Assembly (NCBI RefSeq): GCF_032854445.1
Contig: NW_027017953.1
Location: 1,306,501-1,370,500 of the forward strand
Length of the DNA stretch: 64,000 nt
Direction of reading: 5' to 3'
Origin: Liolophura sinensis
Lineage: Eukaryota > Mollusca > Polyplacophora > Chitonida > Chitonidae
Shown in pieces: positions 1-64,000 of the stretch. Numbering within the stretch: the stretch's first letter is position 1; each line of letters begins with the position of its first letter. The translations under genes were made by a program, and so were the position numbers. The notes beneath the pieces were generated by a model that did no database searches, was not told the origin of the DNA, and saw nothing but the letters and a program-made list of their open reading frames with translations.

Positions 1-1650
1 TCAAATCAAAATCAAATATCAACTGCCACATACAGCCTGTCAACTGTCATATAGAGCCTGCCAACTGTTATGTACATCCTGTGAACTGCCATATACAACT
101 TGGCAACTAACATATACACCTTGCCTGTCAGTTGCCAGCGACAGCCTGTATATATAGAGCCTGTCATATAGAGCCTGTCAACAGCCATATACAGGTTTTC
201 AACTGTCATATACAGCCTGCCAACTGCCAACTATAGACCCGGATAAATATCATTTAGAGCCTGTCAACTGCTATATACAGCCTGTCAACAGCCATATACA
301 GCCTGTCATCTGCCATATACACAAATGTTCTATACAGCTTGTTGACTGCCATATAGAACCTGACAAATGTCACAAACAGGGTGTCAACTGTCATGTACAC
401 CCTGATAAATGTCATATATAGCCTGTCAACTGCCATACACAGCCTGTCAACTCTTATATACACCCTGACAAATGCCATATACAGCCTGTGAACTGCCATA
501 TACAGCCTGTGAACTGCCATATATACACGGACAAATGTCATATATAGCCTGTCAACTGCCATATACAGCCTGTCAACTGCCATATACACATGGACAAATG
601 TCATATACAGCCTGCCAATTGCAATGTACAGCCTGTCGCCTGCCATATAGAGCCTGACAAGTCACAGGCAGGGTGTCAACTGTCATATACACACGGACAA
701 ATGTCATACATAGCCTGTCAACTGCCATACACAGCCTGTCAATTGCCATGTACAGCCTGTCAACTGCCATACACAGCCTGTCAACTGCCATATACACACG
801 GACAAATGTCATATATAGCCTGTCAACTGCCATATACACACGGACAAATGTCATATATAGCCTGTCAACTGCCATATACAGCCTGTCAACTACCATATAC
901 ACACGGACAAATGTCATATATAGCCTGTCAACTGCCATACACAGCCTGTCAACTGCCATGTACAGCCTGCCAACTGCCATATACAGCCTGCCAACTGCCA
1001 TATACAAGCCTGCCAACTGCCATACACATCCTATCAACTGCCATGTACAGCCTACCAACTGCCATATACAGCCTGTCAATTGCCATGTACAGCCTGCCAG
1101 CCTGTCAACTGCCATACAGAGCCTGCCAAGTATCATGTACAGCCTGTCAACTGCCATACAGAGCCTGTCAAGTCACAGGCAGGGTGTCAACTGCCATATA
1201 CACACGGACAAATGTCATATATAGCCTGTCAACTGCCATACACAGCCTGTCAACTGCCATATACAGCCTGCCAACTGCCATATACAGCCTGACAACTGCC
1301 ATATACAAGCCTGCCAACTGCCATACACATCCTATCAACTGCCATATACAGCCTGTCAACTGCCATACACATCCTGTCAACTGCCATGTACAGCCTGCCA
1401 ACTGTCATATACAGCCTGTCAACTGCCATGTACAGCCTGTCAACTGCCATACAGAGCCTGTCAACTACCATGTACAGCCTGTCAACTGCCATATACAGCC
1501 TGCCAACTGCCATACACAGCCTGTCAACTGCCAAGTACAGCCTGTCAACTGCCATATACAGCCTGTCAACTGCCATATACACACGGACAAATGTCATATA
1601 TAGCCTGTCAACTGCGATATACAGCCTGTCAACTGCCATATACAGCCTGT
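1..1650. repeat. 21-bp minisatellite, about 75 copies
   Basis: Unit GCCTGTCAACTGCCATATACA with point variants and an interspersed longer variant carrying CACACGGACAAATGTCA. Because 21 is a multiple of 3, all the long frames here are repeat by-products. It runs in from the left edge and lies downstream of gene A. Confidence 0.95.
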
Positions 1651-2259
1651 CTGTGCAGCACTCACATTGCCGGGAGCAGTTCACCGTGGTGTAATAGTTG
1701 TGATAGTTGTGCTGCGTGTAAAGACCAGAACTACTGCTTTTTCACGCCGGTTTGCAAGATTCCTTCTCACTGTTGGGTTTATATAATTAAAGCTTTTAGC
1801 CGATTACCAAAGACTTTCTGTACTGTCATAACGGATGTGGTGTGTATGGGCGGAAGACAGCTCATGCTCAGGGTCATCCATGTATCCATAAATCCATGCG
1901 TCCTGCACTGGAGCCTTGTCCGTTTGCCGTTGTTGAAACCATATACTAAATACGTCCGCACACATCAGTTACATCAACATGGCTTAGTCTTGTGTTCAAG
2001 ATAGGTAGCATTTGAGAGCATTGATAATTGTGAAATAAAGTGGCTGTTTGTAGATCATTGTATATGCGGACATTCTCCTGTACATGAAGCTCACATATAA
2101 AGTGAAGAAAACACAAACACTGCAACCGGAATACTTAACAAAAACGACTTCTTTAATGATACATTTAAATATAACATATGAGGTACATGTACCCATTTAT
2201 CTACATACATTTTAAACGTTTTGTGAGATAGGAATGAAGACATATACTCGACAGTAACA
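1651..2259. other. Non-repetitive flank downstream of gene A
   Basis: No gene, domain or mobile element recognised. Small open frames here (for example 1591-2004) have no recognisable domain and partly read out of the 21-bp array. Confidence 0.5.
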
Positions 2260-2545
2260 TATGTAAATGTGACAGAGCTGGACAAGTATATAACAGTTTG
2301 ATATGTGACAGAGCTGTACAAGTATATAACAGTTTGATATGTGACAGAGATGGACAAGTATATAACAGTTTGATATGTGACAGAGCCGGACAAGTATATA
2401 ACAGTTTGATATGTGACAGAGATGGACAAGTATATAACAGTTTGATATGTGACAGAGATGGACAAGTATATAACAGTTTGATATGTGACAGAGATGGACA
2501 AGTATATAACAGTTTGACATGTGACAGAGATGGACAAGTATATAA
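2260..2545. repeat. 36-bp minisatellite, about 8 copies
   Basis: Unit starts GTGACAGAGATGGACAAGTA and ends TATAACAGTTTGATAT. It lies 300 bp beyond the poly(A) signal of gene A, so it is probably outside the transcript. Confidence 0.93.
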
Positions 2546-2854
2546 CCACTGGGTATAAATCATCGCGGCAGTGACATTGTGACAAGGCCGAACGTGGGAA
2601 TTCAGAAACATAATAGATATTCGTCCTTGATCAAATATAGTAACAACACACGCCTGAACGATTGTAATGTACTGCAGTTATGGAAAGTCTTTGTAAAAAT
2701 GGTCACCTTATCTTATATCTCCTGTAGTTTCATTGGCTGAATAATTATAATTAGAATTAATTTCATTATGGCATCAAACGGTTTTAAGAAATAAGCCAAG
2801 CGGCTGTCATACATGTACGTAATCTTTACCCCTAAACGCCTCTGAAAGAAAGGA

Positions 2855-2860
2855 TTTATT
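2855..2860 (-). promoter_or_regulatory. Candidate polyadenylation signal of gene A
   Basis: AATAAA on the minus strand about 65 nt downstream of the TGA at 2926-2928. Position and sequence fit a canonical poly(A) signal. The cleavage site cannot be seen directly. Confidence 0.5.
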
Positions 2861-2925
2861 GTCGTTTGCATGGACACTCATTACCAGTGTTCCGTTGACG
2901 GTACTATTTTCACTGCGTAGACACA

Positions 2926-3173
2926 TCACTTCAGGCTGGAGTAGTTGGTGTCAGTGTCCATAGGAGAGAAGCGCACCTTGTCGTACTCATTCTCAGTGAC
3001 AGCCTCATAAGGAGGCTCCAACTCGGCCGCCATGTTGTAGTACGTGTTCAGGTCGTGGTTATGTCCATGATTTGGTGTCTCAGGGTGGGGTACCTTCTGG
3101 AGTGACGCCAGTATTCCTCGCTGGGGTCACAGCTACCTCTTGGGAACCAGACTGACGTCTTCTCCTGTCGCGT
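2926..3173 (-). CDS. Gene A exon 11: cytoplasmic tail with apparent frameshift
   Basis: Acceptor AATAAACAG lies at 3174 and above. In the phase set by the helix exon the product continues L-R-D-R-R-R-R-Q-S-G-S-Q-E-V, a basic stop-transfer segment, but meets TGA after E-G-T-P-P near 3080. The neighbouring frame is open from about 3130 to TGA at 2926-2928 and reads like a real signalling tail: Y-Y-N-M, P-P-Y-E-A-V, N-E-Y-D-K-V, then N-Y-S-S-L-K at the end. A run of C around 3083-3090 could hide a one-base indel. Alternatives are an unseen small exon or a decaying gene. Confidence 0.55.
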
Positions 3174-6100
3174 CTGTTTATTAAATAGAGTTTAAAAAAG
3201 GATTCCAATACATCGAAATGTACATCAGCTATTTACTGTCCATGTATATATTACTTGGCGACTCGCTGGTCGAGAGGTGTAATGGCTTCATGAAAGTGAA
3301 ATATTCACGAGTATGTAAGGCGTAAATACTGACAAAATATTTACCCAAATAACTCACTAAATAAAAAAATGTTACGACTTACTGCCTTTAACATGAGTAA
3401 TATATATTTATAACTTACCACTGTGATAATAAACTGAACTGGGGGATTAAGCTTGCAAATGGACTTGTATAAGTTTAGAGATGTATTGGTGCAAGGATGT
3501 AAAATAAAAATTTGGTTTCGCTCTTCACTTACAGGACGAGAATCATGGCGGTAAACAAAACAGCTGTGACAGCAACAGAGGACACAGCGCCGACGATCGT
3601 GCCAGTACGGTCAATGACGAGCCCTAAAATCATAATGAAGATAGTATGTATTTAGCCCCGTCTATCTAGCGTCAATCTTACTACACCAGATTGTCTCCCA
3701 GAACTCATTCATAAACTTGAAATCTTGCGATCATTGGCAATGGATATTATGAATGTACGCAAACAGAAAATGGTGTACATTCATCAGACAAGTGCTCACC
3801 GTCGTCAGTTTAGTTCTGCTGAGATTGTGTTCTTTCATCAGACCAGTGCTCACCGTCGTCAGCCCAGTCCTGGTGAGATTGTGTACATTCATCAGAAAAG
3901 AGCTCAACATCGTCAGTTCAGCCCTGGGGGGCTTGCGTACTGTGACGGGCAGAGTTATTTCCCTTGCGTAAGATGATGTCAGAGTCATGTAATGTCATGG
4001 GGGCGCAGAAGAACATGCGGTTCGTGATCATTGTCGCAGCATAGTCGAAAACGATGGGTTTTCTGGATGTTAGAGCCGCCCGAATAACTGTCACGGTGAC
4101 TAGGTGTTGTCACATGTATATTATGAGCCAGATCTGTTACTCTGCGGCCCTAACAGATTGTGTTTGTACACGGTGATGTGCACACGTGCGCTTATAGTTT
4201 TGCAGCACGCTGCCCTCCGGTTTGATTTGTGAAGTAAATTTAGATGTCGATAGGTTTTACTTACAGAAACTTCTGTTTCACTGGCAGTTTTTAATAATTG
4301 TCGACAGTTATACTTGCGCAAATCAAACTATGGGGTCTGTTAATGATATTAGACTCAATATAGTATTAATTTAATTATGGACGAGAACTCTCCGTCCATT
4401 TCCCTTTTGTCAGCGTTTATTGTTAGTTTTGTATTTTCTTCATGTAAGTTCTGATACTTCTCTATTTATTTGTTCATAGTCTGTGTCTTGTTAAATACGC
4501 ACATGTACATGCAGTTGTTGTCTGCAGCTGATAGTAGAGTATGTGTTACTTGTTCACAGGCCCAGTGTGTTAAGTACGATACATCATATGAACACCACTT
4601 GACAGTTTGAATCATTCCTTGGCGGATGTGAGGGGAAATATTATTGCTTATTTGTAATAAAGGTATTTGTATGTACTGAGTATCTACCTCTTTAGCGACA
4701 TTACTGTGTACATTATAAGTAGTAAATAACTACACCAGGCAGCATGTTTCGTCCAGTGTACTTAATGTATGTTTCCTTTGTTTGTTCATTCTTTAAGTGT
4801 TTTCCTAATAAAGGCTACAAAGACACCTCAAACAGATTGGCTTCCGCTGTCTCTGTTACATTTGGCGCTGCGTGCAGGTTAGCCAAAACACCCCGAACCG
4901 TTTGATGTCTGGTCCAGGCGGCGACCAGTGACAATTAGTAGTGCTCATTCTGCTAATGGAAATCTGCTGTTCTTTAAAATGCTGATTCTGATGCTTCCCA
5001 GAGTGCTATACAGAAGGCTATACAAGAGTTAGAAATAGAGAAGTCAAGGCTACAATGACACCTCAAACAGATTGGCTTCCTAGTTGCTCTGTTACAGTAC
5101 ATTCATCAGACAAGTGCTCACCGTCGTCAGTTCAGTCCTGGTGAGATTGTGTACAATCATCAGACAAGTGCTCACCGTCGTCAGTTCAGTCCTGGTGAGA
5201 TTGTGTACAATCATCAGACAAGTGCTCACCGTCGTTAGTTCAGTCCTGGTGAGATTGTGTACATTGATTAGACAAGTGTACACCGTCGTCAGTTCAATCG
5301 TGGTGAGATGGCAGACTTGTTCTCTTCAGTTGTACCATGACAAACGGCCCGCTTTGCATAAAGAGATTATACCTACAGACTATTGCAGAGTCTATAACTG
5401 AGTTTACAACTGACTGTAAAAAAAAAGTTTCGCCCTTCTACAAAAGATTTGGGACGAAAATGTAAATATTTGAAGTTACAATCGCGATCGTGGGCCCCAT
5501 TTGACTCGCACATAAAGGTTACACGTGTAAATGGACAATGTACCAATCAATATGTTTTTGTGCCTTCTTTTGAAAAGAGTTCTATATCATTATGGTTCTG
5601 TAGCTTACAACAACAACACGTGACAAGACGCCGGTAACATCTGTGTGAGACAATTACGTGTACTGTATGAATACCAGTATTTTTTGTAAAACCTTATTCG
5701 GGTTATTGATTTCTCTTTTCGTTTTGCATTATTAATACACGTACCATTTTGTCACAGGCCAACGATAAATTCGTTTGTTAGCTGACATTGTCAATCCACT
5801 TTGAAATTGCTCCAGATCTCCACAATGTAACTGTATACAATGCTTAATTCTATGGGATATGATGTTCAATGTACAGTAATACTGACACAGATCTATAGCA
5901 TACATTACTACCATGTCTCTCCATGTCAATTTGGGCATCAATAAGACTGATGTTGTTCTACTGGTAATTATTGTTGGTTCCAACGCATATAGCGATAAAC
6001 TCTCCCCATTGTTACCTATATCTGTGTCGTTATGAGTTGATAGTAACATTTTTTAACGTTCGGTAGATATTACCATTTAAAGCAGGGCGTGATGTTTCGA

Positions 6101-9100
6101 AATAAACAGGCAATACAGGAAGAGCACAGGCCCTATCTTATATTCACTGGCTTATGTGTTCAGGGGGTGTATTTTGTCGTAACCCAGTGTTCCTGTGTGT
6201 GGAGATAGTATAGTGAATGTTAATGGCTTTGTACACAGCAACATGATTGTGCAAGATTGCAAGGTGTGTACAAGATTTCCACATCCTAAAGACCGCAACT
6301 CAAATATCAGCCCTTTTGATATTAACTGTAGAATTAGACCAAATGGCCTCCTCTTGCTATGATACGACGGACATAAACACGAAAAGTGACAGGTGTCTGC
6401 AAAACTAAGTCAGCGACTCGTATACCGCATGCATACTATATTATATCAAACAAAATACAGACATTCATGAACTATGGATAAAACAAGAAAAGTCCCAAAT
6501 CAACATATGAAATGTAAGTAATGTATATTTAATATTATTAACGTCTGGTGGAAATCCCCCCGTGTTGGAGCGGATGTCTGTATTTTAGCCTCATTGTTTC
6601 TTTTTTACTCGTCACAGAAATGTGCCTGGTTTTTTCTCGACAACGCTGTAGATTTCACCTCATTTCACGACAGCTACTTCACGAATTAGTGCAAGTTACC
6701 TTCATCACACTCATGGTGAGTAAAAAGATTTCAATAGCGAGCAAACAGCAAAGAGCACTTTTTCGGGTATCTTGGTCAGACATCGTGTTTTAAAATTGGT
6801 TACCCTGTAGACTGACGTGATTGTTTTGTCAACATCCCATATCTTTCACAGCCATCTACCCCTGACTTCACAGTTATCTCCCAATGACTGCGCCAATGTT
6901 GTCTGTATCACAACCATCCCACCTCCTCACAACAACTAGAGTTACATCCTCCCTCACAAACTCAAGTGGAAACGTTACAGGTGGAACTGAAACAATTCTC
7001 ACCACAGGTGAATAACATTTATTTCTCCGTAACCCTGGGTATATTACCGGTGTTGCCCCGTTCCCAGAAGTACATCCTCCAGCACAGACACCAGTGGTAA
7101 CCTCACAGGGGGACTGATACAGTTCTTACTACAGGCGAACACACAGTTATCTTCTCACGACCCTGAGTATATTACTTGTGTTACAGAGTTCCCCTGTGTA
7201 ACAAGAAGTACACCCTCCCTCACACACCAGTGATAACGTTACAGGTACTACTGATACAGTTCTTACCACAGGCTAACAAACAGTTGTCTTCCCACAGCCC
7301 TTGGTATATTAACTGAGTTACAGCGTTCCCCTGTGTAACCAGAAGTACATGTACATTCCCCCTCAGACACCAGTGGTAACATTACAGGCGGGGCTGATAC
7401 AGTTCTTACCACTGGCGAACACACAGTTATCTTCTCACGACCCTGAGTATATTACCTGTGTTACAGCGTTCCCCTGTGTAACCAGAAGTACACCCTCCCA
7501 CACAGGCACCAGTGGTAGCCTTACAGGTGGTCCTGATACAGTTCTCACCACAGATGAATGAACATTTATTTCCCCACGTGCCAGGGTCACATGCTGAAAT
7601 GAAAATAAGGTTGTAATGGTGGTCTATATTTCCATACATTTAAAACTACTAATTCCTAATACGACTAAACACTAGATACCTAATGTGTGGCCAACCTTGT
7701 AATAAGGGGTAAGTCAACGAAAATTAAATCCTAATGTAATCATCGTCCTTATACATAGCGAAAATAGCTGAGGCTTAGATCCAATTTAATAAACTTATTT
7801 AATTATTTATTTGATTGGTGTTTTACGCTGTACTCAAGAATATTTCAGTTATACGACGGCGGCCAGCATTACGGTGGGAGGAAACCGGGCGGAGCCCGAG
7901 GGAAAGCCACGACCATCCGCTGGCTGCTGGCAGACTTTTCACTTACGCCCGGAGAGGACGCCAGCGTGAGCTTAACTTCAACTCACAGCGACCGCATTGG
8001 TGAGAAGCTTCTGGGTCATTACGCTGCGCTAGCGCGCTACTTAATTGAGCCACAGAGGCCCCTAATTTAATAAATAAATATGTAAATAAATAAATAAAAT
8101 TTAAAAGTTATTACTACATGTATTAAGAACTTGTCTGGGAATTCACAAATCTGGTCCTACGGCCCGTTGGTACAAAAAGCCTAAGTCATAACACATCGCA
8201 CACAAACAGGCCTATATTAGCAATCTACTCTTCATGCAGAGGGCTGAAAACTTTTTCTACTTGTCCTTCTGCTAAAACAACGGGCAAATACTGATTTCAT
8301 GACCTAGACACATCTAATTAACATAATTCTGACTGACCAAAAAAAAAAACGATTCCTAATTCGGTTCTTAGACTGTGGCGAACAACGTACTTACAGATAC
8401 AGTGAACTTCTGTGTGTCCTGTGGCACAGCGGGGATTTCCCGGGGCACAGTTCTAAGGCTGTAGCGAACAACGTACTTACGGGGACAGTGAAATTCTGTG
8501 TGCTCTTTGACACAGCGAGGATTCCCCAGGGTACAGTTCTTAGACAGTGACTAACAACGTACTTATGTGTACACTGAAATTCTGTGTGCTCTTAGACACA
8601 ACGAGGATTCCCGGGGTACAGTTCTTAGACGGTGGCGAAAAACATACTTATGGGACAGTGAAGTCCTTTGTCCCTTGGCACAGCGGGCATTTCCCGGGGG
8701 ACAGTTCTTGGGTAGTAATGAACAATCTACTTACGGGTACAGTGGAGTCCTGTGTGTCCTGTGTGTCCTGTGGCACAGCGGGGATTTCCCGGGGGACATT
8801 CCCCACTGATCCTGTCACAGACAGCTCCGCTATTACACTGACCGCAGCTCTCCTTACAGTCAGGACCCCATCTGCACAAGGTGTACGCTGCTTATAAAAA
8901 AAATTCCAGTATTAGTTTTCCTAATAATGATTATACAATCAATCAAAATGACGGTTTTACAGACAGTGCCCATGCTCCGCTCCACACAGGACATTTGTGG
9001 CGGAAATGATTACAAACAAAAATGTGATCCTTGCTTTATACTAGATGCGTACGGAAACATGCACTGGCTACTCGTGATATTTGTTAAGGATAAAAGCTAA

Positions 9101-12100
9101 ACAAGACCATGTAGGTCAGGTGGAATTAAAATTTCTGTCTTCACTACAGAGAGTGTAGGGAGCGGAACACACACTTACAATCATAAGTCTGCATTCACTT
9201 GAGAGCTCCCATGGCGTGAACGGTTCTCTTGAACTCGCATAGGTATATTGCGAAATCGTCGAGTGACTTCTACTTTCCAGCCCTGATCTTTCATCTAGCA
9301 ATATCATACCTCTACCTTCTCACCACACAGTGTGTGCTGATATTAGCATTATGTTGTTGAACCACCTCATGCGTCACGTCCGGTTTACAACTTAGTTATT
9401 TTATAGTTCACATTACAAATGATGTTAGAGAAATGTGGGTCTTATGTTCATGAGAAAGGACCTAGAAGCACAAGAAACTCCGTCAAATATCGTTGGTCTT
9501 GCTTTTAATTTAGTGTAAAAAAATTATACATATTTTCAGATTCATATTTTGTTTGTCTGCTTAATGATGGTTTTTTTCTGTTTTTTTTTATTTAAGTCAC
9601 GTTTCCAATGCTTTATTTTTTTGTATTGTTCCCAAGGAGCAAGCAATGGGACATAACTGTCTGCATTCAGCATATTTATGTTTTCTCTGCAACTTCCATT
9701 TAAAAACACGGTCGCTGTGAGTTCGTCCAACATGCTGGCTTCGTCTCCTGCCAAACGTGGGAAGATCTGTCAGCAACCTGCGGATGATCGTCGGTTTCCA
9801 CCGGGGCCTGTCCGAACTGCGAGTTCGGCGTAAAACACCAATCCAATAAATAAATAATGACACAGGACCAAATGCCATATCCACCATTTTTATCATTTTT
9901 CCTCATATAGTTGATATGGGATACCATAAATGTACTAACTAGAAGATGCCTTCGCCATACACCATAGTCTTAACCCGAAACTATAAAGAATCAGTCTCTC
10001 ACAGGATAAAAACAAAAAAAAAAGGCTGGAGTAAACACAAACATGTTAATACGCACTTGTCAGTTCTATGATAAAATATTACTGAGGAGCTAGTTAAGTA
10101 TCACAGCAAAAACGATTCGTTCATAACCGTTCCTCTTTAGAGAAAATGCCAAAACTTGAAAGCATTCACAATTTGAGACGCGACATAAAACCCAACCGCG
10201 TCAATTAATAAGAAAGAGATATCGAATTTACGGCATCTACCGTTTGACCCAAGTTTGAGTGAACTCGCTTGGTTGTTTGTTTGCTTTTACTCACGTGTAC
10301 GACACGTTTTGTCTGTGTATCCGTAACCAACTGAACAAGGGGGATTCCCTTCAGTAACAGGGCATTCCCCGGAGGTCTTCGTACAGATGGTCCCATTGAA
10401 ACAGCTGCCACAAGCCTTAAGGCAGTCCGCGCCCCACATTCCGTCAGTACATGCTGAAAGTAACAAGTAGTAAAGTAGGTTTGACACTCGGCATCGCTCG
10501 GGTGCTTTTTGCTTTAGATTTCTTCCCTAAATTTGATCATTGATTTATTTCATAAATTTAAGAAATTGACTAAGCCTCTCATCAGTAAAATCAAGAATAC
10601 TGTAAGTATCTGGGCGGGTCTCTGTTTCCAATGAAATCCATAGCGATAAGTTTTTTGGATGATTCCAGATTCCTCTGAAGGCTTAAGTTCTGCTGAAAGC
10701 GTTGAGCACACAGACAAGGGAAGTCGCCTCAGATTATGTGACACAAGTTGAACGGACGGGCCAGCAGTTTGACGGTGTTTGTATTTAGTTGCCTTTCCAA
10801 AACTGGTGATAACTTGAGAAAATCGAGGCGGAATATCCACAGCCTGTGTAAGATTGTCAATATGGGTGACTTTAAAGCCTAACTGCTTATAGAGATCAAT
10901 TCCCATTAGACTGGTGTCCTTCTTCTGACGTAAAAGAGAAAGTTCTTCAGAATTTGAGCGTCATATTAGAGTTCAGATTAACATCACCGAGAACAGAGGT
11001 GTGGCCATTGTTGTAGGTTAACAGGTTCTCGGAGACAGGGATGTGGCCATTGTTGTAGGTTAACAGGTTCTCAGGGACAGGGGTGTGGCCATTGTTGTAG
11101 GTTAACAGGTTCTCGGGGACAGGAATGTGGCCATTGTTGTAGGTTAACAGGTTCTCGGGGACAGGAATGTGACAATTGTTGTAGGTTAACAGGTTCTCGG
11201 GGACAGGAATGTGACAATTGTTGTAGGTTAACAGGTTCTCGGGGACAGGAATGTGACAATTGTTGTAGGTTAACAGGTTCTCGGGGACAGGAAAGTGACA
11301 ATTGTTGTAGGTTAACAGGTTCTCGGGGACAGGAAAGTGACAATTGTTGTAGGTTAACAGGTTCTCGGGGACAGGAATGTGACAATTGTTGTAGGTTAAG
11401 AGGTTCTTGTGGACAGGGATGTTACCATTGTTGTACATTAACAGGTTCTCAGCGGAAGGGATGTTACCATTGTTGTAGATTAAAAGGTTCTTAAGGACAG
11501 GGTTGTGGCCATTGTTGTAGATTAACAGGTTCTTGGGGACAGGGATGTGGCCATTATTGTAGACAGGTTCTCATGGACAGGGGTGCGGCCATTGTTGTAG
11601 ATTAACAGGATCTCAGGGAGAGGGGTGTGGCCATTGTTGTAGGTTAACAGGATCTCAGGGACAGGGATGTGGCCATTGTTGTAGACAGAATCTCAGGGAC
11701 AGGGATGTGGCCATTGTTGTAGAAAGGATCTGAGGGACAGGGAATGGCCATTGTTGTAGGTTAACAGGATCTGAGGGACAGGGGTGTGGCCATTGTTGTA
11801 GACAGCATCTGAGGGACATGGATGTGGCCATTGTTGTAGACAGGATCTCAGGGAAAGGGGTGTGGCCATTGTTGTAGGTTAACAGTTTCTCATGGACAGG
11901 GATGTGGCCATTGTTGTAGGTTCTCATGGACAGGGATGTGACCATTGTTGTAGGTTAACAGGTTCTCATGGACAGGGATGTGGCCATTGTTGTAGGTTAG
12001 CAGGTTCTCATGGACGGGGATGTGGCCATTGTTGTAGGTTAACAGGTTCTCATGGACAGGGATGTGGCCATTGTTGTAGGTTAACAGGTTCTCAGGGACA

Positions 12101-15100
12101 GGGGTTTGGACATTGTTGTAGGTTAACAGGTTCTCAGGGACAGGGGTTTGGACATTGTTGTAGGTTATCAGGTTCTCAGGGACAGGGGTTTGGACATTGT
12201 TGTAGGTTAACAGGATCTCAGGAACAGGGGTTTGGACATTGTTGCAGGTTACCAGGTTCTCATGGACAGGGATGTGGCCATTGTTGTAGGTTATCAGGTT
12301 TTCGGGGACAGGGATGTGGCCATTGTTGTAGACAGGATCTCAGCGACAGGGATGTGACCATTAATTTTCACACAGCAGTGCTTAAATGTACTTTGACGTG
12401 AAGACACAGAGTAGACTGAGATATTTGTCTTATCTTCAGGGCTAACATTTTTATCTGTTTTGTTGATCTACACATAAATCCAAAATGGCCACCCCGTCCA
12501 CAAGAATCACAGTTTTCGTATTCACTGAACATTTTTGACTGCGAGTTTTGTGTTAGAAAGACCACAGTTAGGACAGCGCTTCTTGTGCTGATAAGACGCT
12601 TTTTTTGTTGTCACTTTGTTGTCACGTTGTTGATGTCGACGCTGGTGTGACCGATGTTTAAAACCCTGAACTGTTGGGTTTAAATTCCCATGATCAACTT
12701 TCATTTGACTGAGTGTGAAGTCATCGAGCCACCTTGAATGTTTTTTTTACTCTGTAATGGCCATTTCAGTTTGTGGGACAAGTGTGACCGCTCTATCAAG
12801 TGTCTGGTTTCGTACGTAAGCGTTTACGTATCCGTGTGGTGCTGGTTTTCGCCGTAATGTAATCACGTATCATCTCATTGTCAAGGATTCAAAATTTAGA
12901 GGCAGAGGCTATGTTTCGGGGTGTAGCTGTGTACTGAAAAGTTGTTTCCCCAGGTCAGTGGGCTCTTTCCCGGTAACGGTGACTTTGTGTCATAGCGTAT
13001 TTTTTTTTGATGACCTGTTCAAAGCACCTGCTGGGCTTTCACACAGGTCTGTGTTTCCCTTGGCAGACATGATACAATGTCCTTCAATTCCAAGGCAGGG
13101 TATGAGAATAACACTTTTCCGAGCCGCAGACACGTCATCGCTGTTTAGTGGCGCTAAGATAAGTTTGAAAACTGTCATACCAGCGCATCCACGGTACGGG
13201 TCGGTCTCACGGAATGGCTAGAAAAGGAGGTGGTGGAAGAAGAGATTCAGCCATCCTCGTCACCAAATCAGTGTCCGAAAATAATCTGGGGCTATTGGAC
13301 TGTTTATATTTAACACGACTGAACCTCAGGGATTCATCCACCCTGCTCTCATTCCCCGATGTTCAGGTAAAACTTCCTCTGTGAAATTATTAAGATTGAA
13401 ATTTTACTTGCGTATGCAACTCTAAGATTACGTCTACCGGATCAGAACTGTTTGAATGTGTATGTAGAAAGACTTAGGAAGTTATTGTCCCCATTATTCT
13501 GTTAAAGAGGGCTAAACCTTCGTTTCTTATTTAGGGGGGAAATTTAGACGCCCTCCCGCCCTCCCCATCGTTCTCCACAAGGCGTCACCTTGCATATGCC
13601 AAAAAGAATCAACCTGGGTAGGCTTGTACATACAGCCCTGACATTTTCACTCTTGCCCTAAGCCATATGATATCTTTAGGTTTGTTAATTGTCAAAATAA
13701 AATGGATATTTTATTTAATATACCCGAACCCTGTGGGAAGTGGAAAGGTCCTCAGCAACCTGCGGATGGTCGTGGGTATCTCCCGCGCTCTGCCTGGTTT
13801 CCACCCACCATAATGCTGGCCGCCTTTGTATAAGTGAAATATTCTTGAGTACGGCGTAAAACACCAATAGAATAAATAAATAAATATTTCTTGTATCACA
13901 TCTGGTTCCCGTGTATCCCGGCATGCACCGCGGTGAATATCCCGTCGAGATATAACATATATTCAGTCAGCAACCATCAGACTGAATGCATATGTGGTAA
14001 AAACATTTCGAAAATTACGAAACGTCTTAAGACATTGATCCTTTTCTGTTAATAAGACATTTTTGAGTAATACTTACGGGCTAAACAACGATCGCCTGTG
14101 TAGCCAGCCTGGCATCGTATCCCATCAACCACGGGACATTCTCCGGTCTGTTTATCACAGCCTCTGCTGTCATAGCACTTTCCACACTGGCTCTGGCAAT
14201 GTTCACCATAACGACCTGGGACACATTCTGGAGAAATCAAGATGTCTTATCATGTTTAACTCTGTTTTGTAGTGATAAACTTAGGTAAAACTATGGAAAA
14301 ATGCTGCGGAGTGGTATCAACGTAATGGACCGTGCACCCGAGGATTTGAATCCACTAATTTATAAACTGCGTTACATACAAATAGACCAGAACGTTGGTC
14401 TATTTTATATAAATCTTCTTTTAATCTATACATAAAGTTACTGTCAGGCTTACCTGTAATTTAATTTGTTTCTTGAAATTCTTTATTCGCAGTATATATA
14501 TTTAGTTAGTTGTACGTTTTGGGAATATGTAAGTTTACACGGTCTTTATCTTACCTGCACATTTTGTCCCCGCTGTGTCACACCTGAGACATGCTGTAGT
14601 CGTCACACATTGTCTGTCACACGTCTCACCGTATCGTCCATCTACACACTCTGGGGTACATGTAATCAGACAAAGGAATTGCGATAACGTAATGTACTCC
14701 AACAGAAACAAAGCTTCTGGCTAATTGTCCACATAATACTCTTTAAAAACACTTATTTATTTAATTGTTCTCGAACTTCGTACTCCTGGGTTTTAAGCTG
14801 TAGTTTTGACGGCAGCCCTACACTATTCTGATGTATAAAGTGATATAGGCAGTTGCTCTTTATTTGTTGATCACATTCTTGCGTTCTTAACGGCCTTCGT
14901 CTGTTGAAAGCACTCTCACACTGTTTTGATCTTTATCTGTTGAGAACACTCTCACACTGTTTTGATCTTTATCTGTTGAAAGCACTCGCACACAGTTTAC
15001 GATGTTTATCTGTTGAGAACACTCTCACACTGTTTTGATCTTTATCTGTTGAAAGCACTCGCACACTGTTTACGATCTTTATCTTTGGAAAGCACTACAC

Positions 15101-18100
15101 CACACGTTAACGATCTTTATCTGTTGAGAGCACTCGCACACTGTCCGCGGTCTTTATCGGTTGACCATACTCTCACACTGTTTACGGCTTTTATCTGTTG
15201 ATCACTCTTACTGTTCATCGGTTGACCACAGTCCCACACGGTTAACGATCTTTATCTATTGAGAACACTCCCACACTCTTTACGATCTTTATCGGTTGAG
15301 AACACTCTCACACTGTTTCGATCTTTATCTGTTGAGCGGAAGATCCAGGGTCAATCCTGTGTCGAGTCACACCTAAGACTAAAAGAAAAAGTTGTCACTT
15401 CATCGCTTGGCGTTCAGCATGAAGGAGGCAACAACTGGTTGACCCGTATCATTATAATAGCTCGGGCGGGGCGGTTTAATTGCCTTCGGTAAGTCGTCCC
15501 AGTGAAGCAGCACTAGATAAAAGAGTGGTGAAAATCCGTCCTGCAACAAGGAGACACATTACATGTACTCTAAGGATTCATTCGTCGTCATATGACTGAC
15601 AAATTGTTTAGTACGACCTTAAACCCTAAGCACGCACTAACTCGCTCTTTCTCTGCTGATCACACTCTGACACTTTTTAAGGCCTTTTTCTGTTGGTCAC
15701 ACTCTGGCACTGTTTACGGTCTTTATCTGTTGGTCACACACTGGCACTGTTTACAGTCTTTTTCTGTTGGTCACATTCTGGCACTGTGTACAGTCTTTAT
15801 CGCTGGTCACACTCTGGCACTGTTTACAGTCTTTTTCAGTTGGTCACACTCTGGCACTGTTTACAGCCTTTTTCTGTTGGTCACACTCTGGCATTGTTTA
15901 CGGTCTTTTTCTGTTGGTCACACTCTGGCATTGTTTACGGTCTTTTTCTGTTGACTACGCTCATGACTGTTGCACATGGAAATTCCTATACCTAATGTTT
16001 ATAATCTTCAATTTTCGAAAGGACACAAGATCATGGATTACATTGTTTCAAAGAGGTATTTGAACAACATAGTCTTGTTGGACATGTACCTTTCTCTGGG
16101 CTATCGAACTCACCATAAAGAAGGAATTCACAAAGCGTAAGAGGTTCGTTAGATGACAGGGAAATCTTGACCGTATTTCCAAGAACTGGACTGGTACATT
16201 TCTCATTGATGACGTCTCCCGGACCGTCAGTACTGGTCGTGGAATTCTGATAGCATGTAGTATAAGCCCCAGACGAGGTTCTTACAGACACAGTGAATCC
16301 GTTCAGCCTGGCCCCGCCTGAAATAGTGAACATGTGTGGGGAGAAATAGAAGCTGACATTGTGAGCATGTGTAGGGGGGGAATAGAAGCTGACATTGTGA
16401 GCATGTGTAGAGGGGAAATAGAAGCTGACATTGTGAACATGTGTAGGGGGAAATAGAAGCCCACATTGTGAACATGTGTGGGAGGAAATAGAAGCTGAAA
16501 TTGTGCACATGTGTAGGAGGAAATAGAAGCTGAAATTGTGCACATGTGTGGGAGGAAATAGAAGCTGACATTGTGATCGTATGAGTGGGAGGAAACTGTA
16601 TCTGAAATTATGAACATGTGTGGGAGGAAATGGAAGCTGACATTGTGAACATGTGTGGGAGGAAATAGAAGCTGAAATTGTGAACATGTGTGGGAGGAAA
16701 TAGAAGCTGAAATTGTAAACATGTGTGGGGAGAAATAGAAGCTGACCTTGTGAACATGTGTGGGAGGAAATAGAAGCTGACATTGTGAACATGTGTGGGA
16801 GGAAATAGAAGCTGAAATTGTGAACATGTGTGGGAGGAAATAGAAGCTGACATTGTGAACATGTGTGGGAGGAAATAGAAGCTGACATTGTGAACATGTG
16901 TGGGAGGAAATAGAAGCTGAAATTGTGAACATGTGTGGGAGGAAATAGAAGCTGACATTGTGAACATGTGTGGGGAGAAAAAGAAGCTGACATTGTGAAC
17001 ATGTGTGGGAGGAAATAGAAGCTGACATTGTGAACATGTGTGGGAGGAAATAGAAGCTGAAATTGTGAACATGTGTGGGAGGAAATAGAAGCTGACATTG
17101 TGAACATGTGTGGGAGGAAATAGAAGCTGAAATTGGGAACATGGGCGGGGAGAAAATAGAAGCTGACATTGTGAACATGTGTGGGAGGAAATAGAAGCTG
17201 ACATTGTGAACATGTGCAGGGGGAAATAGAAGCTGAAATTGTAAACACGTGTGGGGAGAAATAGAACCTGACATTGTGAAGATGTGTGGGAGGAAATAGA
17301 AGCTGACATTGTGAACATGTGTAGAGGGGAAATAGAAGCTGACATTGTGAACATGTGCATGGGAAATAGAAGCTGAAATTGTGAACATGTGTGGGGAGAA
17401 ATAGAAGCTGAAATTGTGAACATGTGTAGGGAGAAATAGAAGCTGAAATTGTGAACATGTGTAGGGGAAATAGAAGCTGACATTGTGAGCATGTGTGGGA
17501 GGAAATAGAAGCTGAAATTGTGAACATGTGTGGGGAGAAATAGAAGCTGACATTGTGAGCATGTGTAGGGGGGGAATAGAAGCTGACATTGTGAGCATGT
17601 GTAGAGGGGAAATAGAAGCTGACATTGTGAACATGTGTAGGGGGAAATAGAAGCCCACATTGTGAACATGTGTGGGAGGAAATAGAAGCTGAAATTGTGC
17701 ACATGTGTAGGAGGAAATAGAAGCTGACATTATGAACATGTGTGGGAGGAAATAGAAGCTGACATTGTGATCGTATGAGTGGGAGGAAACTGTATCTGAA
17801 ATTATGAACATGTGTGGGAGGAAATGGAAGCTGACATTGTGAACATGTGTGGGAGGAAATAGAAGCTGAAATTGTGAACATGTGTGGGAGGAAATAGAAG
17901 CTGAAATTGTAAACATGTGTGGGGAGAAATAGAAGCTGACCTTGTGAACATGTGAGGGAGGAAATAGAAGCTGACATTGTGAACATGTGTGGGAGGAAAT
18001 AGAAGCTGAAATTGTAAACATGTGTGGGAGGAAATAGAAGCTGACATTGTGAACATGTGTGGGAGGAAATAGAAGCTGACATTGTGAACATGTGTGGGAG

Positions 18101-21100
18101 GAAATAGAGGCTGACATTGTGAACATGTGTGGGAGGAAATAGAAGCTGAAATTGTGAACATGTGTGGGAGGAAATAGAAGCTGACATTGTGAACATGTGT
18201 GGGGAGAAAAAGAAGCTGAAATTGTGAACATGTGTGGGAGGAAATAGAAGCTGAAATTGTGAAGATGTGTGGGAGGAAATAGAAGCTGAAATTGTGAACA
18301 TGTGTGGGAGGAAATAGAAGCTGACATTGTGAACATGTGTGGGAGGAAATAGAAGCTGAAATTGGGAACATGGGCGGGGAGAAAATAGAAGCTGAAATTG
18401 TGAACATGTGTGGGAGGAAATAGAAGCTGACATTGTGAACATGTGCAGGGGGAAATAGAAGCTGAAATTGTAAACATGTGTGGGGAGAAATAGAACCTGA
18501 CATTGTGAAGATGTGTGGGAGGAAATAGAAGCTGACATTGTGAACATGTGTAGAGGGGAAATAGAAGCTGACATTGTGAACATGTGCATGGGAAATAGAA
18601 GCTGAAATTGTGAACATGTGTGGGGAGAAATAGAAGCTGAAATTGTGAACATGTGTAGGGAGAAATAGAAGCTGAAATTGTGAACATGTGTAGGGGAAAT
18701 AGAAGCTGACATTGTGAGCATGTGTGGGAGGAAATAGAAGCTGAAATTGTGAACATGTGTGGGGAGAAATAGAACCTGACATTGTTAACATGTGTGGGAG
18801 GAAATAGAAGCTGAAATTGGGAACATGGGTGGGGAGAAAATAGAAGCTGACATTGTGAACATGTGTGGGAGGAAATAGAAGCTGACATTGTGAACATGTG
18901 CAGGGGGAAATAGAAGCTGAAATTGTAAACATGTGTGGGGAGAAATAGAACCTGACATTGTGAAGATGTGTGGGAGGAAATAGAAGCTGACATTGTGAAC
19001 ATGTGTAGGGGGAAATAGAAGCTGACATTGTGAACATGTGCATGGGAAATAGAAGCTGAAATTGTGAACATGTGTGGAGAGAAATAGAAGCTGAAATTGT
19101 GAACATGTGTAGGGAGAAATAGAAGCTGAAATTGTGAACATGTGTAGGGGAAATAGAAATAAGAATATAAATAAACTAGAAGATGATTTTAAACAGTAGA
19201 GGCTCATCACTTTGTTAAATGTAATTTATAAACCCGAAAAGCAGAAATGTTTTATCTCCGCAAGGTGTATTGTAAAAAATATACGTCTAATGGATTTCTA
19301 TTAGGTGACTATTTTGCAAATACCTGCTAAATCTATCACATGGAAATTCCTACAACTAGTGTTTATAATCTCCATTTATGGAAAAGACACGAGATCATTG
19401 ATTACATAGTTTCAAACCGATATTTCGGCTTATTTTGTTTTGTTTTTGTTCAAAATGTTTGTTACTAGAAGGACTGTAGAAAAGGAGATCCCATGTCTCC
19501 GTATATTTTTCTCTTATGTGCTGAGATTTTGTGATCAGTGACACAAATCATCAATATATACTGGGCTGATATCAAAGATAACGTAAGCCAGTACGGTGAT
19601 AGAACACAGTTAATCTGGATGAATCAGGGCAACCAATCCCATGAGCATTACCTTATCTAGATATATAGTATGAATGCTCGGCACTAAAAATGAACACACA
19701 GTAACCAAAGGCTGCTTAAATAGTTTCTCCCTCTGGATCATATGCAAATATGGTCAGCTGGTGAAATTAGATTAGGTGAGAAACCGATCATACTGGTTAG
19801 AAATTTGTGAACTTTAAAATTTAATAATATATGAAAACTAAATTCTCTCGCCAGAAATATATCTTCCCAGTTGGAAAATCAGAAATTTATCACTATTACA
19901 ATAAATAACAGTTATAAAATAGCTGGCGTTTTCAAATTTCATTCACTTGTTATTTTCCCTCCCAAACCTGTCAAGTATAGAACAAATACTACGATGAAGG
20001 AGGACTTCCAATTGCAAAACAAAACAAAACGGGATATCTCGCCCGAGGAATGCCGTGGATGTCAACTGGTGTTCGCGGGGCTAATGTTTATCAGGCATAT
20101 ATAATTCTTTTCTACATACACGTGCATGTATGCGTAACTCGTGTCTACATATGTGTAAGCAGAAAATGATTTAAATATGGACAAAAGCATAATGAACCTT
20201 TCCAAGGTAAGTGATGTTTTGTGACTAGCAACCTTTGCCATGAAGTTACTGGTGATACGTCAGTCCGTCCGTCCGTCAGTCTGTCTGTCTCTCTGCCTGT
20301 CTGTCCGCAACATTAAAATGTTCTGCAAGAGTTTTATGCACTGGTTGGCTTTGGCCTATGTAATGCTCTAACGTAAATCCAACTAAAATCTCTATTCCAT
20401 TCCGATGATATTACAGAAGAAAAGGGGCTGTTCATGCTAACACCGGCAATACAATTAATGTTTTTTTTTTATTTCTCACTTTATAAGTAAGTACGATGTA
20501 TAGTGTGATATACATTTTAGTGGTTCATTCTCAGCTGATCTACTTTTTAAGCTCACCTATAGGTAACTCACATACCAGCAGGCGATTAACGAGAGATTAT
20601 CCACCAAAGGCGTGTTATTGTGGGGTGCACTCTGCTCATAAGAGCTCACTATTGCTGTAATACCCATGTTGAAAGGGAAGTTGTCTTACAGTGAACATGT
20701 GTCGGCGTCAGTCAGAGCAAAACGCCTTCGCCCTCATAGCATAATTTCTAGTAGTATAATGGGATAGCAATTTACCCAGGTCCAGACTGAATGACTACAT
20801 TTCTCTGTAAACCACTGTCTTCCTAAGCCCATGACCCCTGGCCCCCTAAGCCCATGGTAGTCAGCCCGGAAATCAAGTAGCCTGCAGTAGTGATGTTAAA
20901 GGTAATGGCAAAATAAATCTGTGGAGAGAAAAGTCCGATTCGCCGAAAACTTTGCAACTTACGTTATCTACTAATCTGTTCGACCATTGCCAGAAATATT
21001 GTGGGGTAATTTCGAAATACAAAATACCCCCCGCCCCCTCACCTCCCCGGTAGGTAAAATTGTGAACAGTCTAAAATGTATGGTTGAGGTAAGAACGCTG

Positions 21101-24100
21101 AAGTACGACTTACACCGTTCGCCACCACAACTTCCTCCTCTGTTGTAGATAGTGAACCTATAGATCCAGTATGACTTATCCAGTGTGACCGTCCAGAACG
21201 GATCAGACCTGTTTACTGCCGTGTGAGTACATGGAGTGTTGTCCAGAGTATGACCCTTGACACCATCCACAGCAGCAGTAGAGAGATACAGTGTATCACT
21301 GTAGTTTGAAGATTGAGTTGTCGGCCTGTTTAATGCCACATTTTCTGAAGTACAAAAAATCTGTTATTAACATATCTAATGCAATCTTAAAGACAGAGAG
21401 ACAATTTTGAGAGCCTTACATGATAAGACAACACCTGGCATATTTCCATTAAAAGCAACATGTCCAAGTTGTCTCAGAAGTATCATACTTCATTTTTCCA
21501 TTCAGATTTCGCCGAATAAAATGCAAGAAGAAATGGCAGTACAGAGCAAATGATTTGTGTGAATCGAGGCAGCCGTTTTGATAATTTTATCGAATCAAAC
21601 TCGTCGCTATCAGATCGTCGACATAAGCTGTGATACAGCCTTTACCCATTCAATGATCAGAACGTGTTTACACAGAGCTACGATATAAATCACAATTCTG
21701 AGATCGTTTACAACAATTTAGTTACGTGTATCTAACCAGAAGGATCAGCCTTCACGTGGTGCTGTGGTTCAGTCTTCTGTCGTTTATTGACCACTGTAGA
21801 TGTGAAATCTGCTGATTTACGAGCCCTGTAATATTCAACGGCGATATCAAAAATAATGTCAGAGAGTCACATATTGTCTCCACACAGCACGCCAGCCCAG
21901 CGCATTGACCAGGAATATCCGACAAATGCGGTCGCTATGAGCTTCATCCCGGGCCGTCTGTGGGAAGGCCTTGCAGCAGCCTGCGGATGGTTTTGGGTTT
22001 TCCCCAGGGTGTGCTTGGTAAACTCCCGCAAAAATACTGGCCGCCGTTGTATAAGTGAAATATCCTTGATTACGGCGCAAAACACCAATCAAATAAATCA
22101 AATAAAACAAACTGAGCATGAATCCAAGCGTACAACAGAAGCAAACATCCAGAAGACATCATGAAGACAACATCCCCGTGGACTTCGACCTGAACCAAGG
22201 ATATCCGATTTGAACTGCGACGCAGGAGAAGCTGACCTGGAGACAGAAAGCTTCCGCAGTTACCGTGTATACTGCGATCGAGGAATGTCTGTTACGCGTG
22301 CGCAGATACTGGTGTTCCTGCAGTAAGTGTCTGTAAAGTGTGTGCGTTTCATCGGTGTGTATGAGTAAAGTATGATCGGTGTGTATGTGTAAAGTATGAT
22401 CGGTGTGTATGTGTAAAATATAATCGGTGTGTATAGGTAAACTGGACCGGTGTCTATGTGTAAAGTATGATCGGTGTGTATGTGTAAAATGTGACGGGTG
22501 TGTATATGTAAAGTAGACCGGTGTCTGCGTAAAGTGTGACCGGTGCGTATGTGTAAAGTGTGACAGGTGTCTATGTGTAAAGTGTGACCGGTGTGTATGT
22601 GTGAAGTATAGCCGGTGTGTATGTGTAAAGTGTGACCTGGATGTATGAGTAAAATGTGACCGGTGTGTATGTGTAAAGTGGGACCGGTGTGTATGTGTCA
22701 AGTATGACCGGTGTGTATGTGTGAAGTATGACCAAGGCGTATGTGTAAAGTCTGACCTGTGTGTATGTGTAAAATATTGCCGATGTGTATGTGTAAGTGT
22801 GACCGGTGCGTATGTGTAAAGTGTGGCCGGTGTATATGTGTAAAGTGTGGCAGGTGTGCATGTGTAAAGTGTGACTGGTGTGTATGTGTAAAGTGTGACC
22901 AAGGTTTATCTGTTAAGTGTGATGATGTGTATGTGTAAAGTGTAGCCGGTGTGTAAGTATAAAGTGTAGCCGGTGTGTAGGTGTAAAGTGTAGCCGGTGT
23001 GAATGTGTAAAATGTGACCGGTGTGTGTATGTAAAGTGGACCGGTGTCTACGCGCAAAGTGTGACCGGTGTGTATGTGTAAAGTATGTGTAAAGGTGAAG
23101 CTGGTGTGTAAAGTGTGACCGGTATCTACGTGTTAAGTTTGACCGGTGTGTATGTGTAAAGTAGGACCACTGTGTATGTGTAAAGAATGACTGGTGTGTA
23201 TGTGTAAAGTTTGACCAGTGTGCATGTGAAAAGTGTGACAAGGGTGTATGTGTAAAGTGTGAATTATGTGTATGTGTAAAGTATGACATGTGTGCATGTG
23301 TAAAGTGTGACCAGGGTGTATGTGTAAGGTGTGACCAGTGGGTATGTGTAAAGAGAGATCAATGTGTTTGAGTAAAGTATGACTGGTATCAATGTGTAAA
23401 GTGTGACCGGTGTGTGCAAAGTGTGGCACTGTCTATGTGTAAGGTGTGACCGGTGAGTCCAAAGTGTTGCCTTGTCTATGTGTAACGTGTGACCGGTGAG
23501 TGCAAAGTGTGGCACTGTCTATGTGTAACGTGTGACCGGTGTGTGCAAAGTGTGGCCTTGTCTATGTGTAAAGTGTGACCGGTGTGTGCAAAGTGTGGCC
23601 TTGTCTATGTGTAAAGTGTGACTGGTGTGTGCAAAGTGTGGCTTTGTCTATGTGTAACGTGTGACCAGTGTGTGCAAAGTGTGGCCTTGTCTATGTGTAA
23701 AGTGTGACCGGTGTGTGCAAAGTGTGGCCTTGTCTATGTGTAAAGTGTGACCGGTGTGTGCAAATGTGTCTGTATCTGAAGGCTTTGAGTTAAATTTCCA
23801 AGAGAGAAATGAGCTAATTCCGGTAAACTTACGTCTCCGACACGATGGTCCGTCCCAGCCAGCAGGGCATTGTCCGAGACACACTGTTGGGGATAAAAAT
23901 GTTGGAAGTGAGGGCTCTACGTACACCTGTAACTCACTCTGGTTGCTTGTGTGGGATTTTTGATAAATGATGTTAACAACGTTTTTATACATAAAAACAA
24001 AGAAAGACATAAAATACATAAAAATGTCATATGCAACCTGAATAAATTTCTTTTTCGAAATTGTCCTTATCGGTAATGTCAAGTGGTGTAAGGCGGTGGA

Positions 24101-25490
24101 GGGGCGCTGCTTATAATCTAAGATACAAGAGGCACCCAATAACCAAACGGTCAGGCTGCCTTGAAAATTTGTGGCAGACAGACATTATAATATAACAAGG
24201 CGACAGGTTTTAGTACATTCAGGTATTCCCATACAATCTTTCTTGAGACTGAAAACCAGCAGATGTAATTTTTTTCCACATCTTCATTGTCACAGATTTT
24301 GTGGCACACACTTTCAAGATCTTCACACCATGTCCAGTCTGTGTTCCAGTTGAGTATGTGTTAATTTTCTTACTACCTTTCCAGTCCCGGTAAACCCCTT
24401 GTCTCCTTAATGTATTATTCTGATGTAAGGCGCATATCTGGAGAATCAGACAAGCTTCTGAAACTCGGAGACTATTATAAATACTTTGAACATGCGCACA
24501 TTATGTTCACTTTCTATCCCAAATGAATTTCTTCCTACTTTTACTGTTTTTAAACTTACCGTAAATCCTCAGCAAATTTGATCAGAATACTACGACTTTA
24601 GATCCAATTTAAAACATAACCCGGAAGATTTTGAAAACGAATTATAATATTTAAGTAGGGGCGTATATGAACTTGAAAATCATACAATAACCTGTCCACT
24701 CCAGAGAACATTCATCTAATATCTGTGGTCAAATTTCGTGAAGATTTAGGGTATTATTTGCCATCTAATCTTTTTAGTCTGTCGTCTTTCTATGTTATCA
24801 GCTCCTCCTACAGTAAGGAATGGAAGTTTCTGGAACTCATAGCTTTTGTGCCCGACACTAATCACAGTAATGTATGTCTTTACCCTTAAGAATTTGCCCG
24901 ACTATATCTATATGCTTTTTCCTTTTTAATAAACCCAGTTGATAGGGGCAGTTATGTAGACTTTCGTTGGGCGATCCACGAATCACGAAAGCGTCTCGGT
25001 GTCGACTTTATATCAGACAGGTTGCCGCCTTTATACTGGGCAGATCGTCGCCTTTATGTCGGACAGGTCGTCCGCTTTATTTCGGATAGGTTGTCGCCTT
25101 TATGTGGGCAGGTTGTCAGTGTCATGTGATATGCTTTATGTCTGATATGTCGCTCAAGTTGTCGGTTTTATGTCGCACTGATTGTTGGTTTTATGTCTGA
25201 TATGTCGGACAAGTTGTCTGTTTTATGTCGGCCAAGTTGCCGGTTTAATGTCGCACAGGTTGGTGGTTTTATCTCAGATATGTCGCACAGGTTGTTATTT
25301 TTTGTCGGTCAAATTATCGATTTTATGTCGGACAAATTATTGGCTTTGTGTGGGCAAGTTATCGGCTTTATGAATATACTTCCGAGTAGGTAAACGTGAT
25401 TATATTCTCAGATCTCTGTGAAAAACATTTAGGCAACATACCTGGTAAAATGCTGATAATTATGACAATCCATCCGATGATGGTAGTCAT
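2926..25490 (-). CDS. Gene A: FTP/EGF-like single-pass receptor with short tail (whole gene span)
   Basis: Eleven exons on the minus strand, 25442-25490, 23833-23883, 21114-21344, 16114-16317, 14555-14650, 14078-14227, 10295-10453, 8735-8887, 7456-7593, 3533-3623 and 2926-3173, splice in compatible phases (all phase 1 until the transmembrane exon). They encode a signal peptide, a short EGF-like module, a fucolectin-tachylectin-pentraxin (FTP, F5/8C-like) domain, five EGF-like repeats, a membrane helix and a short tail, about 520 residues. FTP domains in other proteins bind fucosylated glycans; MEGF10/Draper-type EGF receptors act in engulfment. A glycan- or debris-sensing surface receptor is my inference. 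The last exon has an apparent one-base frameshift, so the tail is uncertain. Neighbour gene B has the same ectodomain plan. Confidence 0.8.
3533..3623 (-). CDS. Gene A exon 10: transmembrane helix
   Basis: A 91-nt exon entered in phase 1 and left in phase 2, reading G-L-V-I-D-R-T-G then about 23 hydrophobic residues (T-I-V-G-A-V-S-S-V-A-V-T-A-V, L-F-T-A-M-I-L-V-L). Acceptor GATTTTAG, donor GTAAGT at 3527-3532. It makes the product a type I single-pass membrane protein. Confidence 0.75.
3771..3940. repeat. 54-bp minisatellite, left part
   Basis: About three units containing GTGCTCACCGTCGTCAGTTC and GGTGAGATTGTGTAC. The same array resumes at 5097 after an LTR element. It sits in the intron after gene A exon 9, 150 bp upstream of the helix exon on the coding strand. 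Confidence 0.92.
3941..5096 (+). mobile_element. LTR retrotransposon remnant inserted in the 54-bp array
   Basis: A 920-bp LTR (3941-4860) begins TGTGACGGGC and ends CTCTGTTACA, with AATAAAGG near its 3' end. A primer-binding-like TTTGGCGCTGCG follows at 4861. About 185 bp of internal sequence remains, including a short open frame near 4975-5060 (S-Q-S-A-I-Q-K-A-I-Q-E-L) of Gag-like helical character. The last 50 bp of a second LTR ends at 5096. Flanking GTAC at 3937-3940 and 5097-5100 is a 4-bp target duplication. Internally deleted and not functional. Confidence 0.75.
5097..5312. repeat. 54-bp minisatellite, right part
   Basis: Four units of the array that starts at 3771, resuming exactly after the LTR element and its 4-bp target duplication. 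Confidence 0.93.
5313..6929. other. Gene A intron without recognised features
   Basis: AT-rich sequence between the 54-bp array and the exon-9-derived copies. Small frames such as 5449-5637 and 6548-6793 carry no recognisable domain. Confidence 0.45.
6930..7440 (-). repeat. About 140-bp tandem copies of EGF exon 9 and its donor
   Basis: Four to five degraded units, joins near 7036, 7161, 7301 and 7440, each resembling the 3' part of exon 7456-7593, its GTAATATAC donor and about 60 bp of intron. The unit next to the exon encodes C-I-S-P-A-C-N-V-T-T-G-V and then a stop, so the copies are not usable EGF exons. Confidence 0.75.
7456..7593 (-). CDS. Gene A exon 9: EGF-like repeat (46 codons)
   Basis: A 138-nt phase 1-1 exon: A-C-D-P-G-T-W-G-N-K-C-S-F-I-C-G-E-N-C, T-G-A-C-V-G-G-C-T-S-G-Y-T-G-E-R-C-N-T. 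Acceptor TTTCATTTCAG; donor GTAATA (weaker than GTAAGT) at 7451-7455. Damaged copies of this exon and its donor follow in the intron (6.93-7.44 kb). It is the last EGF unit before the membrane helix. Confidence 0.78.
7794..8063 (-). mobile_element. tRNA-derived SINE with target duplication
   Basis: Minus-strand head at 8063 (GGCCTCTGTGGCTCAATTAA, A-box-like), a B-box-like GAGTTGAAGTT, the body seen in all copies here (GACGGCGGCCAGCATTA on the plus strand) and a TAAATAAAT tail. Flanked by an 11-bp direct repeat AATTTAATAAA (7783-7793 and 8064-8074). The most complete copy in the window. Confidence 0.8.
8380..8734 (-). repeat. 85-bp tandem copies of EGF exon 8 end plus splice donor
   Basis: Donor-like sites recur at about 8389, 8475, 8561 and 8646 before the true donor at 8729. 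Each is preceded on the minus strand by a copy of the exon end (C-C-C-G-G-G-A-A-A bases onward). The two distal copies keep GTAAGT; the two nearer ones have ATAAGT. Confidence 0.8.
8735..8887 (-). CDS. Gene A exon 8: EGF-like repeat (51 codons), unusual first Cys
   Basis: A 153-nt phase 1-1 exon: Y-T-L-C-R-W-G-P-D-C, C-G-Q-C-N-S-G-A-V-C, S-G-E-C-P-P-G-N-P-R-C, ending G-H-T-G-H-T-G-L-H-C-T-R. Compared with the sister exons (A-C-x-x-x-x-W-G) the first Cys is Tyr and a Cys lies three residues later. G-H-T is doubled near the end. Donor GTAAGT at 8729-8734 is followed by an array of copies of this exon end. The gene B counterpart is 50775-50927 (also 153 nt). Confidence 0.8.
8888..10294. other. 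Gene A intron 7
   Basis: Apart from the SINE at 9706-9858, no exon, array or element was recognised. Short frames here have no domain signature. Confidence 0.45.
9706..9858 (+). mobile_element. SINE copy, 5'-truncated
   Basis: Begins ACGGTCGCTGTGAGTTCGTC and ends CGGCGTAAAACACCAATCCA followed by AATAAATAAATAA. Same family as 7794-8063 but without the tRNA-like head. Confidence 0.75.
10295..10453 (-). CDS. Gene A exon 7: EGF-like repeat (53 codons)
   Basis: A 159-nt phase 1-1 exon: A-C-T-D-G-M-W-G-A-D-C, C-G-S-C-F-N-G-T, S-G-E-C-P-V-T-E-G-N-P-P-C and G-Y-G-Y-T-D-K-T-C-R-T-R. It has eight Cys and is clearly homologous to the three 159-nt exons of gene B at 49123, 49630 and 50131. Donor GTGAGT at 10289-10294. 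Confidence 0.87.
10970..12355. repeat. 42-bp minisatellite, about 33 copies
   Basis: Unit GGTTCTCGGGGACAGGAATG plus TGACAATTGTTGTAGGTTAACA, with sub-blocks of variants (CAATTG, GGCCATTG, TTTGGACATTG) and several units shortened between 11570 and 11850. It lies in the intron between gene A exons 6 and 7. Long frames on both strands are repeat by-products. Confidence 0.95.
12440..12704 (-). pseudogene. Decayed retroelement Gag fragment with zinc knuckle
   Basis: One frame gives R-C-P-N-C-G-L, an overlapping frame gives C-D-S-C-G-R-G-G-H-F-G-F-M-C, a CX2CX4HX4C zinc knuckle as in retrotransposon Gag proteins. The two are in different frames and the first ends in a stop, so it is broken. No LTR, protease or RT was seen beside it. 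Confidence 0.5.
12705..13724. other. Gene A intron, nothing recognised
   Basis: Small frames at 12958-13221 and 12990-13178 overlap each other on opposite strands and match no domain I know. Confidence 0.4.
13725..13889 (+). mobile_element. SINE copy abutting a dead EGF exon
   Basis: CAGCAACCTGCGGATGGTCG through GAGTACGGCGTAAAACACCA and an AATAAATAAATA tail. Its tail touches the end of the EGF exon relic at 13890, where the splice donor should be. 5'-truncated. Confidence 0.75.
13890..13940 (-). pseudogene. Relic of an EGF exon, donor replaced by a SINE
   Basis: About 45 nt on the minus strand read P-R-C-M-P-G-Y-T-G-T-R-C-D-T, matching the end of gene B exon 52390-52545 (P-R-C-I-P-G-Y-T-G-I-K-C-D-T). 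It lies directly 3' of the 50-codon EGF exon, as in gene B. Where a G|GTAAGT donor is expected the sequence runs straight into the tail of a plus-strand SINE. The 5' part of the exon is not recognisable, so the unit is dead. Confidence 0.65.
14078..14227 (-). CDS. Gene A exon 6: EGF-like repeat (50 codons)
   Basis: A 150-nt phase 1-1 exon starting E-C-V-P-G-R-Y-G-E-H-C and containing C-G-K-C-Y, G-E-C-P-V-V-D-G and C-Q-A-G-Y-T-G-D-R-C: eight Cys in the MEGF/laminin-like pattern. The gene B counterpart is 52938-53087, also 150 nt, whose acceptor seeded the 42-bp array. Confidence 0.85.
14555..14650 (-). CDS. Gene A exon 5: EGF-like repeat (32 codons)
   Basis: A 96-nt phase 1-1 exon beginning C-V-D-G-R-Y-G-E-T-C and ending C-D-T-A-G-T-K-C-A-G, with six Cys. 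It has the same length and Cys spacing as gene B exons 59871-59966 and 59331-59426 and occupies the same place, directly after the FTP domain. Donor is GTAAG at 14550-14554, acceptor TACCCCAG. Confidence 0.82.
14897..15340. repeat. 37-bp minisatellite, first block
   Basis: About 11 units of the type CTGTTGAGAACACTCTCACA followed by CTGTTTTGATCTTTAT. Located in gene A intron between exons 4 and 5. Confidence 0.9.
15650..15965. repeat. 37-bp minisatellite, second block
   Basis: About 8 units of CTGTTGGTCACACTCTGGCA plus CTGTTTACGGTCTTTTT. Clearly related to the block at 14897-15340 but separated from it by about 300 bp of unique sequence and more homogeneous. Confidence 0.9.
16114..16317 (-). 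CDS. Gene A exon 4: FTP domain, C-terminal half
   Basis: A 204-nt phase 1-1 exon: G-A-R-L-N-G-F-T-V-S-V, C-Y-Q, C-T-S-P-V-L-G-N-T-V-K-I-S-L, ending L-T-L-C-E-F-L-L-Y-G. This is the C-terminal half of the FTP/F5-8C-like fold and is nearly the same as the gene B exon 61455-61658 of identical length. Acceptor CACTATTTCAG is itself the last unit of the 35-bp array that fills the upstream intron. Donor GTGAGT at 16108-16113. Confidence 0.87.
16318..19155. repeat. 35-bp array including an FTP splice acceptor, about 80 copies
   Basis: Unit on the minus strand: ACACATGTTCACAATTTCAG plus CTTCTATTTCCTCCC, with AATGTCAG and AATTTCAG variants. The last unit ends in the real acceptor (ACACATGTTCACTATTTCAG) of exon 16114-16317. 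A higher-order duplication of about 1.2 kb is visible: rare variants at 16.57, 17.15, 17.21 and 17.35 kb recur at 17.77, 18.37, 18.45 and 18.59 kb. A partial third copy is offset by about 450 bp. Frames up to 922 codons are by-products of the array. Confidence 0.93.
19156..21113. other. Gene A intron 3, unique part
   Basis: No exon or element recognised. A short CTGT/CCGT-rich microsatellite lies near 20266-20310 and a T-run near 20461. The frame 19871-20104 has no domain signature. Confidence 0.45.
21114..21344 (-). CDS. Gene A exon 3: FTP (fucolectin-like) domain, N-terminal half
   Basis: A 231-nt phase 1-1 exon reading NVALNRPTTQSS at its start, then A-A-V-D-G, C-T-H-T, D-P-F-W-T-V-T-L-D and ending C-G-G-E-R. 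These are the hallmarks of the fucolectin-tachylectin-4-pentraxin family of F5/8C-like lectin folds (N-x-A-L, T-x-Q-S-S, A-V-D-G, W-x-V-D-L). The donor GTAAGT lies at 21108-21113. The split codon with the next exon gives Cys, so C-G-G-E-R-C-G-A-R-L-N-G-F reads through the junction as in the family. Confidence 0.85.
21890..22108 (+). mobile_element. SINE copy
   Basis: GCCAGCCCAGCGCATTGACC through GATTACGGCGCAAAACACCA with an AATAAATCAAATAAAA tail. Same family as 7794-8063, diverged head. Confidence 0.72.
22336..23765. repeat. 24-bp minisatellite grading into a 43-bp unit
   Basis: Unit GTGTGTATGTGTAAAGTGTG ACCG with many variants. From about 23400 the unit becomes 43 bp by fusion of GTGTGTGCAAAGTGTGGCCT with TGTCTATGTGTAAAGTGTGA, repeated about 8 times. 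Lies in gene A intron 2, starting about 70 bp from exon 2. Confidence 0.93.
23833..23883 (-). CDS. Gene A exon 2: short EGF-like module
   Basis: A 51-nt phase 1-1 exon with a good acceptor (CCCCAACAG) and a GTAAGT donor. It reads V-C-L-G-Q-C-P-A-G-W-D-G-P-S-C-R-R: three Cys and the G-W-D-G-P-S-C signature of the second half of an EGF repeat. It joins the signal peptide to the FTP domain. A 24-bp minisatellite starts about 70 bp into the following intron. Confidence 0.7.
23884..25009. other. Gene A intron 1
   Basis: About 1 kb with no recognisable exon or element between exon 2 and the degenerate repeat at 25010. Confidence 0.4.
25010..25380. repeat. Degenerate short tandem repeat next to exon 1
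   Basis: Loose units around GTCGCACAGGTTGTCGGTTT TATGTC, 18-39 bp apart, with much variation. An old array about 60 bp inside intron 1 of gene A. Confidence 0.7.
25442..25490 (-). CDS. Gene A exon 1: signal peptide
   Basis: ATG at 25490-25488 with A at -3, then MTTIIGWIVIIISILP, a short hydrophobic run typical of a signal peptide. It ends in phase 1 at a GTATGT donor (25436-25441). Phase 1 matches the next exon at 23883. No promoter element was recognised upstream. An in-frame ATG further upstream was not found, so this start is preferred. Confidence 0.72.
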
Positions 25491-25559
25491 ATTTCCTAGA
25501 GCTCATGGAAGTTATCAGTAGTGTTTACGCTAGGTGACACCCGTACTCATGTCAGCTTA

Positions 25560-25710
25560 CGTACAGGCCTGTAGATGGCTGTTTTGTATCCAGGCCTGTA
25601 GATGGCTGTTTTGTATGTAGCTTGTTTGTGATCACTCAGGTACAGTCTGTTAACCGACAACGCTACCGTCTGTTAACCGACAACGCTACCGTCTGTTAAC
25701 CGACAACGCC
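25560..25710. repeat. Two small tandem repeats upstream of gene A exon 1
   Basis: CAGGCCTGTAGATGGCTGTT TTGTAT occurs twice, then a 23-bp unit GTCTGTTAACCGACAACGCT ACC three times. They lie 70-220 bp 5' of the start codon, in the likely promoter or 5' UTR. GTTAAC inside the unit is palindromic. Confidence 0.85.
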
Positions 25711-27761
25711 AGATCTATAGTCGCTCAACCCTGCGTAAGCGTACCAAGTGAGCACCAGAGAATGGGCGAGGTCTCGGCCTACCTGTGCAGTGGAATATGC
25801 CTGAGTGCACACCCATTACACGTGAACCGGACGATGGTACTCATCTGTAGTCGGTTTCTGTTTGACGTCGGTCTGACTGGTGTGTATTGTGTATTAGCCT
25901 ATGCTGTACATGAAAGCCTCAGATAGCATAAATGCTATAACACTCTGTACAATACGGTCCGTTGACGGTTAACATCTGTTACTAACTACTCCCTAGGCAT
26001 GTAATTGTCCTGTGAGCAAGACACCTTACGGTACATTGAATGCTCCCTGACTTGCGCAGTGTTGGCATCTGAGGCATGCCTTTTTATTGTGTTCACCAGT
26101 GTGGGAGAGAAAACAAGCCACGCAGATTGTGTAGAATTCTCAAACTGTAGGACAATGGCAAGGAAGAGGACTCTTCAGGTATTGTTCATATCCAGCTTAT
26201 ACCCCATAATTAGCGTTTGACAAAGCTAAAATGTGTACTTTGTAGTTATAGTTTTAGTTTTCAACTTCCCGCTGCACCTGATGAGCCAGTCCATTATTGG
26301 TATTAGGGGGGAGGGGTTTAATCCGTGTAACATGAAAATGCCTCTGTTGTAAACGGTGCTGGTTGTTTGTTAAATGGCGTTTCCATTCTAATGAATGATG
26401 CACGCCACATCCCTGTTGTAAACTGTGTGGGTAATTTTATGCAAACCTAATACAGAACGAATAATAACTGTACAAGATAATCTTAGAATCTGGTCATTAA
26501 CAGTTAGGTGCAAGCCATCTGAGATTTTGACGCGCTTTTTAGATGTGAAAGCACTGGAATGTTCAGTTGTTAAGCTTGGTGTTTTCGTGTTTATCTTTTG
26601 TATAAATGTGTCTAGTTTGTGCGTGTGGCTAAAGTCTCAATTGTAGTTCATATCAGTATGAGAGAATCTTGTTCTTTAGATGTGTTGATTTATGAGATTT
26701 TTGATTGATCATATTTTATGACCAATCATTATATTTGTACTCAATTTACACGTGTAAAATTCTGAATTGATGGGCATTCTGTGCATTACTTGACTGCAAT
26801 AGTGTTTTCACTGTTAACTTTACAACAGAAATAAATACATTTCTACCTTCTGAGGCGATTTTACAGGAGGCGCTGAAATTCGCTGATTACTGTGTGATGC
26901 AGAATTTTAGTGTGTGATTCTTGGATTGATAAATTTGTTCGCAGTTTTATTGTGTGTTATATTTATATGAGAAAAACGGTAAAAACTATTCAGTCAGAGT
27001 CCTTGTGGTTGTGTTTTAAAGTGAACATGATATTTAGCCTTCTTCTAGGCTGATGGTGATATTTACAATATTTAAAAATAATTGTTTATCCATGCTATTG
27101 AATTCATTTCATGTGATGTGCAAATTTGTGTCTATTGTTTGTATTTTTTGTAAAAATATTGAATACTTTATTTGTATTTTTCCCCAGAACGCTGTGTTTA
27201 TCTCAACTAGACAATACACTGTTAACAAACTCTCTGTGGCCGAGTTGTGTTATCTGTCGCTCAAATCATACCAATGATCATCTAAGTTGTTCCGCGCCTT
27301 GTATCGCAGTGTAACAGGAGAGACAAGAGCTGTACTGATGAGCAGCCGGAATTCCCAGCATAGAGAGGTCTCTCTATAGGTGTCATTACTTCTTGAAATG
27401 GCATCTGGACAGGTGTCATTTCTCTGAAGGTTATTGATGACTTTCAGGGAAAATATGTTATTGTACCTGCGGACAGAGCTCCTAATAATATAATATTTTT
27501 CTGCAAGAATTATAACTAGCAGGCTCCTGCGGAGCAGCTTAATGTCCCTGTGTTAACTGTGGCAACATCAAAGGATTCTATAACGACCTGTACTCTGGAG
27601 GAAATTTAGTGATTTCTCAAACCGAGGAGTAGAACAGTACCGTTCCTTCTCACCGATACACCACAACTTTACTGGTTTCCAACAATGTATAACAGAGATC
27701 GCTTTATGACTGGGTCAAGATGACGTGCAACCAGACTTGTATTTTCACACCTAAGGCACTA
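25711..27761. other. Intergenic region between genes A and B
   Basis: No gene supported. Plus-strand frames at 26005, 26425 and 27053 are AT-driven and show no domain. A promoter for gene A should be near 25500-26000 but I cannot point to a TATA box or initiator. Confidence 0.4.
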
Positions 27762-27827
27762 GACGCCATTTTGGGAAAAGTACTGTTGTGGACTTTTCCA
27801 CAAAAGTACTTTTCCCAAAATGGCGTC
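27762..27827. other. Long near-perfect hairpin
   Basis: Arms 27762-27784 and 27805-27827 are perfect 23-bp inverted repeats (GACGCCATTTTGGGAAAAGT ACT). The 20-base loop holds a second 7-bp pair (TTGTGGA and TCCACAA), so after one G/A mismatch the stem extends to about 30 bp with a 4-base CTTT loop. It lies about 35 bp upstream of a decayed reverse transcriptase. It could be a mobile-element end, a foldback element or a small-RNA precursor. Confidence 0.85.
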
Positions 27828-27859
27828 GTACAAAGTGGCGTCCCACAAAGTTAGGCATC

Positions 27860-28830
27860 GACTGTTTGTGGATTCTTAAAAACTCCAAACGTTCAATGAA
27901 GAACTAGACGCTCACATACACGTACAGTGTAAAGACATAGCTACTTGGGATTTCTCTATGCTCTTTGTAATATTCCTCACACAGATTTAATAAATAGTGT
28001 TTCATTACTAACTATATCGATGTTTAATAAAACTGGTCACCGCTACATTAACGTCAAAGGCAACAAAGCCTTGTTCAGTTCGACTACATACAAGGGTTAC
28101 CATTCATGTGATGAACACGAGTTGCTTGAATTTCTCATTAATATCACTTATGGGAAAACCTGATTTCAGTAATATGTCGGTATTCCGTTCTATTCACATC
28201 CTGGCCCCTTTTTGCATGAATTGGCTTTGCGATTATTGACACGAAACGATCTTAATGGTTGACGGCTGGTATACGAATGTCTGTTTGGACGCATAAACCT
28301 ATACCTTCTGTCGTACTGAATAAGATTATGTGCAGAAGCTATTACGGAGTGATCCTCACCAGGCGCGATCTTTCTCAATCACTGAACGATCTGCTGGTTA
28401 TAACAATTCATATATAGCAAAGGCTGTGAAAGATACATATCCACCTCCGCTGGTTTTAACCACAGAAAACCACAGACTCTCTAGTCGGTACTTCTTATCT
28501 GAAACTATATTTGTGCAAAGTGCACATCGGTTCCCTCTCTCGTAAACTTTACAACATGAGGTATAAGATAAGTTTCTGACATCGTAAATTATCCTTACTT
28601 GGACGTCAATGTACTGAAGGGTCCTGCATATGGCATACTTTAGTTGTAGCATTTTTTGTAGATCCTGTGTGTTATGTGACGATTTCAGTCAACATCACAA
28701 GCTATTACAGCGGTGTGTCAAGTTTATTCCATCATATGTCTTTGCTCTTAAGTTCTTAAATTTTACCATGAGTATAATTCTCTTGTAAGTAAATATGGAC
28801 AGAGCGTACAGAATATCTGGGGTTCTGCTT
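27860..28830 (+). pseudogene. Decayed reverse transcriptase (Penelope-like type)
   Basis: In-order fragments in shifting frames match the RT type common in Penelope-like and related elements: W-I-L-K-N-S-K, T-W-D-F-S-M-L-F, N-I-P-H-T-D-L-I (27.97 kb), a K-G-Y-x-S-C-D-E-H-E-L-L-E-F-L-I stretch, V-G-I-P (28.18 kb), Y-P-P-P-L-V-L-T (28.44 kb), Y-P-Y-L-D-V-N-V-L-K (28.59 kb) and L-C-D-D-F-S-Q-H-H-K-L (28.68 kb). Stops and frameshifts make it dead. The catalytic FADD/YxDD segment is not seen and may be displaced by a dispersed repeat at about 28.20-28.32 kb. Confidence 0.6.
28200..28325 (+). repeat. Dispersed repeat, copy 1
   Basis: Contains GATTATTGACACGAAACGAT, GGTTGACGGCTGGTATACGA and ATGTCTGTTT. 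Related copies lie at about 29120-29220, 37085-37150 (partial) and 44830-44930. All four are in the same orientation. The family is unknown to me. Confidence 0.5.
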
Positions 28831-30334
28831 CATGGCTGTGTCTTATTCCGCTAAATCCGGGGGTAGGCCTGTATACTGATCGTATCAAATTAAATCGGTA
28901 GGTTGCATAAATGAACAGTTGCAATCAAAATGTAGCTGAGATACATATTTTATTATTGACGACTTATATACTAGTACGGCGCACGATTAGAATACTGATT
29001 TCACTCTTTCACCTAGAAGATGTTTTGTGTCTACAACATCATTGAAATCTGCTGACTGATCCTCTTTGCACGACCCCATCCTAATTTCGTAATTTATATA
29101 CTTTCTGGGTTCTCGGGTAGTTTGTGGCTAAAGGTCGTTTTGGGAAATGGCCATACGATTACCGACCTGGAACGTCCATTTTGGTTGATATCTTGTATAC
29201 GAATGTCTGTTTCACAGATTCATTAAGGATACTATCACTCCTGTTAAGCAAAATTCCACATTTTACTTTGTGTAGCCCAAAACATTGATGAACAGTAACA
29301 TGTTTATATCTTTTTCAAAAGCTAAAAGACTGCTGATTTCAAAAATTATTTTTCTAACTTTTGTGTTAGTGGAAATGAAAAAAAATTCAAATTGCTAATA
29401 TTTTTGGCTAAGATTCAACATTTTGATATTTTTATTGTCCAAGTGCATAGTTTACAATTGAAACTAATACAGTCACACAAATGTTTAATATTCATCTTAG
29501 ACTTTTATGAGTAGTTATTCAAGTTAAGACTTTCAAACTTACGTATTCAGCCAAATGTATGGCCAATTTTAAAGCAACAATTAAAAATGAGCTAGAAATA
29601 AAAGTACCGCACCACTGTCAGGAAGAAATTAATCAAAAATGCCCTGAAGAGCTTCATGTGTGACAAAAATCTGTCATTACGTCATTTGCAGATTAATCTT
29701 CATGAAAAATTGTTTTGCCTGTGGTCAAAATGTGGACAGATCACATTTATTTTGAAATTATATTGCTCCATGAAGGCGTAAACTGGTGTTTTCTTTGACT
29801 GTTCTGAGGAAAATCTGCTGGGATGTATTCCAACTCCGTCCTCGGGGACACCTGGCTTGTGGTGATTACGAATGGTTGTTAACAAGTATATAAGGCCACA
29901 CTGTCTGCACAGGTAGAGGTCTGGGGAAGCAGTGGTACATAGAGAAGATCAACATTTACCAGGGACTTGTCTGGCGGGCAATCCATCTCAGTCAGTCACT
30001 CTCCTTAATCAGTAGGAAATACATGTGTGAAACACACTGGTTCACAGCAAATAGATGGTACATGTATTCACAATTCGAATTTGGTTTTCATTTTCACGTG
30101 AGAGAAAAGATAAAAAGCTGTAGCATCAAAATGTGAATAAAAAGTAGCAAAATTTCAGGGTGGAATAATTCTGGTATTCCTAACATCATTACGGGCCATT
30201 ACGGGCCATTACTATGACCCGAATGCATAAAGGCAGAATAACGTATGGCTCCCAAAGGGGTCGAAGCATTTCTGTTACAATGAAACATGGAAGCTTTTCC
30301 GCTGCCTCACTATGTCCGTTGTGCATTCAACGCT
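28831..30334. other. Intergenic, few features
   Basis: Includes a second copy of the dispersed repeat near 29120-29220. The frame 29700-29885 (minus) contains M-E-Q-Y-N-F, but lacks splice signals and any further PTP similarity, so I do not call it the missing D2 end. ATTACGGGCC is tandemly doubled at 30190. Confidence 0.4.
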
Positions 30335-30533
30335 AAGGTTTTTACCTCCAGACGGATACGCTGTGTATCTGGTATTCGGGGCAAGTCCACGACCATCGGC
30401 AAGTAGCTATCAGATCTTTCCACGTACATTTACGACAGGAGCGGAAGTCATCGTGAGCTGGACTTGAACTCATAGCGATAACATTAATTTTATTCCGCTG
30501 AGCTAGCAAGCTAACCACGGCGCCACGGAGGCC
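30335..30533 (-). mobile_element. SINE copy with tRNA-like head
   Basis: Minus strand begins GGCCTCCGTGGCGCCGTGGT, then A-box-like TAGCTTGCTAGCTC, B-box-like GAGTTCAAGTC and the family body. Related to 7794-8063 but diverged in the tail half, ending without a clear AATAAA tract. Confidence 0.65.
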
Positions 30534-31287
30534 ATCAACAGCATTAGCAACAGAAGCTTACTTTCCCACGTGGAATGAGATACAATAATAAAACCCTGCA
30601 AAGAAATGCAATTAAATGCACACAAATAGATTTATTATAAAAGAACTCTCAAATTAAAAAAATACAGCTCCCAGAACATTGCTAGCACTCTCCTTAGCAC
30701 ATGGTGTGAAAGCATACATTGACAGTATATTAATTTCGACCTATATATATTCTGGGAGGATGTTCCAGGAAAATATATCCTTTGGGAATACGTGCATTCT
30801 TGGAACGTGTGTCCTGGGAAGATATTCACGCGGTAACAAATATAATGAGCATTTACTTGAAAGGCAACGGTGCCGGTAACTCAGGTTCCCACCAAAACTG
30901 GAACATGTAACGAATAGCATAAGGCGGTTAATGGGTAAGGAAAAGGTGGCAAAGTAACGCAGCAGACGTGAGGATTCTCTGTGGTGTCCATACGAATAGT
31001 AGTCCTTTGCTGAATGCCAAATGAAACATCGACAATTGGCTAGGTACGTGTTAGTTCGTCATGGAAATCCTGGAGACCCCAAATGTCAGTCAGTTTGTCG
31101 TCAGATTGCTTACTACATGTTAACTGAAATTCGCGTAGGTTTGGTAACTCTCCACATAGCTGAGCGCGACTTGGTGGAGAAATCTATACTGCTCCTGAAA
31201 GAAAATATAAATCATCTACATTTATGACGAAAAAATTAAGATAACAGCAAAAAAAATGTTGTTTACACAGTCCTAGGGCGGTAGGTA
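30534..31287. other. Intergenic, no supported gene
   Basis: Plus-strand frame 31021-31227 (68 codons) has no recognisable domain. Nothing else seen. Confidence 0.4.
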
Positions 31288-31920
31288 AACAATTAGAACG
31301 CCTTGTCAACAGTTAGAATGCCACATAAACAGTCAGAACGCCATGTAAACAGTTAAAACACCATGTAAACAGTTAGGACGCCATGTCAACAGATAGAACG
31401 TCATGTCAACAGTTAGAAGGCCATGTCAACAGTTAGAACGTCATGTCCACAATTAGAACGCCATGTCAACAGTTAGAACGTCATGTCCACAGTTAGAGCG
31501 TCATGTCCACAGTTAGAACGCCATGTCAACAGTTAGAACGCCATGTCCACAATTAGAACGCCATGTCAACAGTTAGAACTCCATGTCAACAGTTAGAAGG
31601 TCATGTCCACAGTTAGAGCGCCAAGTCAGCAGTTAGAACGTCATGTCCACAGTTAGAGCGTCAAGTCAGCAGTTAGAACGTCATGTCCGCAGTTAGAACG
31701 CCATGTCAACATTTAGAACGCCATGTCAATAGTTAGAACGTCATGTCCACAGTTAGAACGTCAAGTCAGCAGTTAGAACGTCATGTCCACAGTTAGAGCG
31801 TCAAATCAGCAGTTAGAACGCCACGTCAACGGTTAGAACGTCATGTCCACAGTCAGAATGCCATGTCAACGGTTAGAACGTCATTCCAACAGTTAGAGCG
31901 TCAAGTCAGCAGTTAGAACT
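31288..31920. repeat. 21-bp minisatellite, about 30 copies
   Basis: Unit CAGTTAGAACGCCATGTCAA with CCATGTCAAC, TCATGTCCAC and TCAAGTCAGC variants. It lies 750 bp beyond the last gene B exon found. Unrelated in sequence to the 21-bp array at 1-1650. Confidence 0.94.
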
Positions 31921-32678
31921 TGCTCACTAAGCTAGAGCCCTGTCTCGCAGCTACTGTCAAGTCCTCGACTAACGAAGTGTTGTGTTCTAGTTAAGGTTAG
32001 GCTGCGGCTCTAAGCAAGGAGGGTTAACCCCAAGAGGTGGTGGCCCACTCAAGGTACTATGATTTCCTCCTCCCATAACCGTACAAAACTCTGATCAACA
32101 TTTATGACTGACCCTAAAAGAAGGTAGTTGTTAGGAAATAACACACTGATTATCGATGACAGCATCTAGGTTTTCAGATGATAATGTTTTCATTTCGACT
32201 CTAAAACTGTTATGAGACCACTGACTGCGGGAAATCAGAAATCACAGAAGTGTCTTCAATTCACCAGCCGGATCACTGTCATATATGTCGAAAATTGAAC
32301 ACCATTGATATAATTAGAACTTGAACTAAAACTCTTTGTTTCCTTGAGAGGTGTAATATTAGCTTAATCCGTTATTTTTTTTAAAGAAAGACACAACGGT
32401 AGGTAAATGTCTTGTTTGTCATACTGCATAACCTAATGTGACTGGCCCATGTGTCCAATGACTCAACTGCGGCTTTACAACTGCGGCTTTACGACTTATC
32501 CAGGGCCTGGAGAGGCGTGGTGATTTCCAGCAGGCTTTACTGGCTCTTCTTCCTTCGATCACAAACTTGACTTGTGACGGATATGTGGAATGTTACCCAT
32601 TGAGGCGTACACACTCAAAAGATAAATAAATAAAAAATAAATAAATAGCTAAAACAAAATTACACGATCCGCACATAC
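31921..32678. other. Flank of the last gene B exon found
   Basis: The terminal D2 exon should be here or further left. I searched the minus strand for a phase-0 exon with a Q-Y motif and did not find one. A AATAAATAAAAAATAAATAA tract lies near 32620-32646. Confidence 0.4.
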
Positions 32679-32814
32679 CAGATCAGTAATAATCTCCGGC
32701 CTGTTGTTCCTCATCTGTCTGACAGTCTGTAAGATATTGACGTTCTGGTCAACCTTCAGCCTCTCTAGTATGGACCAAGCCACACAGAACAACCCACTCT
32801 TCGTCACCCCGTCC
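32679..32814 (-). CDS. Gene B: PTP D2, altered P-loop (last exon found)
   Basis: A 136-nt exon, phase 2 to 0: completes H-C-R-D-G-V-T-K-S-G-L-F-C-V, then N-I-L-Q-T-V-R-Q-M-R-N-N-R-P-E. The CX5R Arg is Lys, so D2 is a predicted pseudophosphatase as in many receptor PTPs. Acceptor CTCTTGTTCTCAG, donor GTATGT at 32673-32678. A terminal exon with the Q-Y helix and stop is expected downstream but was not located. Confidence 0.85.
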
Positions 32815-35800
32815 CTGAGAACAAGAGCTTGCACCACTTATCATTTCTCAACAGAGAAAAGCAACAGAAATCGGATATTAAATATTTTGTATTTCTTTAA
32901 ACTTTACATCTATCATTTATAAGCAATTGAATCAAATGTCTTCACTTGTGAAATTAAGTTACAGTGAAATTAAATTACACATGTGCTTCACATGTGGAAT
33001 AAGCAATTCAATTTTTCTGTAAAGACTGCGAATACACACTTTACCTAGATAAGAAGAGGGCTGTAGAACTTTGTTCTTGAATTAACATGCTTTGGTAATC
33101 ATCAGTTGATGGTAAATGTACCAGTCACACCACATGTTTGTAGAGAAAGGTTGTTCAGTGCACCTCGCATTTGTGACGTAGCTGGTCATTCAGCTTAAGG
33201 TAAAAGTACTAATCAGTCTACCATGTACAAAGTGCAAGCGCCGTGATTTCTGAATCATTCTCCCTAGAAGTGAACTCACCTGCAGTGTACCAAAATAGGC
33301 GCATTTTCAGATTCCTTTTGCCAGATTTGTACGCTTTGCAGAAGTGTCAAAAATGACGGAATATATTGCTGGGAAGGTTTCTTCTGCCATTTCTGATAGC
33401 GGAACTGTTTGATGGCTTGTTGTGACTTCTGGAAAGACAGATAGCGAAAAAGTCTATTGCTTAAAGTTCTTCGGCAACGACGCAGCCCCAGTTCTTCAAC
33501 AAAGACGCAAAGTTAGTGCTTCAGCAAAGACGCAAAGTTAGTGCTTCGGTAACGAAAATGCTTAGTGTCTAGGGCAGTGACACAAAGCCCGCGCCTTCCT
33601 AGTGACACAAAGTCTGTGCTTCGGCGATGATAGAAGCCTGTGCTTCGGCAGTGACACAAGTCCGCGCTTGAGCACTGATACAAATTCTGTGCTTCGGCAG
33701 TGACACGAATCCGCGCTTGGGCAGTGACACAAAGCCGGTGCTTCGACAGTGACACAAGTCCACGCTTGAGCAGTGACACAAAGCCCGTGCTTGGGAAGTG
33801 ACACAAATCCGCGCTTGGGCATTGACAAAAAGGCAGTGCTTCGGCAGTGACACAAAGTCTGTGCTTCGGCAGTGACACAAGTCCGCGTTTGAGCAGTGAC
33901 ACAAAGCCTGTGCTTCGGCAGTAACACAAGTCCACGCTTGGGCAGTGACACAAAGCACGTGCTTCGGCAGTGACAAAATCCACGCTTGGGCAGTGACACA
34001 AAGCCCGCGCTTCGACAGAGACAAAAGTCCGCGCTAGGGCAGTGACACAAAGTCTGTGCTTTGGCAGTGACACAGGTCCGCGCTTGAGCAGTGACACAAA
34101 GCCCGTGCTTCGGCAGTGACACAAAGCCCGTGCTTCGGCAGAGACAAAAGTCCGCACTTGGGCAGTGACACAAAGTCTATGCTTCGGCAGTGACACAAAG
34201 TCTGTGTTTCGGCAGTGACACAAGTCCACGCTTGAGCAATGATACAAAGCCCGTGCTTCGGCAGTGACAAAAGTCCGCGCTTGAGCAGTGACACAAAGCC
34301 CGTGCTTCGGCACTGACACAAAGCCCGTGCTTCGGCAGAGACAAAAGTCCGCACTTGGGCAGTGACACAAAGTCTATGCTTCGGCAGTGACACAAAGTCG
34401 GTGCTGCGGAAGTGAAACAAAGCACGTACTTGGGCAGTGACATAAGTCCATACTCGGGCAGTGACACAAGGTATGTGCCTCGACAGTAACACACTGCCCA
34501 TGGCACAGCAAAGGCAAAGAATCACTAATAAATTCTTTTAAGAATAATCCAATTAGCATTTTTATATTACCGGCACATTATTGTCATAATTTTTTAACAA
34601 CACTAAAACTGCCTAAAATCTCATGTCTTTCAAGCAGCCCTCGCGAATGATTTCAGTTTCTGTTCAGTGCAGAACAGTATGCGACATGACTACAGAACAG
34701 TATGCGACATGACTACAGAACAATAAGCGACATGACTGCAGAACAGTATGTGACATGACTGCAAAACAGTATGCGACATGACTGCAGAACAGTATGCGAC
34801 ATGACTGCAGAACAGTATGTGACATGACTGCAGAACAATAAGCGACATGACTGCAGAACAGTATGCGACATGACTGCAAAACAGTAAGCGACATGACTGC
34901 AGAACAGCATGCGACATAACTGCAGAACAATATGCAACATGACTGCAGAAAAGTATACAACATGACTGCAGAACAATTAGCGACATGACTGCAGAACAGT
35001 ATGCGACATGACAATGGCACATAAACGCCAATCAGCAACACAGGAATGCTGGTATATTAGGATATACAGCCCGCTTGGGAAAATTTTGGGCAGTCAGCTT
35101 GGCAGTTGAAAAGCATAATATTGTCTAATTACTCTAAGTGTAGGTTAAATGGATTGGCTTAAATTTGTATTTATGAAGCGAACTTCAAAACCGTACAAGA
35201 TAAAAATTTGCTTTTTTTCTAGGAAAACGACGAAAAGCATTGTCCGAAAAGATCTTTATTAATCGTCCGAGTTAAAACGACAGGCTTCCAGACTTCGGCT
35301 TGGAGACCAGCAAATCATGGTTATGAATTATATCTATGACAAAGTTATCGGTATGCGCCAAGAAATGAATCCACAGTCTTAGGCTTTGTTTTTGTGTTTT
35401 TTTTTAAATAACGGGATTCCACTCCCCCCCCTACAAATACAATAACAATACCTTGATTACAAACTTGATTGTTGACCAGGTGTTGTATAATCTCCCAGAA
35501 TGCCAAGTCGGCAGTCTTAGGACTGAATGAATGGCCCATATCTCAAAGCCCACCGATGAAGTCATGTAACTTCCATGGCAATGTAACATCTAGTGCATTA
35601 GCTCAGATGGTAGTTGAGCGTATGTAACGCTACGCGAATGTCAGAACTGATCTCGTAGGAACAGGTACAAATATGGGTCAATGTTCTAAACGTGATAACC
35701 GATATTGGGAAGGAATAAAGTTGCATTTAGAGCAAAATTTTTGGTTCAGACTACCTCGTCTTTGAAGGTCAGTTGAAAAGTCCAGGCAGAGAAGCCCTCT

Positions 35801-38800
35801 CTCTGATCCACGTCAGTTACTTCCGTCTCAAATGGACCAAACGTCCCCTTCTGGTCTGTCCAATATATACCCACATTCTGTTGGACAGAAAGTATATACA
35901 TGAGCTTTGAAGGAGGTGGATATTTCTTGTTGTACCGATGGGTGTGTAAAAACGATCGGTATGTCTACTCTGTCTATATCTATACACTCCCCAATGTTAC
36001 ATTCAACTACTGTTCAGTTAGCTGTTAACCTGAAAGTAAAAATATCAGGTACCGATAAGGTTAATCTGGGTCATACGAATGTTTTGGAAGTATACAGCAG
36101 TAGACAAAGCAATTACCTTTGTCACGCTCAGGAACATAATTTCTCGATATCGCATTGTATATTTTGGTAATATTGCTGCAGTAGCCGTTAAGATCGAAGG
36201 TAGTGCAGGAACTATTATAGAGAACACTGACACACATGTCTATCCAACAAGATGCGCAAGATGAATTCAGTCAAAATGTCAATGAATCTGAAAAATACAT
36301 CAGTGTGGATCCGTTTCTGTTCTGTGCTGATATCCCAAATCACTACACAACATTAGCAATCCACAATACGTTAATCCAAGTATTCCATATACGTTGAAAA
36401 TACAATATAATCAACTGGCAATATACATAACCACAGCCCTGGCGCGGCTAACCTTATCCCTTGGATAGGCGTGGTCAAACATGACGATGGTACGGACGCC
36501 GTGGTCGTACACCAGGCGCCAAAAGTCCACCACCGTGATCGGGAGAGGCGTCTGGGTGAGGATAAAGCCTCTCTTCTTTCTGTATCCCTACAACAGACAA
36601 GATATGTGTGACCGAATGGATGGCAGCAGATAGTTAACAAAATTACAAATGTTTGATAATGAAAAGAGCGCAGCTTACTGGAAGAAAGACGGCGTTGATG
36701 TAATCATTACAGCCACTCACTGGCGTCGATAGATACGGTCTGTACCTGTCCACTGAAAGAAAAGATTTGATACGTTGTGAGATCATTGAACATCCCACAT
36801 GTGGAGAATACTGCACATTCTGAAAAGTGGCGAGTCTACTTGATAGTGCTACAAAAACATCGTCAAGTTGGGTATATTCAAAGTTACAGCCAAAACTCAA
36901 ATGAGATCTATATTTTCATTACTAACAGCTTTTAGACTAGCATAGTACTCGATCTGGATACTGATTTAGGCTCTTTCATTCGCGCCGAACATTCCTTGCG
37001 TCTTTCCGTCGGCATTTTAACCGGTTCTCTTTGCAACACTCCGTTTTAATTGCTTTGGTGGTTTGTGTTGAACTTTTTTATGGGGGAGCGAAGATTAATC
37101 CACATAGTCCATTATGGTTGACGGCTGGTATATGAATAACTCGTTAGATGCCTAGATTTAAATAGTGTTTTTACTTATTTGTGGCTTTATCACTGTTATA
37201 CCCGTAGTGCTCAGGAAAAGATTGCATATCTGTGGAACACCGCAAAGACTGAAAACTGAAGAGTAGGCCTGTAAGAATGTCTACGCTTTATTACATTTAT
37301 CTGAGGGATAAATAGAGTTTGAATGTTATTTTTACTTATTGGTAACAAAATTAATATGTGGCCTAAAGCACTCGTCAAAACTGAAAAAGAGTGTTGGTAA
37401 CACTTTGTGACCAAACCTGCTAAGATCTGGTTTCTGTTCTTGGGCAAGTTTTCTTCCAACCTAGCAGTTTTCTGGCTGGCTTTGTCAAGCGTGGGTGTCA
37501 CTTCCTCCAGAATCTGCACAATGTAAGGTACAGCTGTCAAGTCATTATTGTAATCATCAAATCACATTAACGTTTATCAGTTTCTTACTCTAAAATTATT
37601 AATTTTCAGGGGGTTTGAACATCAACACCTCTAAGAGTGTTGTCGTTATTTGGGATTTAGACTTGCTGGGTTTAGCACACATTCTAGGAATGAAAATTGG
37701 CTGATAAAAAAGCATTAAGGGTTTCGAACAAATGACCTCAGAGTCATCCATCTAAACCATTCGACCAGCAAACCTTTCACAAAAATGGTGAATGAAGTTG
37801 GTCGCTAGAGTCTATAGCCAACACGCATTACCACTCTAACGCTCGGAAACCACAGAGCATCCACAATAATGTTACTTGAACACTTTCTAAACAGAATAAT
37901 AAGTCGCACCAGCTAATCTTTGAAAAATGACTTTTATGAACTATTGTTTATATAACAAAACTATACAGGCCAAAAGCAAATTATCGCCTTAAACCGATAA
38001 ATATAGTGTATGTAAAATGTTTAATAACCTTGAACTGTGCGGCCAACTTGGGTTGTCCAGTAATGGGGTCGAGAATGCAAAGGTCAGAGTACACGGCGGA
38101 AAAGCTCATAGACGGGATGGACCTGTGGCTTAGTTTCAAGGCTTCTGCTAAGGCCTCGTGTAGAAACTCGTACTGTTCCTGTTTATGACAAAAATCATTG
38201 AAGTACAACACAAAACGTGTACATTTAATGTATTGGCGAAAAGACGTGTTGTATTCAGTAGTCCTGATCTTATATTCAGGGTCAGGAATTTCTTTTGACC
38301 CTAACTTTAAAACTCTCCTGGGTTAGCGGTTTAGCACTTGCTCTAGGACGGAAAATTCAGAAAAACCATACTGTTCACCTCATCAAGGCAGCTTCCATAT
38401 AGAGGGCTCTGCATTCTAACGCCATTTCTCATTTTCATGCGACAAACTATTCCAACCACTCAAACATAGTGGGTCCCTCTTAAACTGAAATCGGTTCCTC
38501 GCTCTGACATTCTGAAATATTCAATTGGCGGAACTGTGCACCTCCAAAAGCGAAATATATTACAGTTGTGACTCACAGTTGCTGACAAACTAGTAAGGCC
38601 ACAACTTTTCTCCGTTCCGTTGTGACAACGTGCCACTGAGAGCCGTTAAAATTCACTGAAACAAGTTTAGATTCGTGTTAAAGCGAAAAGAGTATTGTAG
38701 TCTTACACAAATATTGAAATACGCAAATATATGCTTTAGCACAAATGTAATTTCCTGCCATATAATTCCGTTACTTGTTTAGATATATAGCATGACATGT

Positions 38801-41800
38801 TGGTGGTAGACTGGTGTTCTCAAGCTGGATTCAAGTATTTTACGCAAAACCATACCTTAATAATTACCGATTCCAATTAAAGAAAACTTATTACTTTGCT
38901 GATGCTAACTTATGTTAAGAATGAAGAAAAATGTACTTTGCTACCTCAATGTACTATGAAGGATCTACTTCGACAGAAATACGTGCTTTGAATTTGAGCA
39001 AAAGCAAGAAAATTGGTTTCACATATGAAGACAAAAGTTAACCAAACCAAAACGTTCAAAAATAAGTAAAGTGTGTTGATGAAAATATATTTTTTTTCTG
39101 ATATAAGTCGACCTTCATATCATAACCTAAAAACACAGGGCCTTCTTCTGACCAAATATTCCCTCTTTTGATCAGAAGTGCCTTTTTAAGCGAGTTGTTA
39201 CTTACCAGCAGTTCTTCTATGGCCATATAATGATTATCTATGGGATTCTGAAATTTGCACCTTAAGGTCCTGAAATTTGCGTTTTCTAACCACACGTCTC
39301 TCTGTCATGCGATATAACGTCTAAATATGATGTTCGTTAGCTCCGTGTAATGGTAAATGTATTTAATTTACCTGTGTCTGCACCATATTAACTCGCTGTT
39401 GTCTGAGAAGCTCCACACAGGCCGGCACATCTACCATTCCCTCCGCCTTAGCCTGATTGACCAGGTAGTCCAGAGCGATGAACGTCCCCGTCCGTCCGAT
39501 TCCGGCACTGTTATAAGACAAAAGCTTACATGATACTGAAATGGGAAAACAATACATTGTAGGCATGACAGTGTAAGGTTAGCGCTAACAGGACAACAAC
39601 ACTGATTACAGACATATGAAGCTATGGTACATTCAACCTAGTCCAGGACAGCTTCGTGGAACGTATCGCCGTGGCGACCGTGCGTGAAGAACTCTTAGTC
39701 TACAGCTGTACTATAAGCATATGCATAACTGACAAATTTAAGAAACAAAACGAAACAATTAAAGAACAAAACTGACCAATAACGCAAATACCCATGCATT
39801 CTGTGAATACTATATATATATCCGTTGTAAGAAAGATAAAAAAGGCCTTGAATGCACTCACCTAGTCTGAACCTTATAAACTCTATAACGGAAACCACGC
39901 CAATGAAATTGACTTCATTGTTCACACCGTGTAAGCTATACAACTGTATACCTGCAATGGACGACAATTGGTCCAGGCAAGTTCGAGCTGTGCTCCACAA
40001 CCTTCTCCCGGAAGTCGAGAAGCACGGAGGCGCCGGAGGGAGTGCCGTGGTCTGGCCAGGCCGTGAAGTGAAACTGTTTGAGGATCTTGGGCTTGTTCTG
40101 TAAAGACCAGACAGGAAAGGACATGAGAGAAGTGCACAGATGGACAGGGTACAACAAGAGTGGTGATCTCTGCCTCCCTTCGGACAACTAGCTCTTGTTT
40201 GGAGGCCCGGAGACTACAGGCAGGTGAAAACAGAAATGATGTATAGCAGTGTTAATTATTACACAAATAAATGAATATTCTGTGTGTAGCCAATAGAAAA
40301 CTTTCTACTTTAGCCATGAATAACTGACAGCATTGCTCTTGCATGGAAACTACATCTATTTGTAAATCTTACGCTTGTTTTAGCACAGTTCGCCCTGGTC
40401 CATCTGATTAGTTTGGGCTGTTTTACAATTAGGAACGCAACGGCCAATAAGTTACAAAGTCAATAGTTAAACCCAAGACTGGATGAGACACCGGTTGTGA
40501 GACTTACCATGCCGGCGCTCAGCTGCAGAGTCCTTATATTGTAGTTTGCGTAAATCAGCTCATCCAGTAATGTCACTTCTATTACACCAAACTTTGTGGA
40601 GCCCTCGGTCGGCCAGTATTGGTTACACTTTTTCTATAGGATGGTGAAGTATAAAAAATAGTCAAATAAGAATTACACATTTAAATGTGCACCGACTTCT
40701 TTCCACTACAAGGCCATGTGTATAATCTAAATGGATGGGGAAGAATATAACAGTCAGCAATGGAAAGTGTTCATTGCATAGCACTAAATATATGTTGTGC
40801 GCTTGCACAGTTGAACTTCCCCTGCTATTATAACTTACTATGGTTATACTGGGAATATAGGACATACCTTGGTGTTCTCGACCAAGTTTGTCACCATGAC
40901 AACTATACCAACGTTCTGTTCCCAGAGCATGCGCATAAAGTCATTTATGATGAGGTCAGTGGGCCCTTTTACAAATATAAAAATAGACAAAACCATCAAT
41001 CCAAGGTTAATTAACGTGGAGAATATAGATACCCAAAGGAAGCCACAATAACTACAGATCGCTCACTAATATAATGGCAACATATGCCTAATCTTTAAAA
41101 TAAAATACATTACTGCATATTTGAATTAAATACGCCAATATTCAACCTTCTCAAATTTCGACCTTTTTTGCCATTCCCCAATCAGAATAAGTAATTAAAG
41201 TAATAATCACAACATTCATGTAAAAATTTCTCAGGCGCCCTGACGGAATTCAACAAAACTGACAAATGTGAAGTGCCCGTGGGGAGCTGTCAATAACAAC
41301 AGTACAAATCGTAATAGAACATTGAGGACTCAGCTGAGGGTTGAGTCGTAAAGAGAAACCGATCAGAAGAAAACCAGTTCTGATTTTCGGCCAATTGTCA
41401 AACCTCCTCACTTAAGGCCCCAGTCGATCTGACATGAAATAACGAGGATTTGACCTCGCCGGTAAATTTCCAGTGGTGTTAACTCACACATTCTAGCCCG
41501 GATAAACCCCGGAAAGGTTATACTGGGTATTTACTTCCATCAAAGGAACTTGGATCAACAGATATCAGGTGAATTGAAGATTGCTTTCGTGATTCGCTGT
41601 TTACCCTTAATTTATTCATCTGATTTTAATAGTCCCATTACGTAATGTGTTGAGGCCCGAGGCTGACTCCATTAAGCCAGTTTTTACGTGAATCTAAATC
41701 TGTAACGCCATCTTAATGCCTGTTTATGAACAGACAAACACAAAATGGCAACACGTGACAAGTTGTACTTAAGACAAATTTGAAACCCTGAAGCCCTGTA

Positions 41801-44800
41801 CCTACTATCTACAACATAAAAATAAAACATTCCTTCTATGAAATCTTTCCCTGACCTTGATTTGAGCGCAATGCATTTACCTTGAGAAGCGATGAACGTC
41901 TTTGGTTTCTCGAACCCCTGTGTTGAAAATATCACAACAGTGAAACTATTACATTCATAAGTATAGAAACAGAGGAGACGTGATTTATAAATCACACAGC
42001 TTCACCTTAAATGTGTCGTGGGAAAATGCTGTGTTTAAGTTAAGTTGTGATCAATATCCCATGTTGAAGACAGAGATTATCTTCCTGAAATTATTTTTGA
42101 ACATAAGTATAATGTTCAAGTTCAAGGTCAAGTTCAAGTTCAAGGTCAAGTTCAATTTATAATCATCTGAGCAAAAGGAATTGCCAAAAACAGAAAACAG
42201 TGGACGAGAGTGTGATGATCGCGTATGCATGTAGGGCTAGCTAATACTCTGCGGGATTCGGTATCATAAGGCATATATGTTACCCTTACTAAGAAGGTTG
42301 ACGGGGACATTGTTACTGTTTGGGCCGTATAACGTTTTGTTGAAAACCAGTTGTCTACTCGCACTGATATACAGGGCGTTGATAGAATACGACTGTTTTA
42401 AAAAGCTTGGTAAAGATCGCATTAATATACGAGGCGTCGATTGAATCCGAGTCTCCGTTTGTGTTTTACTCACACTAATATACACGGCGTTGATAGAATC
42501 CGAGTGTCCGTTTGTGTTTTACTCACACTAATATACAAGGCGTTGATAGAATCCGAGTGTCCGTTTGCGTTTTACTCACATTATTATACGAGGCATCGAT
42601 AGAATCCAACTCTCCGTTTGTGTTTTACTCGCAATAATGAACAAGGTCGAAAGAGTCCAACTCTGCGTTTGTGTTTTACTCACAATAATATATACGAGGC
42701 GTCGATAGAATCCGACTCTACGTTTCTGTTTTACTCACGTTAATATACGAGGTGTTGATAGAATCCGTCTGTCCGTTTGTGTTCTACTCACAATAATATA
42801 CAAAACCTTTATAGAATCCAACTAACGATTTAAGTTGCTCGCATTAATATACAATAGCAACCGACTCTCCGTTTGTGTTCTATTCGCATTAACATACGAG
42901 GCGTCGATAGACTCTCCGTTTGTGTTTTACTTACATTAATATACGAGGCGTTGATAGAATCCGAGTGTCCGTTTGTGTTTTACTTACATTAATATAAGAG
43001 GCGTTGATAGAATCCGAGTGTCCGTTTGTGTTTTACTTACATTAACATACGAGGCGTTGATAGAATCCGAGTGTCCGTTTGTGTTTTACTTACATTAATA
43101 TACGAGGCGTTGATAGAATCCGAGTGTCCGTTTGTGTTTTACTCACAATAATATACGAAGCGTCGATAGAATTCGTTTGTCTGTTTTCTATTCACATTAA
43201 TATACGAAGCGTTGATAGAATCCGACTGTCCGTTTGTGTTTTACTCACATTAATATACAAGGTATCGATAGAATCCGTCTGCCCCTTTGTGTTCTATTCA
43301 CAATAACAAACGAGGCGTCTATAGTATCTGACTGTCCGTTGGTGTTCTACGCACAATAATATTTGAAGCCTCGATAGAATCTGAATGACGGTTTGAGTTC
43401 TATTCGCATTAATATACGAGGCGTTGATAGAAACTGACTGCCCGTTTGTGTTTTACTCACATTAATATACAAAGTGTTGATAGAACCCGTCTGCCCCTTT
43501 GTGTTTTACTCACATTAATATACAAAGTGTTGATAGAGTCCGTCTGCCCCTTTGTGTTTTACTCACATTAATATACAAAGTGTTGATAGAATCCGTCTGC
43601 CCGTTTGTGTTTTACTCACATTAATATACGAGGCGTTAATATAATCCGACTCTCCTTTTGTGTCCGACGGTTTCAGAATCACGCGCGAATGGTCGTCTGA
43701 AAATTGAAATGAGAGATGTATAATGGTACCAGACTTAATGTCGAAGACAAGGACATCAAACCAACAAACTGTTATTGTCGCTGTAAGTGTGTGTACAGAC
43801 CGTTGCTGAATTTTATTCATCACAATGACCAGAGCCCTGAGCAGCAAAGCTACTTGTACGTTAACTTCATTGAAATTGTTATATATATATATATACGGTT
43901 AACTTGCGTTCAGTCGGCCTGTCGAGTGTTTTACAATTTGGTCTGCTAGACAGAAAGGCTTTTAGTTAGTTGCTTTGAGTGCTTCCGGAATGACAGCTGC
44001 TAATAACAGGGCAGAACAGGAAATACTCACAAGCTACCAGATTTTTGTACCGACTCTTATTTCTGTTGCATGGCAGATCTGCCACATCGTGCTTTGTGTG
44101 TAACCCCACGGGAAATTTCTGTAACATTGGAATTATGATTTAATAAAAGCATGCACACTGTGCATATTTAGGGACACGCCTTCATACAAACTAGAAAAAG
44201 CAGAATGATAGGTTGACAACACTATATATATAAAATAATATGACCTTTGAATAAAATTATTATCTACTCATTCACACAGAATGGCCGTAAACGGGACATT
44301 TATCATATGGATAAGCGCAATCCATGGTTTTAGTCGCCGTGTTTATTCCATTGGTTGTTATTTTAAACCATAACCAAGAGGATTCATCTTTTGTAACTGC
44401 GATCAGGTTTATTGGTGGCCCGTCGCTTCAAATCTGACAAAACCCTAAATTAAAACAAATCATGCGAAAGCAGTATTCAAACTCGCATCGTTGTAGATTT
44501 GGGGTTATTCAATACTCTGGGAATTTAACAGTTGTAATATTTCTGCAGTTCTAATTCCGGTAAATCGGGGACCAAATGGCTGTACAAGTATTTACATTGA
44601 CAAGATGTTTTTGTCAATTGTTGCAATCGAAGCTTAAATGAGACACCCAAGCTTCAGTTTTATATTCTGTATGTTCTGTTCGACCTAGGAATGATTCACG
44701 GGCTGAAATATGAATTAGATTTTGTCTACAGAATATCGACTGACTTCCGTGCATTATTGAAAAGTGTCAGCTGCTTCTCTCTTACAAGTGACTAGCTTAA

Positions 44801-47800
44801 TTTATTATTTATACATTATTTATTAGATATTTCTTTGTGAATTGGTGCTAAAAGTTGTTCTGGAAATGGCTCTGGTGATTATCGACTTGGAAGTCCGTTT
44901 TACGGTACACGTGTGGTCTACAGTTATCGGAGCTGACGCTCAAATGTACGTTTAGGAAAACACTTTTAGCCCATACGATAAGTAAGATTGGTTCGACACC
45001 CAATCCATGTAACCTTATATACGCTGCAGGTTAGGGCAAGGCGGTATTGTCACGTTTATTCATTTTTTGTTTTCCTCAGTATTCAGAATTTAAAATCGGA
45101 ATGGAATAACAACGAGGGCTACTCTGTAGAGTTACTCCGATACAAGCCATCTGATACAAAGTTTTGTTTCAGATGAAAACTATGTTCGTTTGCGGACATA
45201 CAAATAACGTCACAGACACTACGGCGCCGTGGTTGAACTAGTGTGTTTGCCATTTCATTCTCGTTTATTTCGTTGGATAAAGAGGTATATGATAAATATA
45301 TCACCAAGACTGTGCGTGTTCCAAGAAGTGCTATCGACTTCTGATACAACCGGCCAACCACAGACAACCACAGATCACGCACTGTCATAATAATCTCTAT
45401 GTTTCGGTTTTGTTCTATGTAAAATTATTTCACGAACTGTTTGAACCTAAACTAGGCCGGATCTGATTCTGCTGATTCACTATACATCCCCTCAAATTCA
45501 TCAAATTAAAATGTTCCATATTAACTAACATCAAACTTTAACTTTAACGGTAAGCTAAAATTTTAAAATTTAAAGTTGTTTTGAGTGGAGTCTTCTATCC
45601 TTTACATTGTCATAAAATAAACCACTAGAAGATTCATCAGTTTATACAGCCTCATCCCCTCCAGCTTACATCGTATTCGGCGCTGAATCCATCAGAGGTT
45701 TTTTTCCTGTGATAATATTCCCAAAACTCGTCCGCAGACACGACAGTCGTGAATGGATTCTCACAGGGCAGAGCGTCATCTGCTTCATTCATCTGAACTG
45801 GTACATTATCTACGCCGAGCCCTGGCAATGAAAAGGTCAAGGGTCAAGTTCAGCAACAATACGCAACAACCTTTGAACACACGAACAATACATTTTGTCA
45901 ACAATCTATGTATTTCCAGCACACCATGATAAGTACTTCGTGTACCTGCCTTTAAAATATTTCCATAAAAGTAACATGTGACTCTGGTGAACATTAATTT
46001 GGCTTATCCAGTTGATTGAGATTAAGATTGAATCTTACTGACCATGAACAAATACGCCACGAAAACTTCTTTATTGTAAGCTGCATTATAAATATTTAAA
46101 AAATATACTTCTGTTTCCTAGTGTATCAACATGCGCAAACTGGTCTTCCGGTCTTCCCACAGGGTTCCTGGAAAAGCTAATCTTCCGGTCATTGCTGGCA
46201 GACGAGCTGCGCCTCCTTTTAGGAAAATCAAAAATAACATGCTGTGTACAAGAAATAAACAAACACAGGAAAGGGTCATCACACATTAGCCGACCAAGGG
46301 CTTTCATGTGTCGTCAGACGTAGAGCTGTCTTCTTCGGATTCTTGTGAGACATATATCTATGACCGCTTAGCTTGTTCTTAAACGGGGTTGGATGCCTGT
46401 GTATTGATATTTCTGTATTTAATTCATGAAATTACTACTTGTTTATCTCCTCTGTCAGTTGGTCCCTTAGATTAGCCTACTAACGTATTACCAAAGCTGT
46501 GTAGTCTGTAAAAAGCTGTGTAAAGAAACAAAGGAATCCGAACATACCCCAAAGGAAACCGGAAAGAGGTCGGGGAAACCGGAAAGAGGTCCGGGAAAAC
46601 CGGGCAATAGTTTTAGTGAATGTGCAAAAACCTCTACCGTGGCAAATGTACTAAATAACTACCTGTACATGATGACGAAAACAACAACAGCTACTAGGAA
46701 AAGGGCCCCGACAATGCCTCCTGCTATTTTGCCCGTCGATGAGTCTTGGCTGACCGTGATTTCCATAGCTGTAACTGTAATATATTCAACATATAATTAA
46801 CGCTTGAGTTCAGTCAAATTACATTTGAAATTTATTTCATTTTTTTTTACAGTGGTAAACGTATTAGATAGGGTGTAGATAGGTTCTGGCCGCTATACTT
46901 AGTAATAATTGTGGTTTCTTGCTTTAGTCCATCTGTCATAATAAAGTGTGTCAGGTAAAGTCCCCAGTGGGGTGGTTTTGTAAATATGACCGCCTTCCCG
47001 ATCCATCTCATAACACTAAATCTTCTTCAATGAGTAGTAAAGTACTATTCAAATAAATGATCAATTGATTATGGGATGGGGTGGTGGTGGGGTGGGCGTT
47101 GGGTGTTGGAGGCGGCCAGTTGAAAAGTCCTCAGATAGTTTCAAATGTTGCGGAGAAATTCCGTAATTCCCGCTAAGACATTACAAATCAATTTTTGTTC
47201 GCAATGCCGAGTGACCGCTTGTCTTCCTCAGATTCAGCATCATTAATTAAACTCTGTAAAAAGTTCAAAGTCTTGAATGACAGCCTCTTCACGTAATGGT
47301 GGGTAATGGTCCATAGTCTAACTCTTTGATCGCATTTATCTCGCTTGTACTATGTCTATAGTTTGTAAAGAGTATCCCTTCCCACAAATGAGCACTTTGT
47401 CACAAGATTACATTAGCCTATTGTCCGTTGTTGTATGTTCGACAGATGAAGACGGATATAAGGTGAATATGTAATTATGTATACCTGTCTGATATCGCTG
47501 TCTGGTGTGTTACCTGTCTGACATCGCTGTACGGTGTTATGTGTGTTACCTTTCTGACATCACTGTCCAGTGTTTAATGTGTTACCTGTCTCACATCGCT
47601 GTCCTGTGTTATCTGTGTTATCTGTCTGACATCGCTGTCTAGTGTTACCCGTGTTACCTATCTGATATCGTTGTCCCGGGTTACATGTGTTACCTGTCTG
47701 ACATCGCTGTCCAGCGTTATATGTGTTACCTGTTTGACTTCACCGTCCCGTCTTACATGTGTCACTTGTTTGCCATCGCTGTCCCGCGTTACATGTGTTA

Positions 47801-50800
47801 CCTGTCTGACATCGCTGTCCCGTGTTACATGTGTTACCTGTCTGACATCGCTGTCCCGCGTTACATGTGTTACCTGTCTGACATCGCTGTCCCGCGTTAT
47901 ATGTGTTACCTGTTTGACTTCACCGTCCCGTCTTACATGTGTCACTTGTTTGCCATCGCTGTCCCGCGTTACATGTGTTACCTGTCTGACATCGATGTCC
48001 CGCGTTACATGTGTTACCTGTCTGACATCGCTGTCCCGCGTTACATGTGTTACCTGTCTGACATCGCTGTCCAGCGTTATATGTGTTACCTGTTTGACTT
48101 CACCGTCCCGCCTTACATGTGTCACTTGTTTGCCATCGCTGTCCCGCGTTACATGTGTTACCTGTCTGACATCGCTGTCCCGTGTTACATGTGTTACCTG
48201 CCTGACATCGCTGTCCCGCGTTACATATGTTACCTGTCTGACATCGCTGTCCCGCGTTACATGTGTTACCTGTCTGCTATCACTGTCCCGCGTTATATGT
48301 GTTACCTGTTTGACTTCACCGTCCCGTCTTACATGTGGCACTTGTTTGCCATCGCTGTCCCGCGTTACATGTGTTACCTGTCTGACATCGCTGTCCCGCG
48401 TTACATGTGTTACCTGTCTGACATCGCTGTCCCGCGTTACATGTGTTACCTGTCTGACCTCACTGTCCCGTCTTACATGTGTCACTTGTTTGCCATCGCT
48501 GTCCCGCGTTACATGTGTTACCTGTCTGACATCGTTGTCCCGTGTTACATGTGTTACCTGTACCACAATGCGGCTGAATTCGTAAGTCTTTATGCTCCAC
48601 ATGGAAATGATCTGTATATTACTTCTATATATATTTCAACAGTATTCCACTAACTGATAGTGGAGACAACCGTAGTGCCCCAAATAATCCACCTCTCTTC
48701 GCCAGGTACCTGACACATCTCCTGATGAAAAGCCGCAGCTGATACAACAACGCAGAATTGAAGTTTGCGACTTTAGCGTTTACAGGTCGACCGGTTGCGG
48801 GGGGACCAAGAGTTTCACCCATACATGGATATAATCCTGGCCTACCTGTTGCATTACAAAGTAAAGAAATCCGAAAGCCTCTTTACTCTTTAAAACGCAC
48901 ATGTAGAAATCAAATATTACAGGATTACTTTAAATGTAGAGTTTGTGTCGAATATCCGTTACGGAAGTAACATATGCTGATTCTTTGTCATACAATGTAT
49001 GTGCAAACTCTTCAGTATTTAGTTACAATCTGTTATCCATACTCCAGTATTCGTGACAAAGAAACAGATGACATTCCCAGTATCCCCGTAAAGTCTAAAG
49101 TCGCAAGCTTGCTAATACTCACGTGTACGACACGTTGTGTCTGTGTTTCCGTAACCAGCTGAACACCGAGGATTCCCCTCAGTAACGGGACATTCCCCTG
49201 ACGTCTTGTCACACACAGTCCCGTTGTAGCAGCCACCACATGGCGTTTTGCAGTCCGGGCCCCACATTCCGTCGGTACATGCTGAAATGACAAACAGACT
49301 GTGAAGCAAGTCTGATCCTAGCTCAGATGTTTGTTTCAGTTAAGATACCAAAAAGCTTATTTTTCTCTGAATCTCGTCATATGTACTTATGTTGTTTTTT
49401 TTTTTACGTCACCAGTATCGTTTTTGAACATCATCAGTAACGTTTTGGAAAGGTCAGCCGTAAGGTTTTTGAATATCATGAGTAGGCCCTATCGTTTTTG
49501 AAGGTCATCAGTAAGGTATTTAGTAAATCACGTTGTCTTTTGGTCTATTTATGTCTTGAATTTTCGGGAAAAATATTGACGAATTGAATTAAATGCTGTA
49601 GTGCCGCTCTACTACATCGCTCTACTTACGTGTACGGCACGTTGTGTCTGTGTACCCGTAACCAGCTGAACACCGGGAATTCCCCTCAATAACGGGACAT
49701 ACCCCTGACGTCTTGTCACACACAGTCCCGTTGTAACAGCCACCACATGGCGTTTTGCAGTCCGGGCCCCACATTCCGTCGGTACATGCTGAAATGGCAA
49801 ACAGACTGTGAAGCAAGTCTGATCCTAGCTCAGATGTTTGTTTCAGTTAAGATGCCAAAAAGCTTATTTTTCTCTGAATCTCGTCATATGTACTTACGAT
49901 TTTTTTACGTCACCAGTATCGTTTTTGAACATCATCAGTAACGTTTTGGAAAGGTCAGCCGTAAGGTTTTTGAATATCATGAGTAGGCCCTATCGTTTTT
50001 GAAGGCCATCAGTAAGGTATTTAGTAAATCACGTTGTCTTTTGGTCTATTTATGTCCTGAATTTTCGGGAAAAATATTGACGAATTGAATTAAATGCTGT
50101 AGTGCCGCTCTACTACATCGCTCTACTTACGTGTACGGCACGTTGTGTCTGTGTACCCGTAACCAGCTGAACACCGGGGATTCCCCTCAATAACGGGACA
50201 TACCCCTGACGTCTTGTCACACACAGTCCCGTTGTTACAGTTACCACATGGCGTTTTGCAGTCCGCGCCCCACATTCCGTCGGTACATGCTGAAACATTG
50301 CAAACGGTATTCAAGAGACGCTGATAAAAACGGGTTATTGCACAAGATCTTTTATGATACAACGAAATCGGATAATAATGAGAAGAACGAGGATAATAAT
50401 GAGAAGAGCGAGGATAATAATGAGAAGAACATGTGCAAATGTGTGTGTGTGTTATTATCATACCACGATAGGCCTGTGGTATTTGTTCTACACGCTGTTC
50501 TACGATTGGTGTAACTTAGACATGCGATGTGGTTAGTGACAGCAGATCCCCTAATCTGCTAAAGCACGCTAGTCATATAAGAATTTGCCAACAATAATGT
50601 TTCAGCTGAATGGTTTTAAGGTTTTAACCTAATTCGATCATTAGAGAAACTAGTCTGCCCAGAAGGAAGTCAGTATCATTGTATCCCTATTAAGTTGATA
50701 ACTGGCATCCTTGATTGTACCAACAGGTGAACGTTACTGAACACAAACTCCCAAGCTCAGACGCAGTGACTTACGTTGAACACAGAGTGAGCCTTTATAC

Positions 50801-53800
50801 CCAGCTGCACAGCGGGGGTTTCCAGCCGACAAAGTACACTCCCCTGATGTCCTATCACACACAGTATCGTTATAACACTGGCCGCAGCTGGATGCACAGT
50901 TAGTACCCCATTTACCCGCTAGGCACTCTGGAAATAATGAGAGAACATTAGCCACTCCCAAAATTTAATACACTCACCTAGATATAAACAGATATTGTAA
51001 ACCATCTGGTCTTGTTGAATGTGACGTTACTTTTTTTTGTGTGTTTTTATTTTCGATGTTATAACAATTGCTGGGTTTGTAGGTAACCCAAGTCACATCA
51101 GCTGGTCAATAAACCTTACTACAACGTGCAGCCGTAATTTGCTTTCACTCAGTTGTTTTCTTGACATCTGAAATTGAAGTCGAAACACTGGTAACAACAG
51201 TACAAATTGAGGTAACAATAGTACAGGTGAGGTAACAATTGTACAAGTGAGGTAACAATAATACAGATGAGGGAACAATAAAACAGATGAGGTAACAATT
51301 GTACAAGCGAGTTTACAATAGTACAGATGAGGTAACAATAGTATAGATGAGGTAACAATAGTACAGATGAGGTAACAACTGTACAGGTGAGGTAACACTA
51401 GTACAGGAGAGGTAACAATAGTACAAATGAGGTAACAACTGTACAAGTAAGGTAACAATAGTACAGGTGAGGTAACAATACTACAGGGGAGGCATCAATA
51501 CTACAGCTGAGGCAACAATATAACAAGTAAGGTAACAATAGTACAGGTGAGGTAACAATAGTAAATATGGGGTAACAATAGTATAGGTGAGGTAGCAATA
51601 ACACAGGTGAGGTAACAACAGTACAGGTGAGGTAGCAATAGAACAGGTAACAATAGTCCAGATGAGGTAACAATAGTACAGATAAGGTAACAATAGTACA
51701 GGTAAGGTAACAATAGTCCAGATGAGGTACCAATAGTACAGAGAAGGTAACAATAGTACAGGTGGAGTAAGAATGGTACAGGTGGGGTAAGAATAGTGTA
51801 GCTAACAACAGAACAGATAACAATAGTACATTTATTTATTTCATTGGTGTTTTACGCCTTACTCAAGAATATTTCACTCATACGACGGCGGCAAGCATTA
51901 TGGTGGGAGGAAACGAAAACATACGACCGGAGATGAAGCCAGCATGAGCGATCGCATTGGTGAGAGACTCCTGGGTCAAACAACAGTACAGATGAGGTAA
52001 CAATAGTAAAGGCGAGGTAACAATAGTACAGATGGGGTAAGAATAGTGTACACATTACAAGGAGTAAAACAGGAACATAATAATGCATATTTCACTTCGA
52101 ATGTTAGGTTCAAAAGGTAAGCATGTAGGGTTCACCCCCTTTTCACCATTCTTCCACCCCCCGCTCCTTAGTGGGCCTGTTGAACATCATATGAAGTACA
52201 CTGTACGTAAATGGGGCTGCTGTGGTCAATATTGGAATCTAGAAACTATAAGACTCGTCCATGTTGAGTTTGATTGTTGCATAAAGAAGAGTAATATGTT
52301 ATTTGATTGTCCCGAACACTGTACGAATCGATTGACGCTCCTAAAATTTATCAGTAATGTAAGCAGTAGACCTACTGAGCAAAACTTACCTGTGTCACAT
52401 TTGATCCCCGTGTATCCCGGTATGCATCTTGGTAAGTTAAATCTGTTCGGACAGTGCCCGGATGTTGTGTCACAAAACGTCTTCCCCTGAGCACAGAACC
52501 CACAGCTCCTCCCACAGTCAGGTCCGTAGGTACCTCTTGTACAACCTAGGAGTTTAAAACGACAATATATATGTATTTACGTCTAAGCGCATGGTTTTAA
52601 TTTGGCTTCTCTTTTCGTCGTACTTAAAGTTGGTTTAGTAAATAAAAATACTGATGGCTGAGAGAAACTGGTAACGTCTTGACGAAAAAAAATAGTTGTT
52701 TATAGGAAGAAATTTACAATTAGCCAGAGCTGGGTTTGAACGCTTGGCGCGATTGCACCAAGACATGCAGAACTATGCCAGGTTTCATGAACCATACTAA
52801 GTTAAGTAAATGGCTTAAGTGACATCTATCTGATCACACACGTGAGAGAAAAAAAAATGTATAAGGGAAAATAGTCTTCATAATATTTTAAGGTATAGAT
52901 CCTGATCTTCTAACACTTTTTCTAGAATAGTTCTTACGGTTTAAACAGGGAAGTCCCGTGTATCCGGCCTGGCATCGCAGTCCGTCAGTTACTGGACACT
53001 CTCCTGTTAATTTATCACAGCCTCTGTTGTTGTAACACTTTCCACACAGGGACAGACAATGTTCACCATGACGACCTAGGACACATCCTGCAAACAAACA
53101 ATGTTCACCATGACGACCTAGGACACATCCTGCAAACAAACAATGTTCACCATGACGATTTAAGACACATCCTGCAAACAAACAATGTTCACCATAACGA
53201 TCTAGGACACACCCTATAAACAAACAGTGTTCACCATAACGACCTAGGACACATCTTGCAAACAAACAATGTCACCATGACAACCTAGGACACATCCTGC
53301 AAACAGACAGTGTTCACCATAACGATCTAGGACACATCCTGCAAACAGATAGTGTTCACCATAACGAGCTAGGACACATCCTGCAAACAAACAATATTCC
53401 CCATAAAGACCTAGGACACATCCAGCAAACAAACAGTGTTCACTATAACGATCTAGGACACATCCTGCAAACAATGTTCACCATAACGATCTAGGACACA
53501 CCCTGTAAACAAACAGTGTTCACCATAACAACCTAGGACACATCCTGTAAACAGATAGTGTTCACCATAACGAGCTAGGACACATCTTGCAAACAAACAA
53601 TGTTCACCATAACGAGTTAGGACACATCCTGCAAACCCACAGTGTTCACCATGACGACCTAGGACATATCCTGCAAACAGACAGTGTTCACCATAACGAT
53701 CTAGGACACACCCTATAAACAAACAGTGTTCACCATAACGACCTAGGACACATCTTGCAAACAAACAATGTCACCATGACGACCTAGGACACATCCTGCA

Positions 53801-56800
53801 AACAGACAGTGTTCACCATAACGATCTAGGACACATCCTGCAAACAGATAGTGTTCACCATAACGAGCTAGGACACATCCTGCAAACAAACAATATTCCC
53901 CATAAAGACCTAGGACACATCCAGCAAACAAACAGTGTTCACTATAACGATCTAGGACACATCCTGCAAACAATGTTCACCATAACGATCTAGGACACAC
54001 CCTGTAAACAAACAGTGTTCACCATAACAACCTAGGACACATCCTGTAAACAGATAGTGTTCACCATAACGAGCTAGGACACATCTTGCAAACAAACAAT
54101 GTTCACCATAACGAGTTAGGACACATCCTGCAAACAGACAGTGTTCACCATGACGACCTAGGACATATCCTGCAAACAGACAGTGTTCACCATAACGATC
54201 TAGGACACATCCTGCAAACAGACAGTGTTCATTATAACGAGCTAGGACACATCTTGCAAACAAACAATGTTCACCATGACGAGCTAGGACACATCCTGCA
54301 AACAAACAGTGTTCACCATAACGATCTAGGACACATCCTGCAAACAGATAGTGTTCACCATAACGAGCTAGGACACATCCTGCAAACAAACAATGTTCAC
54401 CATGACGACCTAGGACACATCTTGCAAACAAACAATGTTCACCATAACGAGCTAGGACACATCTTGCAAACAGACAGTGTTCACCATAACGACCTGGGAC
54501 ACATCCTGCAAACAAACAATGTTCACCATAACGAGCTAGGACACATCCTGCAAACAAACAATGTTCACGATAAAGAGTTAGGACACATCCTGCAAACAGA
54601 CAGTGTTCACCATAACGAGCTAGGACACATCTTGCAAGCAAACAATTTCACCATAACGAGCTAGGACACATCTTGCAAACAGACAGTGTTCACCATAACG
54701 ACCTGGGACACATCCTGCAAACAAACAATGTTCACCGTAACGAGTTAGGATACATCCTACAAACAAACAATGTTCACCATGACGACCTAGGACACATCCT
54801 GCAAACAGACAGTGTTCACCATGACGACCTAGGACACATCCTGCAAACAGACAGTGTTCACCATGACGACCTAGGACACATCTTGCAAACAGACAGTGTT
54901 CACCATGACGACCTAGGACACATCCTGCAAACAGACAGTGTTCACCATGACGACCTAGGACACATCCAGCAAACGAACAATGTTCACCATAACGAGCTGG
55001 GACACATCTTGCAAAACAGACAGTGTTCACCATAACGATCTAGAACAAATCCTGCAAACAGATAGTGTTCACCATAACGAGCTAGGACACATCCTGCAAA
55101 CAGATAGTGTTCACCATAACGATCTAGGACACATCCTGCAAACAGATAGTGTTCACCATAACGAGCTAGGACACATCTTGCAAACAAACAATGTTCACAA
55201 TGACGACCTAGGACACATCCTGCAACCAAACAATGTTCACCATAACGAGCTAGGGCACATCTTCCAAACAGACAGTGTTCACCATAACGACCTGGGACAC
55301 ATCCTGCGAACAAACAATGTTCACCATAACGACCTAAGACACATCCTGCAAACAAACAATGTTCACGTTAAAGAGTTAAGACACATCCTGCAAACAGACA
55401 GTGTTCACCATAACGAGCTAGGGCACATCTTCCAAACAGACAATGTTCACCATAACGACCTGGGACACATCCAGCTAACAAACAATGTTCACCATAACGA
55501 GTTAGGACACATCCTGCAAACAAACAATGTTCACCATGACGAGCTAGGACACATCCTGCAAACAGACAGTGTTCACCATGACGACCTATGACATATCCTG
55601 CAAACAGACAGTGTTCACCATGACGACCTAGGACACATCTTGCAAACAGACAGTGTTCACCATGACGACGTAGGACACATCCAGCAAACGAACAATGTTC
55701 ACCATAACGAGCTAGGACACATCCCGCAAACAGACAGTGTTTACCATAACGAGCTAAGACACATCCTGCAAACAAACAATGTTCACCATAACGACCTGGG
55801 ACACATCCTGCAAACAGACAGTGTTCACCATGACGAGCTAGGACACATCCAGCAAACAGACAATGTTCACCATAACGAGTTAGGACACATCCTGCAAACA
55901 AACAGTGTTCACCATTAAGACCTAGGACACATCTGCAAACAAACAATGTTCACCATAACGACCTAGGACACATCTTGCAAACAAACAATGTTCACCATAA
56001 CGATCTAGGACACATCCTGCAAACAAACAATGTTTCACCATGACGACCTAGGACGTATCCTGAAAACAAGCAATGTTCACCATACCGAGCTAGGACACAT
56101 CCTGCAAACAGACAGTGTTCACCATGACGACCTAGGACATATCCTGCAAACAGACAGTGTTCACCATAACGATCTAGGACACATCCTGCAAACAGATAGT
56201 GTTCACCATAACGAGCTAGGACACATCTTGCAAACAAACAATGTTCACAATGACGACCTAGGACATATCCTGCAAACAAACAGTGTTCACCATGACGACC
56301 TAGGACACATCTTGCAAACAGACAGTGTTCACCATGACGACCTAGGACACATCCTGCAAACAGATAGTGTTCACCATGACGACCTAGGACACATCCTGCA
56401 AACAGACAGTGTTCACCATGACGACCTAGGACACATCCAGCAAACGAACAATGTTCACCATAACGAGCTAGGACACATCCCGCAAACAGACAGTGTTTAC
56501 CATAACGAGCTAAGACACATCCTGCAAACAAACAATTTCACCATAACGACCTGGGACACATCCTGCAAACAGACAGTGTTCACCATGACGAGCTGGGACA
56601 CATCTTGCAAACAGACAATGTTCACCATAACGAGTTAGGACACATCCCGCAAACAAACAGTGTTCACCATGAAGACCTAGGACACATCCTGCAAACAAAC
56701 AATGTTCACCATAACGACCTAAGACACATCCTGCAAACAAACAATGTTCACCATAACGACCTAGGACACATCCTGCAAACAAACAATGTTCACCATGACG

Positions 56801-59800
56801 ACCTGGGACGCATCCTGCAAACAAGCAATGTTCACCATAACGAGCTAGGACACATCCTGCAAACAGACAATGTTCACCATAACGAGCTAGGACACATCCT
56901 ACAAACAAACAATGTTCACCATAACGAGCTAGGACACATCTTGCAAACAAACAATGTTTGTAATCATGTTTTATTCAGTTTTGTGGTTATGGACCTGTGG
57001 ATACAGGCATAAAAGGAATCCACGAAATTCCCTGTCCACGACCGGCTCTCAGAAATAGTGGGAAAACTTTTTTTATACGCAAAGGCTGCCCTGTATATTC
57101 TACTCTATGATTTGTTCAAGTCAATCGCGAGACTATCAGAATTTGCTGTTTGTTTTTCACTTTGCTACAGTACAAGGCATGAGGGCAGCAACACAGCATT
57201 GACAAATGAAGAGAACAGATGAGTACAACAAATCAGCCCTTTGAAGCTGTCAATACCTACGTTTATAGGCTCTGAAGAGTAACATTGACCTTAGACATCG
57301 ACACTCACCTCTGACTTCAGGTCAGTAAATCTCCGTATCAACTTTATCATAGGCCATAACTGCACATTCTTACACAAACAAAATGCGTGCACTGCTACTG
57401 ACATAACGACCTCTCGTAGTTGACCTACATTTAAAGTGTGTGCTTGCGGGGGTATAAATCTAACAACGTCTTACATTTAAAGGGTGTGCCTGCGGGGGTA
57501 TGAATCCAAAAACGTCTTACATTTAAAGTGTGTGCCTGCAGGGGTATGGATCCACCAACGTCTTACATTTAAAGTGTGTGCCTGCGGGGGTATGGATCCA
57601 CCAACGTCTTACATTTAAAGTGTGTGCCTGCGGGTGTATGGATCCACCAACGTCTTACATTTAAAGTGTGTGCCTCCAGGGGTATGAATCCACCAACATC
57701 TTACATTTAAAGTGTGTGCCTGCGGGTGTATGGATCCACCAACGTCTTACATTTAAAGTGTGTGCCTGCGGGTGTATGGATCCACCAACGTGTTACATTT
57801 AAAGTGTGTGCCTGCGGGGGTGTGGATCCACCAACGTGTTACATTTAAAGTGTGTGCCTGCGGGGGTATAAATCTAACAACGTCTTACATTTAAAGGGTG
57901 TGCCTGCAGGGGTATGAATCCAAAAACGTCTTACATTTAAAGTGTGTGCCTCCAGGGGTATGGATCCACCAACATCTTACATTTAAAGTGTGTGCCTGCG
58001 GGGGTATGGATCCACCAACATCTTACATTTAAAGTGTGTGCCTGCAGGGGTATGGATCCACCAACGTCTTACATTTAAAGTGTGTGCCTGCGGGGGTGTG
58101 GATCCACCAACGTGTTACATTTAAAGTGTGTGCCTGCGGGTGTATGGATCCACCAACGTCTTACATTTAAAGTGTGTGCCTGCGGGGTGTGGATCCACCA
58201 ACGTGTTACATTTAAAGTGTGTGCTTGCGGGGGTATAAATCTAACAACGTCTTACATTTAAAGTGTGTGCCTGCGGGGGTATGGCCCCACCAACGTGTTA
58301 CATTTAAAGTGTGGTCTTGTTGGTGTATTAATCCACCAACGTCTTACATTTAAAGTGGGTGCCTGCAGGAGTATGGATCCACCAACGTGTTACATTTAAA
58401 GTGTGTGCTTGCGGGGGTATAAATCTAACAACGTCTTACATTTAAAGTGTGTGCCTGCGGGGGTATGGATCCACCAACGTCTTACATTTAAAGTGTGGTC
58501 TTGTTGGTGTATTAATCCACCAACGTCTTACATTTAAAGTGGGTGCCTGCAGGAGTATGGATCCACCAACGTGTTACATTTAAAGTGTGTGCTTGCGGGG
58601 GTATAAATCTAACAACGTCTTACATTTAAAGTGTGTGCTTGCGGGGGTATAAATCTAACAACGTCTTACATTGAAAGTGTGTGCCTGCAGGGGTATGGAT
58701 CCACCAACGTCTTACATTTAAAGTGGGTGCCTGCAGGAGTATGGATCCACCAACGTCTTACATTTAAAGTGTGGTCTTGTTGGTGTATTAATCCACCAAC
58801 GTCTTACATTTAAAGTGGGTGCCTGCGGGGGTATGGATCCACCAACGTCTTACATTTAAAGTGGGTGCCTGCAGGAGTATGGATCCACCAACGTGTTACA
58901 TTTAAAGTGGGTGCCTGCGGGAGTATGGATCCACCAACGTCTTACATTTAAAGTGGGTGCCTGCGGGGGTATGGATCCACCAACGTCTTACATTTAAAGT
59001 GTGGTCTTGTTGGTGTATTAATCCACCAACGTCTTACATTTAAAGTGGGTGCCTGCAGGAGTATGGATCCACCAACGTGTTACATTTAAAGTGTGGTCTT
59101 GTTGGTGTATTAATCCACCAACGTCTTACATTTAAAGTGGGTGCCTGCGGGGGTATGGATCCACCAACGTCTTACATTTAAAGTGGGTGCCTGCGGGAGT
59201 ATGGATCCACCAACGTCTTACATTTAAAGTGTGGGCTTGTGGGGGTATGGCCCCACCAACGTTTATATGTGTGCGTCCCAGGCCTGTGTCATTCAAATGG
59301 ACTGCACAGGAATATGCCAGTTTATCCTACCTTCACATCTTGTCCCCATGGGGTCACACCTCCGGCATGATGTAGTCGTCACACATCTCCTGTTACACTT
59401 CTCACCGTACCAGCCACCTGTGCACCCTAGGGTAATCAGAGAAAGAAATAATGCAGACGTAATGTATTCTTAGAAAAGAAAAATATATATTATTGATAAT
59501 AAATAATAACGGTGTTATTGTATTTATTTTTTTATTTGAAACTAGAGTATTTTCACTGATGCAATGGTGGTCAGTTTTATGGGTGGAGGAAACCGGAGTG
59601 ATTGGGGTAAAACAACCCAAGCTGTGGTTAGTTACACTGAGTAACTTTCCTTCGTGTTACGTTACCCTCACACGCCATACTTGTCGACCCCAACGACCGG
59701 AGACTCTGCTGATCGGGTTTGAATCCACACGTGCCCTGTGGTCAGGGATTGCTAGGAACTTACTCAGTAAGCTCCCGTTCTTGTTTTAGATTTTCTCGTA

Positions 59801-61658
59801 GATAACAGTTATGTGACGTATCTAGATTCCACGGCTGGCATCGACCAATTAGTACACGCCGGTAACTTACCTTCACATCGTGACCCAGTGGGGTCGCATC
59901 TGCGGCATGCTGAAGTCGGAAGACAGGGTCTGTCACACATCTCACCGTACCAGCCGTTTTCACACACTGGTTGTAATCCAGAAACAAAGATGCAATGGTG
60001 CAAACACAGCGATGCAATATTGCAAACATAGCGATGCAATAGTGCAAACATAACAATGAAAAGCAATACTTAGTTCTAGGATTGTATAAAGGCTAAACGA
60101 AGACAAATCGCAAATGAGGTACATCGCAAATCTTACAGTGAAGTGAACATGTTGATCGTGTTTGTATATTAAAATTATACCTACATTTTTTATAGAGAAA
60201 TATTTTTCGAGAACGGCGTGAAACTCCAGCCAAACAAATATATACATGTGCTAAACAAACACTCTGTTACAGTACCTATCTTCCCTACAATTGCTTTCTG
60301 GTCCGCCTGGGTACAACTGTAATTTGCATTAAATATTAATAGTGCTTAACTGGAATTCCGGCCCGACAACTAGAAAATACCTCCAACTCATCTTTGCTAT
60401 GCTTTGCTAGCGGGATTTTCCGTGTATGAATCACATGCTAATGGTTGTGTTGGACATTGATATCGCGACTTTTCCGACTGACGTATTTCTTGCGAATGTT
60501 TTATTCGACTTTTATTTTGTGTTGTAATGTCATCACACACCCGATATGACGCTTAAGTTTTGTCATCAGACACCCGATCTGAGGCTTGGGTTGTGTTGTC
60601 TAAAGTCATCACACACCCGATCTGAAGCTTAAATTTTGTAATCAGACACCCGATCTGACGCTTAAGTTGTGTTGTCTAAAGTCATCACACACCCGATCTG
60701 AAGCTTAAATTTTGTAATCAGACACCCGATCTGACGCTTAAGTTGTGTTGTCTAAAGTCATCACACACCCGATCTGAAGCTTAAATTTTGTAATCAGACA
60801 CCCGATCTGACGCTTAAGTTGTGTTGTCTAAAGTCATCACTCACCCGATCTGACGCTTAAGTTGTATTGCATAATGTTATCAGACAATCGGTTTGATGCT
60901 TAGGTTGTATTCTCAGACATTCAAAATACTCTGTTATTAAGTAATTGGTTTGAGTCTTTAGAGTCGTACTCAGGAATTCGTTATATGCATGAGCGTTCTC
61001 AGGCTTCTGCTTTGGGGGAAGATCATGACTAAATCAGACGAAAACCCTTGACCTAAAGATTTCAGAATACAAAATGTTAGGTTCATTTTGGCCACAGATT
61101 TTTTTCTCTCTAGAACACCATCGCTCGACAGGATTCGATATTGTTGTCATTTTTACATTTCAAGTATCACCCGCCACCACCTTCAACGAATGTCCTTGTT
61201 TGTAATAGGCAAGAGAAGAAGTAACGGATAAGTTTTGTTACTGTAGTCGATCTTATAGCAATTTCCCTTTGAAGCAAGTGGCCTATCTGTTTGAAATAAC
61301 GAGTTATTTGCATTTATTATATAAAAACCCAGTGCAACCGTTTTTTTTTAAAAATTAATTTGATTAATTTACTTGAACCACAATGGATTTGACGTGGTGA
61401 GATCAATGGTACTACCGGATGAAGTTAGTTTGCTTTGCCAAGGCAGATACTTACCATAAAGAAGGACCTCACAAAGTGTAAGTGGTAATTGATTTGACAA
61501 GGAAATCTTGACCCTATTTCCTAGAACTGGACTGGTACACTGATTAGTAATGACGTTGCCGGGACCCCAAGGTACGTTAGCCCTATCCTGATAGCATGCA
61601 GTGTAAATCCCCGGAGAGGTTTCCACAGACACAGTGAATCCGTTCAGCCTGGCACCGC
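32679..61658 (-). CDS. Gene B: FTP/EGF-like receptor tyrosine phosphatase (partial, whole span)
   Basis: Twenty-six well-supported minus-strand exons plus one doubtful 42-nt exon. In order: FTP domain C-half, EGF-like repeats of 32, 32, 50, 52, 51, 53, 53 and 53 codons, a transmembrane exon, two juxtamembrane exons, PTP domain D1 and most of PTP domain D2. D1 has K-x-R-Y, W-P-D-H-G and H-C-S-A-G-I-G-R-T-G, all needed for phosphotyrosine hydrolysis. D2 has lost the WPD Asp and the P-loop Arg. The 5' part (signal peptide, first FTP half) should lie beyond 64000. The last D2 exon was not found between 25.5 and 32.6 kb. The gene is a tandem paralog of gene A in its ectodomain. Role: inferred ligand-controlled dephosphorylation at the plasma membrane. 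Confidence 0.85.
33280..33428 (-). CDS. Gene B: PTP D2, lost WPD loop
   Basis: A 149-nt exon, phase 0 to 2: A-I-K-Q-F-R-Y-Q-K-W-Q-K-K-P-S, ending A-P-I-L-V-H-C plus two bases. W-P-D-H-G of D1 is W-Q-K-K-P here, so the general acid is missing. The Cys remains. Acceptor CTTTCCAG, donor GTGAGT at 33274-33279. Confidence 0.87.
33495..34490. repeat. 25-bp minisatellite, about 40 copies
   Basis: Unit GCTTCGGCAGTGACACAAAG CCCGT with 24-bp variants (GCTTGGGCAGTGACACAAAT CCGC). It begins about 65 bp upstream (coding sense) of the D2 exon 33280-33428. Frames of up to 285 codons here are by-products. Confidence 0.94.
34675..35012. repeat. 23-bp minisatellite, about 15 copies
   Basis: Unit GCGACATGACTGCAGAACAG TAT. 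On the coding strand each unit holds TGTTCTGCAG, an acceptor-like string. Same gene B intron as the 25-bp array. Confidence 0.93.
35755..35877 (-). CDS. Gene B: PTP D2, Y-W exon
   Basis: A 123-nt phase 0-0 exon: N-V-G-I-Y-W-T-D-Q-K-G-T-F-G-P-F-E. It aligns with the K-C-x-Q-Y-W-P exon of D1, but Lys-Cys is gone and Pro is Thr. Acceptor CCAACAG, donor GTAGTC (weak). Confidence 0.8.
36453..36587 (-). CDS. Gene B: PTP D2, F-I-x-T-Q and D-F-W-R-L-V exon
   Basis: A 135-nt phase 0-0 exon: G-F-I-L-T-Q-T-P-L-P, V-V-D-F-W-R-L-V-Y-D-H, R-T-I-V-M-F-D. Typical D2 core. It joins in one exon what D1 splits over two. Donor GTTAGC. Confidence 0.88.
36679..36752 (-). CDS. Gene B: PTP D2, D-Y-I-N-A exon
   Basis: A 74-nt exon, phase 1 to 0: D-R-Y-R-P-Y-L-S-T-P, N-D-Y-I-N-A-V-F-L-P. 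D2 counterpart of the D1 exon 43620-43696. Donor GTAAGC at 36673-36678. No repeat array grew at this junction. Confidence 0.87.
37417..37513 (-). CDS. Gene B: start of PTP D2
   Basis: A 97-nt exon, phase 0 to 1: I-L-E-E-V-T-P-T-L-D-K-A, then L-P-K-N-R-N-Q-I-L. D2 equivalent of the pTyr loop; the Tyr of K-N-R-Y is replaced (N-R-N-Q). Acceptor TTGTGCAG, donor GTTTGG. Confidence 0.78.
37718..37775 (-). other. tRNA-like sequence (SINE head or tRNA pseudogene)
   Basis: Minus strand reads GCTGGTCGAATGGTTTAGAT (A-box-like) and, about 25 bases later, GTTCGAAACCC (strong B box), followed by a run of T. The T stem does not pair well, so it is not a good tRNA gene. Likely the pol III head of a SINE. 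Confidence 0.4.
38029..38178 (-). CDS. Gene B: end of PTP D1 and D1-D2 linker
   Basis: A 150-nt phase 0-0 exon: E-Q-Y-E-F-L-H-E-A-L-A-E-A-L, then a linker and Q-P-K-L-A-A-Q-F-K. The opening Q-Y is the end of the Q-loop in receptor PTPs and the helix closes D1. Donor GTTATT is non-optimal. Confidence 0.85.
39206..39247 (-). CDS. Gene B: possible 42-nt cassette exon in the Q-loop region
   Basis: Between two firmly called exons lies a 42-nt phase 0-0 segment with good signals (AAATTTCAG acceptor, GTAAGT donor at 39200-39205) reading N-P-I-D-N-H-Y-M-A-I-E-E-L-L. Normal PTPs go straight from M-V-Q-T to x-Q-Y-x-F, and the next exon supplies E-Q-Y-E-F-L-H-E-A-L. The segment loosely resembles that same helix, so it could be a diverged duplicate, an alternative exon or chance. 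Low confidence as a constitutive exon. Confidence 0.35.
39372..39507 (-). CDS. Gene B: PTP D1, P-loop and Q-loop
   Basis: A 136-nt exon, phase 2 to 0: S-A-G-I-G-R-T-G-T-F-I-A-L-D, then L-R-Q-Q-R-V-N-M-V-Q-T-Q. With the previous exon it gives H-C-S-A-G-I-G-R-T-G, the full CX5R signature, and the Q-T-x-x-Q-Y loop starts at its end. D1 is predicted active. Confidence 0.92.
39952..40097 (-). CDS. Gene B: PTP D1, WPD loop and catalytic Cys
   Basis: A 146-nt exon, phase 0 to 2: Q-F-H-F-T-A-W-P-D-H-G-T-P-S-G, ending P-G-P-I-V-V-H-C plus two bases. It carries the general-acid Asp (WPD) and the nucleophilic Cys. The codon after Cys is split and completed as Ser by the next exon. Confidence 0.92.
40508..40633 (-). 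CDS. Gene B: PTP D1, K-C-x-Q-Y-W-P exon
   Basis: A 126-nt phase 0-0 exon: K-K-C-N-Q-Y-W-P-T-E-G-S, F-G-V-I-E-V-T-L-L. The K-C-x-x-Y-W-P motif is diagnostic for PTP domains. Donor GTAAGT at 40502-40507. Confidence 0.9.
40868..40965 (-). CDS. Gene B: PTP D1, D-F-x-R-M-x-W-E-Q exon
   Basis: A 98-nt exon, phase 1 to 0: P-T-D-L-I-I-N-D-F-M-R-M-L-W-E-Q, N-V-G-I-V-V-M-V-T-N-L-V-E. Standard PTP core helix and strand. Donor GTATGT at 40862-40867. Confidence 0.9.
41881..41917 (-). CDS. Gene B: PTP D1, F-I-A-S-Q-G exon
   Basis: A 37-nt exon, phase 0 to 1: G-F-E-K-P-K-T-F-I-A-S-Q-G. Classic PTP motif that follows D-Y-I-N-A-S. Acceptor CAACACAG, donor GTAAAT. Confidence 0.87.
42430..43613 (-). repeat. 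53-bp array copying a PTP exon end and its splice donor, about 23 copies
   Basis: Coding-strand unit: ACAAACGGACACTCGGATTC, TATCAACGCCTCGTATATTA, AT, then GTGAGTAAAAC. Compared with exon 43620-43696 (TCGGATTATATTAACGCCTC then GTATATTAAT and GTGAGTAAAAC) the unit is the last 40 or so exon bases plus the donor and 5-11 intron bases. Many units keep a consensus GTGAGT or GTAAGT. 53 is not a multiple of 3. Confidence 0.92.
43620..43696 (-). CDS. Gene B: PTP D1, D-Y-I-N-A-S exon
   Basis: A 77-nt exon, phase 1 to 0: D-H-S-R-V-I-L-K-P, S-D-Y-I-N-A-S-Y-I-N. This is a strongly conserved PTP core stretch. The donor GTGAGT (43614-43619), the 40 or so exon bases before it and the first intron bases are the unit of the 53-bp array that fills the following intron. 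Confidence 0.9.
44031..44118 (-). CDS. Gene B: PTP D1, pTyr-loop exon
   Basis: An 88-nt exon, phase 0 to 1: K-F-P-V-G-L-H-T-K-H-D-V-A, D-L-P-C-N-R-N-K-S-R-Y-K-N-L. The N-K-x-R-Y motif is the PTP phosphotyrosine recognition loop; its Tyr stacks on the substrate ring in the family. Acceptor AATGTTACAG, donor GTGAGT at 44025-44030. Confidence 0.88.
44119..45669. other. Gene B intron, mostly unique
   Basis: One copy of the dispersed repeat near 44830-44930. No exon between phase-0 donor 45664 and acceptor 44118 is needed: the protein reads continuously across it. Confidence 0.5.
45670..45821 (-). CDS. Gene B: juxtamembrane exon 2 and start of PTP D1
   Basis: A 152-nt exon, phase 1 to 0: G-L-G-V-D-N-V-P-V-Q-M-N-E-A-D, then V-S-A-D-E-F-W-E-Y-Y-H-R-K-K and F-S-A-E-Y-D. 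The E-F-x-x-Y-x-x-x-K stretch is the N-terminal helix that precedes receptor PTP catalytic domains. Donor GTAAGC at 45664-45669. Confidence 0.82.
46109..46215 (-). CDS. Gene B: juxtamembrane exon 1
   Basis: A 107-nt exon, phase 2 in and phase 1 out: R-R-R-S-S-S-A-S-N-D-R-K-I-S-F-S-R-N-P-V-G-R-P-E-D-Q. Basic, Ser-rich cytoplasmic linker just inside the membrane. The acceptor has two in-frame AGs three bases apart (AAAAGGAG), so plus or minus one Arg is possible. Donor GTATAT is weak but gives the phase the next exon needs. Confidence 0.65.
46663..46768 (-). CDS. Gene B: transmembrane exon
   Basis: A 106-nt exon entered in phase 1 and left in phase 2: M-E-I-T-V-S-Q-D-S-S-T-G-K then I-A-G-G-I-V-G-A-L-F-L-V-A and V-V-V-F-V-I-M-Y-R. 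A single membrane helix with a polar outer flank and Tyr-Arg on the inner side. Acceptor ACAGTTACAG, donor GTAGTT. Confidence 0.8.
46769..47479. other. Gene B intron next to the transmembrane exon
   Basis: No exon recognised. A short G-rich tract (TGGGGTGGTGGTGGGGTGGG) lies near 47078. Confidence 0.4.
47480..48560. repeat. 36-bp array with EGF-exon-end-like unit, about 30 copies
   Basis: Plus-strand unit ACATGTGTTACCTGTCTGAC plus ATCGCTGTCCCGCGTT. On the coding strand each unit reads CAGCGATGTCAGACAG then GTAACA, which would be Q-R-C-Q-T plus a phase-1 donor, just like EGF exon ends here (E-R-C-N-T, I-K-C-D-T). No complete exon of this type was found nearby. Six-frame frames over 300 codons are by-products of the 36-bp period. 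Confidence 0.9.
48561..49122. other. Gene B intron between array and EGF exons
   Basis: Unique sequence with no exon or element recognised. Confidence 0.4.
49123..49281 (-). CDS. Gene B: EGF-like repeat (53 codons), tandem copy 3
   Basis: A 159-nt phase 1-1 exon: A-C-T-D-G-M-W-G-P-D-C, S-G-E-C-P-V-T-E-G-N-P-R-C, G-N-T-D-T-T-C-R-T-R. Last EGF unit recognised before the transmembrane exon. Its donor is GTGAGT (49117-49122), like gene A exon 10295-10453, whereas the other two copies use GTAAGT. Confidence 0.86.
49630..49788 (-). CDS. Gene B: EGF-like repeat (53 codons), tandem copy 2
   Basis: A 159-nt phase 1-1 exon: A-C-T-D-G-M-W-G-P-D-C-K-T-P-C-G-G-C-Y, S-G-V-C-P-V-I-E-G-N-S-R-C. Together with about 340 bp of intron it is a near-identical neighbour of the copies on both sides (period about 505 bp). 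Donor GTAAGT at 49624-49629. Confidence 0.86.
50131..50289 (-). CDS. Gene B: EGF-like repeat (53 codons), tandem copy 1
   Basis: A 159-nt phase 1-1 exon: A-C-T-D-G-M-W-G-A-D-C-K-T-P-C-G-N-C-N, S-G-V-C-P-V-I-E-G-N-P-R-C, G-Y-T-D-T-T-C-R-T-R. First of three almost identical exons. Donor GTAAGT at 50125-50130. It shares A-D-C with gene A exon 10295-10453, where the other two copies have P-D-C. Confidence 0.87.
50365..50430. repeat. 21-bp repeat, three copies
   Basis: GATAATAATGAGAAGAACGA G repeated three times in the intron before the first 53-codon exon. Confidence 0.85.
50775..50927 (-). CDS. Gene B: EGF-like repeat (51 codons)
   Basis: A 153-nt phase 1-1 exon: E-C-L-A-G-K-W-G-T-N-C-A-S-S-C-G-Q-C-Y, S-G-E-C-T-L-S-A-G-N-P-R-C-A-A-G-Y-K-G. 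Eight Cys. Donor GTAAGT at 50769-50774. Same length as gene A exon 8735-8887, but with the normal first Cys. Confidence 0.85.
51190..51830. repeat. 20-bp minisatellite, left part
   Basis: Unit GATGAGGTAACAATAGTACA with variants, about 32 copies. Lies in the intron between the 52- and 51-codon EGF exons of gene B. Confidence 0.93.
51831..51978 (-). mobile_element. SINE inserted in the 20-bp array
   Basis: TTTATTTATTTCATTGGTGT tail on the left, GACGGCGGCAAGCATTATGG body and GATCGCATTGGTGAGAGACT, internally deleted, no tRNA head. Array units lie on both sides. Confidence 0.8.
51979..52045. repeat. 20-bp minisatellite, right part
   Basis: Three units of the 51190-51830 array, continuing after the SINE. 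Confidence 0.88.
52390..52545 (-). CDS. Gene B: EGF-like repeat (52 codons)
   Basis: A 156-nt phase 1-1 exon: C-T-R-G-T-Y-G-P-D-C-G-R-S-C-G-F-C-A, T-S-G-H-C-P-N, L-P-R-C-I-P-G-Y-T-G-I-K-C-D-T-G. Acceptor AACTCCTAG, donor GTAAGT at 52384-52389. Gene A keeps only a fragment of the equivalent exon at 13890-13940. Confidence 0.84.
52938..53087 (-). CDS. Gene B: EGF-like repeat (50 codons)
   Basis: A 150-nt phase 1-1 exon: C-V-L-G-R-H-G-E-H-C-L-S-L-C-G-K-C-Y, G-E-C-P-V-T-D-G, C-Q-A-G-Y-T-G-L-P-C-L-N. Counterpart of gene A 14078-14227. Its acceptor (TTTGTTTGCAG) and first 32 nt form the unit of the 42-bp array directly upstream. The true 5' end is therefore ambiguous: every array unit offers the same acceptor in the same phase. 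Confidence 0.8.
53088..56956 (-). repeat. 42-bp array copying an EGF exon acceptor and start, about 90 copies
   Basis: Coding-strand unit: TTTGTTTGCAG then GATGTGTCCTAGCTCGTTAT GGTGAACATTG. The last unit is the real intron end and start of exon 52938-53087. Each unit has a T-rich tract, CAG and the codons for C-V-L-x-R-Y-G-E-H-C-L in the same phase. With 42 bp (14 codons) the frame stays open through many units until occasional one-base deletions. A roughly 499-bp higher-order repeat is visible at 53.24-53.97 kb. Confidence 0.94.
57437..59255. repeat. 46-bp minisatellite, about 40 copies
   Basis: Unit ACATTTAAAGTGTGTGCCTG plus CGGGGGTATGGATCCACCAA CGTCTT. Variants (GGTCTTGTTGGTGTATTAAT, GGTATAAATCTAACAACG) recur in blocks, so it has higher-order order. 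Each unit contains GGATCC. On the coding strand it reads CCCCCGCAG, 15 bases, then GTAAGA. Confidence 0.95.
59331..59426 (-). CDS. Gene B: EGF-like repeat (32 codons), copy 2
   Basis: A 96-nt phase 1-1 exon: C-T-G-G-W-Y-G-E-K-C-N-R-R-C, S-C-R-R-C-D-P-M-G-T-R-C-E-G. Acceptor TTACCCTAG; the donor GTAGGA is weak. A duplicate of 59871-59966 that gene A lacks. A 46-bp array begins about 75 bp into the following intron. Confidence 0.78.
59522..59755 (-). mobile_element. Diverged SINE copy
   Basis: TTTATTTGAAACTAGAGTAT through GGGTGGAGGAAACCGGAGTG on the plus strand, and GGATTCAAACCC (B-box-like) on the minus strand. A relative of the other SINEs with a different middle part. Confidence 0.55.
59871..59966 (-). 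CDS. Gene B: EGF-like repeat (32 codons), copy 1
   Basis: A 96-nt phase 1-1 exon: V-C-E-N-G-W-Y-G-E-M-C-D-R-P-C, A-C-R-R-C-D-P-T-G-S-R-C-E-G. Six Cys, donor GTAAGT at 59865-59870. Homologous to the next exon and to gene A 14555-14650. Confidence 0.83.
60188..60240 (+). mobile_element. SINE tail fragment
   Basis: AATATTTTTCGAGAACGGCG TGAAACTCCAGCC then AAACAAATATATA matches only the 3' end of the family. Confidence 0.5.
60529..60900. repeat. 76-bp tandem repeat, about 4 copies
   Basis: GTCATCACACACCCGATCTG starts recur at 60605, 60681, 60757 and 60833. Each unit contains two half-units built on ACACCCGATCTGA. Lies between the FTP and first EGF exon of gene B. Confidence 0.9.
61455..61658 (-). 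CDS. Gene B: FTP domain, C-terminal half
   Basis: A 204-nt phase 1-1 exon: G-A-R-L-N-G-F-T-V-S-V-E-T-S-P-G, C-T-S-P-V-L-G-N-R-V-K-I-S-L, ending L-T-L-C-E-V-L-L-Y-G. Same length, phase and motifs as gene A exon 16114-16317. Acceptor CAATATTTCAG, donor GTAAGT at 61449-61454. The N-terminal half is not in the window. Confidence 0.87.
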
Positions 61659-62265
61659 CTGAAATATTGAAAGAGTGCAAATGTGACGAGGGGAACAGAC
61701 GCTGGACATCGCAGAATCGTTTGTTTTATTGGTATTTCGTGTTTCTTTTTTTTTAAAACTGGTTGCCTTTATGTAAAATCCGTCATATTTCCTACCAATA
61801 TTGCCCTTCGCTAGTGACACGTTACACCACAAGCTCTACACACTGATATATAGGACGTCCATAGTATTGTAAAGATAGTAAAGATAGAATAATTTTTCTA
61901 ACTCATAATGTTAAAAACTCCATAAGCTTGATTTCAACACCAACAGCTTATTGCCTCAGGTTTAGTTGTAATTATCTAAAAAATATGCATGTGGCATGCC
62001 AGACAATGGGCGTTGAGAGTAATTCGTTTTACTATAGCTACACCAACATGCGGTTAGAACAAACTCCACACAGTAACACAGTCTACACTACAGTCTCTGC
62101 GAAAAATCCACATTCTTTTTTTTCATATAACAGAATATCCTCACATCCAACTCTAAAACCATTCTGAAGTGAGAACATACACTACCAGAGATAAAATAAA
62201 ATTCATTTATTAAGGTTTTATTATATTAAAACCTGTAAACAATTTAAAATATAGTAGTGTGAGAA
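61659..62265. other. Gene B intron upstream of the FTP C-half
   Basis: Unique AT-rich sequence, no exon recognised. The FTP N-terminal exon (about 231 nt expected) is not here. Confidence 0.5.
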
Positions 62266-62269
62266 TAAA

Positions 62270-64000
62270 GGTTCAGGGTAAACTGGGTAGCAGTTTAGGT
62301 TACTGGTGTCGCTTTCCGTCAAAACATAGTGGACACCTGCCCAGTTTAGGTTACTGGTGTCGCTTTCCGTCAAAACATAGTGGACACCTGCCCAGTTTAG
62401 GTTACTGGTGTCGCTTTCCGTCAAAACATAGTGGACACCTGCCCAGTTTAGGTTACTGGTGTCGCTTTCCCTCAAAACTCGATAGCAGTTTAAGTTAATG
62501 GTGTCGCTTTCCGTCAAAACATAGTGGACACCTGCCCAGTTTATGCTTCTAGTGTCGCTTTTCGTCGAAACATAGTGGACACCTGCCCAGTTTATGCTCC
62601 TAGTGTCGCTTTCCGTCAAAACATAGTGAACACCTGCCCAGTTTAGGTTACTGGTATCGCTTTCCGTCAAAACATAGTGGACACCTGCCCAGTTTAGGTT
62701 ACTGGTGTCGCTTTCCCTCAAAACTCGATAGCAGTTTAAGTTAATGGTGTCGCTTTCAGTCAAAACATAGTGGACACCTGCCCAGTTTATGCTTCTAGTG
62801 TCGCTTTTCGTCAAAACATAGTGGACACCTGCCAACTTATGCTTCTAGTGTCGCTTTTCGTCAAAATATAGTGAACACCTGCCCAGTTTAGGTAACTGGT
62901 ATGGCTTTCGTTTAAAACATAGTATACACCTGTCCAGTTTAGGTTACTGGTGTCGCTTTCCCTCAAAACTCGATAGCAGTTTAAGTTAATGGTGTCGCTT
63001 TCCGTCAAAACATAGTGGACACCTGCCCAGTTTATGCTCCTAGTGTCGCTTTCCGTCAAAACATAGTGAACACCTGCCCAGTTTAGGTTACTGGTATCGC
63101 TTTCCGTCAAAACATAGTGGACACCTGCCCAGTTTAGGTTACTGGTGTCGCTTTCCCTCAAAACTCGATAGCAGTTTAAGTTAATGGTGTCGCTTTCCGT
63201 CAAAACATAGTGGACACCTGCCCAGTTTATGCTCCTAGTGTCGCTTTCCGTCAAAACATAGTGAACACCTGCCCAGTTTAGGTTACTGGTATCGCTTTCC
63301 GTCAAAACATAGTGGACACCTGCCCAGTTTAGGTTACTGGTGTCGCTTTCCCTCAAAACTCGATAGCAGTTTAAGTTAATGGTGTCGCTTTCCGTCAAAA
63401 CATAGTGGACACCTGCCCAGTTTATGCTTCTAGTGTCGCTTTTCGTCAAAACATAGTGGACACCTGCCAACTTATGCTTCTAGTGTCGCTTTTCGTCAAA
63501 ATATAGTGAACACCTGCCCAGTTTAGGTAAATGGTATGGCTTTCGTTTAAAACATAGTACACCTGTCCAGTTTAGGTTACTGGTGTCGCTTTCCCTCAAA
63601 ACTCGATAGCAGTTTAAGTTAATGGTGTCGCTTTCCGTCAAAACATAGTGAACACCTGCCCAGTTTAGGTAACTGGTATGACTTTCGTTTAAAACATAGT
63701 ATACACCTGTCCAGTTTAGGTTACTGGTGTCGCTTTCGTTCAGAACATAGTGAACACCTGCCCAGTTTAGGTTACTGGTGTCGCTTTCCATCAAAACATA
63801 CAGGACACCTGCCCAGGTTAGGTTAGTGGTTTCGCTTTCCGTCAAAACTCGATAGCAGTTTAGGTTACTGGTGTCACTTTGCCACAAAACTCGATAGCAG
63901 TTTAGATTACTGGTGTCGCTCGCCGTCAAAACATAGTGGACACCTGCCCAGTTTATGTTACTGGTGTCGCTTTCCTTCAAATCTCAATAGCAGTTTAGGT
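62270..64000. repeat. 51-bp array with higher-order structure, about 34 copies
   Basis: Unit GTTTAGGTTACTGGTGTCGC TTTCCGTCAAAACATAGTGG ACACCTGCCCA. A marker variant CTCAAAACTCGATAGCAG recurs at 62471, 62717, 62962, 63157, 63352 and 63595, giving higher-order units of about 195 or 245 bp. 51 bp is 17 codons, so minus-strand frames of 166-219 codons are by-products. It runs off the right edge. Confidence 0.94.

Follow-up and report, generated by a model that had tools for sequence, protein, structure and literature searches.

The analysed window, a 64,000-nt stretch of the genome of the chiton Liolophura sinensis (published under the name L. japonica; PMC11068029), contains a receptor-like gene in which a long tandem array adjoins the acceptor of an EGF-like exon (Table 1). 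The host gene model is predicted from homology and splice signals. The "EGF-like" label is based on the Cys pattern, and three EGF pieces gave no Pfam match above the cut-off. The array-bearing intron also harbours a second minisatellite.

Table 1. Positions of the array, its host exons and related features within the window
Feature	Position	Strand	Basis
EGF-like exon of 150 nt, phase 1 at both ends, acceptor at 53087, donor GTAAGA	52938..53087	minus	
42-bp tandem array, 92 full units	53088..56940	minus	unit segmentation
Decoy acceptors (three), open and in phase; exons would start at 53129, 53171 and 53213 (+42, +84, +126 nt)	53129..53213	minus	
41-bp unit, 1-nt deletion, frame broken for acceptors farther out	53256..53296	minus	
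Incomplete unit at the intron-side end of the array, last three bases CAA	56941..56960	minus	
Ancestral intron tail, 28 bp remaining	56963..56990	minus	aligned with paralogous intron 14276-14249
Second minisatellite of the array-bearing intron, 46 bp x 40	57426..59262	minus	TRF
EGF-like exon upstream in the host gene, 96 nt	59331..59426	minus	
Paralogous exon of the neighbouring gene, ordinary acceptor, preceded by a 327-nt intron without array	14078..14227	minus	
Array spanning a donor junction, 86-bp unit made of an exon end and GTAAGT	8364..8756	minus	
Array spanning a donor junction, 143-bp unit made of the 3' part of an exon and GTAATA	7064..7553	minus	

Structure and variation of the array

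TRF (period 42 bp, 93.3 copies, 88% matches) and unit segmentation both confirm the array, which a sequence-only reading had placed next to the 150-nt phase-1 exon. Each unit is composed of 11 nt of intron tail and 31 nt of exon head; the 32 exonic nt given by that reading would make a 43-bp unit (11 + 32). Unit length is 42 bp in 83 of the 92 units, 41 bp in 5, 43 bp in 2 and 38 bp in 2, and nine units break the frame. Units end in CAG (58), CAA (17), CTG (7), TAG (4), CGG (3) or GAA (2), and one carries a deletion at this place. An AG is present at the end of 62 units, the last of which provides the true acceptor, and is missing from 30. Recursive-splicing ratchet points consist of an AG directly followed by GT. 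Recursive splicing of the array is ruled out, as AG|GT is lacking at the unit junctions, where position 1 is G in 92/92 units and position 2 is A in 88, G in 4 and never T.

A 10-unit block is repeated at an offset of 12 units, and many units carry individual variants and indels. Open stretches across the array reach 231 codons and end in stops. A search of the assembly with the 42-bp unit, which skips very common words, located the array at one locus and in one haplotype only. No array was found at other members of the gene family in this search, 24 of the 25 matches lying inside the array and the remaining one being the head of the paralogous exon (C14:1320680-1320730).

The head of the paralogous exon is nearly the same as that of the array-bearing exon. 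At both the array edge and the paralogue, the 28-bp intron tail lies 21-22 nt from the first acceptor. The tail alignment has a score of 31, which was matched by one of 300 mononucleotide shuffles, and five other intron stretches score 18-22. On sequence grounds, the exon at 53087-52938 is constrained; dN/dS relative to the paralogue is 0.21 for this exon, 0.48 for the preceding exon and 0.29 for both together. Mismatches between exon and paralogue occur at positions 32, 34, 36, 37 and 40, right where the putative seeding word described below lies, and the array may have changed the exon where the two differ.

The units, by contrast with the exon, look neutral and free of coding constraint: 32 of 46 distinct variants are nonsynonymous (69.6%, against 67.0% expected). 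Selection preserving the acceptors was rejected, the splice core being at least as variable as the remaining unit positions (count from the variant table). Concerted evolution with the exon was likewise rejected: likeness to the exon head does not rise towards the exon and, if anything, falls (Spearman 0.26, P 0.013). The consensus 14-residue repeat encoded by the unit holds two Cys.

Decoy acceptors upstream of the exon

Upstream of 53087, 61 AGs lie on the lattice of unit ends. Most are out of frame because the 41-bp unit, the fifth counted from the exon, breaks the frame: 54 are out of phase and 4 are in phase, all 58 running into a stop, and only 3 are in phase and open. Acceptors at unit junctions can therefore add only 14, 28 or 42 residues, all farther ones reaching a stop, and isoforms of +14, +28 or +42 residues would be possible. 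Twenty additional sites, in which AA|G shifts the junction by 1 nt, end at a stop without exception. Within units, the AGs at 53243, 53201 and 53117 are in phase and open, and 68 mid-unit CCTAG sites have low acceptor scores (median -10.3).

The lattice AGs resemble acceptors in score, which at sequence level supports the description of the array as a series of decoy acceptors. All 61 score at least 2.98, inside the range of EGF-exon acceptors; the 95th percentile is 2.76 for the 3448 AGs on the minus strand of the window, those of the array among them, a rough value because the training sites of the acceptor matrix were chosen with a pyrimidine filter. The host-gene acceptors at 59966, 59426 and 52545 score 1.60, 2.26 and 2.65, below all of the decoys. 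Twelve of the 61 reach the score of the authentic acceptor, and over the 23 nt scored (-20..+3) the nearest two do not differ from it at all. Why 53087 would be preferred is thus left unexplained by sequence alone.

The sequence-only reading had counted about 90 in-phase acceptors, a figure that shrinks to 62 AG-ending units and 3 of 61 upstream sites in phase and open. Its proposal of length-variable receptor isoforms is compatible with the three additions given above but fails for the unit junctions farther out. A frameshift obstructing the in-frame path, which it had envisaged in the unit nearest the exon, does exist, but five units out.

Junction-spanning arrays elsewhere in the genome

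Besides the two donor-side arrays of the window, another EGF-like acceptor carries a 101 bp x 5 array with copies 99% alike, and junction-spanning arrays are present at further EGF exons. In a sample of kinase/ABC genes, they occur at 5 of 75 exon matches, the edges of which are profile edges that approximate exon edges. The kinase exons concerned are L091 and L095 on the acceptor side, and L106, L115 and L147 on the donor side. Two of these assignments were made by eye: L138 was excluded, as its array satisfies the rule but starts within the intron, and L115 was included with a 5-nt overlap with its match, short of the 10-nt rule. The rule alone likewise yields 5/75 (L091, L095 and L106 in the first sample, L138 and L147 in the second). 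The periods of the other junction-spanning arrays are 37, 65, 67, 76, 79, 80, 86, 101 and 143; three divides none of these, the one exception being a period of 87 (L047). The divisibility of 42 by three, to which the sequence-only reading drew attention, looks incidental, because nine of 92 units break the frame, coding constraint is absent and the other periods are mostly indivisible.

Of 22 distinct kinase/ABC arrays, 5 span a junction, where uniform seeding would give 1.09 (Poisson P 0.005). The test was conceived once the first sample was known, which has 4 such arrays for 0.53 expected; the second sample by itself, with 1 for 0.56 expected, is close to expectation. By another measure, no excess was detected at EGF junctions, where a further copy lies within 650 nt for the 40-mers of 8/123 acceptors, 11/102 donors and 53/486 flanking controls (nonredundant, 6/89 acceptors and 7/71 donors), counts that take in whole-exon duplications and some calls on repeat copies. 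It is rather doubtful, though conceivable, that in this chiton lineage splice junctions give rise to minisatellites more often than other intron sequence does, so that junction-spanning arrays make up a genome-wide class in a mollusc, and that splicing has to select the true site among up to dozens of near-identical copies and at times produces in-frame longer isoforms.

Origin of the array and relation to known systems

The array is derived from the exon border, and its structure, acceptor-like scores, neutral-looking variation and frame are as reported above. Quite probably, it is a neutral, mirage-type minisatellite born at a splice junction and tolerated by splicing. A 42-bp stretch astride a single EGF-like acceptor would have undergone head-to-tail duplication, the probable mechanism being slippage or unequal exchange between near-identical 12-nt words (AACATTGTYTGT) that flank the splice site 42 nt apart, as taken from the present-day array edges. 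Expansion would have followed, partly through multi-unit blocks. The array is still bounded on one side by the true exon and its acceptor, and on the opposite side by the ancestral intron tail. Units would then drift neutrally, mostly out of frame, with an acceptor-grade AG retained in most. The gene most likely tolerates the array because of exon definition, in which the spliceosome would couple the acceptor closest to the exon with the donor close by; use of acceptors farther out would yield stop-containing RNAs. Of the options raised by the sequence-only reading, simple tolerance appears to fit best.

A functional or allelic length generator, in which acceptor choice adds 14-residue Cys-containing repeats to the ectodomain, is unlikely. 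The first three decoys before the exon are open and in phase, two of them matching the authentic site, and with two Cys per consensus repeat Cys pairing could persist; however, unit junctions allow just the three additions, stops follow 58 of the 61 AGs, the units lack coding constraint, and most other junction-spanning arrays have frame-breaking periods. Even less probable is a poison switch, whereby out-of-frame upstream acceptors would tune expression through stop-containing RNA. The same stops would serve it, as would scores above the 95th percentile at all 61 sites, but the AGs are unconserved, being missing from 30 of 92 units, the splice core varies at least as much as other positions, and the presence of similar arrays at unrelated genes points to a by-product.

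Tandem arrays are error-prone in assemblies and this one was found in one haplotype, yet an artefact, whether of copy number or of the whole array, is very improbable, as HiFi reads (mean 8,347 bp at 14x) can cover 3.9 kb (PMC11068029) and unit-specific variants and indels are common; the precise number of copies may nevertheless vary among alleles. Practically no weight can be given to the view that the array is a single large exon coding for a repetitive protein, in spite of its long open stretches: these are stop-terminated, the variants look neutral, the exon of the paralogue is an ordinary one of 150 nt, and the frame changes introduced by nine of 92 units largely refute it.

The neutral minisatellite favoured here shares with intron gain by tandem genomic duplication, as outlined in the AGGT model, a tandem duplication that copies splice-site sequence, but it multiplies an existing acceptor inside an old intron, with no visible new intron. 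In tandem alternative acceptors such as NAGNAG, several acceptors compete near one exon; the chiton array differs in its 42-nt spacing, dozens of copies, mostly out-of-frame position and lack of any sign of selection.

The closest likeness is to amphioxus "mirages", described in the available texts as minisatellite-like tandem repeats over exon-intron boundaries of Adh3, the globins BflGb6 and BflGb9, TnC and PGBD5 (PMC3087553, PMC3902484). Units consist of intron end and exon start in BflGb6 and cover the exon's 3' boundary in BflGb9, measure 10-72 bp in Adh3, and retain AG/GT in many, not all, copies (PMC3087553, PMC3902484). RT-PCR and Adh3 data suggested that regular splicing is unaffected (PMC3087553; also PMC3902484). 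The chiton array shares with mirages a minisatellite-like repeat, a boundary-spanning unit and partial retention of the splice dinucleotide; its duplicated 10-unit block bears at most indirectly on length instability between alleles, a further mirage trait. In contrast, its host is a chiton rather than a cephalochordate, it has 92 units versus 6 and 3 in two BflGb6 haplotypes (PMC3087553), and 5/75 sampled exon matches of other families in the chiton have such an array. Junction-spanning arrays outside cephalochordates were not found in the available portions of the open-access literature searched; the accessible text on earthworm metallothionein describes intronic minisatellites and exon duplications, junction-spanning units not being among these (PMC12783039).

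Because similar arrays lie at unrelated conserved chiton genes, these data suggest that mirages, reported from lancelets, recur in distant minisatellite-rich animals. Junction-spanning arrays could also supply material from which new introns or exon borders arise, a role proposed for amphioxus globins (PMC3087553). The chiton array is also a natural experiment in splice-site choice: acceptors with identical last 20 intronic bases lie 0, 42 and 84 nt from the real exon, which makes proximity and exon definition testable at constant site strength.

Structure and origin of the 42-bp array

On the minus strand, a partial unit followed by 92 full tandem units (56940-53088), 83 of which are exactly 42 bp, runs directly into a 150-nt exon (53087-52938; GCVLGRHGEHCLSLCGKCYNNRGCDKLTGECPVTDGLRCQAGYTGLPCLN). 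The exon is phase 1 at both ends and EGF-like in its Cys pattern, and gave no match over the cut-off in Pfam. Each repeat unit opens with the initial 31 nt of this exon and closes with the final 11 nt of the intron. Flanking EGF-like exons of the same gene lie at 59426-59331 on one side and start at 52545 on the other, and the array-bearing intron is approximately 6.2 kb long. The intron also contains a second minisatellite (57426-59262; 46 bp x 40), the units of which often carry both CCCCCGCAG and a GTAAGA word. One EGF-like exon in the window is present in three tandem copies approximately 500 bp apart (starts at 49281, 49788 and 50289), a whole-exon duplication.

The corresponding exon pair is found in a neighbouring gene of the window, where the paralogous exon (14227-14078), also 150 nt long, has a plain acceptor and follows a 327-nt intron with no array. 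The two exon heads differ at 3 of 31 nt. Immediately outside the far array edge, 28 bp (56990-56963) can be aligned to the end of the paralogous intron (14276-14249); in each gene, this tail is separated from the acceptor by 21-22 nt. The alignment score, 31, was reached in 1 of 300 mononucleotide shuffles; five other intron stretches scored 18-22. Together with the matching paralogous exon, this alignment places the ancestral intron tail at the far edge and the body of the exon at the opposite one, with copied junctions in between. Slippage may have been seeded by the near-repeat AACATTGTYTGT, which is common to both array edges and in register with the unit. Two of the 92 units match the exon head of the paralogue with 1 mismatch in 31, and some units may therefore retain older exon states. 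A 10-unit block recurs at a 12-unit offset, as would be expected from block duplication.

Decoy acceptors and splicing

The 3' ends of the 92 units are CAG (58), TAG (4), CAA (17), CTG (7), CGG (3), GAA (2) and a deletion (1). As the authentic acceptor, 53087, is the last of the AG-ending units, 61 upstream AGs are left on the unit lattice: 54 are out of phase and lead to a stop, 4 are in phase and lead to a stop, and 3 are in phase and open. The frame break nearest to the exon is a 41-bp unit (53296-53256). At 20 further sites, including that of the partial unit, the junction reads AA/G, which displaces the acceptor by 1 nt, and a stop follows in every case. The array described in the sequence-only reading is real, but its approximately 90 in-phase acceptors were an overcount, and the length-variable isoforms envisaged in that reading are reduced to the three unit-junction decoys from which the protein could be extended, the remaining lattice AGs meeting a stop.

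Sites were scored using a weight matrix built from 81 nonredundant EGF-type acceptors of the same genome, with percentiles taken from leave-one-out scores. Because the training acceptors were chosen with a pyrimidine filter, and three other acceptors of the array-bearing gene score under all 61 decoys, the matrix provides only a rough ranking, in which the authentic acceptor scores 6.63 (64th percentile) and the decoys 2.98-6.63 (median 4.08, 33rd percentile), with 12 of the 61 equalling the authentic score. The median for the 68 mid-unit CCTAG sites is -10.3. In sequence, the decoys look like acceptors.

Comparison of the array-bearing gene with the paralogue gave dN/dS values of 0.21 for the EGF exon, 0.48 for the preceding exon and 0.29 for the two combined, indicating that the exon is under constraint. 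Among the 46 distinct unit variants (32 nonsynonymous, 13 synonymous, 1 stop), there was no sign of coding constraint in the array relative to the fractions expected under the observed transition bias (67.0%, 29.7% and 3.3%, respectively).

Tandem repeats across exon-intron boundaries, 5' and 3' alike, were named mirages in amphioxus; according to extracts of that report, AG/GT is kept in many units, not in all, and RT-PCR and Adh3 data pointed to regular splicing (PMC3087553). PGBD5 and TnC are further amphioxus mirages (PMC3902484, in extract). The chiton array has the structural features of mirages and represents a known kind of structure in a distant animal group. Most likely, the array is neutral in its working, the copied borders being ignored in splicing because the exon-proximal acceptor would define an exon of normal size. 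Stray use of acceptors farther out would yield stop-containing RNA.

Junction-spanning arrays in the genome

The genome searched comprises 609,464,459 bases in 632 contigs; the chiton assembly published as Liolophura japonica is listed, in an extract of its report, at 609,495,693 bp and 632 scaffolds (PMC11068029), and its authors have since corrected the species name to L. sinensis (PMC12441733). Contig C99, with seven COX1 matches spaced approximately 15.5 kb, is apparently a mitochondrial concatemer remaining in the assembly; C632 is one mitochondrial copy (15,209 bp). One strand of the mitochondrial contig encodes COX3-ND3-ND2-COX1-COX2-ATP6, and the opposite strand encodes ND1, ND6, CYTB, ND4L, ND4 and ND5, which is the ancestral mollusc order; COX1 alone was placed with a family model, the others being named by reading translations.

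At least 133 matches to the EGF-like exon were listed (150 of 254 candidates scored), on C7, C15, C8, C14, C23 and C2, mostly C7 and C15, which suggests a large receptor family. The 76 fetched stretches cover 83 of the 133 listed matches (90 including the window), and several of their EGF exons feature junction-spanning arrays or duplications. In the 101-bp array, which is probably young, four upstream acceptors are identical to the authentic one over 40 nt.

Junction-spanning arrays and in-phase open decoys (L numbers, fetched genome stretches; C numbers, contigs)
Feature	Location	Strand	Host exon or basis
In-phase open decoys	53213, 53171, 53129	minus	frame reading of unit lattice
Acceptor-side array, 101 bp x 5, 99% matches	L085 230-735 (C7:25003829-25004334)		EGF
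Donor-side array, 79 bp	C15; L073, L074, L079, L080		EGF
Donor-side array, ~87 bp	C7; L047		EGF
Donor-side arrays, 86 and 143 bp	window		
Acceptor-side array, ~80 bp	L095 1-532		protein kinase
Acceptor-side array, 37 bp	L091 720-1037		protein kinase
Donor-side array, 67 bp	L106 38-466		protein kinase
Donor-side array, 65 bp	L115 188-531		protein kinase
Donor-side array, 76 bp	L147 794-958		protein kinase

Junction-spanning arrays were found at 4 of 40 short protein-kinase exon matches (sample 1), which had been picked by length from the 138 listed before their sequences were read. Sample 2, made up of 18 of the 19 ABC-transporter matches and 17 additional kinase matches (35 in total), yielded one, in L147, accepted on reading, for 5 of 75 overall; the candidate in L138 was discarded on inspection of the sequence. 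In L095, six upstream TTTCAG sites share the same context, two of them at a multiple-of-three distance. In L115, the repeated donors (GTAAGC) are closer to the donor consensus than the authentic GTATGC. Coverage by arrays with a period of at least 15 amounts to 5.6% in the EGF stretches, 6.7% in sample 1 and 5.3% in sample 2.

Measures of junction preference disagree. In the kinase/ABC stretches, 5 of 22 distinct arrays span a junction versus 1.09 under uniform seeding (Poisson P 0.005), in a test devised after sample 1 and with one array added and one candidate removed by eye. Sample 1 contributes 4 observed versus 0.53 expected; sample 2 alone, with 1 versus 0.56, is near expectation. For the EGF stretches, flanking 40-mers are repeated at least as often as those at junctions. 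With the two samples taken separately, which reduced the odds slightly, we consider it rather unlikely that chiton minisatellites are born at junctions more often than elsewhere in introns, forming a genome-wide class in which the true site is picked among copies and in-frame isoforms occasionally arise. The recurrence of junction-spanning arrays at unrelated genes is a more interesting result than the 42-bp array itself.
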